This document shows, in pieces, positions 1 through 64,000 of a stretch of DNA of 64,000 bases. Within the stretch, counting starts at the first letter, position 1. The number at the start of each line of letters is the position of its first letter. The position numbers were made by a program, and so were the translations under genes. The notes under the pieces are model-generated. The model saw only the letters and a list, made by a program, of their open reading frames with translations. It was not told where the DNA came from and ran no database searches. This stretch comes from Gemmatimonadota bacterium. GTDB taxonomy: Bacteria > Latescibacterota > UBA2968 > UBA8231. The stretch is from assembly GCA_018672475.1 (NCBI GenBank), contig JABHFS010000146.1, forward strand, positions 1 to 64,000. The letters are read 5' to 3'.

Positions 1-192
1 ACTCGTTTTAATGTCGCGCTTAAATTTTATAAAAATAATAAATTAGAAGATGCCATGCTCCATGCCCAGGCAGCGGCGGAAATAGATCCTTGGAAGGCAG
101 ACCCCTATCAGTTAATGGCTCATATACGGCGCAAGCAGGGCCGAAATGGTGAGGCTCGAGAGCTGCTCAAAAAGGCAGGTGAATTGCGATAA
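1..192 (+). CDS. TPR-repeat protein, C-terminal fragment
   Basis: The window opens inside this reading frame, and only the last 63 residues are present. They form helix-turn-helix pairs typical of tetratricopeptide repeats: an Ala-rich helix (DAMLHAQAAAEIDPW) followed by one with the usual Gly and Ala spacing (KQGRNGEARELLKKAG). TPRs mediate protein-protein contacts, but the full domain structure and cellular location cannot be known from this piece. The frame ends at TAA 190-192, and a factor-independent terminator begins at the stop codon, so this is the last gene of its transcript. Confidence 0.7.
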   Translation, partial: TRFNVALKFYKNNKLEDAMLHAQAAAEIDPWKADPYQLMAHIRRKQGRNGEARELLKKAGELR

Positions 193-226
193 GAGCCTTG
201 ACTTTCGTCAAAGCTCTATTTTTCTT
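192..226 (+). terminator. Rho-independent terminator of the TPR gene
   Basis: An 11-bp stem with one mismatch (AGAGCCTTGAC, loop TTTC, GTCAAAGCTCT) is followed by the T-rich run ATTTTTCTTTT. It starts at the stop codon of the TPR gene and lies upstream of the EIIA start at 255. An EIIA start at 198 would sit inside this hairpin, which argues against it. Confidence 0.7.
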
Positions 227-254
227 TTGCTGCGAGACGGGAAGGAATAAAATT

Positions 255-719
255 ATGGAAAAATGGGATCGCATACTACACGCAAGTAATGTCTTGATGG
301 ATCTCAAGGCCCAGCGCAATTTTGATGCTATCCGCGAGTTGGCGTCCGTGCTGACCGACGACGGGATTGTACCTGATCAGAAGCGTTTCCTCGCCGATCT
401 AATTCAGCGAGAGCAACAAGCTTCCACCGGCATTGGCAAGGGGGTGGCTGTTCCTCACACACACGAGGACACGATCGATCGCCAATTGTTGGCCATTGGT
501 ATCTCGCAAGAGGGGGTCGATTTTGCATCGCCCGATGGAGCGCCCGTGCACATCGTCGCGCTATTGGCCACTCCGCGCAAACATCAAAAGCTGCATATGG
601 AACTCTTGGCTGCGCTTTCGCGATTACTGCAACACGAGGATGTGCGGGAGAGTCTGATAAACGCGGCGGATTCAGCAGAAGTCGTAGAAATCTTCACGCA
701 AAAGCGCCAACTCGGCTAA
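255..719 (+). CDS. PTS EIIA domain protein, PtsN-like
   Basis: A 154-residue single-domain phosphotransferase-system EIIA of the fructose/mannitol (type 2) family. The active-site region GIGKGVAVPH (about residues 59-68) carries the phospho-accepting His68, and a second His70 follows. Stand-alone EIIA proteins of this family are usually regulatory (nitrogen PTS, PtsN) rather than part of sugar uptake. No EIIB/EIIC, HPr or rpoN is adjacent, which supports a regulatory reading by inference. The start at ATG 255 is chosen because GGGAAGGA lies about 9 nt upstream and an earlier in-frame ATG at 198 falls in a terminator hairpin. The protein acts in the cytoplasm. Confidence 0.85.
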   Translation: MEKWDRILHASNVLMDLKAQRNFDAIRELASVLTDDGIVPDQKRFLADLIQREQQASTGIGKGVAVPHTHEDTIDRQLLAIGISQEGVDFASPDGAPVHIVALLATPRKHQKLHMELLAALSRLLQHEDVRESLINAADSAEVVEIFTQKRQLG

Positions 720-741
720 GTTTAGCCAGGGGCGATGGGCG

Positions 742-777
742 GGCAGGCAGGGGCCGATAAGGCTGCTGCCTTTTTTT
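742..777 (+). terminator. Rho-independent terminator after the EIIA gene
   Basis: A stem with a one-base bulge (GGCAGGCAG against CTGCTGCC, loop including GGGCCGATAAGG) is followed directly by TTTTTTT at 771-777. It separates the EIIA gene from the repair operon starting at 872. Confidence 0.65.
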
Positions 778-871
778 ATTATCCGCAGCCTACGCGCTGG
801 CTAACCCTGCCGGTTCGCGGGGTGTGCGCACCCACTCCCTATGTCTTTTGCAATGAACCCTTGACTATAAA

Positions 872-2950
872 ATGAATATGGCCCCCGAATTCAACCGGGC
901 AATCAATAGCTCGTTGAACGAGAAATACACCTATTTTCTCGCCGGCCCCTTGGTCGCCGGGCAACGGCAGGCCTTGATTGTGCGTTTGCGCGTCTTACTC
1001 GAAGCGGGAGTGCCCGGTTATGCGATCTTGGTGCTGTTGCCGGATCGGGCGACGGCTCGCCGTTTTCGTCAACAGGTCGACGAGTTAGATCTCGGGCCTT
1101 ATGGGGCGGTCGATTTACAGACCTATTATGGACTGGCGAGCCGACTGATCCGCCTGTTCTGGCCATTGGTCGCAGACAGCGCTGGCTTTGCTGCGCCGGA
1201 GCGTCCTCCAGTTTTCCTCAATTACGAGACAGCCCAGTACCTCATGGGCCAGTTAAGCGAACCATTGTTGGCCCAGGGGTATTTTGAAGGGCTGTCGATG
1301 AGGCCGCAGCGAATTATTTCCCAATTGCTCGATAATTTGAACAAAGCGGCTGTTGCGGGTTTTGCATTGGGCGAAGTCGCGCCCAGGCTAGCTCAGGCCT
1401 GGACAGGTGAAGCAAGCCGTTTGCGTTTATACGAACATGTGCAAATCTGTATTGATCTATATCGTGGCCATTGTCTACAGCACGGTCTGCTCGACGCCTC
1501 GTTGGTCTTTGAGGTCTTTAATCGGCACCTAGTCGCCAAGGATGAATTCTGGCGTTATTTCACTGAACGATTTCGCCATCTTTTGGTCGACTCGAGCGAG
1601 GAAATGGTTCCGGTTGCACACGATCTGGTTCGTCGATTGTTACACCAATCCGATTCGGCGTTGTTGACAGGAGATGTGCAGGCGGGTTTTAGAATTTTCC
1701 TCGGCGTCGATGCTCCGGGTGCCGCTGAGTTGCAGGCGGAGTGTCAAGAATCGATAGTAGTCGAACCGGCGAATTGTGCCGATCCGCACCTCACCGCTTT
1801 TGCCGGTCGCATTGGCGAAAAACTCGGACAGGGCCGAACCGTGGAAAGCGCTGGGTCGCCCCGACTGGCGGTCGTCGATTTGGTGCAGACCCGTTATCGA
1901 TCGCAAATGATTGAGTCTGTAGCTCGGCAAATAATCGAGTTGATAAATAAAGGTGTCGCGCCGGGTGAAATCGCCATTGTCGCGCCGCATGCCGATGGGG
2001 TGTTGCGCTTTCTTTTGGCGGAGACCTTTCGCGCCGCAGATATTCCTTTCGCGGTGATCCGGCGCTATGAAACTCTGCGCGAAGAGCCGGTAGTGCGGGC
2101 CTGTTTGACTTTGGCGATACTCGCTCACCCCGAATGGGGACAAAGTCTGTCGGTCTTTGATCTTGCAGAAGCCTTGGAACGAGCGCTCAAGCCACTCGAT
2201 CCGCTACGCGCCGAACTTGTCGCCCGCCATCTCTATGATTTGCGTTCAGGGCAGCTCAAAAATGCCAGTGAATTGAACGCCAAGATGCGCGAGCGGATCG
2301 GTTTTGCCGCCGTCGAGCGATATGAAATATTGCGCGAGTGGCTCGAATCCTATCGGGCGGAAGAGCCCGGGGCCTTTGACCATTTTTTACGCCGACTATT
2401 TGGTGAAATCCTCTCGAACTGCGAACTGGAACCGGAGGACGCGCAAGTTTATAGTAAGCTTATCGCCTCGGCTTCTTCATTTCGCCAGGCGGCCCCAGCG
2501 ATGGACCTCAAGGGCACAGACATTGGCAAGCGCTATGTCGAAATGGTGCTCGCCGGAGTGGTCGCCGCGCAATACCTGACCGATGTCGACCTCGAGGAGG
2601 CGCCGGAGTCGATCGCCTTGGTCGCACCGGTTTATACCTACCTGCTCTCCGGACATGTGGCCCGCTATCAATTCTGGCTGGATATCGGTTCGATGAGTTG
2701 GTGGGACCCGTTGCACCAACCACTGACCAACCACTATGTGCTAGCACGTCGCTGGAATCAGGATGAACGTTGGACGGATGCGGTTGATTTTTCGATTCGC
2801 AACCAAAACCTATATCGCCTGGTGCGGGGACTGTGTCTGCGATGTCGAGGCGGTATCTATCTTTGCGCCAGTGACTCTGAGGGGCGGGGCGAAGTGCAGG
2901 ATGGTCCATTGATGATGGCCGTGCAACAGGTATTGCAGGAGCGCGCGTGA
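872..2950 (+). CDS. AddB-like inactivated superfamily I helicase-fold protein
   Basis: A 692-residue protein resembling the helicase-like half of AddB or RecC: a UvrD-like fold that has lost ATPase motifs. The Walker A position near residues 23-32 reads FLAGPLVAGQ, lacking the GxGKT lysine. The DEAD-box position near residue 236 reads LLVDSSEEM instead of the usual VDEAQE-type sequence. Known AddB proteins use such a domain to scan DNA and recognise Chi-like sites, and AddB also carries a C-terminal Fe-S nuclease. That nuclease is missing here but is encoded separately two genes downstream. Start ATG 872 has no clear ribosome site, and ATG 878 is an alternative. The stop overlaps the next start by 4 nt (GTGA). 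First gene of a four-gene repair operon. Confidence 0.65.
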   Translation: MNMAPEFNRAINSSLNEKYTYFLAGPLVAGQRQALIVRLRVLLEAGVPGYAILVLLPDRATARRFRQQVDELDLGPYGAVDLQTYYGLASRLIRLFWPLVADSAGFAAPERPPVFLNYETAQYLMGQLSEPLLAQGYFEGLSMRPQRIISQLLDNLNKAAVAGFALGEVAPRLAQAWTGEASRLRLYEHVQICIDLYRGHCLQHGLLDASLVFEVFNRHLVAKDEFWRYFTERFRHLLVDSSEEMVPVAHDLVRRLLHQSDSALLTGDVQAGFRIFLGVDAPGAAELQAECQESIVVEPANCADPHLTAFAGRIGEKLGQGRTVESAGSPRLAVVDLVQTRYRSQMIESVARQIIELINKGVAPGEIAIVAPHADGVLRFLLAETFRAADIPFAVIRRYETLREEPVVRACLTLAILAHPEWGQSLSVFDLAEALERALKPLDPLRAELVARHLYDLRSGQLKNASELNAKMRERIGFAAVERYEILREWLESYRAEEPGAFDHFLRRLFGEILSNCELEPEDAQVYSKLIASASSFRQAAPAMDLKGTDIGKRYVEMVLAGVVAAQYLTDVDLEEAPESIALVAPVYTYLLSGHVARYQFWLDIGSMSWWDPLHQPLTNHYVLARRWNQDERWTDAVDFSIRNQNLYRLVRGLCLRCRGGIYLCASDSEGRGEVQDGPLMMAVQQVLQERA

Positions 2951-5154
2951 ACCAATTCCAACCGCGCGAAGGTCAGCGTCAAATTCTTGACTATCAAGGC
3001 GGAAAGATGGGCGTATCGGCCGTGCCGGGCAGTGGTAAGACGGCGACAATTGTCGCTCTGGCGACCCGCTTGATTGCGGAAGGGCGCACCGAGGGCGGCC
3101 AGGTGCTGATCGTCACCTACCAGAATGCCGCCGTCGACAATATTCGCTCGCGAATCCGCCAGCGATTAGAAGAGATGGACCTGTTGCAAATCGGCTATGA
3201 TGTCCGCACGTTGCACAGCCTGTCTTATGGCATCGTCCAGGCCAATTCGGGCTTGGCCGGCACTACGGCTGAATTCGCGGTATTGGACGAGCGTTCCAGT
3301 GGGGATTTGCTCGACAAAGCGGTGCGTATCTGGAACGCGGAAAATAAGGGTATTTGGGGGCGTCTTGGGCCGGGTGATTATATAGATGAGCGGTGGGAAC
3401 GAGAATGGCGCGATATAGCACGCAAGGTGGCCAAGACCGTTATTACCAGCGCTAAGAATCGCCGGTTGCGGGCGGAAGATTTATTGGCGAGGATCGGCGA
3501 GGGCGGCGGCGACGAACTCAATCAATTTTTGCGGATCGGTGCCGGGATATACCAACTCTACCAACAGCAGATAGAGACGATCGGCGGTCTTGATTTTGAT
3601 GATTTGGTGTGGAGAGCAGCCGAACTGTTAGACCAGTACCCTGACCTGTGTGCTCGCTACCGACAGCGTTGGCCGGTGGTACTAGAGGACGAAGCACAGG
3701 ACAGCGTGCCGCTGCAAGAAGAGTTGCTCTCCCTCCTGGCGGGCCCCGAGGGCAACTGGATCCGGGTCGGCGATCCGAATCAGGCCATTATGAGCACATT
3801 TACCGCCGCGGACCCGCGTTATCTTAGGCGATTTCTCGAACGCGACGATGTCGAGGCGCAGGAGATGGCCATTTCCGGTCGCTGTGCACCGATGATTATC
3901 GATCTGGCCAATTTTCTCGTCGAATGGGTTTCGGTCGAACACCCACTCGAAGAAGTCCGCGAAAGGGCGTTCCGCCAACAGCTTATACAGCCGACGGAGC
4001 GCGGTGACCCGCAGCAGAATCCGGACGACGCGGACAGCGCGATCGGCTTTCGGGAATACAATAACCGCCAAGAGGAATTTTCTAGTATAGCTCGCAGGTC
4101 CCATGCTTTCGTCGGCAAGTATCCCGATCTCACCGTGGCCATTTTGGTGTCGACCAATCGCATCGGTTATGAGATGGCCGAGCATTTGCGCGAGGCCGGG
4201 GCCGATTTCGACGAAGTCTTGCAAAGCCCGCGATCGGCGCGGCAGGTTAGTGAGGCGTTGTGCCAAGTTGTTCAGTTTCTCGCCGAACCGCTGGGGCGTA
4301 ATCACCTAGAAAAAGCCTATCGGGCCTTGCTCGGTTTCTGGCCCGGACCGACGGGCCCGGGAGAGGAAGAAACGGTCGCGACATTATTGCGCAGTTGTTA
4401 TCGACCTGAGGCGCTGCTTTATCCGGCGGCAGGAACCAAGATGGAAGAGGCCTTGCCGCCGGTCGATAAAGTCGAAGTGCAGGACTTGGAGGCGATAGCC
4501 CATCTTTGTAGTTATTTGCGACGTTGGCTCAGGGCGGTGTCGTTGCCGGTGGACCAGTTGTTGATGACCGTCGCCCAGGATCTTTTGCAAGAGGGCGATT
4601 TGGCTATGGCGCAGAATTTAGCAACTTATTTACGCACTCGCGCCGATCAGAACATGGATTGGCGCTTGCCCGAATTGGCCCGTGAGTTAAGCCTCGCGGT
4701 CCAGGGCAAAGCCGGGGTATTGGCCGAAGAAGAGGATGTCTTCGCCCCGCGACCGGGGCGGATCTCTCTGACGACGATGCATAAGGCTAAGGGGATGGAG
4801 TGGGATTTGGTCTATGTCATGGGGGTTGGTGGCGATTGGTTTCCCCATGATCTCGATGCTCGATTTTTCGGCGAATACGAATTCCTCGGTGGCGATCCCT
4901 GCGAGGATGCGCGGGCAGAGTTGTTAGGGCTGACAGGCGAGATCGGTTCCGTGCGGTTGTCGGCGACGGATCTCGCCCATGTCGAGGTTATCGCTGAACG
5001 CTTGCGTTTACTCTATGTCGCCATCACTCGGGCGCGGCGTTATCTGGCGATTAGTTGGAGTCGCGAGATACCGAGGGCGACGCGCTCATTTGCCGTACCG
5101 GCCGCAGAGTCGTTCCGACAGTTGGAAGCCTATTACCAATTGCAACGTCGATGA
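2947..5154 (+). CDS. UvrD/AddA-like ATP-dependent DNA helicase
   Basis: A 735-residue superfamily I helicase with intact motifs. Walker A is PGSGKT (residues 27-32), and motif II is VLEDEAQD near 244-251. The Q-containing motif GDPNQAIM follows, then the late motif TTMHKAKGMEWD near 608-619 and motif VI YVAITRARR near 690. Such enzymes translocate 3'-5' on single-stranded DNA using ATP. AddA normally has a C-terminal nuclease domain, but this protein ends soon after motif VI and has none, so it is either a UvrD-type helicase or the motor of a split AddAB-like complex. GTG start overlaps the upstream TGA, and its own stop overlaps the next ATG (ATGA), implying translational coupling with its partners. 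Confidence 0.85.
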   Translation: MNQFQPREGQRQILDYQGGKMGVSAVPGSGKTATIVALATRLIAEGRTEGGQVLIVTYQNAAVDNIRSRIRQRLEEMDLLQIGYDVRTLHSLSYGIVQANSGLAGTTAEFAVLDERSSGDLLDKAVRIWNAENKGIWGRLGPGDYIDERWEREWRDIARKVAKTVITSAKNRRLRAEDLLARIGEGGGDELNQFLRIGAGIYQLYQQQIETIGGLDFDDLVWRAAELLDQYPDLCARYRQRWPVVLEDEAQDSVPLQEELLSLLAGPEGNWIRVGDPNQAIMSTFTAADPRYLRRFLERDDVEAQEMAISGRCAPMIIDLANFLVEWVSVEHPLEEVRERAFRQQLIQPTERGDPQQNPDDADSAIGFREYNNRQEEFSSIARRSHAFVGKYPDLTVAILVSTNRIGYEMAEHLREAGADFDEVLQSPRSARQVSEALCQVVQFLAEPLGRNHLEKAYRALLGFWPGPTGPGEEETVATLLRSCYRPEALLYPAAGTKMEEALPPVDKVEVQDLEAIAHLCSYLRRWLRAVSLPVDQLLMTVAQDLLQEGDLAMAQNLATYLRTRADQNMDWRLPELARELSLAVQGKAGVLAEEEDVFAPRPGRISLTTMHKAKGMEWDLVYVMGVGGDWFPHDLDARFFGEYEFLGGDPCEDARAELLGLTGEIGSVRLSATDLAHVEVIAERLRLLYVAITRARRYLAISWSREIPRATRSFAVPAAESFRQLEAYYQLQRR

Positions 5155-5954
5155 TAAACAAGGGATTCAAATTCAGCCAAAGCTCGCTAACGACCTTCAA
5201 GCAATGTCGGCGCCGGTTCTTACTGCGTTATTTGCAGCACATGCAATGGCCCGCCCCGTTGACCGATCATTTGAGCGAGTGGGAGCAAACTATCCAGCGC
5301 GGCTTGTTTTTTCACCAGTTCATCCTGCAGGAGAGCTTGGGTTTGCATGTCGAGGCCGCGATACACAAGAGCGATGATCCGCTGCTGCGAACTTGGTGGG
5401 ACAATTGGCGCAAGCAGGCTCCGGATATGCCGCGAGGAGAGCTTTTCAGTGAGACGATGCTCTCGGTACCCTTCGGCGAGCGCCGTCTGGTGGCGAAGCT
5501 CGACCGAGTGATTTTTGCAGAAGACGGTCGGGTATTGATATTCGATTGGAAAACAGGGCGACGCAAACCGAAGCAGGCCGAATATGTCGATAATTGGCAA
5601 ACCCTTGTCTACCGCTTCGTGGTAGTCGAAGCTGGGGCTCTTTTAACCGGGGGGCACCCGGTGGATCCGGCTAATGTTTCGCTGATCTACTGGCACGCGC
5701 AATATCCTCAGGCAATACAGCCCATTATTTATTCGTCCGCAGAGCATGAGGCTGCACGAAATCGATTGACGCAGAAGATGGCCGAGATCGAGGGATTGCC
5801 AGATGAAGCGGCCTATGCAAAAACAGAAGATCTAACGGAGTGCCGCCGTTGCGAATATCATACGTATTGCGAGCGGGTTTCACCGCGAGGCGAAGACTGG
5901 GATATCGATGAGGACGAGCTGGATTGGGATCTATTGCCTGAGGCGGAGCTCTGA
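5151..5954 (+). CDS. PD-(D/E)XK nuclease with AddB-type Fe-S cysteines
   Basis: A 267-residue stand-alone nuclease of the RecB/AddB C-terminal type. The active site is visible as Asp118 (AKLDRV), Asp132 and Lys134 (IFDWKTG) and Gln150 (NWQTLVY). Cys19 and a C-x2-C-x5-C group (Cys231, 234, 240) match the four cysteines that hold a 4Fe-4S cluster around the nuclease domain of AddB. It would cut DNA strands unwound by the helicase encoded just upstream. ATG 5151 overlaps the upstream stop (ATGA). In-frame starts further upstream (for example 5055) would lie inside the helicase gene and add residues unrelated to the family. The acidic C-terminal tail (about 20 residues rich in D and E) is a local peculiarity. 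Confidence 0.88.
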   Translation: MINKGFKFSQSSLTTFKQCRRRFLLRYLQHMQWPAPLTDHLSEWEQTIQRGLFFHQFILQESLGLHVEAAIHKSDDPLLRTWWDNWRKQAPDMPRGELFSETMLSVPFGERRLVAKLDRVIFAEDGRVLIFDWKTGRRKPKQAEYVDNWQTLVYRFVVVEAGALLTGGHPVDPANVSLIYWHAQYPQAIQPIIYSSAEHEAARNRLTQKMAEIEGLPDEAAYAKTEDLTECRRCEYHTYCERVSPRGEDWDIDEDELDWDLLPEAEL

Positions 5955-5956
5955 CC

Positions 5957-7861
5957 GTGGAGTGGAAAGATACCGGGACCGCCCCCGCACCAGAACTTGC
6001 TGCGCGCTTGGGGGTCTCGGACTTGGTAGCCCAGCTGCTCTCTGCGCGTGGACTTGGCGATGAAATCGCAAGCAAAAATAGGTTGAATCCGCTAGCGGTC
6101 GAAGATTGGCCCTGGTCGGATGTTACGGGTTTAGACGAATTGCTGGCGGTTTTAGCTGAGGCGAAGGAGGTCGGGCAGGGGATTTTAGTGTGTGGAGGGC
6201 AGAGCGCAGGGGATCAAGTCGCCATGGCCCTCTGTGTTGGGGGGTTGCGGCAGTTTGGTTTTGCGGTGTCGTATTGTTTAGAGGGCCTGGCAAATTCAGT
6301 CGACATCACCGCGTTTGGTACCCAGTCTGATGCTAAATATTTGCAGTTGAAGTTAGGGCTTGGCGTAGAGGCGACAGGGGTGATTTCGCTTACTGATCCG
6401 AGTGCTCAGATAAGCGTGCGGATAAGCGCGGAGCCCGACGAAATCAAAGGGGACCATCCTTTGTGGCTGGCTGGCCGGGCGGGGCTCTGCTGGTGGCTGC
6501 TAAGAGCGCTGGCCCAAGTGCATAATGGCGGTGGGGAAATGCGCGAGTTTGCTGATCTTATCGCCTTGTCATCGATTGTCGACGGCGCGGCGATGCTGGG
6601 ATTGAATCGTTCGCTGACCCAGTGGGGGGGGGCGAAACTCATTTATCGTCCCAGGACTGGTCTCGCGGCTTTGATGCGGGCAGCCAAGCTCATGCCCCCG
6701 GTTCTAGTGTCAAATAAATATATCGATAGTTCGTTAGGTGCCCGATTGCGTGCGGCGGAACGAAGAGGGCTCGCGGCCACGTCAATCGATTTGCTATTGG
6801 CTGAAGAGGCCGGGCTGGCGGACGAATGGGCTGTGGATGTCGAAAACGGTTATCGGGAAGAACGCTTGGCGCAGCGGCAAGAAGAGATGGTGCCGGAGAG
6901 AGAGTCATTGGCGATCGAGGCTTATATTGGCCTGGCCCAAATGCGGCCGGCTTTGGGCCATGAGATCTCCCGGCTCGGACCTTTTGGCCGAGGAAACCCC
7001 GAGCCGCTGTTGGCGAGCCGCAGGGTTCGCTTGGTCAATGTAACGAGTACAGGGCTTTCGCGCCGTCATACTCGTTTGCTCGTTGAGGACGAGGAGGGGC
7101 ATAGCCTTTCTGGGCTGTGGCGGTACAAACAACCTGAGGAGGTGCCGGGCGCTTGGGGAGATATCGCGTTCAATCTGCGGCTGGATTATTATCGCGGCAG
7201 CGAAAATGTGCAGTTGGAGATTGTTGCTTTCAGGCTTTTGGTGGCGGAAGAAGATACCGAATTAAAGCCGGAACTGCCTTTCAGTGTAGAGGATAAGCGC
7301 ACTGCCGGCGATCGTATGGGCGAACTCGCGAAATTGTTAGCGAGAGACGCGAGACTACAGATCTGGGCGGAAGCAGGTGCGTTTCCCGTGGCCGCGATAG
7401 CACGCGATAAGCTGCAGCGGGGGAAGATGTTGGTCCTCTGGACGGCTCCTCCGGGGCCAAGTATTCTGCGGGAAGCACTTGAACGAGTCGGGCCTAGCAA
7501 AGTCGTGTTGCTATCAGCTGAAAGAAACACGGTCGCGCCCGGTGATTTTTTGCGCCACTTAGGCGGCTTGGTCAAATGGATACTTGCCAACCGGGATGCA
7601 ACGGTAGGAATAACTGAGTTGGCGGGGCGTCTTGGCGAAATGAATGCGACGGTATTAGCCGGTCTCGAGTTGTTAGCCTTCAAGGGGCTATTGGGGTATC
7701 GCGAAGAAGGAAAGCGGTTACATTTTTCCCGAGAAGCCAACCCTGGAGTGCAAGACCCGGAGCGTTTAGGGCATCTATTGGCGGAGTCAGCGGCTTATCG
7801 AAGATATTTCGCGCAAGCACCGGCGGTTGAGATACTGCAGTTGTCGACTGATTCTATATAA
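5957..7861 (+). CDS. RecJ-like protein with lost DHH active site
   Basis: A 634-residue protein that aligns by eye with RecJ single-strand exonuclease along much of its length but is catalytically degenerate. The first metal motif (GDYDxDG in RecJ) reads CGGQSAG at residues 79-85. The DHH motif reads TDPS at 146-149. The DHHA1 region with its GGH signature appears absent. The later RecJ OB-fold entry motif is intact (LGPFGRGNPEP, about 342-352). A roughly 200-residue C-terminal extension contains a predicted winged-helix-like stretch near 540-580. It starts with GTG 3 nt after the nuclease stop, so it is the last gene of the repair operon. A G9 tract lies at 6624-6632. It may have a structural or DNA-binding role; no enzymatic function is supported. 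Confidence 0.7.
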   Translation: MEWKDTGTAPAPELAARLGVSDLVAQLLSARGLGDEIASKNRLNPLAVEDWPWSDVTGLDELLAVLAEAKEVGQGILVCGGQSAGDQVAMALCVGGLRQFGFAVSYCLEGLANSVDITAFGTQSDAKYLQLKLGLGVEATGVISLTDPSAQISVRISAEPDEIKGDHPLWLAGRAGLCWWLLRALAQVHNGGGEMREFADLIALSSIVDGAAMLGLNRSLTQWGGAKLIYRPRTGLAALMRAAKLMPPVLVSNKYIDSSLGARLRAAERRGLAATSIDLLLAEEAGLADEWAVDVENGYREERLAQRQEEMVPERESLAIEAYIGLAQMRPALGHEISRLGPFGRGNPEPLLASRRVRLVNVTSTGLSRRHTRLLVEDEEGHSLSGLWRYKQPEEVPGAWGDIAFNLRLDYYRGSENVQLEIVAFRLLVAEEDTELKPELPFSVEDKRTAGDRMGELAKLLARDARLQIWAEAGAFPVAAIARDKLQRGKMLVLWTAPPGPSILREALERVGPSKVVLLSAERNTVAPGDFLRHLGGLVKWILANRDATVGITELAGRLGEMNATVLAGLELLAFKGLLGYREEGKRLHFSREANPGVQDPERLGHLLAESAAYRRYFAQAPAVEILQLSTDSI

Positions 7862-7936
7862 TTGCATTGGGCTTTACCCGAGTACGACAAGCCATATATG
7901 GAAATAGCGAATAATAGTTCAGGTCGGGCCAATAGG

Positions 7937-9874
7937 TCAGCCGAGGATGAAGACCAGGCCCGTTACTCCTGTGAACCAACTGACAATTAACCAGAATCCG
8001 GCTGAACCAAAAGCACCCAATACTGATCCGAGGAAGAGCGGACGTAGACGCGTATAGAGAAATGCCCCACCGTATTTGAGGATCAAGGCTTTGCAAAGCC
8101 AAGCGATAAAGACGGAGAACCACACGTGAAATACGGGGTGGGTCAAACCCAAGGTCAAGCCGATGGGGTGAATAGGAAAACCGACGAATCGGGCTTTGAT
8201 AAAAGTTAGTATACCCATTAGTAGCGCACCTATGCCGGTAAAGCCAAGATGCCAGAACTGGACCGGTTCCGGATTCTTGATATTGCGGGAGATCCAATTG
8301 CCCGTATAAGAGGGGAGACCGTTGAATTGCCAACCGCTGAGATTGATACCGCCGTATTGGTACGATAGCTCGATGACGGCGTAAGCGGAGCCGCAAAGAG
8401 TGATTATGATGGCCAAGATGATGGCCCAGAATAGCCTGCGGGATTCCAAGCGGGTGACTTCGGCCAATTTTAGCCCGGTGGCTGCGGAGGCCATGACAAA
8501 GGTGCGAATATCGGCAGACCAAGCGAAATTGAGCCCGAGGGCTGTTAAGCCGGCGGGGCCGACGACGGCAGATCCCATGGTGTTAACGGTAAATACAGGA
8601 GAACAAACGGTAGCCCGACCGTAGGCCAGGCCGGTTTGCGAAACAATGCGGGCTAAGCCAATAAAAATCACTAAGGACGACAGCAGAAATACCAGCGCGG
8701 TAGGTAGATTCATCCCCGCCATGGTCAACCAGATCAAGCATAGGCCAAAACCGCCGGTTGCCCCGAATGTAGCGGCCCGATAAGAGAGCAATTCTCCACT
8801 ATCGTCAATCGACTCGTCACCGCGAAAGGCTTTGCGGAAGACGTCCCTGAGGTGCTCCCGGCTATTCCAGAAACTGGAGAAGACAAGGAAGAATAATGCT
8901 CCCAAGGCGATATGGGCGACACTCGGCGGGGCTGGATCGGAAAAAGGTTGGATCGGTCCTATACTCCAACCAAGCATGCGTTGGATGCCTGTTTGCAATA
9001 GCGCTAAAAATGCGAAAAACCACACGCCAAAAGAAACATCGAGGCTGAGTAAGTAGGCTAAACCTATTACTTCGAAACGGGGCGTGCAGTTCATGTAGAC
9101 CGAATTGCGCATAATTGGCACGATTAGATTCAGGTCTATGCGCGGAATGAAGTTATAGAAGGCGTGTAGCCCGTTGATTAGGTTAATCAAGAAGGGCAGC
9201 GAGAAGCCAACCCAAGTGAGGTAATTGCGGAAAATCGCCGGTAAAAACTTATCCTTGGTTTGTTGGCTCATCTCCATCGGTAAGGTGGCTAATGGAAAGA
9301 GTAAGCGCTCGCGTTCAACCCATTGTTTGCGTAGCATGACCAATAGGCACAGGCTGACGCAATAGAGGGTTGTGACGAAGAGGCCCCAGCTGCAAAGTGG
9401 GATAAGCCAAGTCGCCCAAGGCAGGCCAGCACCGTGCGTCCCCCCTTCAAAGAGCTGCCAGATTGCGTCCTGCTCATCGGGTATTAGCCAGACGGGCAAG
9501 TGCGGTTGGATCAGAGATATCCACTCGTTTTCAGGGGTGGCGTAGTAGAAAAAACCCGCCATTAGCGGGATGAGATTCATAGTGAAACCCCAAGAAGGAA
9601 TGGCGCAAGCTACGATCATCATTATGTAGATCGTAGCCAATTCGCCCGTTCGCAGGGCTGAACCTGTCAATATTTTAGCGAGGGGGTTTATAAGTAGGGT
9701 TAAAATGAAAAATATAAAAATCGCAGCACCGGCTGAAAAATCGGCAGCCATCGGGGAGCCCCTTAGGACTAAGACGCCATAGGGCTCACCCATGGCGATC
9801 GCCAAACAACAGATCAAGCCAATGGAAACGGCTCTAGCCGATACGCCACGTGATTGTGATGCCGGTCCGTCCAT
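7937..9874 (-). CDS. Polytopic membrane protein, DUF6785/OPT-like
   Basis: A 645-residue integral membrane protein with about 14 hydrophobic segments. A cytoplasmic or periplasmic loop near residues 110-150 carries conserved-looking aromatic and acidic residues (YYATPENEW). The pattern, including the N-terminal SARAVSIGLICCLAIAMGEPYGV segment start, resembles the DUF6785/DUF6784 proteins, which are distantly related to oligopeptide transporters and common in candidate phyla and Planctomycetes. No substrate is known. The ATG at 9874 is preceded by AAAGG at a proper distance. It is convergent with the RecJ-like gene and divergent from the secreted CBM9-like gene, and seems monocistronic. The family assignment is from memory of sequence style. 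Confidence 0.6.
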   Translation of the reverse strand: MDGPASQSRGVSARAVSIGLICCLAIAMGEPYGVLVLRGSPMAADFSAGAAIFIFFILTLLINPLAKILTGSALRTGELATIYIMMIVACAIPSWGFTMNLIPLMAGFFYYATPENEWISLIQPHLPVWLIPDEQDAIWQLFEGGTHGAGLPWATWLIPLCSWGLFVTTLYCVSLCLLVMLRKQWVERERLLFPLATLPMEMSQQTKDKFLPAIFRNYLTWVGFSLPFLINLINGLHAFYNFIPRIDLNLIVPIMRNSVYMNCTPRFEVIGLAYLLSLDVSFGVWFFAFLALLQTGIQRMLGWSIGPIQPFSDPAPPSVAHIALGALFFLVFSSFWNSREHLRDVFRKAFRGDESIDDSGELLSYRAATFGATGGFGLCLIWLTMAGMNLPTALVFLLSSLVIFIGLARIVSQTGLAYGRATVCSPVFTVNTMGSAVVGPAGLTALGLNFAWSADIRTFVMASAATGLKLAEVTRLESRRLFWAIILAIIITLCGSAYAVIELSYQYGGINLSGWQFNGLPSYTGNWISRNIKNPEPVQFWHLGFTGIGALLMGILTFIKARFVGFPIHPIGLTLGLTHPVFHVWFSVFIAWLCKALILKYGGAFLYTRLRPLFLGSVLGAFGSAGFWLIVSWFTGVTGLVFILG

Positions 9875-10433
9875 GATTTACCTTTGGGGAATGCCGGTTG
9901 GATCTCGCACAAAAGCAGTGTTTATTAACACGTGTTTTTGAAAAACTTGCCCGATGGGGCGCCATACTGTGGCAGTATTTTTGAGAAGAGAGAAAGTCTC
10001 GTTAAATCCCAAAGCATTGTCAACGAGAGTTAAAGTCTATTTCAATGGAATAATAATCAGATCAAATGAATATTTATATCCGAAAGTCGATGAAATGGGC
10101 TTTTAACTCTATATCAGAGAGCTCGAAATAGGGACAATAGACCTAATAAAATGCAATATCACATAGGTTTACTATCTTGTTGGTACTACATGATAGGTTG
10201 AAACAATGAATATATATATATTTACAATTCCCTTGACATAGCGGTTCGCCAATGGTATTATTTCCGATAATACGCTCAATTATTATATGCGGAGATATCA
10301 GAAGGAGGCTTTGTCTGGCAATCTGCTTATGTGGCTTTTCTGATGTTTACCGATTGATGTTTGAGATAAATCAACCGGTCGAGGCTCTCTCGGCCATTAT
10401 TTCACGTCCACCGAGCAACTTGGAGGTTTCCTG
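9875..10433. other. AT-rich divergent intergenic region
   Basis: This 559-bp gap has no convincing gene. It contains the palindrome AACACGTGTT (9927-9936), a small hairpin with ATACTG/CAGTAT arms and a T4 run (9964-9982), and a TA-rich stretch (TATATATATA near 10211-10220). A strong promoter for the downstream secreted protein sits at 10233-10261. Assuming a start of transcription near 10268, that gene has a leader of roughly 165 nt, long enough to carry regulatory structure. I recognise no known riboswitch in it. A short frame at 10252-10434 is not supported by a ribosome site. Confidence 0.5.
10233..10261 (+). promoter_or_regulatory. Strong sigma-70-type promoter for the CBM9-like gene
   Basis: TTGACA at 10233-10238, a 17-nt spacer, then TATTAT at 10256-10261: a perfect -35 box and a near-perfect -10 box at ideal spacing. 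It lies about 170 nt upstream of the secreted CBM9-like gene and fits that gene's optimal ribosome site and biased codon use. Confidence 0.75.
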
Positions 10434-11333
10434 ATGAAGAAACTCGGTATTATTTTTGCCCTAGGTGCTATTTTGGTCGCTTCGTCGGCTGATGCGCATC
10501 AGGCGTCCTATTTTATGCCACAGGTTCCCCAGCCTGACAACATGGTTATCGACGGCAACGACGATGACTGGGGTTGGATTGACCCGGCTTTCGCTATCAA
10601 CCCGGACAACATGTTCGAGATTCTTGGTAGCGAGTGGCCGCCGGCCAAGGATGACTGGGACTGCATTCTCTATGTCGCATGGAGCTCGTCCCCAGATAAC
10701 TCGCTTTATTATTTCGCCCGCGTGACCGATGACTCTTTGGGCCTCTTCGTTGAGAACCCACAAGAGTATTGGAAGGACGATTCGCTGGAAATTATCGTTG
10801 ATGCCGATCACTCGAGCGAGAACTTCAACGAGACCGAAATGACCTCTGGCCAGCAGTATGGTATCCGCGTGTTGCCCGCCGCCGGTCAGAAGGACAGCTG
10901 GATCTTCAACGTTCCCCAGGAGAGCATCCTGTGGTCGACCGAAGAGCCTTTCTTCGTTTACGAGTGGACCTTGGATCCGCCGGACGCCAGGCCCCTCGAA
11001 CAGCCCGCCGGCTCGTCGGTTACCTATACCTACGAGGTCAAGCAGGCGTTGTGGACATTCCACGACAAGACCGGTCCTGATGGCAGCCAGCGTCACCTCT
11101 TCGGTCCCGACCAGATCATTGGTTTGACCTTCCAGTTCGACGAGACTGAGAATCCCGAGTTGGGTCGTGAGAAGCAGCCCGGCACCACGCCGGTGAACGG
11201 TGCTTTTCAGGACAACTCGAACGGTTCTGATTTCATCTCTGTTGAGACTGAAGGCGCCGATGGTGGTGGTGGTGGTGGCACCGCTGTTGAAGCTGATAGC
11301 TGGGGTCGCATCAAGAGCTACATAGCCCAATAG
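10434..11333 (+). CDS. Secreted CBM9-like protein, probably highly expressed
   Basis: A 299-residue exported protein. A signal peptide (MKKLGIIFALGAILVASSADA) is followed by a domain beginning near residue 38 with IDGNDDDWGW. That opening, the Trp-rich beta strands, the YYFARVTDDSL and WKDDSLEI motifs, and overall size match carbohydrate-binding module family 9-like (CBM9/DOMON-like) domains. Residues near 275-282 form a six-glycine linker, and the chain ends with a short amphipathic tail (SWGRIKSYIAQ) of unknown role. The ribosome site GGAGG (10422-10426) is 7 nt before ATG. Codons are strongly biased to GAC, AAC, AAG and CGT compared with neighbours, a sign of high expression. Likely an abundant cell-surface or periplasmic sugar-binding or structural protein. 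Confidence 0.75.
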   Translation: MKKLGIIFALGAILVASSADAHQASYFMPQVPQPDNMVIDGNDDDWGWIDPAFAINPDNMFEILGSEWPPAKDDWDCILYVAWSSSPDNSLYYFARVTDDSLGLFVENPQEYWKDDSLEIIVDADHSSENFNETEMTSGQQYGIRVLPAAGQKDSWIFNVPQESILWSTEEPFFVYEWTLDPPDARPLEQPAGSSVTYTYEVKQALWTFHDKTGPDGSQRHLFGPDQIIGLTFQFDETENPELGREKQPGTTPVNGAFQDNSNGSDFISVETEGADGGGGGGTAVEADSWGRIKSYIAQ

Positions 11334-11391
11334 GGTTACTAATGTAACACGAGGACTGAGTACATCGTCTTTGTGTGCTTGTGAATAGGTG

Positions 11392-11433
11392 TAGATAAAG
11401 AGAGATGGAGGAAACTTCATCTCTCTTTATCTA
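11392..11433 (+). terminator. Perfect 16-bp hairpin between secreted-protein genes
   Basis: The arms TAGATAAAGAGAGATG (11392-11407) and CATCTCTCTTTATCTA (11418-11433) are perfectly complementary around a 10-nt loop. The stem is AU-rich and lacks an immediate T run (a T5 run lies at 11444-11448). It may therefore be a terminator or a 3'-end-stabilising and processing structure for the abundant upstream mRNA rather than a textbook terminator. An in-frame ATG at 11405 lies in the stem, making it a poor start for the next gene. Confidence 0.6.
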
Positions 11434-11500
11434 TCACCAACGGCTTTTTATGAGCAAGGTATACGGCGAGGACGTGAGTTTTCATAGGAAGGCATTCTCG

Positions 11501-12247
11501 ATGAGGATACGGAAAATCGCTACTGGTGGGCTACTATTGGCCCTTTATCTGGTCACGCTTTCCGGGTGCATCTCCCAAGTGGGACTGCGGCGTTTTACAA
11601 CCCCCCCCCAACCGGCACTTGAGCAGAACGAGGGGATGACGGTCTTGGATGACGGCACTATTATATATACCAAAGACCGCCTTGAGATTTCTTTGCAGGT
11701 GCTTGAGGATGGTTTTCTAAATCGGCAATTTGCATCTGCATCTAACCAGGGAGCAAAATCCACCAATCCCTATACTTATGGCGATTGGACGCCATGGGGA
11801 CAAGAATGGACGCCTAGCCGCTTTACGGTAGTCCTGCTCAAGGTGAAGAATTACGAATTCCCCAAAGTCTTTATTAATCCGGATGCACTCACCATAACAT
11901 CGTCGAACGAACGCATTTACAATGTGCTTGATGAGGGCTTGCTCGAAGATTATTTCAGCCCCTACCTCAGAGCTTACGCTGGAATTCAGCGGCGACAGTT
12001 CGAAGCCATCACGGATCAATTGAGACGCACTGTTTATCCGCCCGATATGGTATTTAGCGGTCAAGAAGCAACGGGGTATATCGTTTTCCCCGTGCTGCAT
12101 AAAGACGTCGACAGCTTTAATGTCAATGTGACCGACATGGCCGTACGGTTCAACTATAAAGGCGAACCAGTAGAGACGATAGACTTAGAATTCAAACTTG
12201 AACGCGAAATTTATCTGGCACTTCATCCGCGTGAGGAGAACCGGTAA
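11501..12247 (+). CDS. Hypothetical lipoprotein with C9 tract
   Basis: A 248-residue lipoprotein of unknown function. The N-terminus MRIRKIATGGLLLALYLVTL leads to the lipobox LSGC with Cys23. The start at 11501 is preferred because AGGAAGG lies 8 nt upstream and it gives a proper lipoprotein signal; an earlier in-frame ATG at 11405 lies inside a hairpin. The mature part is beta-rich with repeated aromatic residues (TYGDWTPWGQEWTPSRF near residue 95). A run of nine C (11601-11609) encodes TTPPQ just after the lipobox. The stop TAA shares its last base with the ATG of the following gene, so the two are translationally coupled. Probably membrane-anchored, with a role linked to the FlgD-domain protein downstream. 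Confidence 0.75.
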   Translation: MRIRKIATGGLLLALYLVTLSGCISQVGLRRFTTPPQPALEQNEGMTVLDDGTIIYTKDRLEISLQVLEDGFLNRQFASASNQGAKSTNPYTYGDWTPWGQEWTPSRFTVVLLKVKNYEFPKVFINPDALTITSSNERIYNVLDEGLLEDYFSPYLRAYAGIQRRQFEAITDQLRRTVYPPDMVFSGQEATGYIVFPVLHKDVDSFNVNVTDMAVRFNYKGEPVETIDLEFKLEREIYLALHPREENR

Positions 12248-14208
12248 TGAATCGGGCGATCGTCCGCATTGTGGCGGCTCTTATTTGTGTCTTTCCGTCC
12301 TTGCTCTCCGCCGAAGAATGGGTACTCGGTGGCAGCAGTGGGTTTTCCTGGAACGACCTGGTACAAGTTCGAGCTCAGATCGACGATCAAAGCAGTCCGG
12401 GTTCGGTACAAATCCGTGGGTTTACTCCGGATGAAAATATTATTGCGTCGCTAAATTGGAGTTATGGTAAGCCCAACGACTTAGTGAGTGAGGGCAGTGC
12501 AGCTCTTTGGGATAACTCAGCAGCCAGAAACCCCATGTCTTTAACTATCACAGATGGTGATGGAGCGACAGGGACCGACGATATTTTTAAAACGGCTGGG
12601 GTGGATCAGGACGGTCGAACATTCTTCTTGGATTTAGGTTCGCGCGTTCCGGCCGATAGTCTGGTCTTCTTTCCCCGGCAAGAGGGCACCTACGCGAATG
12701 GTAAACCCTTCAGTGATGATTTTGTGCGCAAGCATCGAATCTCGATGAACGACGGGCTCACCTATTCGAATGAACAACCCCTTTTTACCTTGCTACGCGA
12801 TATTCCGGTAAACCCAAACAGTATTTTTTCGATGAAGTTTCCCCAGCAGTTTATCCGCTTTGTGCAACTGCGGGTCGGTTCACGCAACCCCTTTGAAATT
12901 GCCGAGATAGAACTTTATGGAAATGGTTTTGTCCCGCGGGCCACTTATCGCAGTGATATTATCAACTTGGGTGACGTGTCCAATTACGGGACGATTTCCT
13001 GGGCGCAACGCGCTTTGGAGTTGGTAGGGGAAGAGTTGGTTGATTTGGGCGATTCAGAGCAGACTTCAGTAACGATTCGTATGAAGACCGGGCAGGACGA
13101 TAGCCCACTTGTCCACTTTGAAAAAATAGTCGATAAAGAAACTCGAGCCGTCAGCCAGGTGGTGGTTTCAGAGGCGGACTATAATTCGTTGTCTTCAGGT
13201 CAAAAAGGGGATATAGAGGACGATTCTGATCATTGGAGCCCGTGGTCGCTTCCTCTTGAATCGGGGCAGTTGATCCCGTTGCCCAGTCCACGGCCCTTTT
13301 TCCAATTACAGATAATTATGGAGAGTGAGTCGGTAACGCAAACGATTCGTATCGATTCGTTGACCATCGAACACTCTTTGCCTCCTGCCGCCGCTGTCGT
13401 TGGTGAGATCTCGTTGGCCGATGAACCCAATCCACCGGCTGATATCGGTGTAATTGATAAAGATGACGCTGTTGTATTGGCGAGTATAGATGGTGGCGAG
13501 GAAGTACTTTTCGCTTATGATATTCGGGCGACGATCACCAATACATCCCAGAAGGGTTTTGACGCTCTACGGATTGACACACCGACTCCGGCTCGCTTTG
13601 TCGGCCTGGAGATGGGCGATCCATTATTGGCAGTGCAGCCCGATGAGATCCGCGAGAATGGCGACAATCTCGAGGTGTTTTTTACAAGCAATAAAATCAC
13701 TTTTGACAATAATGTCCCCATGCGGATTTTCTTTGAGGGATCCACGGTGGTCTTTGGTACTATTTTTACTGGAACGGTTTGGGACACGCAATCGGAGATC
13801 TTGGGACAACCCATTCTTGAAGGCGATGCCAATTTCAGTGTCAGCACAAATTCTCTTCGCGTGGCATTAACCCAGAAGTCTGTAGGGGAAATTGTTCGCG
13901 GTGTTGAATTTAGTCCGCGAGTCTTCACACCGAATGGTGACGGCATTAACGACGCTATCGAAATAGAGTATACAGTCATTCAAATTTCGGAGCCAAGACC
14001 TATAAAAGTTGCGATTTACGACCTCGCAGGTAATCTCGTTCGCGTTTTGGCCAAAAGAGACCAGATCGGTGGAATCTATACTGAGACTTGGGATGGCAGG
14101 AACGAAGGTGGAGATGCAGTGCCGCCGGGGTCCTATCTTGTATTGCTCGAAGTCGAAAGTGGTATCGGCAAATTTAAGCGCATTGGTGTTATTGGCGTCG
14201 CTTACTAG
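12247..14208 (+). CDS. Secreted protein with FlgD/CHU_C-like C-terminal domain (paralog 1)
   Basis: A 653-residue exported protein with signal peptide MNRAIVRIVAALICVFPSLLSA. The N-terminal half contains a beta-sandwich-like region with the galactose-binding-style phrase FFLDLGSRVPADSLVFFPRQ (near residues 125-145). The C-terminal 100 residues form an Ig-like domain combining the CHU_C signature FTPNGDGIND (near 560) with the FlgD-type ending (YDLAGNLVRVL ... WDGRNEGG). In Bacteroidota, CHU_C-type domains can direct secretion or surface attachment; here that is inference. Two paralogs lie at 24973 and 27025, and all three end in V/I-A-Y. It follows the lipoprotein gene with a TAATG overlap and precedes an outer-membrane-type protein. 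Confidence 0.75.
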   Translation: MNRAIVRIVAALICVFPSLLSAEEWVLGGSSGFSWNDLVQVRAQIDDQSSPGSVQIRGFTPDENIIASLNWSYGKPNDLVSEGSAALWDNSAARNPMSLTITDGDGATGTDDIFKTAGVDQDGRTFFLDLGSRVPADSLVFFPRQEGTYANGKPFSDDFVRKHRISMNDGLTYSNEQPLFTLLRDIPVNPNSIFSMKFPQQFIRFVQLRVGSRNPFEIAEIELYGNGFVPRATYRSDIINLGDVSNYGTISWAQRALELVGEELVDLGDSEQTSVTIRMKTGQDDSPLVHFEKIVDKETRAVSQVVVSEADYNSLSSGQKGDIEDDSDHWSPWSLPLESGQLIPLPSPRPFFQLQIIMESESVTQTIRIDSLTIEHSLPPAAAVVGEISLADEPNPPADIGVIDKDDAVVLASIDGGEEVLFAYDIRATITNTSQKGFDALRIDTPTPARFVGLEMGDPLLAVQPDEIRENGDNLEVFFTSNKITFDNNVPMRIFFEGSTVVFGTIFTGTVWDTQSEILGQPILEGDANFSVSTNSLRVALTQKSVGEIVRGVEFSPRVFTPNGDGINDAIEIEYTVIQISEPRPIKVAIYDLAGNLVRVLAKRDQIGGIYTETWDGRNEGGDAVPPGSYLVLLEVESGIGKFKRIGVIGVAY

Positions 14209-14286
14209 ATGCCCCGAACGAAGTACGCAATAGTGTCGAATCTGAATTACGATAACTATGAAAACCCTAAAAGGGAGGGTTCCATC

Positions 14287-16920
14287 GTGAGGTGTATGCT
14301 CCGCGCATTTCTTATTGCCATTGCAGGCGTCGTCCTCCTAAACGATGCCGTTTCTGCGCAGCGGGTCGGTTCACTCACCGGACGCGAGCCGCAGGGTGTC
14401 GATGTCTATGACATGGCCATGACCCCCGCACAGAGGAAGTGGCAGTACCCGCAAAGCTTATATCATTTCTACCAGTGGACCGGTGAGGAATATAGTAACT
14501 ACGCCCGTGAGAATTACGAGCGGTATGTCGCGACGGAGCTTGAGGGCTTTCGCACATATGACCTATACGGTAATTATATCACTCGCGGTTTCGAGGTATA
14601 TAACTGGTCTGTCAACAGCCCGGTGACTTCGGGTAGTCTCGTGCGCAAGGGACCTAAATATCGATCGTGGTTCAGTAGCCTTATTGTCTCTTCGATGGCC
14701 AAAGGCCAGTTTTACTCCTCGATGACGATTGGAGAGGCACTGCGTACGACTTTGACTCCGTTGACGTTTTCTAAGCCGGCGTTTAATGGCGTACAATGGG
14801 ATTTTGCCTCAGATAAGTATCAGATGACCATTTTAGCTTCACGCTTAGCCTCTCCGGGGACCGCAATTCAGTTTGAAAATTCGCTCGGTCAGGTTCTGGG
14901 CGATATGACGAATATGTTTGGCGTTCATTCTAAGGTTCAGTTAGGTGATTTCTCCAAGTTGGGTTTCACCTACTTGAATATTGCCAACTTCTCGACGGGG
15001 CGTAAGCTCGGTGATAACTCGCTTAACGGCGTGCTTACAGAAGCCCAAAACGGCGGGAATATCGAGACGATCGTGCTCAGGCTCTCTGATGATTCACCTG
15101 AAGACGGTCGTGGCGGTGCGCAACTCTTCGCCGAACGCATTATCATTAACGGAGTCGATCACCCCGAAATCGTGCCTTCGCCACGTGGCGGTGTTCGACG
15201 CGCGGGTGTGATTGAGGCCAATGGTGCAGAAACCTTAGAGTTGACCTATAACGTTGCACGTGATTTTCGGCAGCAGCCCGATGACCAGATTACAACCTTT
15301 CAAGAGATTAAGGAAATCGAGTTCGAGTTGGTGATCGCTAACGATTACCGAATAGAAATTACCTCAAATCTCCAGGTTAACGGTCAGGGCGAACCAGTGT
15401 TCCTTGATGTCGAACGTGCGCACGGCAATGTCAGCGATGGTTCGAACCAGCGGTTTATCCGTTTCGAATATGGTTTGCCGACCGGTAAGGATATTATTGG
15501 CCTGAACTTCGATATCGACGATATCAAAGGTTTTAACTTGCGTTCGGAAATCGCCCTTAGCCGGGGGTTCCGCCGCTTTCCAAACCAGAACTTCCAGAAG
15601 CATGAATTGGCTAAGGACGATGGTCTTGCCTATTACGTCACGGCCTCCCAAGATGCTTACCCATTCTTCGCTTATGGTGAACTTTATCGCTTAGAACCTG
15701 AATATCAGACCAATGCCTTCATTTCTGATGCTCGTGGATTTATCGATTACGAAAATCCGGAGCGCTATAGTTTTGAATCCGTTGACGACAACGATGACCA
15801 GGATCGTTTTGCCGATTGGAAGCGCTTGTGGCAGAACGGCGATTTTGCCTTTGGCGAATCGCCGTTTGGTACTGGTGGTCAGGCTGATCCGCAAGTTTTC
15901 CCCGGTTACGACGAAAACTCGGATTTCATTTCGGATTTCAACCAGAATGACAATGGTCAGCCTGATTTCTCCGAACCGTTTCTGCGCTACAGTGTCGATC
16001 CGCCGGAGTTCCTATTTGGCGTCGATATGAACAATAACAATGTCATAGACCGTTTTGAGAATGATACTTTTGCCGACTACCCCTACCGCAAAGATCGCGA
16101 CGGTTGGAATGCCTATGGTGGTGCTTTTCTCACCGAAGCGATTAAAGTAACGGTTGGTAGCTCAACGGCCGATGAAATTAGCTCAAAGCGTTCTGCCGAG
16201 ATGACGTACGCCGTTTTGACGGGCCAATGGAACTGGCCCGGTATCGAAGCAAAGGCCTTTCAATACGCTCGGTTTGTCAAAGACGATATCGAAGATGATG
16301 TCATCCAATGGGTTGATCCGGATGGTTTTCAGGAGGTGATCGATCCGTTGATCACCCAGGATACCTTTGTCTGGACCGGCTATATGACATTTGATTATTT
16401 ACGCTTTAAGAATTTGAATATCTACAATAAGGTGAAATACGACTGGTTCAAACAGCGTGGCAGTCAGGCAGATGTCAAAGATGATCGACTCTTCTTGGGG
16501 GTAATCAATAAGATCGATTACCCGTTGCCAATTACTGATAACCTGTCCTTCTGGCCTCGGTGGAAGGGAATATATCGCAAGGTCAATCCGACATTCAGCA
16601 CCGATCTTGATATTTCCGAGTGGTCGCAGTTTTATATGTTGACCTCCAAATACTTCATTCTGCCGACGACCTTTATTGAGTATGGTGTAGAATTCAACTT
16701 GTTCCGCAACCTGAATACACGTCCCGAGATTTTGCCTCCAGGTTATGTTGGCGATTTTACGGGCACCGTTTTAGCCCTGCAATTATCGAACCGTTCAGCA
16801 TATCTAGGTTACTCGCTTACTATGAATACAGGTTTTCGCTGGGAGCGTAAGGCCTTTGAAGAGGCGACCGAGACTAATTCGCTACTCTTCATTCGAGTCT
16901 TTGCTGGTCTGCAGAACTAA
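14287..16920 (+). CDS. Large outer-membrane-type protein with Ca-binding-like loops
   Basis: An 877-residue exported protein. GTG 14287 is preferred since GGGAGGG (14273-14279) is 7 nt upstream and it gives a clean signal peptide ending LLNDAVSA; ATG 14296 is an alternative, and an in-frame ATG at 14209 has no ribosome site. The N-terminal part carries an aromatic-rich repeat-like stretch. Near residues 530-610 there are Asp/Asn-rich loops (DENSDFISDFNQNDNG, DMNNNNVIDRFEND) like EF-hand or dockerin-type calcium sites. The C-terminal 300 residues alternate aromatic and polar residues as in a transmembrane beta-barrel, ending FIRVFAGLQN. I do not recognise a named family. It follows paralog 1 of the FlgD-domain proteins and ends at a strong terminator, so it may anchor or export its neighbours. 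Confidence 0.65.
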   Translation: MRCMLRAFLIAIAGVVLLNDAVSAQRVGSLTGREPQGVDVYDMAMTPAQRKWQYPQSLYHFYQWTGEEYSNYARENYERYVATELEGFRTYDLYGNYITRGFEVYNWSVNSPVTSGSLVRKGPKYRSWFSSLIVSSMAKGQFYSSMTIGEALRTTLTPLTFSKPAFNGVQWDFASDKYQMTILASRLASPGTAIQFENSLGQVLGDMTNMFGVHSKVQLGDFSKLGFTYLNIANFSTGRKLGDNSLNGVLTEAQNGGNIETIVLRLSDDSPEDGRGGAQLFAERIIINGVDHPEIVPSPRGGVRRAGVIEANGAETLELTYNVARDFRQQPDDQITTFQEIKEIEFELVIANDYRIEITSNLQVNGQGEPVFLDVERAHGNVSDGSNQRFIRFEYGLPTGKDIIGLNFDIDDIKGFNLRSEIALSRGFRRFPNQNFQKHELAKDDGLAYYVTASQDAYPFFAYGELYRLEPEYQTNAFISDARGFIDYENPERYSFESVDDNDDQDRFADWKRLWQNGDFAFGESPFGTGGQADPQVFPGYDENSDFISDFNQNDNGQPDFSEPFLRYSVDPPEFLFGVDMNNNNVIDRFENDTFADYPYRKDRDGWNAYGGAFLTEAIKVTVGSSTADEISSKRSAEMTYAVLTGQWNWPGIEAKAFQYARFVKDDIEDDVIQWVDPDGFQEVIDPLITQDTFVWTGYMTFDYLRFKNLNIYNKVKYDWFKQRGSQADVKDDRLFLGVINKIDYPLPITDNLSFWPRWKGIYRKVNPTFSTDLDISEWSQFYMLTSKYFILPTTFIEYGVEFNLFRNLNTRPEILPPGYVGDFTGTVLALQLSNRSAYLGYSLTMNTGFRWERKAFEEATETNSLLFIRVFAGLQN

Positions 16921-16952
16921 TTTCCATCTAGCGATTTCCCCAAGTTAAGAGA

Positions 16953-16987
16953 AGCGCCCGGCATTCCCTCTGGGAACGCCGGGCGCT
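16953..16987 (+). terminator. Terminator after the outer-membrane protein gene
   Basis: A 16-bp GC-rich stem with one mismatch (AGCGCCCGGCATTCCC, loop TCT, GGGAACGCCGGGCGCT) begins 33 nt after the stop codon. It is followed by CTTGCGTTGT rather than a long T run. It separates the 10.4-16.9 kb set from the TPR/UnbV operon. Confidence 0.7.
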
Positions 16988-17029
16988 CTTGCGTTGTGTA
17001 TCTACGATACACCCTTATTTTTAAATGAG

Positions 17030-18277
17030 ATGAATACTATTTCTTCAATGTTATTTACAGGGATATTGGCTTGCCTTTACTGTTGCTTATCGTGCGCGCC
17101 TGAAGAGCGCCATATCCTACAAGGGGGAGAAGCGGTTAAAACGGTAGAGCATTACCAGGATGCTCTCCGGGTAAACCCCAGTGATGTAGAGGCCTTATTC
17201 GGCTTGGGTTGGGTCTATTTACAGCAAGATCGAACGCGAGCTGCTGCCGGGGTATTTGCTCAATTAGTTGCAGCTGATTCCCGCAACGCTGATTCCCAAT
17301 ATTTATACGGAGTAGCCCTATCAAAGGAACAACGTAAAAACGAGGCTATGGCCGCGTTTCAACAAGCCTTACTGCTCGCACCGACATTTGTCGAAGTACA
17401 TTGGGCATTAGCTTTATTGCATAATGAGCGCGGTGACGGTTTTGCAGATGCACTCGGGATGATCGAGGAGGGCTTGCGTTTGGCTGAGGGTAGCAGTTAT
17501 GGTCATTTCGTGTTGGGTTTTGTGCTTTGCTCGCGAGGGGAGAACGAGAAGGCCGAACAGGCCTTGTTAAAGTCAATTGCGATCGATCCTTCGCTCGCCC
17601 ACACTCACTATTATCTGGCGTTGGTATATTTGCGCCAGAGGGATGATGTGCGGGCGATAGCGGCGATGGAAAAGACTATAGAGGCCGATCCAGGATATAC
17701 GGAGGCCTATTATAGTCTGGGAACGCTTTACGCGCGCACCGGGCGGGTGGATGAAGGTGAACAAATGATTGAACTCTTTCAGCAGCTAAGTCGTTCTACC
17801 ATGGATGAGGATCACTACCGCCGAATGTTGTATCGGCGAGAAGTTCCATTTGATAACGCCAAACGAGCCGGTAGCCACTTTAATCTGGGCCTTGTATATT
17901 TGCGTAGAGGTGAATTGCATACCGCGAAAAAACAATTTATGGAGGCGTTGCTTTTGGATTCGACTTATGCTGAAGCCAGCCACAATATAGGAGTGGTACA
18001 TTCATTGGAAGCCCGCCATGAAGAAGCCCAATTATACTTTGAAAAAGCGGTAAAGTGGAAGCCAGATTATGCTCTCGCACACAAGAATCTAGCGAATAAT
18101 CACCTTGTGCAAGGGGACTACCAAGCTGCAATAGAGGTTTTTCAACTTGCAATAGGATTAGATCCGAATATGGCAGAAGCCTATAATGGACTCGGCACTG
18201 CTTTAATTCAGCAAGGGGATATAAGTGAGGGGAAAGCGGCGAGAGCCCGGGCGATAGAATTGGGAACGGAAGATTAG
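17030..18277 (+). CDS. TPR lipoprotein, first gene of the UnbV operon
   Basis: A 415-residue lipoprotein. The signal MNTISSMLFTGILACLYCCLSC places the lipidated cysteine at residue 22. The start ATG 17030 (or 17048) is chosen because it gives this signal; in-frame TTG 16994 would add an unrelated stretch. The mature protein consists of about ten tetratricopeptide repeats, seen as recurring DPxxAEAYYxLGxxY units (for example EADPGYTEAYYSLGTLYAR near residue 235). TPR lipoproteins scaffold complexes at the inner face of the outer membrane. It directly abuts the next gene (stop 18277, ATG 18278) and is paralogous in build to the TPR lipoprotein at 21636 in the same operon. Confidence 0.8.
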   Translation: MNTISSMLFTGILACLYCCLSCAPEERHILQGGEAVKTVEHYQDALRVNPSDVEALFGLGWVYLQQDRTRAAAGVFAQLVAADSRNADSQYLYGVALSKEQRKNEAMAAFQQALLLAPTFVEVHWALALLHNERGDGFADALGMIEEGLRLAEGSSYGHFVLGFVLCSRGENEKAEQALLKSIAIDPSLAHTHYYLALVYLRQRDDVRAIAAMEKTIEADPGYTEAYYSLGTLYARTGRVDEGEQMIELFQQLSRSTMDEDHYRRMLYRREVPFDNAKRAGSHFNLGLVYLRRGELHTAKKQFMEALLLDSTYAEASHNIGVVHSLEARHEEAQLYFEKAVKWKPDYALAHKNLANNHLVQGDYQAAIEVFQLAIGLDPNMAEAYNGLGTALIQQGDISEGKAARARAIELGTED

Positions 18278-19990
18278 ATGAAACTGGTTTGCGGGCTGTT
18301 GTTGGGGATGCTAGGCTGTGGTAGTGCGCCGGATAATGTTGTCAGCCCACAACGGCCTATTTTTGTCGATGTGGGTTTACAGGCCGGTCTAACCATTCGT
18401 ACGGTATCCGGGACTCCAGAAAAAGAACATATCGTCGAATGTAATACGGGTGGGGCGGCACTTTTCGATTATGATTCAGACGGCGATCTCGATATTTTTA
18501 TCGTTAACGGATCTCGCATCGGAGGGTACGAACAGGGCCAAGAGCCTCGTGCCGCTCTATATCGCAATGATGGCGATTGGCACTTTAGCGAAGTTGGTGC
18601 GAGTGCTGGGGTAAATCACGCCGGTTGGGGGATGGGGGTCAGTGTTGTCGATTATAATGCGGACGGCAACCCAGACCTCTACTTGGCAAATTATGGGCCG
18701 AACGCCCTTTATCACAATCTGGGGGACGGCACGTTCGAAAATTTGGCGGCGCAGCTAGGAGTCGACTATTCGGGTTGGAGCTCTACCGGAGTTTTCGGCG
18801 ATTATGACCTCGATGGCGACCTCGATTTTTATCTGGCCAATTATATCGATTTTGACCCCGATTACCGCCCTTCTGATATGAGTTTCTGTAGTTGGCGTGG
18901 GATCGAGGTTTTTTATGGGCCTCGCGGCATGCCGGGGGAACAAGATCGGCTATATCGCAATGAGGGCGCTGCGGCTGGTTGGTCTTTCAAGGAGGCCAGC
19001 GAAGAATTTGGGATCCTTGACCACGATTATTACGGTTTTGCGGCCATGGCTGGGGATTGGGACGAGGATGGTGACCTCGATATATATATTGCCAACGATT
19101 CGACGCCGAATCTGTTCTACCGCAATGACGGAGGCGTCTTTCGTGATGTGTCGTTGATATCCGCAACGGCCTATAGCGAGGACGGCCGAGAACAGGGGGG
19201 GATGGGGCTTGCGAGTGGGGATTATGATGGCGACGGGGATATCGACCTTTTTGTCACTAATTTTTCGCACGACAACAATACGCTTTATGAAAACAACGGC
19301 CGGGGTTTTTTTACCGATACTAGTTTCAATTCTGCCCTGGGTAAGGAAAGTATCACCTCCCTAGGGTGGGGAACTGGTTTCCTAGATTATGACAACGATG
19401 GTGACGATGACCTTTTTGTCGCTAACGGACATGTCTATCCCGCAGTTGATCTCCACGATATCGGCACCAGCTATGTGCAGCGTAATCAGCTATTCGAAAA
19501 TGAAGGGTCCGGCTCCTTTACCGAAGTTGGTACGGTGCTTGGAGCGGGTATGCTGATCGAAAAATCTAGCCGTGGAGCGGCCTTCGGGGATTTGGACAAT
19601 GACGGAGATTTGGATGTCCTCGTCGTTAATATGGATGATACACCGACTTTATTGCGTAACGACGGAGGGAATCGACACAATTGGCTTATGGTTAAGCTGG
19701 TTGATAGCGGATCGAATGTAGATGCGATTGGCGCACGGGTCGTTGTGCGTCAAGCCGGACACACGCAAACGCGTGAGGTGCATTCGGGGACGGGATATAT
19801 ATCCCAAGACGATATACGTTTGCACTTTGGTCTTGGCAAGGCGGTCGAAGTTGAGCAACTAGATGTCCGCTGGCCGAATGGGGAAGTCGAAAGTCTGAGG
19901 GGGATCGCCGCGAATCGATTAATAACGATACGGCGCGGTGAGGGCATTGTAGCTGAAGGTTTCAATGCTGTAATAAGAGGGGCGCGGTGA
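18278..19990 (+). CDS. ASPIC/UnbV (CRTAC1-like) lipoprotein
   Basis: A 570-residue protein with a lipoprotein signal (MKLVCGLLLGMLGC, Cys14). The body holds many FG-GAP/VCBS-type repeats with calcium-binding loops of the form DYDxDGDxDxxxxN (for example DYDSDGDLDIFIVNGS near residue 63), typical of an integrin-like beta-propeller. The final 90 residues match the ASPIC/UnbV domain (AIGARVVVR ... LHFGLGKAVEVEQLDVRWPNG). The family resembles cartilage acidic protein CRTAC1; its bacterial function is unknown but it is extracytoplasmic. It starts immediately after the TPR gene, and its TGA overlaps the next GTG by 4 nt, so it is co-translated with a second UnbV protein. Confidence 0.88.
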   Translation: MKLVCGLLLGMLGCGSAPDNVVSPQRPIFVDVGLQAGLTIRTVSGTPEKEHIVECNTGGAALFDYDSDGDLDIFIVNGSRIGGYEQGQEPRAALYRNDGDWHFSEVGASAGVNHAGWGMGVSVVDYNADGNPDLYLANYGPNALYHNLGDGTFENLAAQLGVDYSGWSSTGVFGDYDLDGDLDFYLANYIDFDPDYRPSDMSFCSWRGIEVFYGPRGMPGEQDRLYRNEGAAAGWSFKEASEEFGILDHDYYGFAAMAGDWDEDGDLDIYIANDSTPNLFYRNDGGVFRDVSLISATAYSEDGREQGGMGLASGDYDGDGDIDLFVTNFSHDNNTLYENNGRGFFTDTSFNSALGKESITSLGWGTGFLDYDNDGDDDLFVANGHVYPAVDLHDIGTSYVQRNQLFENEGSGSFTEVGTVLGAGMLIEKSSRGAAFGDLDNDGDLDVLVVNMDDTPTLLRNDGGNRHNWLMVKLVDSGSNVDAIGARVVVRQAGHTQTREVHSGTGYISQDDIRLHFGLGKAVEVEQLDVRWPNGEVESLRGIAANRLITIRRGEGIVAEGFNAVIRGAR

Positions 19991-21639
19991 GACCTATTTG
20001 GGGGGGTGTTCTGTTGTCTTGTTTTTGCCTCGTCACTATGGCTGGGGCGGCTGGGCGTTTTGTTAATATCGCACAACAAGCAGGCATTGATTTTGAACAT
20101 CAAAGCGGAGCGGAGGGCCAACGTTATCTGCCCGAGACGTATGGTTCGGGGGTGGCGTTCATTGACGTCGACCGTGACGGGCTTATGGATGTCTACCTGG
20201 TAAATGCCGGACGGTTACCGCAGCTTGCAAATGTAAAAAAAGTGCGCAATTCACTTTATCACAACGAGGACGGTGGTCGATTCCGGGATCAGACCGAGGA
20301 GTTCGGAGTTGGCGATACGGGGTATGGAATGGGAGCGGTGGTCGGGGACTACGATAACGACGGATGGGCAGACCTTTATGTTACCAATTTTGGAGCGAAT
20401 GTGCTCTATCGAAATGGTGGCGAAGTCGGATTTGTCAATGTGACGAAAAACGCTGAAGTCGGGGATGAAGGGTGGAGCACTAGTGGAGCATTCGCCGATG
20501 TGGACCTCGACGGAGATTTAGATCTTTTTGTTGGCAATTACCTGGCCTACCCAACGGAAGACCCCACGGTTTGTCGAATCGGCAATAGCGAGGAACGACT
20601 ATACTGCGATCCACGCAAGTTCTCCGGTCAAGTCGATCGTCTGTATATCAACAAGGGCGGCGTGGCCGATTGGAGGTTTGACGACCGAACGGAGGCTTTT
20701 GGCCTTAAGAGTGTCAAAGGGAAGGAGTTGGGGGTTGTCTTTGGCGATTGCGACGAGGACGGAGATCTCGATCTATATCTAGCCAACGATATGGCGCCGA
20801 ATATGCTCTATCGCAACGATGGTGATCGATTTGTCGAAAAGGGGCTAGCTAGCGGTACGAGTTTGAACGACGAGGGGGGAGTTGAAGCCGGAATGGGCGT
20901 CGATATGGCCGATGCGGATGGTGATGGCCGCTTGGACCTTTTTGTGACCAATTTTCAGTGGGAGAGCAATACGCTCTACCGGAATTTGGGACAAGGCTTC
21001 TTTTTTGATGCGACCATTTCGTCAGGGATAACGAAAGTGAGTATGGCCTATTTAGGGTTCGGCACAGGTTTCTTTGATTATGATCGAGACGGTGATCTAG
21101 ATCTGTTCATCGCCAATGGCCATGTCTATGACAATATTGAAAAAGTGGATAAGGCCGCTAGCTACCGCCAGCGCAATCAATTGCTCGAAAACAACGGCAA
21201 GGGCGGATTCATTGAGGCAGAGAATAGCGGGTCCGGTCTGGCATTGCAACAAGTCAGTCGTGGCACTGCCTTTGCCGATATAGATAACGATGGCGATCTG
21301 GATATCGCGGTGAATAATTCCAACGATAAACCAGCGCTCCTGCGCAATGATTCAGGCTCGGATGGAGACTGGTTGGGTTTGCTGTTGCATGGCAACAAAA
21401 GCAACCGCGACGCGATTGGCGCACGGGTTGCAGTGCGGACGGCGGACCGGGTTATGGTACGAGAAGTTCGTCGTAATGCCAGTTATCTTTCGGCCAGCGA
21501 CCCGCGCTTGATTTTTGGTTTGTTGGAGAATGAGGTTGTTGCGCAAGTTGAAATCCGTTGGCCCTCGGGGATCGTGCAGGTATTGCATGACGCTCCAGGC
21601 GGCAAATACCTGGTGATAGAGGAGGGCATAGACCGGTGA
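19987..21639 (+). CDS. ASPIC/UnbV (CRTAC1-like) secreted protein
   Basis: A 550-residue paralog of the preceding UnbV lipoprotein with the same order: signal peptide (MRPIWGGVLLSCFCLVTMAGA), a beta-propeller of DxDxDGxxDLxxxN repeats, and a C-terminal ASPIC/UnbV domain (AIGARVAVR near residue 475, VEIRWPSGIVQV near 520). The signal appears to end in a type I cleavage site rather than a lipobox, so this copy may be soluble in the periplasm or exported while its partner is lipid-anchored. GTG 19987 overlaps the upstream stop, and its own TGA overlaps the next GTG (GTGA). A G7 tract lies near the start, at 20000-20006. Confidence 0.88.
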   Translation: MRPIWGGVLLSCFCLVTMAGAAGRFVNIAQQAGIDFEHQSGAEGQRYLPETYGSGVAFIDVDRDGLMDVYLVNAGRLPQLANVKKVRNSLYHNEDGGRFRDQTEEFGVGDTGYGMGAVVGDYDNDGWADLYVTNFGANVLYRNGGEVGFVNVTKNAEVGDEGWSTSGAFADVDLDGDLDLFVGNYLAYPTEDPTVCRIGNSEERLYCDPRKFSGQVDRLYINKGGVADWRFDDRTEAFGLKSVKGKELGVVFGDCDEDGDLDLYLANDMAPNMLYRNDGDRFVEKGLASGTSLNDEGGVEAGMGVDMADADGDGRLDLFVTNFQWESNTLYRNLGQGFFFDATISSGITKVSMAYLGFGTGFFDYDRDGDLDLFIANGHVYDNIEKVDKAASYRQRNQLLENNGKGGFIEAENSGSGLALQQVSRGTAFADIDNDGDLDIAVNNSNDKPALLRNDSGSDGDWLGLLLHGNKSNRDAIGARVAVRTADRVMVREVRRNASYLSASDPRLIFGLLENEVVAQVEIRWPSGIVQVLHDAPGGKYLVIEEGIDR

Positions 21640-23054
21640 TAAAAATGGTCAAATACATAGTAGGTACAGCACTTCTTATGGTGTTGGCCTGCGAATCGGA
21701 GCGTACTGTGGATGTTGCCAAACCTGGGGGGCAAGCCTTGCCGAAGGTGCAACCCGCGCAGGAATTACTGGAAGATCCGCGGTTAATTGGCCGAGCATTA
21801 TTACAACAAAAACGTTATGTCGATGCGCTGGAAGCTTATGAAGAAGCTCGGAAGCGCCACCCACAATCGGGAGAGGTGCTCGCGACGATTGGCAGAATTC
21901 AACTAGCCCTCGGAGACCTCGAGGAGGCAACTAAACTCTATGAGATGGCGGTTGCCCTCGAAGCGGACAAACCCGAACTGCAAGTCGCGCTTGGTAACGT
22001 GCACCTGAAACTGAATCGCTACGACGAGGCGCACGCCGCATTTAAAGGCGCTCTGGCGATCGATTCGACCTATGCGCCAGCTCGTCGGAATCTGGCCGCG
22101 GTCTACAGTAAGCAGGGGCGCTTTGGTGAAGCCGCTCGTGAATACGAACTTGCCTTGCAATTAAGACCGGAGCATTTGCGTACTCGTTTTAACCTAGCCC
22201 TGGTCTACGCTGGCTTGGGAAGGTATGAAGAATCTCGCAAGGAATTGGAACGGGTCTTGGCGGAAGAACCGCAAAATGCCCGTGCGTTATATGCATTGGG
22301 AGAAGCCACTCTCAAAGAGGGCAATAATGAAGAGGCCAGCGAGTATTTTACGCGCACTCTGGCCGCTGATACGACCTATGCCCAGGCGCATGTGCAACTT
22401 GGGCGGATGTTAATGCACCAAAACGATCTTGTTGCCGCCGCGGGGCGATTTCGCCGGGCGATTTTACTCGAACCAGGCATTGCTGAATCATTTCGCCTGT
22501 TGGGGCAGATTCACTTGCGACAGGGACGGGAGAGCGCCGGCGAAAAATCTTTAGAGGCTTACGAGAAGGTCAAGTTGGCCGAGAAAGATGTCGAACTCTA
22601 TCACGAGCGCTTGCGCAATGATCCGGATGATGCTGAGGCTTATTATAGTTTGGGTGTTATTTACACCCGCCTCGGGTTTACCGGGGCGGCTTTGCCACAA
22701 TATGTTCAGGCAGTCCAGATTAACCCCGGTCACGTTCAAGCTTTGAACAATATGGGAAATATCTATTTCCGCGGCGGTTATCTAGCACAGGCCGAGGCGG
22801 CCTACAGCCAGATAATCGAGAAGGATACCGAGTATACAGCAGCAGTTGCCGCGCTGGGACAGGTCTATTTAAGCCAACAGCGCACCGATGAAGCGATAAC
22901 CATGCTTAATCGTGCGTTGGCATTAGAGGAGTCCTGGTTGGGAGCACACCAGGCGCTGACTGAGGCCTATAAGCGCCAGGGGCAGATTGCCAAGAGCGAA
23001 GACCATAAACGCATTGCAAATGAATTGATTGCCAGCAGAAAGAAGGAAGAATGA
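21636..23054 (+). CDS. TPR lipoprotein, fourth gene of the UnbV operon
   Basis: A 472-residue lipoprotein (MIKMVKYIVGTALLMVLAC, Cys19) made almost entirely of tetratricopeptide repeats, about eleven by eye (for example YYSLGVIYTRLGFTGAALPQ near residue 334). The start GTG 21636 overlaps the previous stop; ATG 21645 is an alternative that still gives a lipoprotein signal. It mirrors the TPR lipoprotein that opens the operon, so the two UnbV proteins are bracketed by two TPR scaffolds. Its TGA overlaps the next ATG (ATGA), coupling it to a PpiC-type chaperone. Confidence 0.83.
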   Translation: MIKMVKYIVGTALLMVLACESERTVDVAKPGGQALPKVQPAQELLEDPRLIGRALLQQKRYVDALEAYEEARKRHPQSGEVLATIGRIQLALGDLEEATKLYEMAVALEADKPELQVALGNVHLKLNRYDEAHAAFKGALAIDSTYAPARRNLAAVYSKQGRFGEAAREYELALQLRPEHLRTRFNLALVYAGLGRYEESRKELERVLAEEPQNARALYALGEATLKEGNNEEASEYFTRTLAADTTYAQAHVQLGRMLMHQNDLVAAAGRFRRAILLEPGIAESFRLLGQIHLRQGRESAGEKSLEAYEKVKLAEKDVELYHERLRNDPDDAEAYYSLGVIYTRLGFTGAALPQYVQAVQINPGHVQALNNMGNIYFRGGYLAQAEAAYSQIIEKDTEYTAAVAALGQVYLSQQRTDEAITMLNRALALEESWLGAHQALTEAYKRQGQIAKSEDHKRIANELIASRKKEE

Positions 23055-24814
23055 AACGGATAGCGAAAGACCTATGGCGGGCAGAGTTTATCCTTGTTGC
23101 TTGTGCTTGTATCGGTCTTGCTGGGTGTGCCGCAGAACAGCCGGACGAGTTAAATCCTTGGGGTGGGTTAAAGGTCGAAGGGACGGCATTGGCAAAAGTG
23201 GGACAAGGTGAAATTGACGAGCGGGAATTTCGTCGTTATGAAGCCAATATCCAGACCCAGCACCGCTCGCCGAATGAGGGGGTGGAAAAGTATCGAGAGC
23301 ATCTGTTGACGCTAATCGACATTAAGTTGATGGTGCGTGAAGCAGAAGAACGCGGACTCGATAAGAGCCCCGAATTGGCCAACGCGCTCGAACGCACTGA
23401 GCACAAGGCGATGGTCGAAGCCTTCATGCAGGAAAGAATAGGGCTAAACATCGAGATCACCGAAGCCGAATTGCGGGCAACTTTTGATGCGCACCCGGCC
23501 CGTTATGCCGTGTTGGGGGCGCACATTCTGCTCCGAGACCGCGCCCAGGCGGATTCCGTCCATAGCGAAATCGAGCAAGGGCGGGCGACTTTTGAAGAAA
23601 TGGCTCGTAAGCACTCTCTTGATGAAAATACCGCGAAAGAAGGCGGAGTCTTTAAAACGTATTATGCTTATGATCGCGTTTCAGATGCAATATACAAGCA
23701 AGTGTTCTCGTTGGACGTCGGTAAAGTGAGTGAACCTTTTCGCTCTCCGCAAGGCTGGGAAGTGGCCAAGGTTGTCGATAAGAAACTGGTGCCCTTTGAA
23801 AAATACCGCACGGTTATTCAGCGGGTGACCTTTCTGAAGAAATTAGAAGAATTAAAGCGTTCCCATATCGCAGAATTAGTCGAGAAGAGTAACCTGCGGC
23901 CGGTAGTAGAGAATTTATATCGTTTTATCGCGGCGTGGAATGAAAATCCGGGCAGCCCTAAATTGACACCAGAAGAATTGGCAAAACCTCTTTACACCTA
24001 TGAAGATGGAATGATTAGCCTGCAACAGGTAAGTTATCTATTGCACAATATACGATTGGGCCATGTGCAAGTGGATAGCACCTTAATCGAGGATAAAGTG
24101 CGCAACAGAGGGGCATCCGACCTGCTTTTGGGTATCGCAGCAAAAGAAGCGGGCCTTGACGCTCGGCCCATTGTGCAGGAGCAAGTTAAAGCTGAAAGAG
24201 AGCGGTTATTAGTAGAGGGCTTATGGGATGAATTGCTTGAAATACAGTTGGAAATTAACGAAGTAGAGGCCCGTACGCATTACGACGCTCATCCTGAGAT
24301 GTACAAAATACCCGAAGAAATCATTATTCAAGAAATTATGGTTGCCGATATTGACCGGGCAAATTCGCTCTTAAATGAGGTGCGCGCAGGGGCGGATATG
24401 GCCGACTTGGCAACCCGGCACAGTATTAGACGATATTCGGACGAAAATGGTGGTCTCTATGCTATGCGATCCTTTGAAAGAATTGTTTACAATGAAGTTA
24501 TGGATGCTGCGGTCAAGGCACCGGACAACGAATTGCAAGGGCCAATAGAGCTCGTAAAACCCATGCCATCTGCATTGCGGGATCAGCTAGTCTTAGATCG
24601 GGCTTTTTCAATTTTCAAGGTATTGCAACGGTTGCCCGAAAGGGTCCAGACTTTTGAATTGAGCCAACGGAAAGCCGAGTTTTTTGCCCGGCAGGAAAAA
24701 CAACAGGATCAATTGCAGAAACTCAATCTCGAATTGCGCCGAAAATATAATAAAGATTGGGGCATTAATGACCGAGCATTAGAAGAATATGCCGAAGTCT
24801 TAAGCATTCGTTGA
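23051..24814 (+). CDS. PpiC/SurA-like peptidyl-prolyl isomerase lipoprotein
   Basis: A 587-residue lipoprotein (lipobox GLAGC, Cys26) with a SurA/PrsA-type plan. An N-terminal chaperone helix region is followed by a parvulin-like domain near residues 155-240 (YAVLGAHILLRDRAQADSV, then FEEMARKHSLDENTAKEGG). A second, more divergent parvulin-like domain lies near 415-500 (IQEIMVADIDRANSLLNEV, RRYSDENGG). Such proteins fold exported and outer-membrane proteins and isomerise prolyl bonds. As the last gene of a coupled operon with two TPR lipoproteins and two UnbV proteins, it is the likely dedicated foldase for those products (inference). Confidence 0.82.
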   Translation: MKRIAKDLWRAEFILVACACIGLAGCAAEQPDELNPWGGLKVEGTALAKVGQGEIDEREFRRYEANIQTQHRSPNEGVEKYREHLLTLIDIKLMVREAEERGLDKSPELANALERTEHKAMVEAFMQERIGLNIEITEAELRATFDAHPARYAVLGAHILLRDRAQADSVHSEIEQGRATFEEMARKHSLDENTAKEGGVFKTYYAYDRVSDAIYKQVFSLDVGKVSEPFRSPQGWEVAKVVDKKLVPFEKYRTVIQRVTFLKKLEELKRSHIAELVEKSNLRPVVENLYRFIAAWNENPGSPKLTPEELAKPLYTYEDGMISLQQVSYLLHNIRLGHVQVDSTLIEDKVRNRGASDLLLGIAAKEAGLDARPIVQEQVKAERERLLVEGLWDELLEIQLEINEVEARTHYDAHPEMYKIPEEIIIQEIMVADIDRANSLLNEVRAGADMADLATRHSIRRYSDENGGLYAMRSFERIVYNEVMDAAVKAPDNELQGPIELVKPMPSALRDQLVLDRAFSIFKVLQRLPERVQTFELSQRKAEFFARQEKQQDQLQKLNLELRRKYNKDWGINDRALEEYAEVLSIR

Positions 24815-24873
24815 TATTTGCATTGTTAGGACTTGTCAATTATTATCACTAAAGTAGCACTATTATAATAATG

Positions 24874-24965
24874 TTGTATATAGTTAGCATCGGGTTCAAA
24901 TCGAGTCTATGTCAAGGAATTGTATATAGTTAGCATCGGGTCCAAATCGAGTCTATGTCAAGGAG
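24874..24965 (+). repeat. 46-bp tandem duplication upstream of paralog 2
   Basis: Two head-to-tail 46-nt copies (24874-24919 and 24920-24965) differ at two positions: T/C at the 23rd base and A/G at the last. Each begins TTGTATATAG and ends GTCAAGGA. The second copy supplies the ribosome-binding sequence AAGGAG, 7 nt before ATG 24973. The duplication therefore doubles the leader region of the FlgD-domain protein and may include promoter or regulatory signals. Confidence 0.9.
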
Positions 24966-24972
24966 TTGAAGT

Positions 24973-27018
24973 ATGAGGCACAGGGTTGAATTATGGGTTT
25001 TTTCTTTTGCCTTGGTAAGTGCAACAATTGCTACTGCTGATATTTCTTTTTGGCAGATTGGTGGAACCGGGGTCAATTGGGCGGGTAGCGATTCGGCGCA
25101 GGTAATGATTGATTTCACCCGTGGGACGAATTCGATTCAACCGGTGCGGGTAACTTCGGATACAACCGTTTTCACCTTCTTAGAAAACTGGTCGCCAAAA
25201 AAGAATCCCGATGAGTTGGGTTTTGTCGATGGGGAGCGTCCTCGGGCTTGGAAGGGCGGCAATGGCACTTCTTCGACCGTGGATAACGCACTTAACCTTA
25301 TCGACGGCAGTGGCACGACCTATAATCCGGTAACGAGCAATAGCATCGGCGGCGAGTATTATACCATAGATCTCGGTGTGCCAGTGCCTCTCTTTCGCTT
25401 CGCTATGAGTTCACCAGACGAGGGCTTTTATCGCTCAGACGGTACTCCCCTCGAAGAAGATGCTATTCCCGCTTTCGAAGTTTCGATGGCTCCGGACACA
25501 AACAATGATGTGATTAATACCTCCGAACCCATCGGTGAAATTATTACCGAGGCCCGCGAAAATGTCAACCCCCAAATCACTACAGATTTTCCGCTGCAAT
25601 ATGTGCGCTATGTGCGTTACAAGCGCAAAAACTCCATTCTTGATGCGTCGACAAATGAGTCTGTAGGTTCTTCGGGCACTGCTCGTAAAGGTACCGTAGC
25701 TGAATTTTTTCTCTGGGGAGAGGGGATACCCAAGCGGGCAACGTACAAAACGAATATTTTTGATCTGGGTTCGGTTGTAAATTTCGGCCGACTGTTTTGG
25801 AAGATCACCCCGATGCGGCATGTCAATGGTGTCGCTGAAGAGGCACCGGACGCCAATGTATGGATCGAGGTTGAGGCTCGAACCGGTGTCGATGAATTGC
25901 CCGACATTTATTACGAGTTCACGGATATGGGCACCAGGGTAATCGTCGATCAAGGGCGTTATCAGGGGAAACTTAAAGAACAGAGTTCGGCGATCAATAA
26001 TGCCGATGGTTTAGGTGGCACACTAACATTGACGACCCGCCCCAAACCCGGCATCCGCGCGGGAGTTGAATACGATCAGGATAATTGGACCTTCTGGTCT
26101 TTCCCTACTACGGAGTCGGATAAAAACCTCAATCTCAATCGCGGCTCGCATTTGCAGCTTAAAATCGTGTTGCACAGCGAACGCTTTGATGAGTTCGTGC
26201 GATTGGATTCGCTATGGATCGAGACTTCGCCGATCTTGGCCAGTCGCATTCTCGGTGAAATTGCCGAGTTAGGCCAACCCAACCCAACCCGCGGTGTCGC
26301 TGAAGTCCTTTTGGGCGAAATGACCGATTTTACCTATGATCTCAAAGCGGATTTCACTTCCGGTGGACCAGGGTTCAATGCGCTGCGCATTAAGACCGGC
26401 AGTCTGCAGACCGAATTTAAAGGACTGAAGGTCAATGGGGTCGAAACGGCACCCGAAGGAGTCGAGGTCGTCGACGGCGACTTGGTTGTGAAATTACAGG
26501 ATCCGGTGACTCAGGCGAATAATCCAGATTTACGCATAACATTTGCATCAGAGGTTTTCGATTTCGCCCGAACATTCCAAGGCGAAGTTTTCAACGTCAA
26601 TAGCGAAGACTTGCCGCAACCGGTCGAGGGAGGGGATGTTAGCGATGTGGTTAGTACGAATAGCCTAAGGGTGCTTGCTTCCTCCGACGCCAATCCGCAG
26701 CTAGTACAGGATTTGCGTTTTTCCAGCGGCGTAGTTACGCCCAATGGCGATGGGGTCAACGACGAATTGCTAATTTCCTATTCACTTTTCGCGTTGCCGC
26801 AATCGGTGCCGGTTCAGCTTAAGGTCTTCTCTCTGGATGGCCGTCAGGTCGCATTGGTTCAACGTGGGCAACAGGGGTCGGGCCCACAGACCCTGCGTTG
26901 GGACGGGCGCGATCAACGGGGGGCTACACTTGCTCCGGGGATTTACCTGCTTGGGGTGGGGATAGAGGCGGAAAATAAAAGCGATGTGCAGCTTCAGCCC
27001 ATTGGCATAGCCTACTAA
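24973..27018 (+). CDS. Secreted protein with FlgD/CHU_C-like C-terminal domain (paralog 2)
   Basis: A 681-residue exported protein (signal peptide ending ATIATA) of the same build as the proteins at 12247 and 27025. It has an N-terminal beta-rich region with a discoidin-like phrase (YYTIDLGVPVPLFRF, near 135-150), a middle region with the recurrent phrase YKTNIFDLGS, and a C-terminal FlgD-like Ig domain (VVTPNGDGVNDELLISY near 590-606, then LRWDGRDQRGATLAPGIYLL). It ends IGIAY. Function is unknown; the sandwich domains suggest ligand or polysaccharide binding at the cell surface. It has an AAGGAG ribosome site provided by a tandem repeat and is followed 6 nt later by paralog 3. Confidence 0.75.
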   Translation: MRHRVELWVFSFALVSATIATADISFWQIGGTGVNWAGSDSAQVMIDFTRGTNSIQPVRVTSDTTVFTFLENWSPKKNPDELGFVDGERPRAWKGGNGTSSTVDNALNLIDGSGTTYNPVTSNSIGGEYYTIDLGVPVPLFRFAMSSPDEGFYRSDGTPLEEDAIPAFEVSMAPDTNNDVINTSEPIGEIITEARENVNPQITTDFPLQYVRYVRYKRKNSILDASTNESVGSSGTARKGTVAEFFLWGEGIPKRATYKTNIFDLGSVVNFGRLFWKITPMRHVNGVAEEAPDANVWIEVEARTGVDELPDIYYEFTDMGTRVIVDQGRYQGKLKEQSSAINNADGLGGTLTLTTRPKPGIRAGVEYDQDNWTFWSFPTTESDKNLNLNRGSHLQLKIVLHSERFDEFVRLDSLWIETSPILASRILGEIAELGQPNPTRGVAEVLLGEMTDFTYDLKADFTSGGPGFNALRIKTGSLQTEFKGLKVNGVETAPEGVEVVDGDLVVKLQDPVTQANNPDLRITFASEVFDFARTFQGEVFNVNSEDLPQPVEGGDVSDVVSTNSLRVLASSDANPQLVQDLRFSSGVVTPNGDGVNDELLISYSLFALPQSVPVQLKVFSLDGRQVALVQRGQQGSGPQTLRWDGRDQRGATLAPGIYLLGVGIEAENKSDVQLQPIGIAY

Positions 27019-27024
27019 ACTGCG

Positions 27025-29457
27025 ATGAGAGACAACGTCATGCGAATATACATCACTGCCATAGCTTTGTTTTCACTATTGCCCAGTACGGTGTCTGCTG
27101 AGTTTCTCACCTTTGACGACCCAGCGATGTGGCAGGCGAATTGGAGCCTGAAGCCGCGGTTGAATGTTTTCAGCGATGAGGGGCATCTGGGGTTGGTCCG
27201 ATTCAATAAGGACATCAATGCGGTGGCAGATGCGCATCTCTTCGTGCACCCGACGAATGAACGCGGCGATGTGCCCGGTGGTATCTGGTCGGCGTTGAGC
27301 AATGAGGTCGGTGCAACCCGGATCATCGATGGGGATGCTATAACCTTCTGGCAACCCGACGCCGGCGATCCTGTTGATAAATGGATCGTGCAAATAGATC
27401 TTGGTCGCGCGGTGTTGGCTAAGGAAATCCACCTACACTTTCCAGACGAAGAAGGGGCCAGGCCCTTTCGCCAATTCAGCGTTTTTGCCTCTACTGGCGC
27501 ACACGTGGCGGCGCTCGATGATGTGTACCGCTTTGCGCCGATCTTCCGCACGACACAGCCGAACCTTGACTCCACCGTCAGTTTTGGTTTCAAGTCGGCC
27601 ATCGAGGATACTACGCGCATCATTGAAGCGGGAGGGTTGGCTGATCCGAATTTTAGAGCGGCCGGCTTTAAGCTTGCTTCCACTACACAGGACCAGGACT
27701 TGGTTGCTGCGAACTCGCAATGGCAGATGATCCAGTTTATACGTTTTATCGTCGATGAGCACCAGATCGACGGAGCTTTGGCTGAGATCGAAGTTATAGC
27801 GGTTGGCGACAATATCAGCTTGGGGGTTGAGGAAAAAGGCGGTACATATGTCAATGGCTCGCGCGCGACAGACCCCTTCTTCTGGCTCGACGGTAATCTC
27901 AACACCTATGGGGTGGTCGAAGTGCACCAACAGTTCACCGAATCGCGCGGTACGGCCTTTGACGGCGGTTTGTGGTGGCAGGTGGACCTTGGGGCGACGT
28001 ATTGGGTTGATGATGCCTTTATCTACTGGCAAAAGGCGGGTGAACGCCTCGCCGACTTTCGTCTAGGTACCAATAATGCCGGGACGGGCTATAACTTCTT
28101 TTCTTCGGGCGGGGCTACGACCCTGACCGGCGATATCGATTTTGATGAGTGGATCTTCGAACCAGAGTGGACGAACCCCAACGAGCAGTTTAAGCGCCAC
28201 TTCCGCTATTTGTTCAATCGGCGCAAGGTGCGGCATATTTTTTGGTTGGCATTGCACGATCTGGGATGGCGGTCCCATCCGATGGAGTTTCAACTTTTCT
28301 CACCAGGTTATCCAGCCGAAGTCGTAATCGAATCGCAATTCCTCGATTTGGGCGCTTTGGCCGGTGACGGGCAGCCGAAGGTGATTAAGGCGGTTCACTG
28401 GGATGCCGATTTGCCAACCGGGACCCATGTCGAATTGCGCACCCGCTCGGGCAATGAGATGGGGCAAGTTTTCGCGTTTCACAACAAGATCGGTGAGCCG
28501 GTTACTGAGGAGAAGTGGTTAAGCTCCCCCAAGGTGTTGAGGGGGCGAGTCGACACTTCGGTTGTTGTAGGCGAGGATTGGAGTGAGTGGAGTAATGTCT
28601 ACAAGATATCGGGTGAGGTTTTTAAATCTGATTCTCCGCGAAATTTCGTACAAATCGAAATGATCATGGCGACGGATGATCCGGTGGTCGCGCCTATGAT
28701 TCGTTCCGTAGAAGTAGAATTTGTCGATGCGTTGGTCAACAAGGCGCAAGGCGCGATAATTCCGCGAAACGCCAAGCCAAACGAGGATACGCGGTTTACC
28801 TATACGCTATGGCCGGAAGTCACCGGGGATAATAGCGGTTTTGACCGTATGAGGTTGGTGGTGCCAGATCTTGTTCACGCCGATGATGTCGAAATCATGG
28901 TAGCAGGGCAAGCGATTGTCCCGATGAGCATGGAGATCATGGCCGATTCTCTTTTGATCGAGCTGCCGCAAGTCGTTCAAGGTGACTCGGTGCAGATCGC
29001 GTTTACGACCCGTATCGTTCGCAATGCCGCGGTTGTCGAGTTGGACCTCGGCTTAAATGAGTCTCCAGGTTTATGGCAAGACGTCGAGCCTGCCGGACGT
29101 CGGTCTAATGTGGTCCTCCTGCCCGATTTAGCCGGTAGCAATCGCCTGATTGACGACCTACAGATTTCAAATCGGGTTGTCACGCCTAATGGTGATGGGG
29201 TCAACGACCAAGTGGAGTTGAGCTTTGTCGTATTCAAGGCACAGACGGCTGAACCGAAGGTCGAGGTTACTAACCTGGCCGGTCAGCTGGTTGTCACATT
29301 GGCTGCGGAAATCGATGGGCCGGTACGCCGTTTCATCTGGGATGGCCTCAATTCAGATGGCACAACCGTTCAACCGGGTGTTTATCTATGTCGGATCGAT
29401 GTCAATTCGGATTCTGGGGACGCGACCGAATTGCGAACGGTTTCCGTCGCGTATTAA
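27025..29457 (+). CDS. Secreted protein with FlgD/CHU_C-like C-terminal domain (paralog 3)
   Basis: The longest member of the trio, 810 residues. The signal peptide is MRIYITAIALFSLLPSTVSA if translation starts at ATG 27040; ATG 27025, 6 nt after the upstream stop, adds five residues, and neither has a strong ribosome site. At least two discoidin/galactose-binding-like segments are visible (KWIVQIDLGRAVLAKEIHLHF near 113-133, WWQVDLGATYWVDDAFIYW near 313-331). The C-terminal FlgD/CHU_C-like Ig domain (VVTPNGDGVNDQVELSF near 718-734, WDGLNSDGTTVQPGVYLC) ends VSVAY. Probably a surface or extracellular adhesin or polysaccharide-binding protein exported with its paralogs (inference). Confidence 0.75.
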   Translation: MRDNVMRIYITAIALFSLLPSTVSAEFLTFDDPAMWQANWSLKPRLNVFSDEGHLGLVRFNKDINAVADAHLFVHPTNERGDVPGGIWSALSNEVGATRIIDGDAITFWQPDAGDPVDKWIVQIDLGRAVLAKEIHLHFPDEEGARPFRQFSVFASTGAHVAALDDVYRFAPIFRTTQPNLDSTVSFGFKSAIEDTTRIIEAGGLADPNFRAAGFKLASTTQDQDLVAANSQWQMIQFIRFIVDEHQIDGALAEIEVIAVGDNISLGVEEKGGTYVNGSRATDPFFWLDGNLNTYGVVEVHQQFTESRGTAFDGGLWWQVDLGATYWVDDAFIYWQKAGERLADFRLGTNNAGTGYNFFSSGGATTLTGDIDFDEWIFEPEWTNPNEQFKRHFRYLFNRRKVRHIFWLALHDLGWRSHPMEFQLFSPGYPAEVVIESQFLDLGALAGDGQPKVIKAVHWDADLPTGTHVELRTRSGNEMGQVFAFHNKIGEPVTEEKWLSSPKVLRGRVDTSVVVGEDWSEWSNVYKISGEVFKSDSPRNFVQIEMIMATDDPVVAPMIRSVEVEFVDALVNKAQGAIIPRNAKPNEDTRFTYTLWPEVTGDNSGFDRMRLVVPDLVHADDVEIMVAGQAIVPMSMEIMADSLLIELPQVVQGDSVQIAFTTRIVRNAAVVELDLGLNESPGLWQDVEPAGRRSNVVLLPDLAGSNRLIDDLQISNRVVTPNGDGVNDQVELSFVVFKAQTAEPKVEVTNLAGQLVVTLAAEIDGPVRRFIWDGLNSDGTTVQPGVYLCRIDVNSDSGDATELRTVSVAY

Positions 29458-29640
29458 TTAAGGATTCAGTCGCAAAATAAAGTGTGCCTTTCAGGCATGG
29501 CCCCTAATGGTCTATGGTCAAAACCGTGTTATTGCTTGATTCAATAATCCCCTATATAGCGTGAAAGACATGTCTTACAATATTATACTGGGTGCAACAC
29601 CTGGGAATTCCCACCGAGCCAGACTTTTTGAAAGCGTAAT

Positions 29641-31524
29641 ATGACTGTAGCCCCAGGGGTCTACCGCGGCCAGCAATGGATCATATCGCCTTTCAGCGAC
29701 TTGTTTTTCTTTATTGGCACGCCCCTATTGTGCCTGGTGACGATGTTGCCGTTGCGGGAGTTTGTCGATTCGCAAACTATCGCCTTCTACGCTTTAGCGC
29801 TCTTTGCTACGGGGCACCATTTGCCTGGGTTTATGCGCGCTTATGGCGATCCGGAACTGTTTAGCACATTCAAAGAGAAATTTGTAATTGCTCCCGTCGT
29901 GGTATTGTTCGTTACCGCGTTGGCGCAGTTTAATACATTGCACGGGCTTTTTTTTATGGTGCTGGTCTGGGAAGTTTGGCACCTTTTTATGCAACATTAT
30001 GGTATCATGCGGATCTACGATGCCAAGAACAAGATTTTTTCTAGGCTCAACGCCCGGCTCGATTGGGCAATGACCTTGTGTGCCTTTGTCACGGTGGTTA
30101 TCTACAGCCCCGAATATTTCCATCGGATCCTCGACCACAATCAAAGAGTCGGTCTGCCGTTTCCCTCCGTCGAGTTGACCTTTTTCCTTAAAGAGCTGCT
30201 CTTTTATTTTACGATGACGGTGTTTGCCGCCTATCTGGCAAACCTCGTGCATCGAACGGTCACCGGACAGAAGATCAGTCTGCCGAAAATGGCGGTGATG
30301 GCCACTACGGTTTTTATCATCTATTATGGTTGGATCCACATAAACGACTTGGTCATCGGTTATGCCGCCTTCGCGGTTTTTCACGACATCCAATATTTTG
30401 CCATAGTTTGGGTCTACAATAACAATCTGGTCAAAAGGCAGGAGCGTACCACCAAGGTCTTGCGCACATTTTTCACGACGCGGACGCTGCCGATATTAGC
30501 GGCCTATATGCTCGTTTCTTTCGCCTATGGCAGTATCAATATGATGGAGGGCTTTCTCAAGTCCGAACAGGCGATTAACGTCATTGAGATCTTTGTGATA
30601 ACCTCAACGATTCTGCACTATTATTTTGACGGTTTCATATGGAAAATGAAAGACCGTAAGAACCAGGCTAATTTGGGGATTAAAGCAGAAGATGGAACCA
30701 AACACATCGGAGCGCGCTCTATTCAATCCCGATTGTTTCGGTTTAGCAGCTACTTCCGCGAAACAGGGCGGCAACTCGCTTATTTTGCCCTGCCTGTCGC
30801 GGCTTTGGCGCTTTTTCAGTTTTACTGGACGGCTGACGAAGCCGATGCCCGCGAGAAGATGGTCGAATTGTTTCCCGACCTGGCAGGGGCGCATAATAAT
30901 TTGGGAGTCTTCTACTCGCGCTTGGGTGATTGGGATAAGGCTTCGGGCGAATACCGTAGGGCACTTGAACTCGATGAAGGGGCTTATGAGGCTCATAAGA
31001 ATCTCGGGCTGCTCTATGCGCAACAGGGCTTGCTCGATGAGGCGCACGCGCATTATCAGCAGGCCATAGACAACAAGCCAGAATACGTCGAAGCGCTAAA
31101 TTCCCAAGGCCTGGTTTTTATGCAACGCGGGCAGGTTGATAAAGCTCAACAGCGTTTTATGGAGGCTCTTGCTGAATTTGAATACGCACCGGCCTATAAT
31201 AACCTCGGCACCGCTTATCTCAGGGATAAGAACTATATGGCGGCGATTCGGGCGTATAAGAAGGCTATTGCATTAGACCGTAATAATGCTACGCATCACT
31301 TCAACTTGGGTCTGGCTTTTCAGAAAGCCGTCCAGAACGAAGGGGCAGTGCAGGCCTTTGACCAAGCCATTGCCTTGCAGTCGTCCTACGCGAAGGCCTA
31401 TTTGAGCATGGCCTTATCCTATCAACGGATGGGTAATCTGCCGGCGGCAAGACAATCTTTACAGCGTCTGTTGCAGGTCGAACCGGAAAACGCAACCGCC
31501 GCCCGTTTACTGTCGCGACTGTAA
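29641..31524 (+). CDS. His-rich polytopic membrane protein fused to TPRs
   Basis: A 627-residue protein. The first 400 residues form about nine membrane segments with histidines at membrane borders: GHHLPGF (near 58-64), WHLFMQHYGIMRIYD (near 112-126), FHDIQYF (near 248-254) and HYYFDGFIW (near 327-335). Several His-Asp clusters of this kind occur in membrane di-metal enzymes, but I cannot place it in a named family. After a final hydrophobic segment (about 385-397) the C-terminal 210 residues are six TPRs (AHNNLGVFYSRLGDWDKAS onward). The start ATG 29641 has no strong ribosome site. It is convergent with the UnbV lipoprotein gene, 13 nt apart. Function unknown; an enzyme tethered to a scaffold is one possibility. 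Confidence 0.7.
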   Translation: MTVAPGVYRGQQWIISPFSDLFFFIGTPLLCLVTMLPLREFVDSQTIAFYALALFATGHHLPGFMRAYGDPELFSTFKEKFVIAPVVVLFVTALAQFNTLHGLFFMVLVWEVWHLFMQHYGIMRIYDAKNKIFSRLNARLDWAMTLCAFVTVVIYSPEYFHRILDHNQRVGLPFPSVELTFFLKELLFYFTMTVFAAYLANLVHRTVTGQKISLPKMAVMATTVFIIYYGWIHINDLVIGYAAFAVFHDIQYFAIVWVYNNNLVKRQERTTKVLRTFFTTRTLPILAAYMLVSFAYGSINMMEGFLKSEQAINVIEIFVITSTILHYYFDGFIWKMKDRKNQANLGIKAEDGTKHIGARSIQSRLFRFSSYFRETGRQLAYFALPVAALALFQFYWTADEADAREKMVELFPDLAGAHNNLGVFYSRLGDWDKASGEYRRALELDEGAYEAHKNLGLLYAQQGLLDEAHAHYQQAIDNKPEYVEALNSQGLVFMQRGQVDKAQQRFMEALAEFEYAPAYNNLGTAYLRDKNYMAAIRAYKKAIALDRNNATHHFNLGLAFQKAVQNEGAVQAFDQAIALQSSYAKAYLSMALSYQRMGNLPAARQSLQRLLQVEPENATAARLLSRL

Positions 31525-31537
31525 AAGTCGTTGATCG

Positions 31538-33730
31538 TCAATGTGGGTGTATTTTTTCCTTGGAGCGACGCAAAGAGATTTTTCGCATATCGGCCAAGCG
31601 TAGATCCGCGGCGTCTTCTTCGACAATATACTTTTGATCCATCGCTACGTTCGTAAAGTTTTGCACGACACCCGATGGCCAGCGGATCACCAGTTCCTCG
31701 ATTGCTTCGGCGTTACCTAAACCGATTTCTTGTTGCAGGGTCGAGGCCCCAAAACTAGCCCCGCTACCGGTTTGGCTATGTATAATCCGTCTTGTGGTTG
31801 CCGTTTGCGTGATCACTTCTATGCGCGCTCCGAATCCAGCGCGATTCGATTGCACGCCCCTTAGTTGCAGGGTAAGCCAGTGGTTGCCGTGACCGGGGTT
31901 TTCAAAGAGTACATTGGTGAACACGTCGCCGGAATAGGCACCACCGATAACGGCGTAAATATCCTGGTCACCATCGTTGTCCAAGTCGCCGAAGGCTACG
32001 CCATGCCCTTTTTGCAGGTGGCCAACTCCTCCGGAAGCCGTGACATCCTCGAAAAAATCACCCCCGTTATTGCGAAACATCCGATTCGGCATTAACGAGC
32101 GATAATCGGGGTCACCCGTGCCAGCGTAAAAGTCGAGCCAGCCGTCATTGTCCAGGTCCCCGTAATTGCACCCCATCGTATAAAGCACCTTGTTACTGCG
32201 GGTTTGCGTGGCGAGATTGCTAAAGGTGCCGTCGCCTAAATTTCGATAGAGGCGCGGCGGTTCGCCCTTGTGCGGTATGCCCAGATAGTCCGCGGCAACA
32301 TCACCGGCGTCGGCTTTATATCCCGAGACAAAGAGATCCAGCCAACCGTCGTTGTCGTAGTCCCAAAACCACACGGGAAAGCTAAAGACGGGCTGGCTGA
32401 CCCCTGCGTGTTGGGTGATATCGGTGAAGTGCCATTGTCCGTTGGGGCCGGGGCCGTCGTTGTGGAAGAGTAGGTTCGCTTCGCCGAGGCGAGATATGTA
32501 CAGATCGGGAAGCCGGTCATTGTCGATGTCGCCCCAGGCAACGCCTTTAATGAAACCTATAACATCAAGGCCGGTAGCGGCGGCAATATCGGTGAACGTG
32601 CCGTCGCCATTGTTGCGAAAAAGTTCACAGGGGTGGTTTTGTTGCGGTGACGATTCATTGCCGATAAAGAGGTCGAGGTGTCCGTCGTTGTCGTAGTCGG
32701 CCCAAGCGGCGGTCTGCGTCGGGTGCAAGGAGAGTAAGCCGGACTCTTCGGTGATGTCGGCAAATGTGCCGTCCCCTTGGTTGCGCAGAAGAGAATTGGG
32801 ATGCAGGCCGTCGGCACCGAACCAACCGCCGCGCAACACAAGCACATCGACAAAGCCGTCATTGTCGTAGTCGGCCTGATTGACATTGAGGCCACCGACG
32901 ATACCAGTTAAACCGGCTTTGCTCGTATATTCGGCGAAACGGCCGTCGCCCTGGTTGTGGAAATAGCGCAAAGGGTCGCTCAAGCCCCAAGATGAGGCGA
33001 TAATATCCTGAAGACCATCGTTGTCGAAGTCCTCCATAATACTACCCCCAGCAAGGCCTAGTGCGTCCAAGCCCAGGTCGGGTGCCCGGTCGGTGAAGCG
33101 GCCGATCTCATAGTCGGCTGCAAAGGCAGCGGGGGGAATTAGCCATTGTTCGGGCACTTTATGGGGATATTCGCCTAGGGTCATATAAGCAATGTTGAGT
33201 AACCAGCGCGAGGTTAGATCGAAGGGACTTTTACGTAAAACCTCGCTATAGAAATGGATCGCCGAGCGTGAACCAGCCTGGTCTTTATGCACGCCGGCAG
33301 CCTCTATGGGCAATAAACAAGACGCCAGATTGTGGTTGTCCAGACAGTTTTTTTGTTCGCCTAGGCGCAAGTAGGAAAGGGCGAGCATTTCTTCAAGGCT
33401 GGGGCGGGTACGCAGCCGGTTTGCCCCGGCTTGGCCGCGAACGGTCTGGAACAGATCCGCGGCAGCCGCGGATTCGCCGGCTTGCAATAACTCTTTGGCC
33501 AATTCGATCTGCTGGCTAAGCTTTAGCACTGCACTTTTTGCCGGAGGCCGTTTTCGCAGCCAGGCGACTCGATGGGCGCTGAGATAGATATTTTCTTCTG
33601 GGTTTATTCCATCTACCAATTGGGCTAGGCGTTGGGCCATGCGCTTGGTCCCAGGTGCCTGATAAGGCTCGCTAGTACAACCTGAGTGAGCTAAGGCAGA
33701 TAGAATAAGGATGAAGAGTATCATATACAT
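31538..33730 (-). CDS. ASPIC/UnbV (CRTAC1-like) lipoprotein with N-terminal extension
   Basis: A 730-residue lipoprotein (MYMILFILILSALAHSGC, Cys18). ATG 33730 (or 33724) is preferred; a longer frame back to 33856 would run through a minus-strand terminator at 33761-33785. Residues 20-210 form a helical region. FG-GAP/VCBS repeats follow with DxDNDGxxDxxxxN loops (for example DFDNDGLQDIIASS near 240), and the ASPIC/UnbV domain is at the C-terminus (RAGFGARIEVI near 630, LVIRWPSGVVQNF near 685). This third UnbV gene is on the opposite strand from the operon pair at 18278-21639 and seems monocistronic. Confidence 0.85.
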   Translation of the reverse strand: MYMILFILILSALAHSGCTSEPYQAPGTKRMAQRLAQLVDGINPEENIYLSAHRVAWLRKRPPAKSAVLKLSQQIELAKELLQAGESAAAADLFQTVRGQAGANRLRTRPSLEEMLALSYLRLGEQKNCLDNHNLASCLLPIEAAGVHKDQAGSRSAIHFYSEVLRKSPFDLTSRWLLNIAYMTLGEYPHKVPEQWLIPPAAFAADYEIGRFTDRAPDLGLDALGLAGGSIMEDFDNDGLQDIIASSWGLSDPLRYFHNQGDGRFAEYTSKAGLTGIVGGLNVNQADYDNDGFVDVLVLRGGWFGADGLHPNSLLRNQGDGTFADITEESGLLSLHPTQTAAWADYDNDGHLDLFIGNESSPQQNHPCELFRNNGDGTFTDIAAATGLDVIGFIKGVAWGDIDNDRLPDLYISRLGEANLLFHNDGPGPNGQWHFTDITQHAGVSQPVFSFPVWFWDYDNDGWLDLFVSGYKADAGDVAADYLGIPHKGEPPRLYRNLGDGTFSNLATQTRSNKVLYTMGCNYGDLDNDGWLDFYAGTGDPDYRSLMPNRMFRNNGGDFFEDVTASGGVGHLQKGHGVAFGDLDNDGDQDIYAVIGGAYSGDVFTNVLFENPGHGNHWLTLQLRGVQSNRAGFGARIEVITQTATTRRIIHSQTGSGASFGASTLQQEIGLGNAEAIEELVIRWPSGVVQNFTNVAMDQKYIVEEDAADLRLADMRKISLRRSKEKIHPH

Positions 33731-33760
33731 ATAGCTTAAGATCGAAAAATGCAGTATAAA

Positions 33761-33785
33761 AGAAAACCCCCTGTTGCTAGGGGGT
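33761..33785 (-). terminator. Rho-independent terminator downstream of miaB
   Basis: Read on the minus strand: ACCCCC, loop TAGCAACA, GGGGGT, then TTTCTTTTAT. It lies about 140 nt after the miaB stop and before the start of the UnbV lipoprotein gene at 33730, so the mtaB-miaB transcript probably ends here. Confidence 0.7.
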
Positions 33786-33927
33786 ATAAACAGACGAATG
33801 CGAATTTTAATATAAAGGAGCCCGCTTTTGGGTTGTTGCAAAAACAACGCAGACAAGTAATAGACTTAAGACTGTAACCGCCGCACCGCCAATGGTGGCA
33901 CTTGCTTGGTGGGGTGGTTGGGGGCTG

Positions 33928-35307
33928 TTACTCGGCTATTTCACCCAGGAGCGTGTGCGATGTGGTGTCGGCGACCCGTATATTTACGATTTCGTTCCTT
34001 TGTATTTCTTGCGTAAATATGGCCGTTTTTCCTTGGCGAGTACGACCGTAGAAACGGGGTTGGCCGTCTTTGGCTGGACGCTTCGAAGGTCCTTCTACCA
34101 GCACTTCTACGGTTTGGCCTATGTATTGTTGGTTGACCTCGCGAGAGATACCCTCTTGTAGTTTGATTACTTGCTGCAAGCGCTCGCCTTTTATTTTCTC
34201 TGGAATGTCATCGCTCATCTTCTTGTGGGCGTAGGTCCCTTCGCGCGCGGAATACTTAAACATAAAAGCTGAATCGTAGCGAATCTCTTCCATCAGTTCA
34301 TAAGTCAGGCGAAAATCCTCGTCGCTCTCACCGCAAAAACCGGTTATGATATCCGTAGTCAGGGCAATGTTGGGGACCGCGATTCTCAGCTTGCGAATAA
34401 GCTCGCGGTATTCTTCAATGGTGTACCCGCGCTGCATCGTATCCAGTTGCTTGTTGGAGCCGCTTTGCACGGGAAGATGCAGGCTGGGGCAGACCTCGCT
34501 GACCTCGGCCATCGCCGCGATCACTCGATCGGTGAAATCAACGGGATAAGGTGAGGTAAAGCGCACTCGCTCTATGCCATCAACCGCGCTGACCTCACGC
34601 AAGAGATCAGCGAAATCCGTATCGCCTTCGCGATAGGAATTGACGGTTTGGCCGAGCAGCGTGACCTCTTTAAAGCCCTCCTGCGCGATACGTTTGACCT
34701 GGTCGACGATCTCCCCGGCGGAGACACTGCGTTCACGTCCACGCACGTAGGGAACAATGCAAAAGGTGCAGAACTTATCACAGCCGCGGATAATCGTCAC
34801 CCAAGCGTTGGTGCTGGTTCTACGCACTGGGTCGACGCCTATATAATTCTCTGTGCGATCTAGACGCACATCCAGCAGGGCGTCATCGCTCGATTGCGCC
34901 AAGATTTCGGGCAGGCGTCGGTAGGCGTCTGGACCCATTACCAAATCGACGAAAGGCGCGCGAACAGGGAGAGATTTACTCAAATGTTGCGCCATGCAAC
35001 CCAAAACGCCCAGGGTCAGGTTGGGGCGGTGGGCGCGTAAGCCATTGAGTTGGCTGATGCGCCCGATGACTCTTTCTTCGGCGTGCTCGCGCACAGCGCA
35101 AGTATTGAGCAGAATGATATCGGCTTCTTCGGCCGCGGTGGTAATTCGATAGCCAGATTCATTGAGAATGCTGGCGACTAATTCGCTGTCGGCGACATTC
35201 ATTTGGCAGCCGTAGGTTTCGATATAGACACTGCGACTGCCGGCTGCTGTGCCAGGTCGAGATGCGGCGGGGCGATATTCTACGTCCTCTAAAATTGGCA
35301 GGTTCAT
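33928..35307 (-). CDS. miaB: tRNA-2-methylthio-N6-dimethylallyladenosine synthase MiaB
   Basis: A 459-residue radical SAM methylthiotransferase that adds the 2-methylthio group to isopentenyl-A37 of tRNAs reading U-starting codons. The N-terminal UPF0004 domain holds the auxiliary cluster cysteines (TYGCQMN, NTCAVREHAEERV, GCMAQ). The radical SAM motif is CDKFCTFCIVPYVRGRERS near residue 180, and a TRAM domain occupies the last 65 residues. The length is usual for the family. ATG 35307 overlaps the stop of mtaB by 4 nt, forming a two-gene tRNA-modification operon with separate specificities. Confidence 0.96.
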   Translation of the reverse strand: MNLPILEDVEYRPAASRPGTAAGSRSVYIETYGCQMNVADSELVASILNESGYRITTAAEEADIILLNTCAVREHAEERVIGRISQLNGLRAHRPNLTLGVLGCMAQHLSKSLPVRAPFVDLVMGPDAYRRLPEILAQSSDDALLDVRLDRTENYIGVDPVRRTSTNAWVTIIRGCDKFCTFCIVPYVRGRERSVSAGEIVDQVKRIAQEGFKEVTLLGQTVNSYREGDTDFADLLREVSAVDGIERVRFTSPYPVDFTDRVIAAMAEVSEVCPSLHLPVQSGSNKQLDTMQRGYTIEEYRELIRKLRIAVPNIALTTDIITGFCGESDEDFRLTYELMEEIRYDSAFMFKYSAREGTYAHKKMSDDIPEKIKGERLQQVIKLQEGISREVNQQYIGQTVEVLVEGPSKRPAKDGQPRFYGRTRQGKTAIFTQEIQRNEIVNIRVADTTSHTLLGEIAE

Positions 35308-36629
35308 ATCTGTGCTCCGAAGACCAGGTCTTCGCGGGCTTGTTCTACTTCGATATCTATTAATGTGTTATTTGCCGCCGTGCCCGTAAAAAGCGCCTTG
35401 ATATAGTTGTCGCTCAAACCGACTTGCAGGCCGGTCGCTGGATCCTGTCGTCCCTCGGTGAGTACTGGTAGGCGTTGGCCGACAAAACGTTGGTGGAAGG
35501 CCAGACGCTTTTTTTCACTTAGGGCAATCAGTTCGCGCGCGCGTTGTTTTTTTGTCCCTTTTTCAAGATGGTCACCGAGTCTTTCGGCGGCGGTGCCCTC
35601 GCGCAACGAATAGGGGAAGACGTGCAAATACGTTATTGGCAGATCGCATAATAGGGCCTTGGTCTGGGCGAATTGTTCTTCTGTTTCACCCGGGAAGCCG
35701 ACCATGACATCGGCGCCGATCGCGCAGTCGGGAATTAATGTTGCGATCCGCTCAATGCGTTCGGCGTAATAGGCCCGGTTATAGTGTCGCCCCATGCGTT
35801 TGAGAATCTTGTCGTCGCCGCTTTGCAAGGGCACGTGAAAGTGACGGCAGAAAATTGGTGAGGCGGCGGCGAACTCAATTAACGCATCGTCGACATAGCC
35901 CGGTTCGATGGAGTTGAGCCGCAGGCGTGCCAGGCCGTCGATTTTGCTGATGTCAGTTAGTAGCGACACGAGGGCGTGTTGGTCGTCCTGATCATAGCCA
36001 TAGCTGCCCGTATGCACGCCGGTTAGGGCTAACTCGCGATAGCCGGCGTTAACCATAGAATGGGCTTGCGCGACGATGTCGCCCGCCTTGCGGCTCGAAC
36101 TGTGGCCGCGAACCGAGGGAATGATGCAATAGGTGCAGTGTTCGTCGCAACCGTCCTGAATTTGCAACATGCCCCTAGTACGCCCCTGGGTGACGGTGCC
36201 GTCGATGGAAAGGAATTGTTCGGTGCGCGGGCGTTCTTGAGGAGAGAAGGCATCTACAGAGGTGCCGCCGAGATGCGCTTCGAGTTGCTCTATGAGTTGG
36301 GCTTTCTGCCCGTTGCCGATAACCAAATCCGCCCCGGCATCATCGAGTTCCTCCGGCCGTCGCTGTGCATAGCATCCGGTGGCGACGACGGTGGCTGCGG
36401 GATTCTGTCTTTTGGCGCGCCGCACAGCTTTACGCGAGTCGGCATCGCCGGAACCTGTAACGGTGCAGGTATTGACGACATAGACGTCGGCTTGCGCGCC
36501 GAAAGGCACGATTTCATATCCGCGATGATCGAAGCCATTAGCTAGCGCTTCAACCTCATAGGTGTTGAGTTTGCAGCCGACATTTTGCAAGGCGACGCGT
36601 AGAGTTTTATTGGATGGTGGAGTGCTCAT
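35304..36629 (-). CDS. mtaB: tRNA t6A37 methylthiotransferase MtaB
   Basis: A 441-residue radical SAM methylthiotransferase of the MtaB branch, converting t6A37 to ms2t6A37 in tRNAs for ANN codons. Visible are the N-terminal cysteines (NVGCKLN, NTCTVTGSGDADSRKAVRRA, GCYAQ), the radical SAM motif CDEHCTYCIIPSVRG near residue 145, and a C-terminal TRAM region. The phrase GCKLNTYE and the full-length N-domain distinguish it from MiaB and RimO. It is followed by miaB with an ATGA overlap and lies 73 nt downstream of the pcrA-type helicase gene. Confidence 0.93.
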   Translation of the reverse strand: MSTPPSNKTLRVALQNVGCKLNTYEVEALANGFDHRGYEIVPFGAQADVYVVNTCTVTGSGDADSRKAVRRAKRQNPAATVVATGCYAQRRPEELDDAGADLVIGNGQKAQLIEQLEAHLGGTSVDAFSPQERPRTEQFLSIDGTVTQGRTRGMLQIQDGCDEHCTYCIIPSVRGHSSSRKAGDIVAQAHSMVNAGYRELALTGVHTGSYGYDQDDQHALVSLLTDISKIDGLARLRLNSIEPGYVDDALIEFAAASPIFCRHFHVPLQSGDDKILKRMGRHYNRAYYAERIERIATLIPDCAIGADVMVGFPGETEEQFAQTKALLCDLPITYLHVFPYSLREGTAAERLGDHLEKGTKKQRARELIALSEKKRLAFHQRFVGQRLPVLTEGRQDPATGLQVGLSDNYIKALFTGTAANNTLIDIEVEQAREDLVFGAQI

Positions 36630-36702
36630 AGTCTGCGGTATCGTTTAGGGGCGGAACAGACTATAAAAATTAAAGATATGACAGTAATTGGGCAATGGCT
36701 GC

Positions 36703-38967
36703 TCAAGCTGGCTCTAATTGTGCGTAGGCGACGGCAACGCGTTTGACTTGTGTCTGGAAACGTATGGAGAGTTTCATTTTTTCGCCATGGCCTTCGCGTT
36801 CGACGATCTGACCACGTCCCCATTTGGGGTGGCGGACCCATTGTCCGACGGCTAGGAAGTCGTCGGAATCTACGAACTCACCGAATTCAGCCGCGTTTTG
36901 CGTCACCTGTGGCGGTTCGTCCCATTCGTAGTGTACGCCTTTGGGGGTCGGCTTGGGCACTGGTTTGACCTTGCGCGCCGGCGGGCCACCGCGCTGCTGG
37001 CGGGAACGGGCAAACCCACGGTCTATTTCGGAACTTGATTCAATGAGTTCTGTTGGGATTTCATTGAGGAAACGCGAAGGTTCGCACTCGATCATATTGC
37101 CATAGGCATATCGTCTGAGCGCGTAGCTGAGGTTGAGTTTTTCCATCGCGCGAGTCATGCCGACATAACACAGGCGGCGTTCTTCTTCTATGGCCTGTGG
37201 ATTGACTCGACTTTCGTCTACGGCCCGGGCGGTGGGAAAGAGGTTTTCCTCCATGCCGGAAATAAAGACTAAAGGGTACTCCAACCCTTTGGCGCTATGC
37301 ATCGTCATCAGGGTAATCGCATTTCCTTCTTCGCCATTCTCATCCGCCGAACTCATCAGCGACTTTTCTTCGAGATAGGTTTCGAGCGAATTTTCCTCGT
37401 TGGTATCGAAATACTCAGTCATTTCCGCCAGTAATTGATCGATGTTCTGTTCGCGCGCCTCGGCTTCGGGGGTGTTTTCCTCGCGTAGCATCTCGCGGTA
37501 GCCGCTTTTCTCGACGACCTCGTTGCCGAGTTCGGGCAGATCAAGGGTTTCCTTCGCGGCGATCAGGCCACGCAAAAGGCTTGAGAATTCACTGAGGCTC
37601 TTTGTCGCCCTGCCGCCGAGATTGGGCACCTCATCTACTTGCTCTAGCGCGGCAAATAGACTTAGGCTGCGCTCTTGCGCGAATATTTGCAGCCTTTCCA
37701 ACGATGTGTCGCCGATGCCGCGACGGGGGGTGTTGACAATACGACGCAGCGTGACATCGTCGATCGGATTAACCAAGACCCGCAGGTAGGAGAGGATATC
37801 CTTGATTTCTTTGCGGTCATAAAAACGAATACCCCCGACGATGATATAGGGGAATCCCGACCGCTGTAATTCCTCTTCGAGAGGACGTGATTGCGCATTG
37901 GTGCGATAGAGTATCGCGGTGTCACCGAGACCATAGGCACCCGAACCGGTCTGGCGGCGAATCGTATCGATTATATGGCGGGCTTCGCGGCGGTCGGTGT
38001 CGCATTCGACGACCTTGACCGGGTCGCCCTCGGGGCCTTCGGTCCACAACTCCTTGCCTTTGCGGTCTTGGTTGTTACCGATTACCGCATTGGCGGCGGA
38101 GAGGATGCGGGCGGTCGAACGGTAGTTTTGCTCGAGACGGACGATATTGGCGTCTGGATAGTCGCGTTCGAAGTCGAGAATATTGCGAATGTCGGCGCCG
38201 CGAAACTTATAGATCGACTGATCGTCGTCGCCAACAACACAGATATTGCGGTGATGGGCGGACAACTGGCGGCAAAGCATATACTGAGGTTTGTTGGTAT
38301 CCTGGTATTCGTCGACGAGGAAATGTTCAAAGCGCTCTTGGTATTTTTTCAGGATCTCTGGATGGCGGTTGAACTGGTGTACGACCTCGGTTAGCAAATC
38401 GTCGAAGTCAAAGGCATTATTGCGCCGCAATTCGGTTTCATAGGCGGTGTATAGCTCAGCCATTTGGCGTTTGCCAGGAGCCTCGCCGGCTTGGCGGGCG
38501 AACTCCGTCGGGTCGAGCATGGCGTTTTTGGCCTGGCTGATCTGGCCGATAACCTGGCGCGGGGTCAATTCTCGTTCGTCGATATTGTTGGCTTTGAACA
38601 CGCGCCGGATAACGGCACGACGGTCGTCTTCGTCGTAAATAGAAAAATTAGAGTCGAGCCCGAAGCCTTCAGCTTCATAGCGCAACAGGCGCACGCAAAT
38701 CGAGTGAAAAGTGCCGATCCAGATATCCGAAGCCAGACCGCCGACTAAAGTCTGCACTCTTTCGCGCATCTCTCCGGCGGCTTTGTTGGTAAAGGTCACG
38801 GCAAGCACTTTCCAGGGCGCGATACCGATTTCATTGACCAGTGAAGCGATGCGATAAGTGAGTACGCGGGTCTTGCCCGAGCCGGCTCCCGCTAATACCA
38901 ATAGGGGCCCGTTTATGGTTTCGGCGGCACGGCGTTGGGCGGGATTCAGAGCGTCTAGTATGGACAT
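36703..38967 (-). CDS. pcrA: UvrD/PcrA-type DNA helicase
   Basis: A 754-residue superfamily I 3'-5' helicase with the complete PcrA/UvrD motif set: the Q motif (LNPAQRRAAE, 7-16), Walker A AGAGSGKT (30-37), motif II VDEYQDTN (about 218-225), motif III GDDDQSIYKFRGAD, motif V TMHSAKGLEYP and motif VI YVGMTRAMEKL. The C-terminal 80 residues include the PcrA-type end (VGQWVRHPKWGRGQIVEREG), which marks it as PcrA-like rather than the AddA-like enzyme at 2947. It acts in nucleotide excision repair, mismatch repair and removal of recombinase filaments. A TTGACA promoter lies just upstream at 39032-39059. Confidence 0.93.
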   Translation of the reverse strand: MSILDALNPAQRRAAETINGPLLVLAGAGSGKTRVLTYRIASLVNEIGIAPWKVLAVTFTNKAAGEMRERVQTLVGGLASDIWIGTFHSICVRLLRYEAEGFGLDSNFSIYDEDDRRAVIRRVFKANNIDERELTPRQVIGQISQAKNAMLDPTEFARQAGEAPGKRQMAELYTAYETELRRNNAFDFDDLLTEVVHQFNRHPEILKKYQERFEHFLVDEYQDTNKPQYMLCRQLSAHHRNICVVGDDDQSIYKFRGADIRNILDFERDYPDANIVRLEQNYRSTARILSAANAVIGNNQDRKGKELWTEGPEGDPVKVVECDTDRREARHIIDTIRRQTGSGAYGLGDTAILYRTNAQSRPLEEELQRSGFPYIIVGGIRFYDRKEIKDILSYLRVLVNPIDDVTLRRIVNTPRRGIGDTSLERLQIFAQERSLSLFAALEQVDEVPNLGGRATKSLSEFSSLLRGLIAAKETLDLPELGNEVVEKSGYREMLREENTPEAEAREQNIDQLLAEMTEYFDTNEENSLETYLEEKSLMSSADENGEEGNAITLMTMHSAKGLEYPLVFISGMEENLFPTARAVDESRVNPQAIEEERRLCYVGMTRAMEKLNLSYALRRYAYGNMIECEPSRFLNEIPTELIESSSEIDRGFARSRQQRGGPPARKVKPVPKPTPKGVHYEWDEPPQVTQNAAEFGEFVDSDDFLAVGQWVRHPKWGRGQIVEREGHGEKMKLSIRFQTQVKRVAVAYAQLEPA

Positions 38968-39031
38968 GAAAAACCAACGGGTAAAGCGGGGAGTATCACG
39001 TGGAAGTTAGCATCAGCCAGGGAGCTAGTAT

Positions 39032-39059
39032 ATAGTAGGAGACCAGCAAACCCTGTCAA
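39032..39059 (-). promoter_or_regulatory. Promoter for the pcrA-type helicase gene
   Basis: On the minus strand TTGACA (39059-39054), a 16-nt spacer and TACTAT (39037-39032) lie 65-92 nt upstream of the helicase ATG, just after the mltG stop. An extra TATA-rich stretch overlaps the -10 area. Confidence 0.55.
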
Positions 39060-39063
39060 GGTT

Positions 39064-40146
39064 TCAATTGGCTTGTGAGCGACGAGCGAGCCGTTCTTGC
39101 TGTTTGATCTGGCGTTTAGCCCGTTCGTGCTCTTTGTTGGTGCGGCTGAAAATATGGGTGCCGTCACCACGAGCGACAAAGTAGAGGTACTCCGTATCGG
39201 TTGGATAGAGCGTCGCCAGTATCGAGGCCTTGCCCGGGTTGCTGATCGGGCCGGGCGGTAACCCACGGTGTCGATAGGTATTGAACGGCGATACGACTCG
39301 CAAGTCGGCATTGCTCAAGCGCCTCTTGTGTACCCCGAGCGCGTATTCGACCGTGGCACATGATTCAAGACGGCGATTTAGTTTGAGGCGGTGCTGGAAG
39401 ACGCCAGAAATGATCGGGCGTTCTACGGCTGCTACGGCTTCGCGTTCTACAATGGATGCCAATGTAACGGACTGATGTAGCGATAGGCCAAGCAAATCGA
39501 GACGGATAAATAATGAATCGGCGAATACGCTTTTGAATTGCTCTACCATTATGGTGATTATTTCCCGCTCGTTCGCTTGGGGATCGAAGAAGTAGGTTTC
39601 CGGGAAGAGATACCCCTCGAGTGTTTCTGCATCAAGACCAAGATTGCGAATAAAGCGGGTGTCTTCTGTAGTGGCGATAAACAAGCTTGAATCGACTAGA
39701 CTCTGCTGTTGTAACAGGCTGGCGATTTCGTGGCGGGTTAGCCCCTCAGGGAGCGTAGCCCGTTGCGTTTGCACCGGAGCCTTGAGCAGGTCTTGTACGA
39801 TACGTGCCGTATCGTGGCTGCCATCGAGCTGGTAGGTGCCGGCTTCAAGCCGGTGACCCAGGCTTTTGAGACGGACGGTCCAGGCAAAGACCGTTGCGCT
39901 CCTTACTAGGTTTTCCCTTTCGAGTATTTCACCGATGCGACGGGCACTGGCTCCCTTGGGAATGAGAATCTGCCGCGGGGGTGAGGAATCTGTCGGAAGA
40001 TTATAATACCAAAAAAGAGTTAAGGGAATTGCGCAGCATAATAGCCCCAGTCCAATATAAACCGGGGCCAAGCGCCGCCATAACGAAGTGGCTGATGAGT
40101 TGGGTTGTGGGGTCATATTGGAAAGAAGGACCGATCGCCGTCGCAT
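39064..40146 (-). CDS. mltG: Endolytic peptidoglycan transglycosylase MltG
   Basis: A 360-residue inner-membrane protein of the MltG/YceG family, which cleaves nascent glycan strands and terminates their polymerisation. A cytoplasmic N-terminus is followed by one membrane span (about residues 27-48, YIGLGLLCCAIPLTLFWYY), a LysM-like region and the catalytic domain. That domain contains LEGYLFPETYFF (about 176-187), whose first Glu matches the catalytic glutamate, and the closing motif SPFNTYRHRGLPPGPISNPG (about 283-302). ATG 40116 is an alternative start. It lies 9 nt downstream of the ARPP-1-like gene in a probable operon starting at fliM. Confidence 0.93.
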   Translation of the reverse strand: MRRRSVLLSNMTPQPNSSATSLWRRLAPVYIGLGLLCCAIPLTLFWYYNLPTDSSPPRQILIPKGASARRIGEILERENLVRSATVFAWTVRLKSLGHRLEAGTYQLDGSHDTARIVQDLLKAPVQTQRATLPEGLTRHEIASLLQQQSLVDSSLFIATTEDTRFIRNLGLDAETLEGYLFPETYFFDPQANEREIITIMVEQFKSVFADSLFIRLDLLGLSLHQSVTLASIVEREAVAAVERPIISGVFQHRLKLNRRLESCATVEYALGVHKRRLSNADLRVVSPFNTYRHRGLPPGPISNPGKASILATLYPTDTEYLYFVARGDGTHIFSRTNKEHERAKRQIKQQERLARRSQAN

Positions 40147-40155
40147 GTCAAGCGA

Positions 40156-41397
40156 TCAATCGCGGCTCAAAAGCCGCAAAAAGAATTTGTGCAGTTCCGG
40201 ATTGAGCGGTCTGGGAGCTGGGGCGGATTTCGATGTGTCTGCCGTCAGGATCTCGTTATGTGTTTTGCTGGTTTTGCCGGTTTTGCCGGTTTTGCTGGTA
40301 TCGCTGGGCGAGAAATCCTGGAGTTTGGATTTGAAGGCGTTGTAGCGGCGACGGCGGCGGATATAGTCCTCGCCCAATGTGTCGAGGCTCGGTGGGCGAT
40401 GGTCTTCCCAATCGGAGCGTGCCGATTCCATGGCCGGTACCAGGTCTGCAAGGGGTTGGCTCTGGCCTATGCATTTCTGATGTGCAGAGAGGTGGATTAG
40501 GCGTCCCTCTGAAATAAGGGCCTGGCCGCTGATACCCATTGCTGCAAAAGCCAGAGACCGCCCGCTTTCTTTGAGCGATCGATTATTGAGGACTTTGCTT
40601 TTTTGACAGGCTTCGATGATATGGGGCATGAAATGATGTACCCGATCGGGGTGGACCACCTTGTCCGAGGGGTGCGTTAGGGCCTCGACCATGGCACTGC
40701 GCAGTACTTGGTCATAGCGGTCCTCGAGGATTTCGGGATCGCCAAATAGTTCGAGGACCAAATTCTGTCCGATGGTGCAAATCGCGCCTACCTGGCCTGG
40801 TTGCAGGGGGAATACGCTACTGAGCGATTGCAATTGGTCGGAATTTTGGTCGAGCATGGCGTGGATATCGTGTGTCTCAGAGGCCGTCGCGGTATCCGAT
40901 AGGTAATTCTTGATCCGGTCCCAAACCAAATATTGCGGAGGCTCTCCGAAACGCGCGAGTTGTTCCAGCTTATAGGCTCGTAAAGGCCAAGGACAGGCAT
41001 CGGCGTGCGAGAATTCGGCCTGATATTCAGTGGCTCTCCCTTCCTCGACGCAATTGACGGGCAATGCCGCTTTGCGCCGGGGGCCTAAGAGGCAGCTGAA
41101 TTGCACCGAGCGCAACTGGGTCGAACCAATGAGGATCTCCGATTCTCCAGCTAGAATCGACGTCGGTAAGGGATTGTCGGCCTGGACTCTGCTGACCACG
41201 CCGGTATCGGTTAGTCGCAATCCTTTATTAAGTGCTTCAGACAGGGTGATAAGATCGGGCGGGTCGGCGGTAAGTTCGAGCGGGAAGATCGGGTAGATGA
41301 CCATGTTCTGCAGGTTGCCGCGGGGATCGTAAACGGGAGGGCCGACAACGACTCCTTGCAGATGCTCACCTAAGTTTTTGGAAAATGCCAGGCTCAT
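40156..41397 (-). CDS. ARPP-1-like domain protein
   Basis: A 413-residue protein. Its N-terminal 300 residues resemble the ARPP-1 beta-barrel family: an opening region (ITLSEALNKGLRLTDTGVV), then NPLPTSILAGESEILIGSTQLR, then the strongly family-like PVNCVEEGRATEY. The function of ARPP-1 domains is not established; they have been noted in association with conflict- and phosphatase-related genes (from memory). The C-terminus is low complexity, including a 9-bp minisatellite encoding repeated SKTGKT units near residue 370. Start ATG 41397 is chosen since it follows the upstream stop by 4 nt; an in-frame ATG at 41445 would overlap that gene. It sits between a membrane protein and mltG. Confidence 0.65.
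   Translation of the reverse strand: MSLAFSKNLGEHLQGVVVGPPVYDPRGNLQNMVIYPIFPLELTADPPDLITLSEALNKGLRLTDTGVVSRVQADNPLPTSILAGESEILIGSTQLRSVQFSCLLGPRRKAALPVNCVEEGRATEYQAEFSHADACPWPLRAYKLEQLARFGEPPQYLVWDRIKNYLSDTATASETHDIHAMLDQNSDQLQSLSSVFPLQPGQVGAICTIGQNLVLELFGDPEILEDRYDQVLRSAMVEALTHPSDKVVHPDRVHHFMPHIIEACQKSKVLNNRSLKESGRSLAFAAMGISGQALISEGRLIHLSAHQKCIGQSQPLADLVPAMESARSDWEDHRPPSLDTLGEDYIRRRRRYNAFKSKLQDFSPSDTSKTGKTGKTSKTHNEILTADTSKSAPAPRPLNPELHKFFLRLLSRD
40262..40306. repeat. 9-bp minisatellite in the ARPP-1-like gene
   Basis: Four near-perfect units of GTTTTGCYG (40262-40297) plus a diverged fifth (GTATCGCTG) run head to tail. The period of nine keeps the reading frame, so changes in copy number would add or remove three residues (TGK-type) in the low-complexity tail of the encoded protein. 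Confidence 0.9.
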
Positions 41398-41401
41398 AAG
41401 C

Positions 41402-41908
41402 TCAACGCAGTAGGGCCTCGGCGAATTTATAGCAGCCGGAAGCAAATCCGAAACTGCTATAACCCGCCAAAAGGGCGAGGACGGTGATGAGGGGGAACAC
41501 GAGTACCATCCTACTGTCGAGGCTATGGGTGCCGCGAAGTCCTAAGATGGCGAGTGTTGCGTCATGGCCAAGTATGGCACCCAATAGGGAGGAGCAACTG
41601 GCTAAGGCGAACTGGGTTGTTTTCCAGCCGAGTAGATAATTACACAGGTAGACCGAGGAAAAGACCATAAATATACAGAGTGGCCAGCGAAGGTGGCCAC
41701 CGAGGAACTGTTGTAGGCCAAGTGTGTATAAAACAACAGCTGAATAGGGCCCTAAAATCAGCATGCCGGCAAGGAGGCCGACGGCGACGGTTAAGATAAG
41801 ACGAGGGTGCGGGTTCCAAAGTGCAATAAGAAAACCGGTTAAAAAACAAACGATGAGAAAATTTTGCGATAGGCCGAGACGGCTGGTAAAACTGGCTTGG
41901 GCATTCAT
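41402..41908 (-). CDS. Small integral membrane protein, unknown
   Basis: A 168-residue protein with about five predicted membrane helices (segments near residues 16-32, 36-60, 74-95, 98-118 and 132-155). No recognisable family motif is seen. It lies 27 nt downstream of fliM and 4 nt upstream of the ARPP-1-like gene, in the probable fliM-mltG transcription unit. Its composition is like that of 5TM membrane proteins of unknown function, and nothing ties it specifically to the flagellum. Confidence 0.55.
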   Translation of the reverse strand: MNAQASFTSRLGLSQNFLIVCFLTGFLIALWNPHPRLILTVAVGLLAGMLILGPYSAVVLYTLGLQQFLGGHLRWPLCIFMVFSSVYLCNYLLGWKTTQFALASCSSLLGAILGHDATLAILGLRGTHSLDSRMVLVFPLITVLALLAGYSSFGFASGCYKFAEALLR

Positions 41909-41935
41909 AGGGGAAAACAGTCCGACGGAGGTCGG

Positions 41936-42922
41936 CTAGCGGTAGAATTCTTCTTCGGACCCGTCGATAACCCGCTGGATCTTTACCGCGCGACGCTTGC
42001 CGTCGAGGCCTGGAAGCCCAAGGAATTTAGGCTGGTTACCGAGGAAGACGATGGCGGGATCGTTCTTATTGGTATCGAGTTTGACGATATCCCCCTTGCG
42101 TAAATCGGCTAACTCTCGCAACGGGAGAGAGCCCTCAGCTACTTGAACTTTGACCGGCACTTTTACATTGTCCAAGGTGCGATTGTGGCTCAATGACCGT
42201 TCGGGGGCAGAGCGTTGTCCGCGCTGTTTGTAGTCCGGGGAGAGTTCGGGCAACAACGGTTCAAGGGCTGCCAGGGGGTAACAGAGGTGAATCAGACTCT
42301 GGACATTGTTTGAATGTGCCTCAAAGGCCAATAAAACGACGGGGTCCGAACTGTTGGCAATTTGGATAAACTCGGGATTTGTTTCCATTATGATATCGGA
42401 AATGCGAACCGGGGTCGCCAATTCCCAGGTTGACTCTAGATCGCTAAAAACCCGATTGACTAGTTTGTTGACGATATTGGATTCGATCTGGGTCAGTGGG
42501 CGGGGTTCACCTTCATATCCGCGCCCCTGGCCGCCGAAGGCTCGATCGACAAGGGCCATCAGTAGTTCTGGGGCAAAACACAGAACGGCTGGAGCACTTG
42601 GTGGATCCATGGTGAAACTATAGGCGGAGCAGGGAGTGTTTAGCGAAAGAATAAATTCGCTATAGATCACTTGATCGACAAAGGCGAGATCGACATCTAT
42701 GACCATCCGCATTGAACCGGCGAGAGAGGAAGAAAACAACCGGGCAAATTGTTCGTGGATGCTCTCAATAACGCGCAACTGGTCTTTGTTGACGCGCTGA
42801 GGTCTTTTGAAATCGTAGGAGAGTGGCGCGCTGACTAATGGGTTGCCACCCGCCTTTGCATCGGGTTTACCAGCAGAAGCGAGCAGGGCCTGGAGTTCTT
42901 CGTCGCTTAGATCTTCGGACAT
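41936..42922 (-). CDS. fliM: Flagellar motor switch protein FliM
   Basis: A 328-residue C-ring protein of the flagellar motor. The N-terminal LSDEELQALLASAG (5-18) matches the CheY-P-binding peptide of FliM. The middle domain shows the usual sequence from YDFKRPQRVNKDQLR (35-49) through GGQGRGYEGEPRPLTQIE (about 131-148). The C-terminal 70 residues form the FliN-like SpoA domain (VPVKVQVAEGSLPLRELADL ... FLGLPGLDGKRRAVKI). It binds FliG and FliN at the cytoplasmic face and reverses rotation on CheY-P binding. No other motor gene is adjacent; fliS lies divergently 250 nt away. It heads a run of minus-strand genes towards mltG. Confidence 0.93.
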   Translation of the reverse strand: MSEDLSDEELQALLASAGKPDAKAGGNPLVSAPLSYDFKRPQRVNKDQLRVIESIHEQFARLFSSSLAGSMRMVIDVDLAFVDQVIYSEFILSLNTPCSAYSFTMDPPSAPAVLCFAPELLMALVDRAFGGQGRGYEGEPRPLTQIESNIVNKLVNRVFSDLESTWELATPVRISDIIMETNPEFIQIANSSDPVVLLAFEAHSNNVQSLIHLCYPLAALEPLLPELSPDYKQRGQRSAPERSLSHNRTLDNVKVPVKVQVAEGSLPLRELADLRKGDIVKLDTNKNDPAIVFLGNQPKFLGLPGLDGKRRAVKIQRVIDGSEEEFYR

Positions 42923-42982
42923 GATAGCAACGCCTAAGGTCCTGTAAGAGATGGACTAATGACTCTGAAAAGTATCATGGCG

Positions 42983-43011
42983 AAAGTAGAGAAAAAAGGC
43001 AGAAGTGTCAA
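42983..43011 (-). promoter_or_regulatory. Promoter for fliM
   Basis: On the minus strand TTGACA (43011-43006), a 17-nt spacer and TACTTT (42988-42983), about 60 nt upstream of the fliM ATG. It is a sigma-70-type rather than a sigma-28 or sigma-54 flagellar promoter. Confidence 0.6.
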
Positions 43012-43079
43012 TCGGATCTTTAAGGGGAAACATTGAGTAAATAGGACTAAAGAAAAAGACAAAATGGTCGATAGATAAG

Positions 43080-43110
43080 TTGATACTACTTAATATCAAG
43101 TAATATTAAG
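43080..43110 (+). promoter_or_regulatory. fliS promoter with overlapping palindrome
   Basis: TTGATA (43080-43085), an 18-nt spacer and TATTAA (43104-43109) form a plausible promoter. The perfect inverted repeat CTTAATAT-CAAGTA-ATATTAAG (43089-43110) covers the spacer and -10 box, so a bound regulator would block polymerase. Its position 64 nt before fliS suggests autoregulated or regulated expression. Confidence 0.5.
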
Positions 43111-43173
43111 AGAAAGGTAATCTCCACGCACATTCATGTCGTAAAATCATGTATTAAATAAGGAGGACCAAGG

Positions 43174-43587
43174 ATGGTCAATCAACAAACTGCAACGACG
43201 CAGGTGTCCCGTTCTGGATGGACCCTGGAGGACAAGAGCGATTTATTGTTAAAGCTCTACCAAAAGGCAATGCTCTGCATGGATGATGCGCTTGATTTAA
43301 TCGAGCGCGGTGAGATGGTGGAAAAAGGCAAGTGCCTTATTCAAGCGCAAGAAATTGTCATGCAATTGTCGGATGCTTTGGACTATCAGGGGGAGGGTTA
43401 TGAGGTGGCGGCGAATCTGAACAGATTATATATCTACGTCTACCGACTCTTGATCCGCGGCAATACCCGTCTGGACTGCGAGGCCATAGGTGAAGCTAGA
43501 GTGTTGATGGCAAGGCTATTGACGGCTTGGGAGCAGGTGGCTCAAGGGCCGGAGCCCGTCTTGCCGAGCAGTCGGGCTCGTTTCTGA
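43174..43587 (+). CDS. fliS: Flagellin export chaperone FliS
   Basis: A 137-residue helical protein of the FliS family, the cytosolic chaperone that keeps flagellin unfolded before type III export. Family features include the segment DLLLKLYQKAMLCMDDALDL (about 26-45), the LIQAQEIVMQLSDALDY helix (about 57-73), ANLNRLYIYVYRLLIRGN and a final helix with LLTAWEQVA. A perfect ribosome site AGGAGG (43161-43166) is 7 nt before ATG. No flagellin or fliD is adjacent, which is unusual for fliS. Confidence 0.9.
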   Translation: MVNQQTATTQVSRSGWTLEDKSDLLLKLYQKAMLCMDDALDLIERGEMVEKGKCLIQAQEIVMQLSDALDYQGEGYEVAANLNRLYIYVYRLLIRGNTRLDCEAIGEARVLMARLLTAWEQVAQGPEPVLPSSRARF

Positions 43588-43611
43588 GCTCGGAGTTTGT
43601 GCACCGCTTTC

Positions 43612-43640
43612 TTGACGTTGGGGGAGAATCCGATTAATTT
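43612..43640 (+). promoter_or_regulatory. Promoter for the ABC exporter genes
   Basis: TTGACG (43612-43617), a 17-nt spacer and TAATTT (43635-43640), 52 nt upstream of the chosen GTG start of the ATPase gene. There is no hairpin between fliS and this site, so read-through from fliS is also possible. Confidence 0.5.
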
Positions 43641-43691
43641 CCCATCCTGTTGTTCCGCAAAATGGCGGGACCAGATCCCAGGAGGGTTTCG

Positions 43692-44645
43692 GTGGACCCC
43701 CAGGTGCTCATCAGCATCTCTAAGCTTTCCCATACTTATGCAGGCACGCGAAAAAACCCGGGGCGCGAAGCGCTCAAGGGAGTCGATCTGGACATTGCGT
43801 CCGGTGAGATGCTCGCACTGCTCGGCCCCAATGGCAGTGGCAAGTCAACTTTGCTGCGCGTCTTAACTACGGCACTAGTCCCTACGGTGGGCGCTGTGCG
43901 GGTAGGCGGGGCGAGTCTGCAACAGAATCCGGCGGCTGTGCGCCGTCAGTTGGGGGTAGTCTTTCAAAACCCCGCGCTGGACGGCAAAATGACCGTCGGT
44001 GAAAACCTGTGGGCGTCGGGTTTGCTCTACGGTATGGGGCGGGCATTGCTGCGCGACCGCAGCCGGCAGCTATTACAAGCCGTCGATCTTGCGGATCGGG
44101 TGGATGAGCGTGTTGATAGTCTCTCAGGAGGCATGTCGCGACGCGTCGAATTGGCAAAAGCGCTTTTGCCCGAACCGGCAATCCTCATACTCGACGAGCC
44201 GACGGCCGGATTGGATCCGGTGGCCCGGCAAGAATTTTGGCGTTTGCTCGAAACGTTGAGGGATGGCGGCCGTCTGACCGTAGTCGTTTCGACTCATCTG
44301 CTCGATGAGGCCGACCGAGCAGATCGGGTGGCGATTTTACATGAGGGCCAAATGTTGGTATGTGACGACCCCAAGGCTCTACGACGCCAATTGGGGCAGG
44401 AGATACTCACGCTTAGCTGCGATGACGCCGAAGCGCTCAAAGGCGAAATAAATCGCGCAATGGGGCTGGAAGGTATCGTCGTCGATCAGGCGTTGCGCAT
44501 TCCGCTCGATGGGGATGTCAGCCTCGACGAAGTATTGCGTCTTTTTCGTCCGAAAATTCGTTCGTTGACAATCGCACATCCCTCCCTCGACGACGTATTT
44601 ATTCGCCACACCGGAGAGCGGTTGCTGGGGGGATTTACGAATTGA
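43692..44645 (+). CDS. ABC-2-type exporter ATP-binding protein
   Basis: A 317-residue ABC ATPase of the DrrA/CcmA type. Walker A GPNGSGKST is near residues 44-52, the Q-loop region is VVFQNPALDG, the signature is LSGGMSRRVELAK (near 139-151), Walker B is LILDEPTAGLDP (near 160-171) and the H-loop is STHLLDEADRADR. The C-terminal 80 residues are a DrrA-type regulatory region. GTG 43692 is preferred because GGAGGG (43681-43686) lies 5 nt upstream; ATG 43662 and 43650 are in frame but lack ribosome sites. Its TGA overlaps the TTG start of the permease gene, giving a coupled pair that exports an unknown substrate. Confidence 0.9.
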   Translation: MDPQVLISISKLSHTYAGTRKNPGREALKGVDLDIASGEMLALLGPNGSGKSTLLRVLTTALVPTVGAVRVGGASLQQNPAAVRRQLGVVFQNPALDGKMTVGENLWASGLLYGMGRALLRDRSRQLLQAVDLADRVDERVDSLSGGMSRRVELAKALLPEPAILILDEPTAGLDPVARQEFWRLLETLRDGGRLTVVVSTHLLDEADRADRVAILHEGQMLVCDDPKALRRQLGQEILTLSCDDAEALKGEINRAMGLEGIVVDQALRIPLDGDVSLDEVLRLFRPKIRSLTIAHPSLDDVFIRHTGERLLGGFTN

Positions 44646-45406
44646 ACGCGGCCTGGATTCTAGCCCACCGCGAAGTTATGCGTTTTATCCGCCAACCCAC
44701 CCGACTTTTCGGCAGTTTAGCTCAACCGCTCATGTTCTGGTTTTTTATGGGCTCGGGTTTCGCCGGTAGCTTCTCCGATGGTCTCTCCGAGCAAGATTAC
44801 GCTGAATTCTTTTACCCAGGCATCGTTCTGATGCTGCTGCTTTTCGCGGCCATTTTCTCGACGATTACCCTCATCGAAGATCGAAACGCAGGTTTCCTGC
44901 AGGGGGTGCTGGTCGCTCCCGTATCGCGTTTGAGCGTGGCGCTGGGCAAGTTGGCGGGGGGGACCTTGATCGCCCTGTTTCAATCGGGAATCTTTTTATT
45001 TTTAGCCCCCTTGGCCGGTATCGACATAGATCTTACGATGATATTGCTGCTCATTGGGATTTGTGCCCTAATTGGCATGGGGTTTACCGGGATGGGGTTT
45101 ATCGTCGCATGGAAATTGGACTCAACCGCCGGTTATCACGCCGTGATGAGCGTTGTTATGCTGCCGATGTGGTTGCTGTCCGGAGCGCTTTTCCCCGTTG
45201 AGGGGGCTGCTAGCTGGCTCGAGTGGGTGATGTTTTTTAATCCCGTGACCTATGCCATGGTGATTTTACGGCAGGCCTTCTATTTGACGCCGAGCCAATT
45301 GCTTGCAGATGCCGAATTCGTGCGGGCGTTGATCGTCTCGGCGGGGTGGACGGTGTTGATGGTGGCGGGGTCGGCTTGGATGGTTGCTCGCAGTCGAGGA
45401 GCTTAG
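44642..45406 (+). CDS. ABC-2-type transporter permease
   Basis: A 254-residue integral membrane protein with six predicted helices and the ABC-2 pattern: an N-terminal amphipathic stretch, EFFYPGIVLMLLLFAAIFS (near 50-68), a conserved central LIEDRNAGFLQGVLVAPVSR motif (near 77-96) and a late GALFPVEGAASWLEWVMFFNP segment. This EDR...G...P pattern is typical of DrrB/NodJ-like permeases. TTG start 44642 overlaps the ATPase stop (TTGA), which implies a stoichiometric transporter. The substrate could be a drug, lipid or polysaccharide; nothing local decides. Confidence 0.88.
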   Translation: MNAAWILAHREVMRFIRQPTRLFGSLAQPLMFWFFMGSGFAGSFSDGLSEQDYAEFFYPGIVLMLLLFAAIFSTITLIEDRNAGFLQGVLVAPVSRLSVALGKLAGGTLIALFQSGIFLFLAPLAGIDIDLTMILLLIGICALIGMGFTGMGFIVAWKLDSTAGYHAVMSVVMLPMWLLSGALFPVEGAASWLEWVMFFNPVTYAMVILRQAFYLTPSQLLADAEFVRALIVSAGWTVLMVAGSAWMVARSRGA

Positions 45407-45412
45407 GCCCGG

Positions 45413-45826
45413 CTATAGTTGATATAGCATTAAATAGACCACAACACCGCTAATCGATACATAAATCCACACCGGCCATACCCATCGTGCAAGTCGCCGG
45501 TGACCAGCGAAATCCCCCTTTAAAGCACGCAAGACGATAAGAATGATAAAAGGAACGACTAGTGCGGCGAGGATTACGTGCGGGATAAGCACGGCAAAGT
45601 AGATGGGGCGGGTCCAGTCGTGGTGAGGGTAGGGGACTGAACCGACAAAGAAGTGGTAAACGAGATAGGAGCAGAGGAATAGCCCAGAGCAGAACAGAGC
45701 CGCCAGCATCGTTTTGCGGTGGGCTTCTCGCTCGCCGCGATGGATCAATAGATAACCCCTTATTAGCAGGGTCGCGCTCAGGACGTTGAGACAGGCATTT
45801 AGCGTGGGCAGGTCGTAGACGTTCAT
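45413..45826 (-). CDS. DUF420 (YozB/CtaM-like) membrane protein
   Basis: A 137-residue protein with four membrane helices and histidines at their ends (IHRGEREAHRKTM near 28-40, VYHFF near 56-60, PHHDWTRPIYF near 67-77, LIPHVILA near 80-87, GHRRLARWVWPVWIYVSISGV near 108-128). This matches the DUF420 family, represented by YozB/CtaM, with a role in haem-copper oxidase assembly reported for CtaM. It is convergent with the ABC permease (6 nt apart). No cytochrome oxidase genes are within the window. Confidence 0.82.
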   Translation of the reverse strand: MNVYDLPTLNACLNVLSATLLIRGYLLIHRGEREAHRKTMLAALFCSGLFLCSYLVYHFFVGSVPYPHHDWTRPIYFAVLIPHVILAALVVPFIILIVLRALKGDFAGHRRLARWVWPVWIYVSISGVVVYLMLYQL

Positions 45827-45855
45827 AGGTCAGGTCGCAGGAGTTTTACAGCACG

Positions 45856-46213
45856 GAAATTATCGATGCACACCACCACTTATGGGATTTGAGCGGTTTT
45901 AACTATGGCTGGCAAGGCCATAGTCGCAGTTGAATGGCACCTTTGCAATCGGCGATTACGAAGAAAATACGGCAGAATTCAATGTCGTCAAATCAATCGA
46001 TGTACAAGCCGATGTTGATCCGGAGTTCGCTCTGCAGGAGAGAGAAGTTTTTAGATTTGACAGGGTAATGTTTGGCAGCGATTGGCCGGTTTGTCTGCTC
46101 GGATTGAATATGGCGAGTGGGTCGCTTGGGTCGAGAAGGCAACCAGCGGTGCTACGGAAGTGCTGCGACGGAGTTTTTTTTACGAGACGGCGGCTCGTTT
46201 TTATCGACTCTAA
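45856..46213 (+). pseudogene. Decayed amidohydrolase-2 (fuconolactonase/PDC lactonase-like) gene
   Basis: Pieces of one gene are visible in three frames. EIIDAHHHLWDLSGFNY (45856-45906) carries the N-terminal HxH metal motif and runs into TGA 45931-45933. A second frame from about 45930 gives NGTFAIGDYEENTAEFNVV, then KSIDVQADVDPEF. It jumps directly to RVMFGSDWPVCLLGL (to about 46107), skipping roughly 170 residues that normally lie between these motifs. A third frame from about 46107 reads EYGEWVAWVEKAT and ends ETAARFYRL before TAA 46211-46213. The intact family is about 280 residues. No start codon or ribosome site remains, so a large internal deletion and at least two frameshifts have destroyed it. 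Confidence 0.88.
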
Positions 46214-46221
46214 ACGTGGTC

Positions 46222-46764
46222 TCAGGTCAGTTCTTCGTGTTCGCCAAAGCCCATCTTTTTGCGCTGGATCCGGCGCTTGCGGCCGGATTGCTCTTCTTCT
46301 TCTTCTTTAATTTTCTTCTTTTCTGCGTTTCTTTCCTGCTCCTGTATCCCCTCATAATGTGCGCGCATTTTGCCTTCTAGATCCTCGATTGGGGCGATTT
46401 CTTCAGACAGTGTGCTGACACGTTCTGTGTTGTCTTTCATCCCATCTCGGACCCGGCCTAATAAGCTCTCTATTTTAGACAGTTTGGGACGTAGATCGCC
46501 TAGGTCACGGGTAAAACCCAAGATCGTCCGGATGGCCATAAAAAGGGTGCCGCAAATAACAACGCTGGCTATGAGTTCAGTACTGAGCAGGCTTCCGATT
46601 CTGTGCCTCCGTTGTTTTGTAAGGCATTGGCTACGAAAAGAGGTAATTTGCCGTGCAAAAATACAAAAAAGCCAACGCCCAAGCAAACCCTCATTACTCT
46701 CCGCCGTTGTAGTGGACTGCCCACCGTTCGGTAGGCGGTCTACCAGGTCGGGGAAAGTCCACAT
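46222..46764 (-). CDS. Membrane-anchored coiled-coil protein, start uncertain
   Basis: A reading frame of up to 180 residues. The credible part is the last 125: a hydrophobic span (ELIASVVICGTLFMAIRTI), then a heptad-like helical region (LSKIESLLGRVRDGMKDNTE), then a highly charged tail with alternating acidic and basic runs (KKKIKEEEEEQSGRKRRIQR). Unknown function. ATG 46764 would start only 3 nt after the PhyH stop and add an unlikely leader. TTG 46686 is another candidate. A good ribosome site (GGAGG, 46610-46606) sits just before an in-frame ATC at 46599, where no standard start exists. Codon sense and the charged tail support a real gene, but the start is unresolved. Confidence 0.45.
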   Translation of the reverse strand: MWTFPDLVDRLPNGGQSTTTAESNEGLLGRWLFCIFARQITSFRSQCLTKQRRHRIGSLLSTELIASVVICGTLFMAIRTILGFTRDLGDLRPKLSKIESLLGRVRDGMKDNTERVSTLSEEIAPIEDLEGKMRAHYEGIQEQERNAEKKKIKEEEEEQSGRKRRIQRKKMGFGEHEELT

Positions 46765-46767
46765 CCT

Positions 46768-47598
46768 TCAGGAGTGGTCTGTATGTGCGGATGCGTATTC
46801 GTTCCCCGCGTTCCAACCGGAATAGTGTTCTTCTAAGGCTGCCAGCGTTTGCGCCGTGTAGTACGGGTGCCCGGCGGGAGGGAAATGAAATAACTCACGG
46901 TCTTTTGCGCTGAGTCCGCTGATGAATTTTCGGAAGTCGGCGTTGTGACCGACGTCCGTGTAGTGGCAGACCCCTTCCCAGGCGTGATCGCCGTGCCCGA
47001 AAGCAAAGCCCCAGGTGTAGCGCTGGCCGTCCTCGCGGGTATAATCGCTGGCGGAATGCCAGGTGTGGGTGTGGAAAATACAAAGGGTTCCGCCTTCGCA
47101 TATCAGGGGCTCGGCTTTTTCTATATCGCCCTCGTGTTCGTGGGCGACCAGCCGCAACGGCGCCTGGCCTTCTGCAACCGGTTCGGGGTGAATCCAGAAC
47201 CAGATCTGCTTGTGCGTCCTGTCATTGGTCGGCGGCAGCAGAGAATTATTGCCATTGTCGAGATGCGCATTATTCGCCCCCGATTTGAAGCCGGGATACC
47301 TCGCCAGACAGCTTCGCGGTCGAAAATGGATGTGGTCGGTGCGAAACCATTTCTGCGCGAACTGAATGGCATCGCGATTTACCGCAGCGTCGTTGAGTAT
47401 CGGTTCGGGAAAAGGGAAGAGACTCGAGCCCCAGCGTCCTTCCGGTGGGTCATGCTCAATCTCGTTCCAGGGCTTTAATATCGTACGGACCGCGGCGGCG
47501 ATCTCCTGCCGCTGCCCTTCGTCGAGGAAGTCGTGCACAATCACGTAGCCCCGTTCTTCAAGCTCGTCGATGTGATTGTCGGTCAATTTATTGGGCAT
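46768..47598 (-). CDS. Phytanoyl-CoA dioxygenase (PhyH) family protein
   Basis: A 276-residue Fe(II)/2-oxoglutarate-dependent oxygenase. The iron ligands are visible as the HxD pair His112/Asp114 (AHLDNGNN) and the distal His181 (TWHSAS), with Arg193 (GQRYTWGF) as the likely 2-oxoglutarate ligand. The N-terminal ELEERGYVIVHDFLD is typical of the family. The substrate is not predictable; bacterial PhyH proteins hydroxylate varied small molecules. No obvious ribosome site is seen before ATG 47598. Its neighbours are a dead amidohydrolase gene and an integrase, suggesting a gene-turnover zone. Confidence 0.9.
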   Translation of the reverse strand: MPNKLTDNHIDELEERGYVIVHDFLDEGQRQEIAAAVRTILKPWNEIEHDPPEGRWGSSLFPFPEPILNDAAVNRDAIQFAQKWFRTDHIHFRPRSCLARYPGFKSGANNAHLDNGNNSLLPPTNDRTHKQIWFWIHPEPVAEGQAPLRLVAHEHEGDIEKAEPLICEGGTLCIFHTHTWHSASDYTREDGQRYTWGFAFGHGDHAWEGVCHYTDVGHNADFRKFISGLSAKDRELFHFPPAGHPYYTAQTLAALEEHYSGWNAGNEYASAHTDHS

Positions 47599-47645
47599 CA
47601 GGCGCTCCTGTTGAGGTGTTGTATCTTTGCCTGCGAGAATAGTCT

Positions 47646-47672
47646 AATAAAAAGCCCGTTCGTCCATCGGGC
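47646..47672 (-). terminator. Rho-independent terminator downstream of the integrase
   Basis: On the minus strand: GCCCG, a 9-nt loop, CGGGC, then TTTTTATT. It lies 120 nt after the integrase stop and 48 nt before the PhyH start, so the two genes are separate transcripts. Confidence 0.65.
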
Positions 47673-47791
47673 CGGCCGAGTCTAAAAGAGGCGCCGCGTA
47701 AAGGCGCGTCGTCGTAGTTGCTGTGGGCAAAGCTTCGCATAGCGGGTGATGATAGCGGCAAGGTGGTCGGGTAGGGGAGAAAGAGGGGCGA

Positions 47792-48916
47792 TCATTTAGA
47801 ATCCCCTAATGGGAATTGCTCTAGCGCGTCTGTCCGTTCCGGAAGATCCGGCGGCACATCGGCATACCGCAAAACCATCTCGTAGCTGTCCCATCCACCC
47901 AGCTCCATCAATCGATCTAAGCCCGTCCCTGCGCGGCGGTGTCTCGTCGCCCAGGTATGACGGAGCATGTGAAGTGTCACCGTGCGCCCCTCACCGAGAT
48001 TGGCGGCATTGGCGGCTTTCTGTAGAGACTTTGTTACGCTCATAAATGGGATGATGTTATTCGTTGGGATCGAATCGTTGGGCCAGCTTATTTCCTGCTC
48101 GATTTTACCGCGGACTATCTTGAATGTGCTGCCGCCGCGCATTGAATCTAGGAGTTCGGCCGTACGGGGGGGGATGGGCAGGACCCTATCCTCGGAATCC
48201 TTGGAGCTCCGGATGACTAATTCGCGGCGATCGGATATCACATCTCTCCATTCGAGTCGAAACAACTGTGATCGACGTAGGCCGGTATCTACTAAGATCT
48301 GAAACATCACCTGGCAGTAATCCGGCAAGCGCTTGAAGACGGCCAAGTATTCGTCGTCCGTTAATGCCTTGGGGGTTCGCTTGGGGACCTTCTCGTATTT
48401 TAGTTTCTCGGCTGGATTACTAGGAATATACTCCGCTTCCACGGCAAATTTAAACAGGCCTCGGATGGTGGCCCGATACCGGTTCCAGCTCGATTGCTGC
48501 GTTGTGCTTGTGTGGGTGCCGAGGAAGGTCAGGATATCGGTATGGCGAATCTGGGCGATAGAGTGCTCGCCCCATTGTTCGTTCATCTTATCGAGAAGCG
48601 GCTTTGTCGAGGCTTTGGTGGGGGGCGCCCAGTCGGCACCGGGCCCCTTCGGTCCGTCGTCTTGTTCGCCCATGAACTGCTCGATCACTTCGCCGACGGT
48701 TACGGACCGATTGCGTTTAAGGGCTTCAAGGCGGCCGTTGTCGCCCGCCTCAAGCAGCTTGTTGAGCTGGCGGGCGCGCTGCTTGGCAACTTTCAAATTC
48801 TTCGTCTTAAGGGTCTTCTTGCGCTGATGGCCAGTGCTGTCACGATAATACGCAGTCCAGTAGGGGCTACCGGATTGTTTGAAGATGGAGACTTTGCCTT
48901 CGTAGTATCGTTTCAT
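47792..48916 (-). CDS. Tyrosine recombinase (phage-type integrase)
   Basis: A 374-residue site-specific recombinase. The N-terminal AP2-like DNA-binding arm (KVSIFKQSGSPYWTAYYRD) is followed by a SAM-like core-binding domain (about 75-185). The catalytic domain has the first Arg in DTGLRRSQLFRLEW, the HxxR box in HMLRHTWATRH, and the nucleophile Tyr in VLRYADV. The second His/Trp position is Trp (GGWDSYEMV), which is allowed. ATG 48916 is used; an in-frame ATG at 48952 would add 12 residues. It lies directly 3' of tRNA-Thr, the usual place for an integrase of an element inserted in a tRNA gene. No other phage or conjugation gene is nearby, so the element is probably a remnant or a very small island. 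Confidence 0.92.
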   Translation of the reverse strand: MKRYYEGKVSIFKQSGSPYWTAYYRDSTGHQRKKTLKTKNLKVAKQRARQLNKLLEAGDNGRLEALKRNRSVTVGEVIEQFMGEQDDGPKGPGADWAPPTKASTKPLLDKMNEQWGEHSIAQIRHTDILTFLGTHTSTTQQSSWNRYRATIRGLFKFAVEAEYIPSNPAEKLKYEKVPKRTPKALTDDEYLAVFKRLPDYCQVMFQILVDTGLRRSQLFRLEWRDVISDRRELVIRSSKDSEDRVLPIPPRTAELLDSMRGGSTFKIVRGKIEQEISWPNDSIPTNNIIPFMSVTKSLQKAANAANLGEGRTVTLHMLRHTWATRHRRAGTGLDRLMELGGWDSYEMVLRYADVPPDLPERTDALEQFPLGDSK

Positions 48917-49076
48917 GCGGACAATGATAGAGCGCAGAGAGCGGAATTGCAATCAAAATATTAGTCACGCTTTAGTCACATGAAAAATGGAAAGGGCGAA
49001 TCGGCATGGACGGGAACGGACGGCTTTAAACCGCTAGAGTAGAGGTGAGACATAAGTCATTTTATTACAAGGATAT

Positions 49077-49112
49077 AAAAAATAACCCCCTGTAAAAACA
49101 GGAGGTTATTTT
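49077..49112 (-). terminator. Terminator of tRNA-Thr
   Basis: On the minus strand AATAACCTCCTG, loop TTTTTA, CAGGGGGTTATT, then TTTTATA. The 12-bp stem pairs fully with one G-U wobble in this orientation. It starts 3 nt after the tRNA CCA end. It may also terminate plus-strand transcripts (T run 49108-49113). Confidence 0.75.
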
Positions 49113-49114
49113 TA

Positions 49115-49190
49115 TGGAGCCGCCACACGGAATTGAACCGTGGACCTATTCATTACGAGTGAATTGCTCTACCATCTGAGCTATGGCGGC
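49115..49190 (-). tRNA. tRNA-Thr (anticodon CGT)
   Basis: A complete 76-nt cloverleaf. The acceptor stem is GCCGCCA/TGGCGGC with discriminator T and encoded CCA. The D arm is TAGCTCAGATGGTAGAGCA. The anticodon stem ATTCA/TGAAT has loop CTCGTAA (anticodon CGT, reads ACG). The variable loop is AGGTC and the T arm is CACGG-TTCAATT-CCGTG. It has its own promoter and terminator. The integrase gene begins about 200 nt beyond its 3' end. Confidence 0.97.
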
Positions 49191-49230
49191 TAAATAGTTG
49201 TCGGCCAGTTGCTTGGCTGTACAAAAATAA

Positions 49231-49259
49231 AAAATATACGAGGCTCACATTGGTGTCAA
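49231..49259 (-). promoter_or_regulatory. Promoter for tRNA-Thr
   Basis: On the minus strand TTGACA (49259-49254), a 17-nt spacer and TATTTT (49236-49231), about 40 nt upstream of the tRNA 5' end and directly after the ftsA stop. Confidence 0.75.
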
Positions 49260-49271
49260 GAGCCGCGTGAA

Positions 49272-50486
49272 TTAAAAGAAGCTGAATAGCTTGCCCAAAG
49301 TGTTCATAAAACCACTTCCAGTCCTTTCAGTACTGCGGGCTTCACGCATTTCTCCGTGTTCGTCTGCGGCAAAACGCAACAGGCCGACAGCCGCGGCATA
49401 ACTTGGATTGCCGAGTGCTTCAGGAGCAATAATGTCCCTTGGGGTGCCTATGCGCACATGGTGCCCCAAAACCTCTTCGGCCAAGGGCACGATCTGATCA
49501 AGCATAGCGCCACCGCCAGTGAGGACTATACCGGCGGACAGATGGTTGTTATGAGGGGCATCTGCGAGTGCTCGATGGACGTGTTCAAAAATCTCTCGCT
49601 GACGTGCCTCAATGATCTCGCTAAACTGTTGTCGGGTCATCGTGCATGTGCGACCGGCTGTCGTGCGATAAGTAACCGTCTGGTCACCTTCTTCGCCCTG
49701 ACAGTTGACGCTACCAAATTGGCGCTTGAGTTGCTCGGCTTCGCGCGGCGGTATGCTCAGGACCACGGAGAGGTCACGAGTAATGTCTTCGCCGCCAAGC
49801 GGGATTTCTTCCACATGGCGCATCGAACCGCAAAACAGAGACAAGTCGCAGGTGCCAGCGCCGATGTCGAGTAGGCCGACGCCCATATCGCGCTCGTCAT
49901 GGGAGAGTGTCGCGTGGGCGGCACCAACGCTTTCGAGTAGGAAGCCCGCAATCTCGAGGCCGGCCTCGGAGGCGGCATGTTTGAGGGTCGTACAGGCGTT
50001 GCCGGAAGCCGAAATCGTCAACATCTCAACAGACAGGCGATTACCGTGCAACCAGAGCGGATTTTGCACAGGTTCTCCGTCGACGGCATAACTTTGTACA
50101 AAGCGGTGCATGACAGTCTGGGATTGATTTGTGTGGTCTTGCTCAGCGGCTATAAGAGCCCGGTCTCTGTCTTCTTCAGAAATGGGGTTGGAACTGCCGG
50201 AAATAGCCACGGTACTGCAATTGGTTTGGGCGGTGATATCCTCACCAGCCATACCAAGGTAGGCCCCGGAAATCTTAAGGCCAGCGGAGCGTTCGGCTTC
50301 GGCAACGGAGTTGCGGATGGCTTCGACGACCTGGGGCATATCAATAACAACGCTACGGCGCAGGCCAGTGCAGGGGTTTTGGCCCATGCCTAAGATTTTG
50401 ACCTGGGAATCATTTTGAACCTCACCTACAAGGCATAGGACTTTCGAAGCACCAATATCGAGAACGACGACGGGAGATCCAGTCAT
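49272..50486 (-). CDS. ftsA: Cell division protein FtsA
   Basis: A 404-residue actin-like ATPase that links FtsZ to the membrane. The phosphate 1 motif is VVLDIGASKVLCLVGE (7-22), and the SHS2/1C domain follows (LRRSVVIDMPQVVEAIRNSV). Phosphate 2 is GLLDIGAGTCDLSLF (near 208-222), and the adenosine motif is GIVLTGGGAMLDQI (near 325-338). The C-terminal amphipathic anchor (FMNTLGKLFSFF) is clear. The gene is not beside ftsZ or ftsQ in this window, so it lies outside a classical dcw cluster or at its far edge. It reads towards tRNA-Thr. Confidence 0.9.
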   Translation of the reverse strand: MTGSPVVVLDIGASKVLCLVGEVQNDSQVKILGMGQNPCTGLRRSVVIDMPQVVEAIRNSVAEAERSAGLKISGAYLGMAGEDITAQTNCSTVAISGSSNPISEEDRDRALIAAEQDHTNQSQTVMHRFVQSYAVDGEPVQNPLWLHGNRLSVEMLTISASGNACTTLKHAASEAGLEIAGFLLESVGAAHATLSHDERDMGVGLLDIGAGTCDLSLFCGSMRHVEEIPLGGEDITRDLSVVLSIPPREAEQLKRQFGSVNCQGEEGDQTVTYRTTAGRTCTMTRQQFSEIIEARQREIFEHVHRALADAPHNNHLSAGIVLTGGGAMLDQIVPLAEEVLGHHVRIGTPRDIIAPEALGNPSYAAAVGLLRFAADEHGEMREARSTERTGSGFMNTLGKLFSFF

Positions 50487-50799
50487 GGTTGTTCTACCTG
50501 ACTTTCTAGGCTCTGCCGCAAAAACAACAAATGTATAGCGGCTGTATATTATCTATTGGAAGAGGAGTAAAATCACCGTATTGAGCGGTGTAGAGCACGA
50601 CGGGTGGGGGGTGCCTGCTCTATAAATACTAGCTGTTGTATAAACTAGGGACAGAACCTAGGACAAGTGGGAAACTCGCCCTGCTGTAAGCACTTACAGC
50701 GATTCAGTCGTTTTAAAAGGATAATGAAGAGAACCAGGAAAGTCAAGCACAATTAAATCAATCAATTGAATTCATGTAAATTCATGTAAAGAATAGAGA
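50487..50799. other. Intergenic region with an 18-bp palindrome
   Basis: A 313-bp gap between ftsA and the response regulator gene (both minus). It holds the perfect palindrome GCTGTAAG-CA-CTTACAGC (50683-50700), which looks like a dimeric regulator site. It also holds a direct repeat ATTCATGTAA twice (50770-50789) next to the response regulator stop, and a small hairpin CACCG/CGGTG (about 50576-50592) in the ftsA leader. AT-rich TAATAT/TATACA sequences near 50550-50555 could be an ftsA -10 box. No gene seen. Confidence 0.5.
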
Positions 50800-51177
50800 T
50801 CAGGACAGATTTTGCATGGTCTGAATTCGCTTTATGGCCTCGTGAAGTTGCAGTAAATCTACCGGTTTTTGGAAGAAGTCGTAGGCGCCCTGCTGGAGGA
50901 GGGCTCTGGCCAATGGAGCGGAGGCATAGCCGGATACGACTATAACCTGAATGCGATCGTCTATTTCACGTATCAGACGCAGGGTCTCTGTGCCGTCCAT
51001 ATGTGGCATCGAAATATCGAGAAAGACCGCTTGTGGCTGATGCTCTTTGGCGCGTAGTAGTCCTTCTTGGCCATTGCGGGCGGTATAGACCGTATATCCG
51101 AGATTGTCGAAGAATTCCTTGATGTTTGCTATAAATTCCTCTTCGTCATCGACAAAAAGCAGACTAAACGGTTTCAT
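50800..51177 (-). CDS. Single-domain response regulator
   Basis: A 125-residue CheY-like receiver with no output domain. The acidic pair is Asp10/Asp11, the phosphorylation site Asp54 (VFLDISMP), Ser82 (VVSGYAS) replaces the usual Thr, and the conserved Lys104 is in FFQKPVD. It probably signals by binding a partner protein. The N-terminal VDDEEEF and the spacing are standard. It is the last of three co-oriented genes (repeat protein, outer-membrane barrel, regulator), 13 nt downstream of the barrel gene. No sensor kinase is in the window. It differs from fliM's partner CheY only as far as context shows; a chemotaxis role is possible but unsupported. Confidence 0.9.
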   Translation of the reverse strand: MKPFSLLFVDDEEEFIANIKEFFDNLGYTVYTARNGQEGLLRAKEHQPQAVFLDISMPHMDGTETLRLIREIDDRIQVIVVSGYASAPLARALLQQGAYDFFQKPVDLLQLHEAIKRIQTMQNLS

Positions 51178-51190
51178 TCGACAGAGTCTT

Positions 51191-52321
51191 TCATTTGCTG
51201 GCTGGATTAAACCGATAGGTCAGGCTCAAGTGGGAGAGGATGCCGCCTCCGTGTCGACTTCCGCCGATGAAATGGGGGCCATCGCGGAGGAAATCGCGCT
51301 CGAGCAGTCCGTCGAGCAAAAGATTTGAAAATTCGATCCCAAGCCCTAATGTAGTCGTAAAAGTGGTGGTAAACGATTGGGTTTTCACTTGTTGATTGGA
51401 TCGCAGGAGGTCTTGCTCAAATAGCCGATTTTCCTGCCGCACGCCAACGCGGAAGAGCATCGAGCCAACTTGCGCTTCTCCGCCGAGGATCCAGGTGGGT
51501 AGTTGTAGTTTGCTCTGTCGGGTCGACGATTGCGTGTTTTGCGATTGTTCGGCCCGTTCATAGAGGCCGTCTACGGCGGCGATGACCAGTACTCCACGCG
51601 CTGGCTGAAGTTGCAGGCCTGAGCCAAGTCGTAAAGAGGTTTGCGTTCGTTCGTCCGGGGATAGGGCGTAGGCATCGCGACTGATGCCCAAATAGGGTAA
51701 CCAGGTCACTTTTGTGCTCAGTGGCCAGCGATAGCGGATATCGAGGGCCAAGCCTGTGCCATCAGACTGCTTGAAGGTCGTGCCTTCCAGGGAGTGGTCT
51801 TGCATGCGGCGCAATAAGATCCCGAGACCAATATCCAATGTTGGTCCCGAACCGATTCGCATACCCAGGTGGAAGTTGCTACTGCTGGCGGAGGTCTGCC
51901 GAGAAGCTATGGCGCTGCGGTCATAGGCGAATGAGGTCGATGCGCCTATGGCGAATTCATTATTGGGTGCGTAACCGTAGGCGAGGTCAAACCAGGGACT
52001 CGGGCTCATCGCTCGGAATAAATCACTGCCGTTCTGCTGAATGTAGGCCGTAAAATCATCTAAGTCGGAAGTTTTACGATTAAAAAAGAGGCCGAGGGTA
52101 TGTTGTGCTGATATTGGGTAGGCGACTCCGGCCCAATCGTCAAATAATTCGACCTCAAAGCGTGGCCATTCGCTAATCGTCGCCGGAAAGACGAAACCAT
52201 TGCTATCGTCTAAGATGGCCTGGGAAAGCCCGCCGAGCGCGGTCAGTCGGTCGACGGAGGCTTGAGCCGGTTGCGAAAAGAGGAGGCAGAAGAGGGGCAG
52301 GAGGGTAAAGGCGCGGCGCAT
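51191..52321 (-). CDS. Putative outer-membrane beta-barrel protein
   Basis: A 376-residue exported protein. The start ATG 52321 gives a clean signal peptide (MRRAFTLLPLFCLLFSQPAQA) and sits 22 nt after the upstream stop; an in-frame ATG at 52396 would overlap that gene. The mature part is a series of amphipathic beta strands (for example ATSFAYDRSA, SNFHLGMRIGSG, TLGLGIEFSNLLL) with polar turns, ending in a strand HLSLTYRFNPASK. This suits a 12-14-strand barrel similar in style to PorV/UPF0164-like or long OmpA-like barrels, but no family is recognised. Operonic with an unknown repeat protein and a response regulator. Confidence 0.7.
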   Translation of the reverse strand: MRRAFTLLPLFCLLFSQPAQASVDRLTALGGLSQAILDDSNGFVFPATISEWPRFEVELFDDWAGVAYPISAQHTLGLFFNRKTSDLDDFTAYIQQNGSDLFRAMSPSPWFDLAYGYAPNNEFAIGASTSFAYDRSAIASRQTSASSSNFHLGMRIGSGPTLDIGLGILLRRMQDHSLEGTTFKQSDGTGLALDIRYRWPLSTKVTWLPYLGISRDAYALSPDERTQTSLRLGSGLQLQPARGVLVIAAVDGLYERAEQSQNTQSSTRQSKLQLPTWILGGEAQVGSMLFRVGVRQENRLFEQDLLRSNQQVKTQSFTTTFTTTLGLGIEFSNLLLDGLLERDFLRDGPHFIGGSRHGGGILSHLSLTYRFNPASK

Positions 52322-52343
52322 TAAGTGATAGATACTGGGAAAA

Positions 52344-54188
52344 TTAGGATCGTGCGCTGGTATCAAAGGGTAGATCTTCGAGTTCATCTTCATCAAACGC
52401 TAGGGCTTCGCTTGGAATGTCTTCCTCGACCTCAGCACCTTCGTCGACGTATGGGTGAATTTTCCACTCGGCTTCGAGCGCCTCTAGGTCGCGCAATTCC
52501 AGTTTGGATGTATGTTGGGGGCTAAACGATAATTCTTCGTTGACTCTATAGAGGCGTTTGCCAAGAAAGAAAAGGGTCCCATCAAGGACGAATGCGGTGC
52601 GATCCTTGCTCAATTCGTTATTAATAAGCGCAAGCAAGTCGCTAAGGGGGGCGCCAGAGGCGCCAATGTCGTCGTCGGCGGGGTTGTCTTGCGGGCCTAT
52701 AAGTGTTGAGACCTTGTCGGCCCGATGGTCAAAGGCGATCGTATCCGGGATGAATTCCTCCATATAGGGGCGGGTCAGAGTATTGTAGGGATAAAAAAGG
52801 TTATTGATTACTCGATATACCCAGTCTCCTCCCCGTTCATCGCGGATGCGCAATAAGGTGCCGATTTTGACAAGGAGCCGACCTTCGGGTTGTAGGTGTT
52901 TTCGGATTTGTACAAGGTCGAGGTCGGAGATTTCGATCTTGTTACCGCCTAATTCTACGCTAAAGGTGCCCTTGCGGAAGGTGTTGAGGAGTGTAATTTG
53001 GCCGGTGTGTATATAGGATCGAAATTTGCCGGTTTGGGCGTAGGGCATGTCCTGGTTGAACTTGTAAAAGGTATTTTTGTCCAGTATTAGTGTTTCGCGG
53101 TAGATATTGGTTGAACCGGCTTGTCTGAACACATCGCGCAAATAATTGATTTCGTCTTGGGTGATGACCTTGCCCGGGCCACCGATCGTGTTGTTTTGTG
53201 TTACTGAGACTTCGAGAACTTCGCTGTCGGCTATGGTATTGGCCATTGCCCATGCTTTGAGCTGTTGTTCTGAGGCGATGACCCCCTCTCGCCAGATAAA
53301 ATAGACTTTACCGTGTGGGCTGAATAAAAAGGTCCCGCGTTCGATGGGGATGTCCTTGGAGGTCTTGCTCGCTTGTAGCGCGAGTGTTTCGATGGGAACG
53401 CTCTCATAGGTGGATTTAAGGGTGAACATCGCATCGAGGTCGGCAACGTTCTTTTTTAGAGGCAAATTGACGTTTTCGAGCATAAGGCCTGCGAGGCCAC
53501 CGCCGCGGCTGATAACCAAGGTGCCTTTATTGACGGTGCTGGGGGCCTCCGAAGTGTCGTAGAAGACGTCCTCTTTTATCAAAGCAAAACTCGAAGGAAT
53601 ATCTACAAGCTTCTGCAGGCTGTTTTTGGCTGTGCTTTCGGTGAGCGGCAAATAGTCGAGAATGCTGCTCACCTCGCGCCGCAGCGGTAGGCTGAGGTCT
53701 GAGAGCAAAAATCCAACGGGATGGCCGCCGGGGCTGATAAATATTGTGCGCTTGCGCAATTTTATCACAAATTCTCGGCTCTGATGGAGAATTTCGTCTT
53801 TTAGTAGTTGGGAACCCATCGGAAGAAAAACGGCTTGGTCGGGGAGCACTTTGCGCAGGCAAATGTCCTTGAGGATCGCGATGTCGACTTCTTCGATGGG
53901 ATCGAGCAAAACACATTTAATGCCGTGGCGCTGGCTTATAACTATGGTGCCGATATTTAGCTTCGGAGGGATGCGCGGATTCTTATTTTTGGTCGGGTGG
54001 ACCAAGGGATCCAAATCGAGCATGGGTAGTTGAAAGGGGGCTAGCATGTCGCGGCGCGGAGAGCGGTCTTTACTGCTTTTACGCGACTTGCCAAGCTTCT
54101 TGGCGTGTTGGGCGTCGGAGGGAGGGCCTCCGATGATTTTTCGTAACGAGCCAAGCAGGCTTTTTTTGGGCTGCTTTTTCTTTGCCAC
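52344..54188 (-). CDS. Unknown beta-repeat protein
   Basis: A 614-residue protein without signal peptide. The first 50 residues are strongly basic (KKKQPKKS, KKLGKSRKSSKDRSPRR) and the last 30 acidic. A short beta-hairpin unit, G-T-x-x-x-S-x-x-G, recurs: GTIVISQRHG (80-89), RTIFISPGGHPVGFLL (147-162), GTLVISRGGGLAGLML (222-237), GTFLFSPHGK (285-294), and more weakly at about 407, 443 and 550. The second and third units share a continuation of the form SLPLRREV / NLPLKKNV. I recognise no family. It is divergent from ssb with its own TTGACA promoter and leads an operon with an outer-membrane barrel and a response regulator. Probably cytoplasmic; a scaffold or nucleic-acid-associated role is speculation. 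Confidence 0.75.
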   Translation of the reverse strand: MAKKKQPKKSLLGSLRKIIGGPPSDAQHAKKLGKSRKSSKDRSPRRDMLAPFQLPMLDLDPLVHPTKNKNPRIPPKLNIGTIVISQRHGIKCVLLDPIEEVDIAILKDICLRKVLPDQAVFLPMGSQLLKDEILHQSREFVIKLRKRTIFISPGGHPVGFLLSDLSLPLRREVSSILDYLPLTESTAKNSLQKLVDIPSSFALIKEDVFYDTSEAPSTVNKGTLVISRGGGLAGLMLENVNLPLKKNVADLDAMFTLKSTYESVPIETLALQASKTSKDIPIERGTFLFSPHGKVYFIWREGVIASEQQLKAWAMANTIADSEVLEVSVTQNNTIGGPGKVITQDEINYLRDVFRQAGSTNIYRETLILDKNTFYKFNQDMPYAQTGKFRSYIHTGQITLLNTFRKGTFSVELGGNKIEISDLDLVQIRKHLQPEGRLLVKIGTLLRIRDERGGDWVYRVINNLFYPYNTLTRPYMEEFIPDTIAFDHRADKVSTLIGPQDNPADDDIGASGAPLSDLLALINNELSKDRTAFVLDGTLFFLGKRLYRVNEELSFSPQHTSKLELRDLEALEAEWKIHPYVDEGAEVEEDIPSEALAFDEDELEDLPFDTSARS

Positions 54189-54246
54189 GAGCGTTCCCTA
54201 AAGGGGATTTAAATGGCGCAGAGAGAAGAAATTGCGTCTTCCGATT

Positions 54247-54274
54247 AATGTAGACACAAATGCCTTTTTGTCAA
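54247..54274 (-). promoter_or_regulatory. Promoter for the repeat-protein operon
   Basis: On the minus strand TTGACA (54274-54269), a 16-nt spacer and TACATT (54252-54247), about 60 nt upstream of the ATG at 54188. It diverges from the ssb promoter about 50 bp away. Confidence 0.6.
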
Positions 54275-54325
54275 ATAACATAATAGGTTACGCACATGTT
54301 ACAGGTCTCGCGATACTTTTGAGGC

Positions 54326-54354
54326 TTGACTGGACAGGAGTGCGGTTGTAAGAT
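54326..54354 (+). promoter_or_regulatory. Promoter for ssb
   Basis: TTGACT (54326-54331), a 17-nt spacer and TAAGAT (54349-54354), about 65 nt before the ssb ATG. Confidence 0.65.
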
Positions 54355-54419
54355 ATCCGAACCTGCTAGCGTATGGAGCTACCAACGCTGTTATGCGGGT
54401 CTGTAGAAAGGAGTTGGTT

Positions 54420-54878
54420 ATGGCCCCAAGGGGGGTAAATAAAGTCATCTTGATCGGCAATTTGGGCGCCGATCCCGAGGTGCGCTATACGCCCGATGGC
54501 GCTCCGGTAGCCAATTTTAATTTGGCTACCTCTGAGAGTTGGAACGACCGTACAAGCGGTGAGAAGCAAGAGCGGACCGAATGGCATCGGCTCGTGGTGT
54601 GGCGCAAACTTGCCGAGATTGCCGGTCAATATCTCAAAAAGGGCAGTAAAATTTACATCGAAGGCAAATTACAGACGCGGTCTTGGGAAGATCAGTCGGG
54701 GCAGAAGCGTTATACGACAGAAGTTGTTGTCAATGAGTTGCAGATGCTCGATTCGCGTGGTGAAGGCGGCGGTGGGGGTGGAGGTGGTGGAATATCTCGA
54801 GATCCTGGTCCAGCCGCTCAGCCCGAATATGGACCTCCTCCTGGCGCCGCCGCCGAGGAGGACGATCTACCCTTCTAA
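54420..54878 (+). CDS. ssb: Single-stranded DNA-binding protein
   Basis: A 152-residue SSB. The OB fold begins [21 protein letters not shown] (4-24), with the typical [11 protein letters not shown] and [19 protein letters not shown] segments. A glycine-rich linker with nine Gly in a row follows, and the acidic tip is DDLPF, which recruits partner proteins. It binds ssDNA in replication and repair. ATG 54420 is preferred because AAGGAG lies 7 nt upstream; an in-frame ATG at 54393 lacks a site. It has its own promoter and a strong terminator, so it is monocistronic. Confidence 0.97.
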
Positions 54879-54905
54879 GTCGCGATTGCCAAACAACTAA
54901 GATCC

Positions 54906-54945
54906 AAGGCCGCAGGAGTGCGCTTCATCCTGCGGCCTTGTTTGC
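54906..54945 (+). terminator. Rho-independent terminator of ssb
   Basis: A perfect 12-bp stem (AAGGCCGCAGGA and TCCTGCGGCCTT) with a 10-nt loop is followed by GTTTGCTTT. It begins 27 nt after the ssb stop. Confidence 0.85.
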
Positions 54946-54962
54946 TTTGAGGGAAGAAAACC

Positions 54963-55823
54963 ATGGCCGGAAGTTTCTTTCATTTGTGGTTAGCCGAACA
55001 GGCTTTGCCTATGGTTTTTGCTGATGGCGAGCCTACGGATCAAATGAGAGCGGCTTTTGCCGCGGGGGCTGTTGGACCAGATATCGGTTTTTTCCCGGGT
55101 GGGCCCTTTGCATTTTCGCATCGGGTACACCTCGAGCACTGCGCTGATTTTTTACGCGGGCTTAGCGACGGGGCGAAAAGTGACGTAGAGCGGGCGTTTG
55201 TCGCGGGGTGGGGGCTGCATGTTTATACCGATATGGCTATACATCCATGGGTCGAAGGCGAAGTGGTGACCCTGCTGGATTCCGGAGTAATGCCAGCGAT
55301 CCCGGGTCTCTGGCATATGCGTTTGGAGTGGGGGGTGGATGGTCGGCTGCTTTCACAGGAGGGTATGGAGACTCTTTGGGCGCCCGAATTACATTTTCCT
55401 AGTCGCGGAGACGGCAGTAGTCTGCTCGGAGAAGTGGGGGCTGGTTTTTATGGTGGGGATGCTGGGGAAGGTTTGCTGAAAAGTGGAGCCACGGCAACTG
55501 CGCGATGGCTGTCTCGCATTCCCAAGATCCTGTGGTGGGGGGGGCATGCGGAGTGTCGGGGGCAAAGACTGAACCCCTGGTGTGCTTTTCTATTCGCGGG
55601 TTTGGGGCGCAAGGTCGTAGGGGAGGGGTTACAGCGCTGGCCCTATTTTAAAGATGCAGTGGCCTTGGCTAGTCCAATAAAACCGACCGATGAAGCTTGG
55701 AATCGAGTGGTCGTGCTCGGCGATAAGGCATTGCGTAGTTTTTGCGATGGTTGGCAAGGTGGTTTCGCTGAGTTGGGGAATATGGATTTATACCGAGGCG
55801 AGGTCGCCGATGATCGAAGGTGA
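54963..55823 (+). CDS. Zinc-dependent phospholipase C-like protein
   Basis: A 286-residue protein resembling the Zn_dep_PLPC (PF00882) family. An N-terminal helix has SFFHLWLAEQAL, then AAFAAGAVGPDIGFFPGG (about 29-46) containing the usual GxxGPD, then metal-ligand-like His residues in SHRVHLEHC (about 52-60), GLHVYTDMAIHPWVEG (about 83-98) and LWHMRLEWGVDG (about 116-127). No signal peptide is apparent, so localisation is unclear. ATG 54963 is used; GAGGGAAG lies just upstream. It overlaps the following membrane protein gene by 14 nt. A G8 tract (55537-55544) occurs in the coding sequence. Confidence 0.75.
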   Translation: MAGSFFHLWLAEQALPMVFADGEPTDQMRAAFAAGAVGPDIGFFPGGPFAFSHRVHLEHCADFLRGLSDGAKSDVERAFVAGWGLHVYTDMAIHPWVEGEVVTLLDSGVMPAIPGLWHMRLEWGVDGRLLSQEGMETLWAPELHFPSRGDGSSLLGEVGAGFYGGDAGEGLLKSGATATARWLSRIPKILWWGGHAECRGQRLNPWCAFLFAGLGRKVVGEGLQRWPYFKDAVALASPIKPTDEAWNRVVVLGDKALRSFCDGWQGGFAELGNMDLYRGEVADDRR

Positions 55824-57048
55824 TGAATTTCGTTTCGGACTGGGCTTACTTGTAGTAGCGGGCATTTATGCGGCTGTATTGTACAGCCGCCGCTGGACTG
55901 ATAAACCACGATTATTGGCTGACTTGCTCGATTCTCGCTTGCACTACGCGGTTGCAGGGCTTGTGCTCAGTTTGGCTGCACCGGAGGGGGTGCGGACGAC
56001 GATTGGTGAGGGGGTTGATATTGCGATGGTCTTTTTGGCCGGTATATTTGGCCTAATTGTCGGGGGAAGTTTTGATTGGCGGCTGATAAAGCGGTTTACT
56101 AAGCCCCTGTTGTGGCTTGAAGTCGGGTATTTGGTTTTGCTCATAATGACGGTGTGGTTACTCACCTATAGTTTTTTTAGCGGTGTTGTAGATTCGGCAA
56201 ATGGGGGGGGCGGGGCGCTGATGTGGGCCGTCTGTGGGTTAGTGTCCGCTGGCTGGATGCGGCAAAATCGAGTGGACAGCGGCAAGCACCAGATCAAGGG
56301 GGGGGGATGGTTACCCTCCGTAAACGCTATGGCGGGTTTGTTGTTGGCTGGGATTGGGCTCATCCAGATGCGCCCTGGAGGGTTTGTGGTCCGGCAACCT
56401 TTGGCTTTTCCGCAAGTCATTGTGGTCGATGGGATATGGGACGAGATACTATGGTGCGCACTATTAGGAGCTTTAGTCGGGCTTGTGGTAGATTTGTCAA
56501 CCCGTGATGTGCGCAGGGAGCATTTGTACTATTGGGTCGGATCGGGGTTATTAATGGGGTGCGGTATTGCTCAGGTGTTGGGGTTGGAGCCTCTTTGGGT
56601 GGGGGGGATTGCTGGTATTTGGCTAATTAATGCGACGTTGCGACGTCTCGATTTGCTGCGAGTGCTGGGAGATGGGCAGGGGGTGATGCGGACTATACTG
56701 CCCGCAGTAATGGGCTGGGTGTTGGGGGGGGCGCTAAAGGGCGGATTTGATTGGATTTTTGCTGCTTGGATTTTATCTATACTGGTTATTGCCGTACCTG
56801 CACTGCGGTTGGGGGTATGGCACGGGCTTGGGCGATTCCTCGACCGGTCTGTATTGCGGCGGACGGGGATAGAGCTGAGGAAATTGTTGGAATTTGACGA
56901 TCTAGCCCTGGTAGTGGGCTTGGGGATGGCAGCACTTTTGCCGGCAGCGCAGGCAGCGGCGCTCTTGGCCGCCGTTTTACTAGGCCAGTGGTTATTGCAT
57001 TTAGTTGCGGTGCTTGCAGCTGAGAAATTCGCTCGCGTAACAGGCTAG
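55810..57048 (+). CDS. Polytopic membrane protein rich in G tracts
   Basis: A 412-residue integral membrane protein with about 11 predicted helices, beginning MIEGDEFRFGLGLLVVAGIY. ATG 55810 overlaps the upstream gene by 14 nt and is chosen because the longer frame from 55690 would lie inside it. No family is recognised; the helix arrangement with two similar halves recalls cation/proton antiporters, but no ion-binding Asp motif is certain. The coding sequence contains runs of 8, 9, 7 and 8 G (56203-56210, 56298-56306, 56601-56607, 56724-56731). It is convergent with eno, 8 nt apart. Confidence 0.7.
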   Translation: MIEGDEFRFGLGLLVVAGIYAAVLYSRRWTDKPRLLADLLDSRLHYAVAGLVLSLAAPEGVRTTIGEGVDIAMVFLAGIFGLIVGGSFDWRLIKRFTKPLLWLEVGYLVLLIMTVWLLTYSFFSGVVDSANGGGGALMWAVCGLVSAGWMRQNRVDSGKHQIKGGGWLPSVNAMAGLLLAGIGLIQMRPGGFVVRQPLAFPQVIVVDGIWDEILWCALLGALVGLVVDLSTRDVRREHLYYWVGSGLLMGCGIAQVLGLEPLWVGGIAGIWLINATLRRLDLLRVLGDGQGVMRTILPAVMGWVLGGALKGGFDWIFAAWILSILVIAVPALRLGVWHGLGRFLDRSVLRRTGIELRKLLEFDDLALVVGLGMAALLPAAQAAALLAAVLLGQWLLHLVAVLAAEKFARVTG

Positions 57049-57056
57049 CGGGCAGA

Positions 57057-60156
<3,100 letters not shown>

Positions 60157-60173
60157 CTTCTAAGGCGCAGTAG

Positions 60174-61271
60174 ATGGATCTATTGTGGTGGGCTTTACTC
60201 TTGAGCGGCGGTATCTATTTTGCCGGTGTATTGTGGTTGTGGAAGGGGTTGGGCCTACCGAGGCCAGAGACGGTCGAAGCACTGCCTTCTGTTAGTGTTA
60301 TTGTTGCAGCGCGCGATGAGCAGGAGGCGTTGCCGGGGTGTTTGCAGGCGTTGCAAGGGCAAGACTACCAAGGTCCTTTTGAAGTTGTCGTGGTGGACGA
60401 CCGTTCGCGGGACGAGACTTGGCGGGTAATATTGGAAAAAACAGCGGTATGGTCCGATTTAAAGGGCATACGGGCGCACGCTGAATTGCGATTTAAATGC
60501 CCCAAAAAAAGCGCGTTGGCTCAGGGCATTGAGGCGAGCTCGGGGGATATATTGCTCTTTACCGATGCGGATTGCCAACCACCGGTTGCCTGGGTGTCGT
60601 CGATGGTAGCGCATTTTGCCCCAGGTGTGGGTTTTGTCGCCGGTTATGCGCGTCCAGATCCGGTGACGGGTTTTGTCGCTAAGCTGCTCGCGGTCGACAA
60701 TATTGCGGTTGGTGCGCTTGGGGCGGGCAGTATCGCGATGGGGAGTCCATTTTCTTGTACCGGGCGCAATCTGGGTTATCGTCGTGAAGTATACGACTCG
60801 GTGGGAGGATTTTCCCGTATTGGGCATCTAATCGGGGGGGATGATGTCTATTTTATGCGGCTGGTGGCGGCCGTTGGCGGTTGGCAAATGGTTTTTAATC
60901 GAGCACTTGCTGTGCTCTCTGCTCCACCCGCGACTAAGATGGGCGATATTGTTCAGCAAAAGATCCGCCATGCTGCGAAGGGAGGGCATTATCGGGGCGG
61001 CGCGCTCTATTTGGCCATCGGGGTTTATTCATTTCATTTTTTTATTGCCTGGGCTCTGCTGCAAATGATCTGGACGGGTGAGTGGGAGATTGCGGTGATG
61101 GCGTTGTGGTCTATGCGCTGGGTGGTTGATCTAATGCTGCTTTGGCGGATGGCGATGAAGACCGAGCGCAGGTTATTGCGTTATTTGCTGGCGGTTGAAG
61201 TTGTGTATATTCCCTATGTACTGATTTTTACTGTACTCGGGCGTTTGGGTTGGTTCCGTTGGAAATCTTGA
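60174..61271 (+). CDS. GT2-family glycosyltransferase, membrane-bound
   Basis: A 365-residue processive-type family 2 glycosyltransferase. It has an N-terminal span (residues 4-24), the GT-A nucleotide-sugar domain with VVVVDDRSRDETW (about 71-83) and LLFTDADCQPP (about 127-137), the acceptor GGDDVYFMRLV (about 222-232), and C-terminal spans. The QxxRW position reads QQKIRHA, lacking the usual Trp. ATG 60174 follows the Wzi-like gene by 17 nt. It pairs with a similar enzyme at 62364 around a radical SAM gene; all probably make or modify a surface glycan. Confidence 0.85.
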   Translation: MDLLWWALLLSGGIYFAGVLWLWKGLGLPRPETVEALPSVSVIVAARDEQEALPGCLQALQGQDYQGPFEVVVVDDRSRDETWRVILEKTAVWSDLKGIRAHAELRFKCPKKSALAQGIEASSGDILLFTDADCQPPVAWVSSMVAHFAPGVGFVAGYARPDPVTGFVAKLLAVDNIAVGALGAGSIAMGSPFSCTGRNLGYRREVYDSVGGFSRIGHLIGGDDVYFMRLVAAVGGWQMVFNRALAVLSAPPATKMGDIVQQKIRHAAKGGHYRGGALYLAIGVYSFHFFIAWALLQMIWTGEWEIAVMALWSMRWVVDLMLLWRMAMKTERRLLRYLLAVEVVYIPYVLIFTVLGRLGWFRWKS

Positions 61272-61286
61272 TTTAAAGGAAATCTA

Positions 61287-62354
61287 TTGGCTTATCTCGT
61301 TTCGTCGAAGGCTTTACCGCGCTATATAAAGCGCTACGCCCGCGTATTCTCCTTTAAACGGCTGGCGAATTTTTCTGCGGTGCTTAGCTCCATGGGTTTA
61401 TCGTGGTTGTTGCGTCGTCCAATCGTCTGGGGGCGGCCTTTTATGCTGATGGTCGAACCGACTAATTTCTGTAATCTCAAATGCCCGCTATGTCCTTCGG
61501 GCAATGGCCAGATGCTCCGGCCGAGAGGGACTATGGAGTTGGGAGACTTTGAGAAGCTTGTCGACGAACTTGGCGACGAAGTGTTTATGATGATGATGTG
61601 GAATCAGGGCGAGCCCTATATCAATAAATGTTTCAATCAGATGGTGCGCTATGCGCACGATGCGGGGATATTCACCTTTACCAGCACCAATGGCCATTTT
61701 GTGCGCAATGACGAACAGGCGCAGGCCATCGTTGAATCGGGGTTGGACGAGATTATAGTTTCGTTGGACGGGGTCGATCAGGAGACTTATGAAAAATACC
61801 GGGTAGGAGGGCAGATCGAACGCGTCTTTGAGGGGGTTCGTCGGTTGGTTCAGGCGAAGGAGACATTGCGTTCCTTAACACCATTAATCAATCTACAGTT
61901 CATCGTAATGAAGCACAACGAGGGAGATCTGGCAGAGGCCGAAGCATTAGCCGAAGGGCTACGGGTCGACAAATTTTTGGTTAAGACAGCCCAGGTCTAT
62001 AGTGCCGATGACGCCGAGGAGTTCCTGCCCGAAGAAGAAAGCTTCCGTCGTTATGAAGAGAGCGAAGGGGAATTGCTCGTCAAGGGACAACCCGCTAGGG
62101 GATGCAAAGTTTTGTGGTATAGCTCGATGGTCAACTGGAATGGGGCCGTTGCGCCCTGTTGCTTTGACAAGGATGTCGACTTTGAAATGGGCCAGGCCTT
62201 CAAAGACGGATCCTTTGATGAGATTTGGCAAGGCAGGGCCTATATGGACTTCCGCCAAAAGATTCTCGCCGATCGCAAAAGCGTCGATATGTGTCGCAAT
62301 TGTTCCGAAGGTTATCGCGGCATGTTTTCACATGTCAAGGAAATTAGGGGTTAG
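61287..62354 (+). CDS. Radical SAM/SPASM domain protein
   Basis: A 355-residue radical SAM enzyme. The cluster motif CNLKCPLC gives Cys62, Cys66 and Cys69. The C-terminal SPASM region carries further cysteines (GCKVLWYSSMVNWNGAVAPCC and CRNCSEG) for auxiliary Fe-S clusters. The reaction is not predictable: SPASM proteins act on peptides, sugars or lipids. The TTG start at 61287 is supported by AAAGGA 6 nt upstream. It is sandwiched between two GT2 glycosyltransferases, so a role in building a modified surface glycan or glycolipid is likely (inference). Confidence 0.88.
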   Translation: MAYLVSSKALPRYIKRYARVFSFKRLANFSAVLSSMGLSWLLRRPIVWGRPFMLMVEPTNFCNLKCPLCPSGNGQMLRPRGTMELGDFEKLVDELGDEVFMMMMWNQGEPYINKCFNQMVRYAHDAGIFTFTSTNGHFVRNDEQAQAIVESGLDEIIVSLDGVDQETYEKYRVGGQIERVFEGVRRLVQAKETLRSLTPLINLQFIVMKHNEGDLAEAEALAEGLRVDKFLVKTAQVYSADDAEEFLPEEESFRRYEESEGELLVKGQPARGCKVLWYSSMVNWNGAVAPCCFDKDVDFEMGQAFKDGSFDEIWQGRAYMDFRQKILADRKSVDMCRNCSEGYRGMFSHVKEIRG

Positions 62355-62363
62355 ACCCGGACG

Positions 62364-63521
62364 ATGTTAGCTCTCGAAGGGCTGGGGGCCTACTTGGATG
62401 TCGGGTTGGTAATACTCGTTTCACTCTATTTTCTCGGAGCTTGCTGGTTCGTCTTGGGCACCCGTCGCAAGAATGTAACGACAGACCGTGTCCCGATGGT
62501 TTCTGTCGTAGTAGCTGCTCGCAACGAAGCCGAGCGTATTGCCGGCTGTTTAAGTGTGTTGTTAGTCCAGGACTATCCCCACAAGCAATACGAAGTGATT
62601 GTCGTCGATGATGGATCTACCGATGATACGGCCGGTATTATCGGTGAGCATCTCGATAGCCCAGTCTCTGTTCGGCTATTACAGACCGAAGGACTGGGGT
62701 CCAAGAAGGCGGCTTTGAGCTTGGGTATCGCCGAAGCCAAGGGGGATGTGATCCTCTCAACGGATGCGGATTGCCTGGTGTCCTTGGGCTGGATCAGTGG
62801 TATGGTTGCCCATTTTAGGGAAGGGGTAGGTTTTGTTATCGGCTACTCTCAAATCGGATCTGCAAGTGATATCCAGACTTGGCGTCATGGTTATGAGGCC
62901 GTCGATTTTACGAGCCTGATGACCTGTCTTTGGGGCAGTGCCGGTTGGGGGCACCCGATGGCGGCCTCGGGCCAGAATATAGGTTTCCTGCGAGAGGTCT
63001 ATTTCGAGGTTGGTGGGTATGACAAGATCATGCACCGGGCTTCTGGAGACGATGTGCTATTGCTGCAAATGGTGCGGAATTTACGCAAATGGTCGATTGT
63101 ATTTGCCAGCGATAACTCGACATTTGCGCAGCATCCTGTCGCCGAGTCTTGGCGCGCACTGTTGCGCCAGCGCAGTCGTTGGGCTTCCAATGCCACAGTT
63201 CTCTCTGGGTTGGATCCGCTCTTTTTTGCCCATATGCTTATTACCTATCTGCTGAGCATCCTGCTGCTGGCTACTCCCGTACTTTTGACGGTCGGACTAT
63301 TGAGTGTGCCGTTGTTCTTGGGGGCGGTTGCGGTTAAAACCGTTGCTGAATTTGCCGCTTTTAGCCGCGGTGTTACCTTGGCGGGGCGCAGGGAATTATA
63401 TCGCTATTTTCTTTTTTGGGCTTTGCTGCAACCGTTGCATGTCGTTGTCGTGGGCACTTTGGGCATCTTGGGGTTATTTAGCTGGAAGGGAAGAAACCAT
63501 CGCTGGGGGCGTCGTGTGTAA
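62364..63521 (+). CDS. GT2-family glycosyltransferase, membrane-bound
   Basis: A 385-residue family 2 glycosyltransferase with an N-terminal span (about 12-30), VIVVDDGSTDDTAG (about 74-87), VILSTDADCLV (about 130-140), SGDDVLLLQMV (about 227-237) and an intact QRSRWAS (about 267-273, the QxxRW motif). Four hydrophobic segments follow. Compared with the enzyme at 60174 it keeps the full catalytic set. The start ATG 62364 is 9 nt after the radical SAM stop, so the two are co-transcribed. Confidence 0.88.
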   Translation: MLALEGLGAYLDVGLVILVSLYFLGACWFVLGTRRKNVTTDRVPMVSVVVAARNEAERIAGCLSVLLVQDYPHKQYEVIVVDDGSTDDTAGIIGEHLDSPVSVRLLQTEGLGSKKAALSLGIAEAKGDVILSTDADCLVSLGWISGMVAHFREGVGFVIGYSQIGSASDIQTWRHGYEAVDFTSLMTCLWGSAGWGHPMAASGQNIGFLREVYFEVGGYDKIMHRASGDDVLLLQMVRNLRKWSIVFASDNSTFAQHPVAESWRALLRQRSRWASNATVLSGLDPLFFAHMLITYLLSILLLATPVLLTVGLLSVPLFLGAVAVKTVAEFAAFSRGVTLAGRRELYRYFLFWALLQPLHVVVVGTLGILGLFSWKGRNHRWGRRV

Positions 63522-63559
63522 AATGGGGCGTGAAAAAGGTGATGCAAAAGGAGTTTTGA

Positions 63560-64000
63560 GTGGGTAAACACGAAGTCGCACAGGCTAAGCTCGTTTGTCG
63601 GGAATTGAAAAAAAGTATCCCGGAGACGCGAGTCGAGCTCGATTATGAAAACGCCCTTGAATTGATGGTTGCCACCGTACTTTCGGCGCAATGCACTGAT
63701 GTTAAAGTCAATGAGGTAAGCAAGGCGCTATTTGAAAAATACCGCCGGCCAGAAGATTATGCGGGGGTGGAAGCTGAGGAACTGGAAGAGGATATTCGTC
63801 CGACGGGTTTTTACCGGCAAAAAACTAAGAATATCCAGGCGGCGATGCAGATGATTATAACCGACCACAATGGGCAGGTCCCCGATTCGATGGACGCTTT
63901 GACCCGATTGCCGGGAATTGGCCGCAAGAGCGCCAATGTTATCCTCGGCAATATTCACGGCGTGCCAGGCATTGTGGTCGATACCCATGTCGGGCGGGTC
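63560..64000 (+). CDS. nth: Endonuclease III, 5' part
   Basis: The first 147 residues of endonuclease III, a DNA glycosylase/AP lyase for oxidised pyrimidines. GTG 63560 follows GGAG (63550-63553) by 6 nt. Present are the start region (ELMVATVLSAQCTDVKVNEV), the helix-hairpin-helix LPGIGRKSANVILG with its catalytic Lys, and VDTHVGRV with the catalytic Asp. The 4Fe-4S cysteines would lie beyond the window edge. It follows the glycosyltransferase gene by 38 nt. Confidence 0.95.
   Translation, partial: MGKHEVAQAKLVCRELKKSIPETRVELDYENALELMVATVLSAQCTDVKVNEVSKALFEKYRRPEDYAGVEAEELEEDIRPTGFYRQKTKNIQAAMQMIITDHNGQVPDSMDALTRLPGIGRKSANVILGNIHGVPGIVVDTHVGRV

Follow-up and report, generated by a model that had tools for sequence, protein, structure and literature searches.

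A four-gene bacterial operon encoding a candidate split helicase–nuclease for DNA ends

Organization of the operon

Four tightly coupled genes on the + strand, p1 to p4, occupy positions 872–7861 of the window, which is the whole 64,000-nucleotide stretch of DNA analysed here (Table 1). The open reading frames lie where an earlier note, made from the DNA letters, had placed them, and the overlapping or abutting junctions that it described were all recovered: the GTG start of p2 overlaps the stop codon of p1 (GTGA), the ATG start of p3 overlaps that of p2 (ATGA), and p3 and p4 are separated by a 2-nt gap. The neighbours in the window are genes for PTS EIIA and a DUF6785 membrane protein rather than a defence island, and no CRISPR-cas genes were found among them, so the surroundings are not those of a CRISPR Cas4. 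Domain searches detected neither RecC nor RecD domains in any of the four genes. Searches with the PADLOC defence-system models returned only generic UvrD, GajB, and Cas4-type matches, and assignment of the operon to a PADLOC defence system was rejected on that basis.

Table 1. Genes of the operon, with window coordinates and predicted products
Gene	Position	Strand	Length	Predicted product
p1	872..2950	+	692 aa	SF1A-fold pseudo-helicase, AddB-like scaffold
p2	2947..5154	+	735 aa	SF1A (UvrD/AddA-type) helicase with complete motifs, without nuclease domain, own clade
p3	5151..5954	+	267 aa	Stand-alone PD-(D/E)XK nuclease with AddB-type 4Fe-4S cysteines
p4	5957..7861	+	634 aa	RecJ homologue, predicted catalytically dead

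A predicted motor, a helicase-fold protein, and a separate nuclease

As proposed earlier, p2 encodes a helicase without a nuclease domain: UvrD-helicase (1.9e-44) and UvrD_C were found in domain searches, and the protein ends after motif VI. Its helicase motifs are complete and all invariant across relatives. The p2 sequences form a single clade (support 100/100) that is separate from AddA, RecB, and UvrD/Rep/PcrA, with PcrA/UvrD/Rep as the closest proteins by sequence among both solved structures and NCBIfam models.

Domain searches with p1 gave weak UvrD-type matches only and no nuclease domain. An AF2 model of the protein (pLDDT 86, pTM 0.85) was matched by Foldseek to UvrD (7e-21), AdnB (1.5e-15), and AddB (3u4q_B, 5e-14), and comparison with AddB by hhalign gave 97% over 512 columns. 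The fold of p1 fits UvrD/Rep/PcrA at least as well as AddB, so its role could differ from that of AddB. A RecC-like identity was rejected, RecC being absent from the best 50 fold matches, and an Ilyobacter UvrD protein matched by p1 (18.8%) was set aside because of its unrelated context. The Walker A motif is degenerate, with GPLVAGQRQ in place of GPAGAGKTT, and motif II reads D-S-S-E-E, replacing D-E-x-Q-D. The earlier description of a helicase fold without Walker A thus holds for the window's protein but not for the family: the loss is confined to the window's lineage, and a GPAGxGKT-type motif is kept in p1 of G011, G025, Salinibacter, and nearly all complete Chloroflexota copies.

The third gene encodes the free nuclease with AddB-type cysteines that the earlier note had recognized (PDDEXK_1, 2.3e-28). 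The Fe–S cysteines (C19 and C231-x2-C234-x5-C240) and the active-site residues (D118 and D132-W-K134) are all invariant in relatives, and the gene is under purifying selection (dN/dS 0.155). The AddB nuclease aligned with p3 over the whole length of the latter (228 columns, 97%), whereas the AddA nuclease aligned far more poorly (62 columns, 80%); similarity to Cas4-type models was weak. PDB entries 9iab and 9iac, cyanobacterial-type stand-alone PD-(D/E)XK proteins for which the literature search gave no paper, were considered as possible orthologues of p3; they matched it at E values of only 1.8e-4 to 0.06 when profiles were used and gave no match with one Chloroflexota sequence as query. A conserved acidic C-terminal tail, DWDLLPEAEL in the window and DFEQIxEIEF in Chloroflexota, ends in F, Y, or W in 48 of the 51 listed Chloroflexota ORFs. 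This acidic Chloroflexota tail with its terminal aromatic residue resembles the SSB tip bound by RecJ, which in Deinococcus radiodurans is contacted by the C-terminal domain of RecJ (PMC4846377).

The split AddAB-like arrangement named in the earlier note therefore stands as a statement about architecture, p1 and p3 corresponding to the two halves of AddB, but not about descent: with p2 in a clade of its own, the operon is not to be read as AddA/AddB broken into parts.

A RecJ homologue without catalytic motifs

RecJ homology of p4 was upheld by its domains (RecJ_OB, 1e-15; TIGR00644, 2.4e-22, matched in pieces) and by its fold (PDB 8y30 and 5f56). Every catalytic motif has nevertheless gone from it (DxDxDG, DHH, and GGHxxAAG), and the DHHA1 domain is deleted, leaving a gap in the alignment; the OB fold and an operon-type C-terminal extension are retained. 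Its dN/dS is 0.27 (Fisher p 1e-13) and ranges from 0.11 to 0.33 by segment, with purifying selection in each, and a pseudogene was rejected because these values show selection. Operon RecJs elsewhere keep the DHH and DHHA1 motifs in all 29 of 29 near-complete copies. Only G000, G005, and G011 were found to contain p4, which is missing from the operons of most relatives, so the four-gene form was rejected as the family standard; neither this absence nor the loss of catalytic residues had been recognized in the earlier note. The window's version of the operon is a derived one, in which p1 has lost Walker A and p4 has lost its catalytic motifs and DHHA1.

Distribution and coexistence with AddAB

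The overlapping p1-p2-p3 trio recurs in 24 of the 60 relatives, and the arrangement in the window is therefore not due to chance. The full p1-p2-p3-RecJ block was found in the same gene order at Anaerolineae (Chloroflexota) loci and on the Salinibacter plasmid pSR56, so the conservation of gene order that the earlier note had named as a check extends to relatives and two further phyla. Across a broad sample of Chloroflexota, a strong p1 match was present in about 21 of 201 genomes, and the unit is absent from most. At several Chloroflexota loci the operon genes are scattered across several kb, and G066 has a p1, matched only in part, about 0.85 Mb away from p2; tight coupling is thus not universal. 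No phage carrying p1 was found. The literature searched, which covers only part of published work, contained no account of the four-gene unit.

Among Anaerolineae genomes with p2, 19 of 30 had no PDDEXK_1 domain in any long ORF (AddA/AddB/RecB/AdnAB type), a count in which absence of AddAB is read from one domain family and from genomes that are mostly draft MAGs. The operon may accordingly be the main end-processing machine there. The window's genome, by contrast, encodes AddAB on contig C8 and a canonical RecJ, so the operon was rejected as its only end-processing machine and does not replace these enzymes. Both AddAB and the operon also occur in the single-contig complete genomes G004 and G006; since the window's family has AddAB as well, ordinary resection there does not require the operon. 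The earlier note had held that a complete AddAB or RecBCD elsewhere, together with no structural match of p1 to AddB or RecC, would speak against its proposal; AddAB was found, and p1 does have a structural match, to AddB.

The AddAB on C8 might itself be a binning error: that of genus relatives differs, and the closest is from G018 (50%). Such an error would not affect G004 and G006, where a single contig carries AddAB and the operon together.

Proposed function and alternatives

The operon probably encodes a split helicase–nuclease acting on dsDNA ends in the manner of AddAB, AdnAB, and RecBCD; the analysis establishes gene content, conservation, folds, which catalytic residues are present or missing, and selection on p4, and that the products form one complex, and its substrate, polarity, and role, are what we infer. 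In such a machine, p2 would be a 3'-5' SF1A motor, p1 a scaffold and DNA-end-binding partner (the part that AddB or AdnA plays in known machines), and p3 the Fe–S PD-(D/E)XK nuclease that AddB has fused to its scaffold. The ancestral unit of four genes would include a dedicated RecJ that removes 5'-ended strands, possibly docked via the SSB-tip-like tail of p3. In many Anaerolineae, where other machines appear absent, the unit would be chiefly responsible for resecting double-strand breaks and degrading linear DNA, and in the window's lineage it would work beside AddAB, with p4 surviving as a subunit that has a structural or DNA-binding role but no catalysis.

A broader proposal is put forward tentatively, at somewhat less than even confidence: that this is a further class of end-resection machine beside RecBCD, AddAB, and AdnAB, with separate scaffold, motor, Fe–S nuclease, and dedicated RecJ, that it is horizontally mobile and in many Anaerolineae the only machine for end processing, that an SSB-tip-mimicking p3 tail recruits RecJ, and that RecJ in the window's lineage has become a non-catalytic subunit as Cdc45 did.

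It is possible, but unlikely, that the operon acts primarily against incoming DNA such as plasmids and transforming DNA, degrading foreign linear or stalled-replication DNA rather than serving repair. In Synechococcus elongatus, maintenance of the plasmid RSF1010 and natural transformation both rise when uvrD (a pcrA paralogue), recJcy (a second, cyanobacterial RecJ), Synpcc7942_0992 (a PD-(D/E)XK protein), cas4, or ago is lost (PMC10653904), and the first three match the operon's list of parts, by description only. The location of the unit on a Salinibacter plasmid and its absence from most sampled Chloroflexota also fit such a role, but the lack of phage copies of p1, the window neighbours, and PADLOC matches of generic UvrD/Cas4 type only do not. 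RecBCD and AddAB degrade foreign DNA too, so a role against such DNA does not exclude repair.

Less probable still is a Dna2-like or UvrD-Cas4-like pair of p2 and p3 at stalled forks or flaps, with p1 and p4 as accessories and no AddAB-like end complex. The sequence affinity of p2 to PcrA/UvrD/Rep and the weak Cas4-type similarity of p3 point this way, as does the precedent of unfused UvrD and Cas4-like operons in Clostridiales, proposed to act in repair (PMC5704561); against it, p1 accompanies the pair constantly and supplies a second SF1A fold, a feature shared with AddAB and AdnAB, and p3 matches the AddB nuclease along its entire length.

A decaying relic, redundant beside AddAB and canonical RecJ in the window's genome, would account for the motifs missing from p1 and p4 but is very improbable and already disfavoured, given ORFs intact in many species, invariant catalytic residues in p2 and p3, and purifying selection on p3 and all p4 segments.

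Textbooks recognize three bacterial helicase–nucleases for break ends. A split four-gene machine, in many Chloroflexota seemingly the only one, would account for break resection there and would link RecJ physically with a machine of the AddAB type. Its naturally separated motor, scaffold, and nuclease would offer parts for dissecting such machines, and three Synechococcus genes that restrict transformation and plasmid maintenance, so far unexplained, might find a common frame in it.

Comparison with known systems

The operon shares with RecBCD its end-processing logic and an SF1A motor related to RecB but has no RecC or RecD counterpart and no fused nuclease. In UvrD-Cas4 fusions and in operons of UvrD plus a Cas4-like gene (Hudaiberdiev et al. 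2017, PMC5704561), a nuclease of pfam12705 likewise accompanies a UvrD-like helicase, although the fusions are one polypeptide and neither a p1 scaffold nor RecJ is described there. The S. elongatus PcrA paralogue, RecJ paralogue, and PD-(D/E)XK protein share one phenotype but are not reported as one system, and their likeness to the operon is one of description (PMC10653904). Cdc45, like p4, is related to RecJ but lacks nuclease residues, whereas p4 is encoded in a bacterial operon, has its DHHA1 deleted, and has no link to a replicative helicase.

Mycobacterial AdnAB pairs active and inactive UvrD-like subunits, and p1 and p2 match the AdnA/AdnB structures, but both AdnAB subunits carry fused C-terminal nucleases and neither p1 nor p2 does. 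AddAB differs in that AddA has a C-terminal PD-(D/E)XK nuclease that p2 lacks, that AddB fuses the fold and nuclease found here on two polypeptides, and that p2 falls outside the AddA clade and RecJ belongs to the operon. Common to AddAB and the operon are one active SF1A helicase with a helicase-fold partner and an Fe–S PD-(D/E)XK nuclease whose cysteines follow an identical pattern; the two halves of AddB align with p1 and p3.

Organization of the operon and identity of its products

The four overlapping or abutting genes described in the earlier note were found as open reading frames with the junctions listed in the table. A PTS EIIA gene lies upstream and a DUF6785/DUF6784 membrane protein gene lies downstream on the opposite strand, so the operon is self-contained, with no obvious defence island around it.

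Coordinates of the operon genes and of two further genes in the window
Feature	Position	Strand	Remarks
p1	872-2950	+	putative pseudo-helicase
p2	2947-5154	+	SF1A helicase; GTGA junction with p1
p3	5151-5954	+	stand-alone PD-(D/E)XK nuclease; ATGA junction with p2
p4	5957-7861	+	RecJ homologue; 2-nt gap after p3
UvrD/PcrA-type helicase	36705-39006	-	767-aa frame; normal housekeeping paralogue
SSB	54435-54749	+	protein C-terminus EEDDLPF

As first read, p2 is a helicase with active motifs and no nuclease domain: every SF1A motif is invariant among 17 homologues, and no nuclease domain was found in p2. Its nearest sequence neighbours are PcrA/UvrD/Rep, followed by AdnB, AddA, and RecB. In a maximum likelihood tree, in which RecB and one AddA form long branches, p2 forms a separate clade (support 100/100) outside AddA, RecB, and UvrD/Rep/PcrA. 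The free nuclease with the AddB cysteine pattern was likewise borne out: p3 matches PDDEXK_1 (2.3e-28), and D118, D132-x-K134, and C19/C231/C234/C240 are invariant. Its profile covers the whole nuclease domain of AddB (228 columns, 97%), whereas the alignment with the AddA nuclease extends over just 62 columns (80%).

Family matches to the 692-residue p1 were only weak. Its AlphaFold2 model, a confident one (pLDDT 86, pTM 0.85), matched UvrD (7e-21), Rep, PcrA, AdnB (1.5e-15), AddA, and AddB (5e-14), with AddB (TM 0.60) showing the lowest rmsd among the matches listed; the p1 profile also aligned with AddB over 512 columns (97%), in line with the suspected AddB relationship. Compared with PcrA, the p1 family profile has VDSVEE instead of IDEYQD in motif II and GDREGG instead of GDADQS in motif III, and on these alterations p1 is predicted to be a pseudo-helicase. 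The lack of Walker A reported for p1 holds in the window's lineage but not beyond it, because the pattern is kept in Salinibacter, in genomes G011 and G025, and in 44 of 52 longer Chloroflexota p1 ORFs, the remainder being mostly truncated or mis-started, with one variant (APAGTGKST). One in-frame stop, a sequencing error or decay, was read through in each of three Chloroflexota p1 genes (G105:C30, G140:C43, and G197:C1).

The RecJ-like nature of p4 stood as to fold (8y30, 2.3e-23; 5f56, 2.6e-21; model pLDDT 82, pTM 0.60) and RecJ_OB domain, but not as to catalysis: the DxDVDG, DHH, and GGHPMAAG motifs are absent and the DHHA1 region is deleted, and p4 is predicted from these losses to be a dead RecJ. 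Like operon RecJs elsewhere, p4 has a C-terminal extension that the canonical RecJ of this genome (558 aa) lacks; in the RecJ tree, p4 falls on the operon side on a very long branch. A pseudogene is ruled out by comparison with the sister species G005 (dN/dS 0.27; 74 synonymous and 65 non-synonymous differences; Fisher p 1e-13), the ratio being 0.33 in the DHH remnant, 0.11 in the OB domain, and 0.27 in the C-terminal part. All motifs are kept in 29 of 29 longer operon RecJs.

Distribution and ancestry

Among 60 related genomes, p1 and p3 occur in an identical set of 24, a count that leaves out weak matches: 10 of 11 in the genus, 13 of the 14 other family members, and G025. Wherever a locus was read in detail, p1 and p3 lie on either side of p2 in constant order, as mostly overlapping or closely spaced genes, so gene order is conserved in relatives. 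Elsewhere in the genus, p2 and p3 overlap or are separated by 0.3-1 kb (L042 and L183), and in G010 a 203-aa gene, NYN-domain-like by eye, lies between them (L041:10043-10654). p4 is restricted to the window's genome, G005 (90%), and G011, where the protein is a full-length RecJ retaining every motif.

A bacterial genome scan with G011 p2 returned 80 loci, nearly all from Chloroflexota/Anaerolineae (43-50% identity). Around p2 on the same strand, p1 was found in 60, p3 in 51, and RecJ in 34, in the order p1-p2-p3-RecJ, many of the contigs being too short for all four genes. An even sample of 201 Chloroflexota genomes gave strong p1 matches in ~21. Plasmid pSR56 of Salinibacter ruber M8 carries all four genes in the same order (L170:1-3700); a SocA-type antitoxin gene and numerous hypothetical genes lie nearby. 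The p2 tree places G011 and Salinibacter together within Anaerolineae, a position suggestive of horizontal transfer. The parsimonious reading is an ancestral four-gene unit with a predicted ATP-binding p1 and a predicted active RecJ; the window's lineage would have lost Walker A, and RecJ in most species, with RecJ becoming a pseudoenzyme in two.

Coexistence with standard machines

Elsewhere, the window's genome has AddA and AddB on contig C8; its canonical RecJ is on C114. This AddAB (L026:3615-9894) is unlike that of the genus and closest to G018 (50%), from transfer or a contaminant contig. The PDDEXK_1 search of this genome also returned a helicase of 790 aa, DinG/XPD-like by eye, that has a PD-(D/E)XK domain upstream (C118, L027:441-2813, minus strand). 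Two single-contig genomes of the genus, G004 and G006, carry p1-p2-p3 together with long ORFs of AddA/AddB length containing a nuclease domain, so the coexistence does not stem from a binning error.

In 30 genomes picked for carrying p2 and tallied from the PDDEXK_1 match list, 19 had no PDDEXK_1 match in a frame above ~360 aa (no AddA, AddB, RecB, or AdnAB type), 8 had AddA and/or AddB, and 3 were ambiguous. One of the 19, the Chloroflexota genome G066, is a complete chromosome; p1 is partly matched there, distant from p2.

Function and relation to known systems

At the C-terminus of Chloroflexota p3 proteins, a variable acidic segment precedes DFEQIxEI(E/A)(F/Y). The terminal residue is F, Y, or W in 48 of 51 listed ORFs, including L106, which is truncated at a contig end; of the other three, one lies at a contig end, one is mis-framed, and one carries a few additional residues. 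SSB tips in those genomes are of the EDEFPF or EDDLPF type. In Deinococcus, RecJ uses its C-terminal domain to bind the SSB tip, whose last Phe sits in a pocket (PMC4846377). By analogy, p3 may recruit its RecJ through an SSB-like tip. The window's genus has a DWEQIPEAEL-like tail, with Leu in place of the aromatic residue.

In Synechococcus elongatus, RSF1010 is better maintained and natural transformation rises when uvrD (a paralogue of pcrA), recJcy (a second RecJ), a PD-(D/E)XK gene, cas4, or ago is disrupted (PMC10653904); recB and recC are missing in many cyanobacteria (PMC5101192). These phenotypes may offer independent evidence on function, the first three genes being candidate counterparts of p2, p4, and p3, respectively.

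The four-gene system is a real, conserved, and apparently so far undescribed variant among bacterial helicase-nucleases; its copy in the window, with a pseudo-RecJ, is derived. The most economical explanation of the system would be an end-processing machine like AddAB or AdnAB, with its parts on separate chains.

Follow-up and report, generated by a model that had tools for sequence, protein, structure and literature searches.

A candidate RecJ-derived pseudonuclease encoded in an accessory AddAB-like helicase-nuclease operon of Latescibacterota

The window, as the whole analysed stretch of 64,000 nucleotides is called here, carries close to its beginning an operon that encodes an AddB-like protein, an AddA-like helicase, a PD-(D/E)XK nuclease and, as the last gene, a RecJ-like protein (Table 1). 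The AddB-like and AddA-like genes overlap by 4 bp, as do the AddA-like and nuclease genes, and a gap of 2 bp separates the nuclease gene from the RecJ-like gene. A PTS EIIA gene lies upstream of the terminator-like hairpin that precedes the operon. The UvrD-helicase and PDDEXK_1 genes directly upstream of the RecJ-like gene agree with the helicase-nuclease setting to which a first-pass annotation had assigned it. The nuclease bears a DWKTG motif and Fe-S-type cysteines in its sequence, and the Pfam search found no PDDEXK domain in the AddA-like or the AddB-like protein. A gene for a large membrane protein (7937-9874, opposite strand) adjoins the operon in this genome (G000), in a second species (G005) and in the genera g5 and g7; elsewhere in the genus this position is taken by sugar-transporter genes. 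An assignment of the operon to a known defence system was rejected, as PADLOC reported only generic matches to a GajB-type UvrD helicase and Cas4, and no match for the RecJ-like protein.

Table 1. Coordinates of the operon and of the features of the RecJ-like gene in the window
Feature	Position	Strand	Description	Basis
Terminator-like stem-loop and T run	759..772	+	between upstream EIIA gene and operon	consensus match only
AddB-like subunit	872..2950	+	692 aa; degenerate Walker A GPLVAGQRQ; without C-terminal nuclease domain	weak UvrD homology
AddA-like SF1 helicase	2947..5154	+	735 aa; Walker A GSGKT intact	UvrD-helicase 1.9e-44, UvrD_C 3.4e-19
Free-standing PD-(D/E)XK nuclease	5151..5954	+	267 aa (ATG 5151)	PDDEXK_1 3.7e-28
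RecJ-like pseudonuclease (candidate)	5957..7861	+	GTG start, 634 aa	RecJ_OB, TIGR00644, AF2/VIA
Motif I remnant GGQSAGD, aa 80-86	6194..6214	+	three Asp ligands lost	alignments
Motif II remnant TAFGT, aa 118-122 (TCDTG)	6308..6322	+	bridging Asp lost	alignments
Motif III (DHH) region ISLTDPS, aa 143-149	6383..6403	+	histidines lost; exact register alignment-dependent	
Motif IV Asp ligand D209	6581..6583	+	retained	alignment; ligand identity from PMC4846377
DHHA1 deletion junction, aa 297-313	6845..6895	+	about 130 aa in G011 RecJ2	alignments
RecJ OB-fold domain, aa 320-422	6914..7222	+	lowest dN/dS of the gene (0.13)	Pfam RecJ_OB
C-terminal extension, aa 429-634	7241..7858	+	common to intact cassette RecJs	alignment

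Homology of the 634-aa protein to RecJ was confirmed and is well above chance. The Pfam search identified RecJ_OB (PF17768) at aa 320-422 with 58.2 bits (E 1e-15; cut-off 27 bits) and found neither DHH nor DHHA1. TIGR00644 recJ matched the protein with E 2.4e-22 and 78.9 bits, far below the equivalog score of 396.9. In Foldseek the AF2 model retrieved RecJ 8y30 (E 1.2e-21), and VIA aligned the two over 403 residues with Z 27.9 and an rmsd of 3.2. VIA Z-scores against solved RecJs ranged from 24 to 28, and the archaeal RecJ-Cdc45 protein (7bhi) scored 16.1. Model confidence was high over most of aa 1-111 and 170-306 and in the OB fold, and low for aa 429-634. The 36 sequences of the AF2 input alignment are all RecJ relatives; the model leans towards RecJ and is less an independent proof of the RecJ fold than a sign that the protein is compatible with it. 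An unrelated fold would have contradicted the first-pass annotation; the predicted one is that of RecJ, and the RecJ nature, the N-terminal framework and the preserved OB fold that it had claimed all stand.

The two-metal site of Deinococcus radiodurans RecJ is formed by D79, D81, D83, D135, H159 and D223, and alanine at metal-binding residues nearly abolishes its activity (PMC4846377). When the alignments were inspected motif by motif, five of these six ligands were lost from the RecJ-like protein. Motif I reads GDFDVDG in intact relatives as against GGQSAGD here, and the histidines of motif III were missing in every alignment made. The only ligand kept is D209, which corresponds to D223 of D. 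radiodurans RecJ (PMC4846377) and does not vary among the 36 aligned sequences, of which the RecJ-like protein is one. The earlier description of the RecJ metal motifs as replaced therefore applies to motifs I, II and III, whereas the claimed loss of every metal ligand is contradicted by motif IV. Likewise, the reported change of DHH to DPS is right about the absent histidines, but the pairing with DPS depends on the alignment. The proposed deletion of the DHHA1 core proved correct: the whole domain with its GSARS/GSGRS and GGHPMAAG motifs, about 130 aa in comparison to intact relatives, has been removed. A short stretch after motif I with a conserved PxR is missing too, and the connecting helix no longer has its conserved N and R. 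Judged from these sequence features, the label "dead" is well founded. The loss of DNA-contact features on the DHHA1 side and of the connecting-helix N and R may also have weakened ssDNA binding of the classical RecJ type.

Intact forms of the gene occupy the same position in two related cassettes. Contig 80 of G011, which represents another genus of the family, encodes an intact RecJ of 808 aa there, and on plasmid pSR56 of Salinibacter ruber the four genes stand in the same order and the RecJ, of 785 aa, is likewise intact (NC_014028.1 10001-17884; L141 4469-12352). The AddB-like gene of the plasmid cassette is annotated merely as a hypothetical protein. Among the viral contigs, phages and plasmids searched, only Salinibacter pSR56 carried the cassette. 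In a RecJ tree built without the C-terminal extension, the dead proteins grouped with the cassette RecJs of G011 and Salinibacter and away from the chromosomal Latescibacterota RecJ (support 96/88), on a very long branch (3.2). The AddA-like proteins of G011 and Salinibacter are 45.5% identical, as compared to 37.4% between G011 and the window, and the RecJ proteins 47.8% as compared to 29.1%. Since the G011 cassette is thus closer to that of Salinibacter, the sequences suggest separate histories for the G011 and window cassettes, possibly with horizontal transfer. The AddB-like Walker A motif is kept in G011 (GPAGAGKTT) and Salinibacter (GPVGTGKTT) and degraded elsewhere in the family, apparently a change parallel to the catalytic loss in RecJ.

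Of the 25 family genomes, 23 had the free nuclease gene, and the three-gene operon was seen wherever the contig allows. A RecJ-like gene follows the nuclease gene in three family genomes only (G000, G005 and G011); in about 20 relatives the operon lacks such a gene, and no remnants of it were found downstream of the nuclease gene in other family members. As the other three genes are thus kept without it in the majority of relatives, the RecJ-like subunit is dispensable for the operon. The genome that carries the window operon also encodes a second, intact recJ on contig 114 (527.7 bits), for which the first-pass annotation had proposed to search. Contig 8 (L233 1115-7394) bears canonical addB and addA genes of full size (1013 and 1081 aa), which makes the window operon an accessory second helicase-nuclease system.

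The dead 634-aa form occurs in the second species G005 as well (contig DQLG01000364.1), with 90% identity and no stop or frameshift. An assembly artefact or contamination was rejected, as this independent genome shows the same form and synteny. Between the two species dN/dS of the RecJ-like gene was 0.27 (95% interval 0.18-0.375); the AddA-like gene had a value of 0.11, the nuclease gene one of 0.16 and the adjacent membrane protein gene one of 0.08. Within the gene the ratio was 0.13 in the OB fold, 0.17 over aa 71-166 and 0.59 over aa 1-70. Changes fell mainly on third codon positions (35, 29 and 75 at positions one to three). The two proteins differ at 63 amino acids, whereas 2000 neutral simulations, which applied the same number of random changes as separates the two genes, gave 93 differences on average and never fewer than 75; 99% of the simulations contained a stop. 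In this one species pair the RecJ-like gene is under purifying selection, which is weaker than that on its operon partners.

These values bear on a gene on its way out, in which selection would have relaxed once RecJ became unnecessary and the copy would have been caught before its frame broke, with absence elsewhere as the end point. Patchy retention among relatives with the operon would fit such a course, as would redundancy with the intact recJ elsewhere in the genome and an evolution faster than that of the neighbours, in particular over aa 1-70. However, dN/dS is well below 1 with its whole 95% interval under 0.4, and neutral simulations yielded at least 75 amino-acid changes and nearly always a stop, in contrast to the 63 changes seen. 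Moreover, the catalytic loss predates the split of the two species, and the frame is intact in both. Ongoing decay is therefore considered unlikely. The first-pass annotation had taken relatives with intact motifs as a possible sign of a decaying gene; such relatives exist, yet the copy does not look neutral, and the dN/dS comparison it had suggested speaks against free decay. Its argument that selection retained the frame and the operon position gains weight from the sharing of both by two species.

The C-terminal extension had been described as new; this was mistaken, as alignments showed it in the intact cassette RecJs of G011 and Salinibacter. It was present in 3 of 64 genomes of the phylum. 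An AF2 model of the C-terminal part contained a putative winged helix at about aa 528-591 with low confidence, and Foldseek returned ArsR-like folds (E about 0.01); S. aureus RecJ was among many weak matches of this low-confidence model (E 0.03). The C-terminal domain of Firmicutes RecJ (PF10141) is at most a possible homologue of the extension; hhalign against one sequence was uninformative on this relation. The low-confidence ArsR-like winged helix and weak sequence matches would agree with a new role apart from the helicase-nuclease, for instance as a DNA-binding regulator acting through its C-terminus, with an operon tie that is only historical. The extension is no novelty of the dead form, though, conservation within the protein is highest in the OB fold, and only 2 bp lie between the nuclease and RecJ-like genes, so that we regard this role as rather improbable. 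Least credible is a surviving enzyme with an active site rebuilt from the retained motif IV Asp, D209, and other residues, given the loss of five of six ligands, the absence of the entire substrate-binding DHHA1 domain and the near inactivity of D. radiodurans RecJ with alanine at metal-binding residues (PMC4846377).

The explanation that we favour, with a probability of roughly 0.6, is that the protein is a non-catalytic RecJ paralogue which serves an accessory AddAB-like helicase-nuclease as its fourth subunit. It is supported by the fold, the loss of ligands and DHHA1, the operon spacing, the intact cassette RecJs and the grouping with them in the tree, the signature of selection, the presence of intact recJ and addAB genes in the same genome, the parallel loss of the AddB-like Walker A and the archaeal precedent discussed below. 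The occurrence of the dead form in two genomes only, the rarity of a RecJ-like gene behind the nuclease gene in the family, its faster evolution than the operon partners and its very long branch were counted against it, as were the lost DNA-contact features and an overall charge of the protein of about -13. The main doubt concerns the combination of only two dead sequences with a patchy distribution, which late-stage gene loss could also produce. Overall, the gene is a real, conserved pseudonuclease candidate.

In the ancestral cassette, RecJ would have trimmed the 5' strand as the helicase exposed it. The window lineage would then have lost the catalytic half and kept the DHH-like scaffold, the OB fold and the C-terminal extension. 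The kept parts may hold the displaced single strand and may tie the free PD-(D/E)XK nuclease, to which the cutting would be left, together with the AddA-like helicase and the inactive AddB-like scaffold. Complex formation and the binding of ssDNA or DNA ends by the RecJ-like protein are both presumed in this scheme. A wider proposal, which we advance tentatively and with somewhat less than even confidence, is a four-subunit, cross-phylum cassette with a dedicated RecJ, in which one Latescibacterota lineage turned both the AddB ATPase and the RecJ nuclease into structural components.

The protein shares with bacterial RecJ (TIGR00644; D. radiodurans, T. thermophilus and S. aureus structures) the order of the DHH scaffold, the connecting helix and the RecJ OB fold, and resembles it in sequence and predicted fold. 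It differs from bacterial RecJ by the missing five of six ligands and DHHA1, by its location in a helicase-nuclease operon and by a host with a separate intact RecJ. The operon resembles AddAB in its AddA-like SF1 helicase, its AddB-like partner and a RecB/Cas4-type nuclease with Fe-S-type cysteines. In AddAB, however, the nuclease domain is C-terminal on both AddA and AddB, whereas the window nuclease is a separate 267-aa gene; in addition, the AddB-like Walker A is lost in the window family, a RecJ-like fourth gene is present and canonical addAB also occurs in the genome. The pSR56 and G011 cassettes agree with it in gene order and in RecJ architecture, including the C-terminal extension, but keep the RecJ motifs, DHHA1 and the AddB-like Walker A.

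Cdc45 is a dead RecJ relative that became a structural component of the replication helicase in eukaryotes. Like Cdc45 and the inactivated archaeal RecJs (arCOG00428, arCOG00432, RecJdbd), the window protein is RecJ-derived, has a dead DHH domain that lost its catalytic residues with the frame kept, and lies in a conserved DNA-metabolism neighbourhood, although its tie to a helicase is presumed from operon linkage. Cdc45 and its archaeal homologues partner MCM and GINS in replication, whereas the neighbour here is an SF1 AddA-like helicase in a bacterial host; Cdc45, unlike the window protein, is also predicted to keep the DHHA1 domain. The inactivation of the bacterial RecJ was apparently independent of the loss in Cdc45 and archaea. 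Inactivated archaeal RecJ homologues in conserved neighbourhoods have been read as structural parts of replication complexes, and RecJ-derived dead proteins have been proposed as structural helicase partners in archaea and eukaryotes (PMC3307487). No example of a bacterial inactive RecJ in a helicase operon was found in the open-access papers searched.

The findings, made in a bacterium of the little-studied phylum Latescibacterota, point to an undescribed AddAB-like cassette of four genes, RecJ among them. If the wider proposal is true, the window protein would be a counterpart of Cdc45 on the side of bacterial DNA repair, with an active, ancestor-like form surviving in relatives. For Cdc45 and the inactive archaeal RecJs the active ancestral state is long past, whereas here active and dead forms share one gene position in living relatives, and a non-cutting role of a RecJ subunit for a helicase would therefore be directly testable.

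Follow-up and report, generated by a model that had tools for sequence, protein, structure and literature searches.

The window, by which we mean the whole 64,000-nucleotide stretch of DNA analysed, lies on a contig of 154 kb, part of the draft genome (6.6 Mb) of an uncultured marine bacterium of the Latescibacterota. At its centre of interest, five genes on the same strand encode a TPR lipoprotein, two UnbV proteins, a second TPR lipoprotein and a parvulin of the PpiC type (Table 1; T, U, U, T and P in gene orders below). In the initial annotation these genes were linked through an abutting start and three overlaps of 4 nt; the open reading frames were confirmed at exactly those positions: TPR1 and UnbV-A abut (TAG directly followed by ATG), and overlaps of 4 nt link UnbV-A to UnbV-B (GTG start), UnbV-B to TPR2 (GTG) and TPR2 to P (ATG). 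Some gene starts are uncertain, and for TPR1 an in-frame TTG at 16994 is a possible alternative. The domain series TPR, UnbV, UnbV, TPR, PpiC was also borne out by Pfam, with TPR matches in both TPR1 and TPR2 and two Rotamase stretches in P. The same holds for the four lipoprotein signals and the plain signal peptide of the third product, which were called by a simple pattern and by eye, not by SignalP; lipobox cysteines are present in TPR1, UnbV-A, TPR2 and P, and UnbV-B has the plain signal peptide. The same set of signals recurs at the six orthologous loci inspected, some of them recognised by eye because the simple pattern overlooked them or gave an ambiguous result.

Table 1. Features of the locus, with positions in the window
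Feature	Position	Strand	Description
D	10434..11333	+	Secreted protein of about 299 aa; weak match, CBM9-like (DOMON-type), to a carbohydrate-binding domain
Q	11405..12247	+	Lipoprotein, 280 aa, without a Pfam family; found repeatedly next to C, B and P genes
C1	12247..14208	+	Secreted; CHU_C/FlgD-like C-terminal domain, type IX cargo-like
B	14209..16920	+	Predicted outer-membrane beta-barrel, about 26 strands, inserted beta-sandwich
Two stable hairpins	16949..17012	+	Between B and TPR1; the second one is followed by CCTTATTTTT
TPR1	17030..18277	+	TPR lipoprotein, 415 aa; ATG start
UnbV-A	18278..19990	+	Lipoprotein, 570 aa; FG-GAP propeller and UnbV_ASPIC
UnbV-B	19987..21639	+	Signal peptide, 550 aa; FG-GAP propeller and UnbV_ASPIC; CRTAC1 relative
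TPR2	21636..23054	+	TPR lipoprotein, 472 aa; GTG start
P (PpiC)	23051..24814	+	Lipoprotein, 587 aa; two parvulin (PpiC-type) domains; ATG start
C2	24973..27018	+	Secreted; FlgD/CHU_C-like C-terminal domain
C3	27025..29457	+	Secreted; F5/8-type-C (discoidin-like) domain and FlgD/CHU_C-like C-terminal domain

The five-gene unit has no clear edges. The stop codon of B lies 109 nt 5' of TPR1, and C-type genes begin 158 nt past the end of P. The two hairpins between B and TPR1 (MFE -42.3 kcal/mol, z -5.15) may split the C-B and TUUTP transcripts; the second is terminator-like (16996-17012), lies about 18 nt ahead of the TPR1 start and is possibly an attenuator. Further upstream, D scores 26.5 bits against Pfam CBM9_1 (cut-off 23.4), and its 16 relatives among the open reading frames of the compared loci make it a recurrent neighbour of C-B-P loci. 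The opposite strand at 7937-9874 encodes a DUF6785/DUF6784 multi-pass membrane protein, relatives of which recur near UnbV, P and C genes at several loci. Two adjoining, overlapping MiaB-type genes (UPF0004 and radical SAM) occupy 33928-36629, also on the minus strand.

Overlaps of 4 nt are common in bacterial operons and, alone, signify just an operon. The present operon goes beyond chance because its order and coupling are conserved in other genomes, with pairwise dN/dS of 0.08-0.16 for the five genes. An orthologous parvulin gene (more than 900 bits) was found in 13 of the 64 genomes of the phylum compared, that is, in 10 of the 11 genomes of the genus (G008 being the exception) and, outside it, in G016, G022 and, as two copies, G020; the match in G061 is weaker, at 353 bits. 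All of these genomes are drafts or metagenome assemblies, with an estimated contamination of 2-10% in the family. T-U-U-T-P, with genes that abut or overlap at the junctions, is seen in the window and in G001, G002, G003, G004, G006, G007, G010, G016 and G022, and the order is partly readable, with contig ends intervening, in G005, G009 and G020. The initial annotation would have been refuted by an order confined to the source genome, and the order is not so confined: eight genomes of the genus have it, and so do other genera of its family (G016, G020 and G022), every one of them within the Latescibacterota. When GTDB contigs were scanned with an alignment of the parvulin, whose peptide patterns reach close relatives only and which says nothing on more distant groups, 13 loci emerged; they are assigned to Latescibacterota, Latescibacteria or Gemmatimonadetes/Gemmatimonadota where a group is named, and one of the 13 is labelled only 'uncultured bacterium'. 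For B, pairwise dN/dS is 0.04-0.08, and the five genes and B are under purifying selection. A chance arrangement is ruled out by the conserved order together with these ratios, and a curiosity of one genome by the same order in others. A description of the C-B-TUUTP-C-C locus was not found in our search of the open-access literature. The phylum has sponge-associated members (PMC12993501).

The conservation extends beyond the five genes. The flanks, C-B upstream and C-C downstream, are kept wherever the contig reaches them; in loci that extend so far, orthologues of C1 lie upstream of B, and those of C2 directly downstream of P. Two natural variants are informative. The second copy in G020 reads T-U-T-P, without UnbV-A, beside B and three C genes, and G051, from another family of the same phylum, has C-B-U-T-P as a minimal form, with a B protein that is 47% identical to that of the window over 904 aligned positions. 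Because of these two versions, we regard C-B-U-T-P as the core, to which an extra T-U is added in the window locus.

Their Pfam scores place UnbV-A and UnbV-B in the UnbV_ASPIC/CRTAC1 family (UnbV_ASPIC, 79.1 and 62.5 bits, cut-off 23.4; FG-GAP_3, 177 and 143 bits). Each carries seven calcium-type DxDxDG motifs, one per blade, and both are predicted to form Ca2+-type propellers. UnbV-B matches murine CRTAC1 with an E value of 1e-15, and an EGF-like domain was not detected in either protein. As in CRTAC1 and other ASPIC/UnbV proteins (PF07593; 9etn), an FG-GAP propeller is followed by the UnbV_ASPIC domain. However, the window proteins are bacterial, one of them is lipidated, and they are encoded in an operon with TPR lipoproteins; their cellular role need not match that of CRTAC1. 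In the literature searched, ASPIC/UnbV proteins of Poribacteria and Solibacter appear only as domain counts or in paralogue lists, and an assigned role for bacterial UnbV/CRTAC1-like proteins was not found.

UnbV-A and UnbV-B are 44% identical to each other, and their settings elsewhere differ: the nearest paralogues of UnbV-B sit in U-T(-P) modules, whereas those of UnbV-A mostly do not. For this reason we take the operon to consist of a T-U module and a U-T-P module placed end to end. Two UnbV proteins bracketed by TPR scaffolds, as first described, is correct as to order, but the two modules are the better reading.

UnbV loci number 37 in the source genome and about 50 in each of two single-contig congeners. 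In one congener (G004), pairing of UnbV with TPR is a rule across the genome: a TPR2-like segment lies no more than 2.5 kb away from 29 of the 53 UnbV genes, where 2.2 would be expected. Judged by strand and spacing, 26 of the 53 either sit close beside a TPR gene or carry the label 'fused', which takes in a few proteins with a possibly partial TPR match. Many members of the family also have unambiguous fusions of UnbV and TPR, lipoproteins about 1,030-1,140 aa in length. This repeated pairing, together with the natural fusions, argues for a physical partnership between UnbV and TPR proteins. The same evidence, with the conserved gene order, bears on whether the operon is simply one of convenience, in which unrelated envelope proteins are co-expressed and form no complex. 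TPR and FG-GAP repeat proteins are indeed very abundant in these genomes, but in view of the pairing statistics, the fusions and the order we consider such an operon highly unlikely. Elsewhere in the window, 31538-33856 on the opposite strand encodes a third UnbV protein of 772 aa with a longer N-terminal region, and 29641-31524 on the plus strand encodes a multi-pass, His-rich membrane N-domain (without a Pfam match) followed by a TPR C-domain; a homologue of this N-domain (about 350 aa) follows P in the U-T-P operons of the loci L085, L144 and L145.

A structure model of one fusion comprises a CRTAC1-like propeller and a TPR superhelix, and it matches 9etn (CRTAC1) with a TM score of 0.73 by target length. 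The pTM of 0.54 does not settle how the two domains lie with respect to each other, and the predicted contacts to which the initial annotation had looked for support did not emerge. That annotation proposed a defined envelope complex. The conserved operon and the UnbV-TPR pairing and fusions speak for some such assembly, although not for one of just these five products, since the conserved unit is larger, a minimal C-B-U-T-P exists, and P is found after the barrel no less often than after UnbV. Strict coupling, conserved order and a shared lipidation pattern are what one would expect of a complex of exactly five proteins, but with UnbV-A missing from one natural copy, a three-gene U-T-P beside C-B in another genome and a fusion model without confident contacts, we consider that composition improbable.

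P scores 80 bits against PF00639 (Rotamase) in two stretches, carries an export signal with a lipobox, and has HP0175, PrsA and SurA as its best solved relatives. In domain 1, the His at the first catalytic position is kept in six of seven orthologues, and every one of the seven has Glu in place of the second. Domain 2 has lost both His residues in each of the seven, and nearly all P paralogues share this loss; an intact catalytic His pair is absent from both domains. Because the catalytic His residues are lost, the sequence favours a chaperone rather than an isomerase. P had been called a SurA-like foldase, and the parvulin domains are there, but the catalytic His residues have mostly gone and the score against the SurA equivalog NF008038 is 36 bits, with a cut-off of 394; the PrsA equivalogs of NCBIfam give at most 61 bits, with cut-offs of 343 or more. 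Judged by these scores, P is in the parvulin superfamily and is neither SurA nor PrsA. It resembles the SurA, PrsA and PpiD foldases as a signal-bearing protein with parvulin domains, and PrsA in its lipid anchor, but differs from them in having two degenerate parvulin domains with replaced catalytic His residues. Furthermore, where a housekeeping chaperone would be single, a genome has about 25 paralogues of P, each linked to a particular locus.

In the two single-contig congeners, P has a B gene no more than 7 kb away in 19 of 31 and 14 of 28 cases (2.5 and 2.1 expected), and a UnbV gene at that distance in 12 of 31 and 14 of 28 (3.0 and 2.7 expected); the expectations are from circular shifts and the P-values are approximate. 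The association of the parvulin with the outer-membrane barrel is thus no less frequent than that with UnbV. Many UnbV genes have no B close to them, with only 11 of 53 and 7 of 49 at 7 kb or less from one. One possible explanation of these associations is that U-T-P is a stand-alone module, in which P is the cognate foldase of UnbV and its TPR partner, and C-B is only a frequent neighbour. P is near UnbV well above chance, a divergent P gene often adjoins the UnbV-TPR fusions, and triads without B close by occur at five loci (L085, L144, L145, L153 and L154). However, within 8 kb, 12 P genes of G004 have B but no UnbV and four the converse; in G006 these numbers are seven and six, and the focal family always keeps the C-B flank where the contig reaches. 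We therefore regard a stand-alone module as rather unlikely.

The B protein has no Pfam or NCBIfam match. In its AlphaFold2 model (mean pLDDT 71, pTM 0.68) the barrel is made up of about 26 strands, with a beta-sandwich inserted, and the Foldseek and VIA matches are mainly outer-membrane barrels from several unrelated membrane-barrel families; in VIA the top hits are beta-barrel channels (Z up to 14, rmsd 5-12 A). B is thus predicted to be a closed transmembrane outer-membrane beta-barrel, a clear assignment as to fold class, with generic barrel matches only. It was rejected as SprA, since TIGR04189 matches only one locus in the genome, on another contig (C49). Each single-contig genome has 40-odd B genes. 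Multiplicity of this kind is also a feature of SusCD-type polysaccharide utilisation loci, an analogous case in which many paralogous loci encode an outer-membrane barrel and surface proteins with binding domains. However, SusC, SusD, a TonB plug or a glycoside hydrolase was not found among the window genes scanned, and the locus is not a member of that group.

C1 scores 45.6 bits against Pfam CHU_C (cut-off 27) and 27.9 against TIGR04131, below the cut-off of 35. C2 and C3 reach the curated cut-offs for the C-terminal-domain (CTD) families or fall slightly short of them, C2 having 26.9 bits against FlgD_ig with a cut-off of 27. The genome encodes SprA (469 bits, or 600 with its neighbour; cut-off 200) and a full-length PorU on contig C163 (637 bits; cut-off 420), and for this reason the C proteins are plausible cargo of type IX secretion. 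Many matches to the PorU C-terminal domain are present in the genome, and a second PorU-like sortase segment (G000:C89:11529-12962), distinct from the PorU on C163, lies in a frame of 1817 aa and is below the family cut-off. PorW/SprE was considered and rejected as an identity for TPR1 and TPR2; TPR2 has 35 bits against NF052312, the cut-off of which is 250, and a PorW/SprE-like candidate on contig C45 scores better, still below threshold. The type IX secretion literature searched does not name Latescibacterota.

The type IX translocon of Flavobacterium contains a peptidyl-prolyl isomerase (PPI) subunit with no known function and the TPR lipoprotein SprE (PMC10994853). The extended translocon described there (SprA, PorV, PPI, SprE and SkpA) resembles the present locus in combining an outer-membrane barrel, a TPR lipoprotein, a PPI-type subunit and CTD cargo (PMC10994853). 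It might be, then, that the locus is an accessory type IX translocon, with the TPR lipoproteins and P corresponding to SprE and PPI, and B serving as the outer-membrane port or carrier for C cargo. B, C, a TPR lipoprotein and a parvulin do travel together, and the composition has its parallel in Flavobacterium. However, B is about 900 aa long and was not detected as a SprA homologue, the SprA and PorU of this genome and the sub-threshold PorW/SprE-like protein lie elsewhere, and UnbV would be left unexplained; the passages of PMC10994853 on the translocon name no UnbV propellers among its components. An accessory translocon is thus very unlikely, and we take the Flavobacterium translocon as a parallel in composition, not as evidence of membership.

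The explanation that we tentatively favour, with a probability approaching one half, is that the five genes are the centre of an outer-membrane surface locus, C-B-[T-U]-[U-T-P]-C-C, with docked UnbV proteins and P as a chaperone. B would sit in the outer membrane as a beta-barrel, and the C proteins, as probable type IX cargo, would be exported and end on the cell surface. Each Ca2+-stabilised UnbV propeller would dock on its partner TPR lipoprotein, so that UnbV-B with TPR2 and UnbV-A with TPR1 may form two lipid-anchored units beside the barrel. P would be a dedicated chaperone, similar to SurA and PrsA and not a true isomerase, that keeps the beta-rich clients of the locus, chiefly B and the propellers, folding-competent. 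Because neighbours carry discoidin-like (C3) and CBM9-like (D) domains, we propose that the assembled locus probably binds or takes up extracellular material. The physical complex, the side of the membrane, the clients of the chaperone, the export of the cargo and the ligand are all points that we infer. Against this explanation stand the fusion model, in which the two domains are not confidently placed, the many UnbV genes with no B close to them, the borderline scores of C2 and C3 for the CTD families, and the hairpins, by which the transcripts may be separated. A further proposal, which we think quite unlikely, is that B, the isomerase-dead parvulin and the TPR lipoproteins form a substrate-dedicated outer-membrane port or loading platform for the propellers and CTD proteins. 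If so, such a port would have been duplicated dozens of times per Latescibacterota genome, beside a canonical SprA translocon, and bacterial UnbV/CRTAC1 proteins would be surface subunits held by TPR lipoproteins.

The B genes, of which the window member is without a family match, represent a large family of outer-membrane barrels in uncultured bacteria. UnbV/CRTAC1-like proteins are numerous in bacteria, and here they have a consistent partner, the TPR lipoproteins, to which they are sometimes fused. The fixed setting of UnbV in this locus, with an outer-membrane barrel, probable type IX cargo and a degenerate parvulin, is kept in the phylum and offers concrete pairs of proteins that can be tested.
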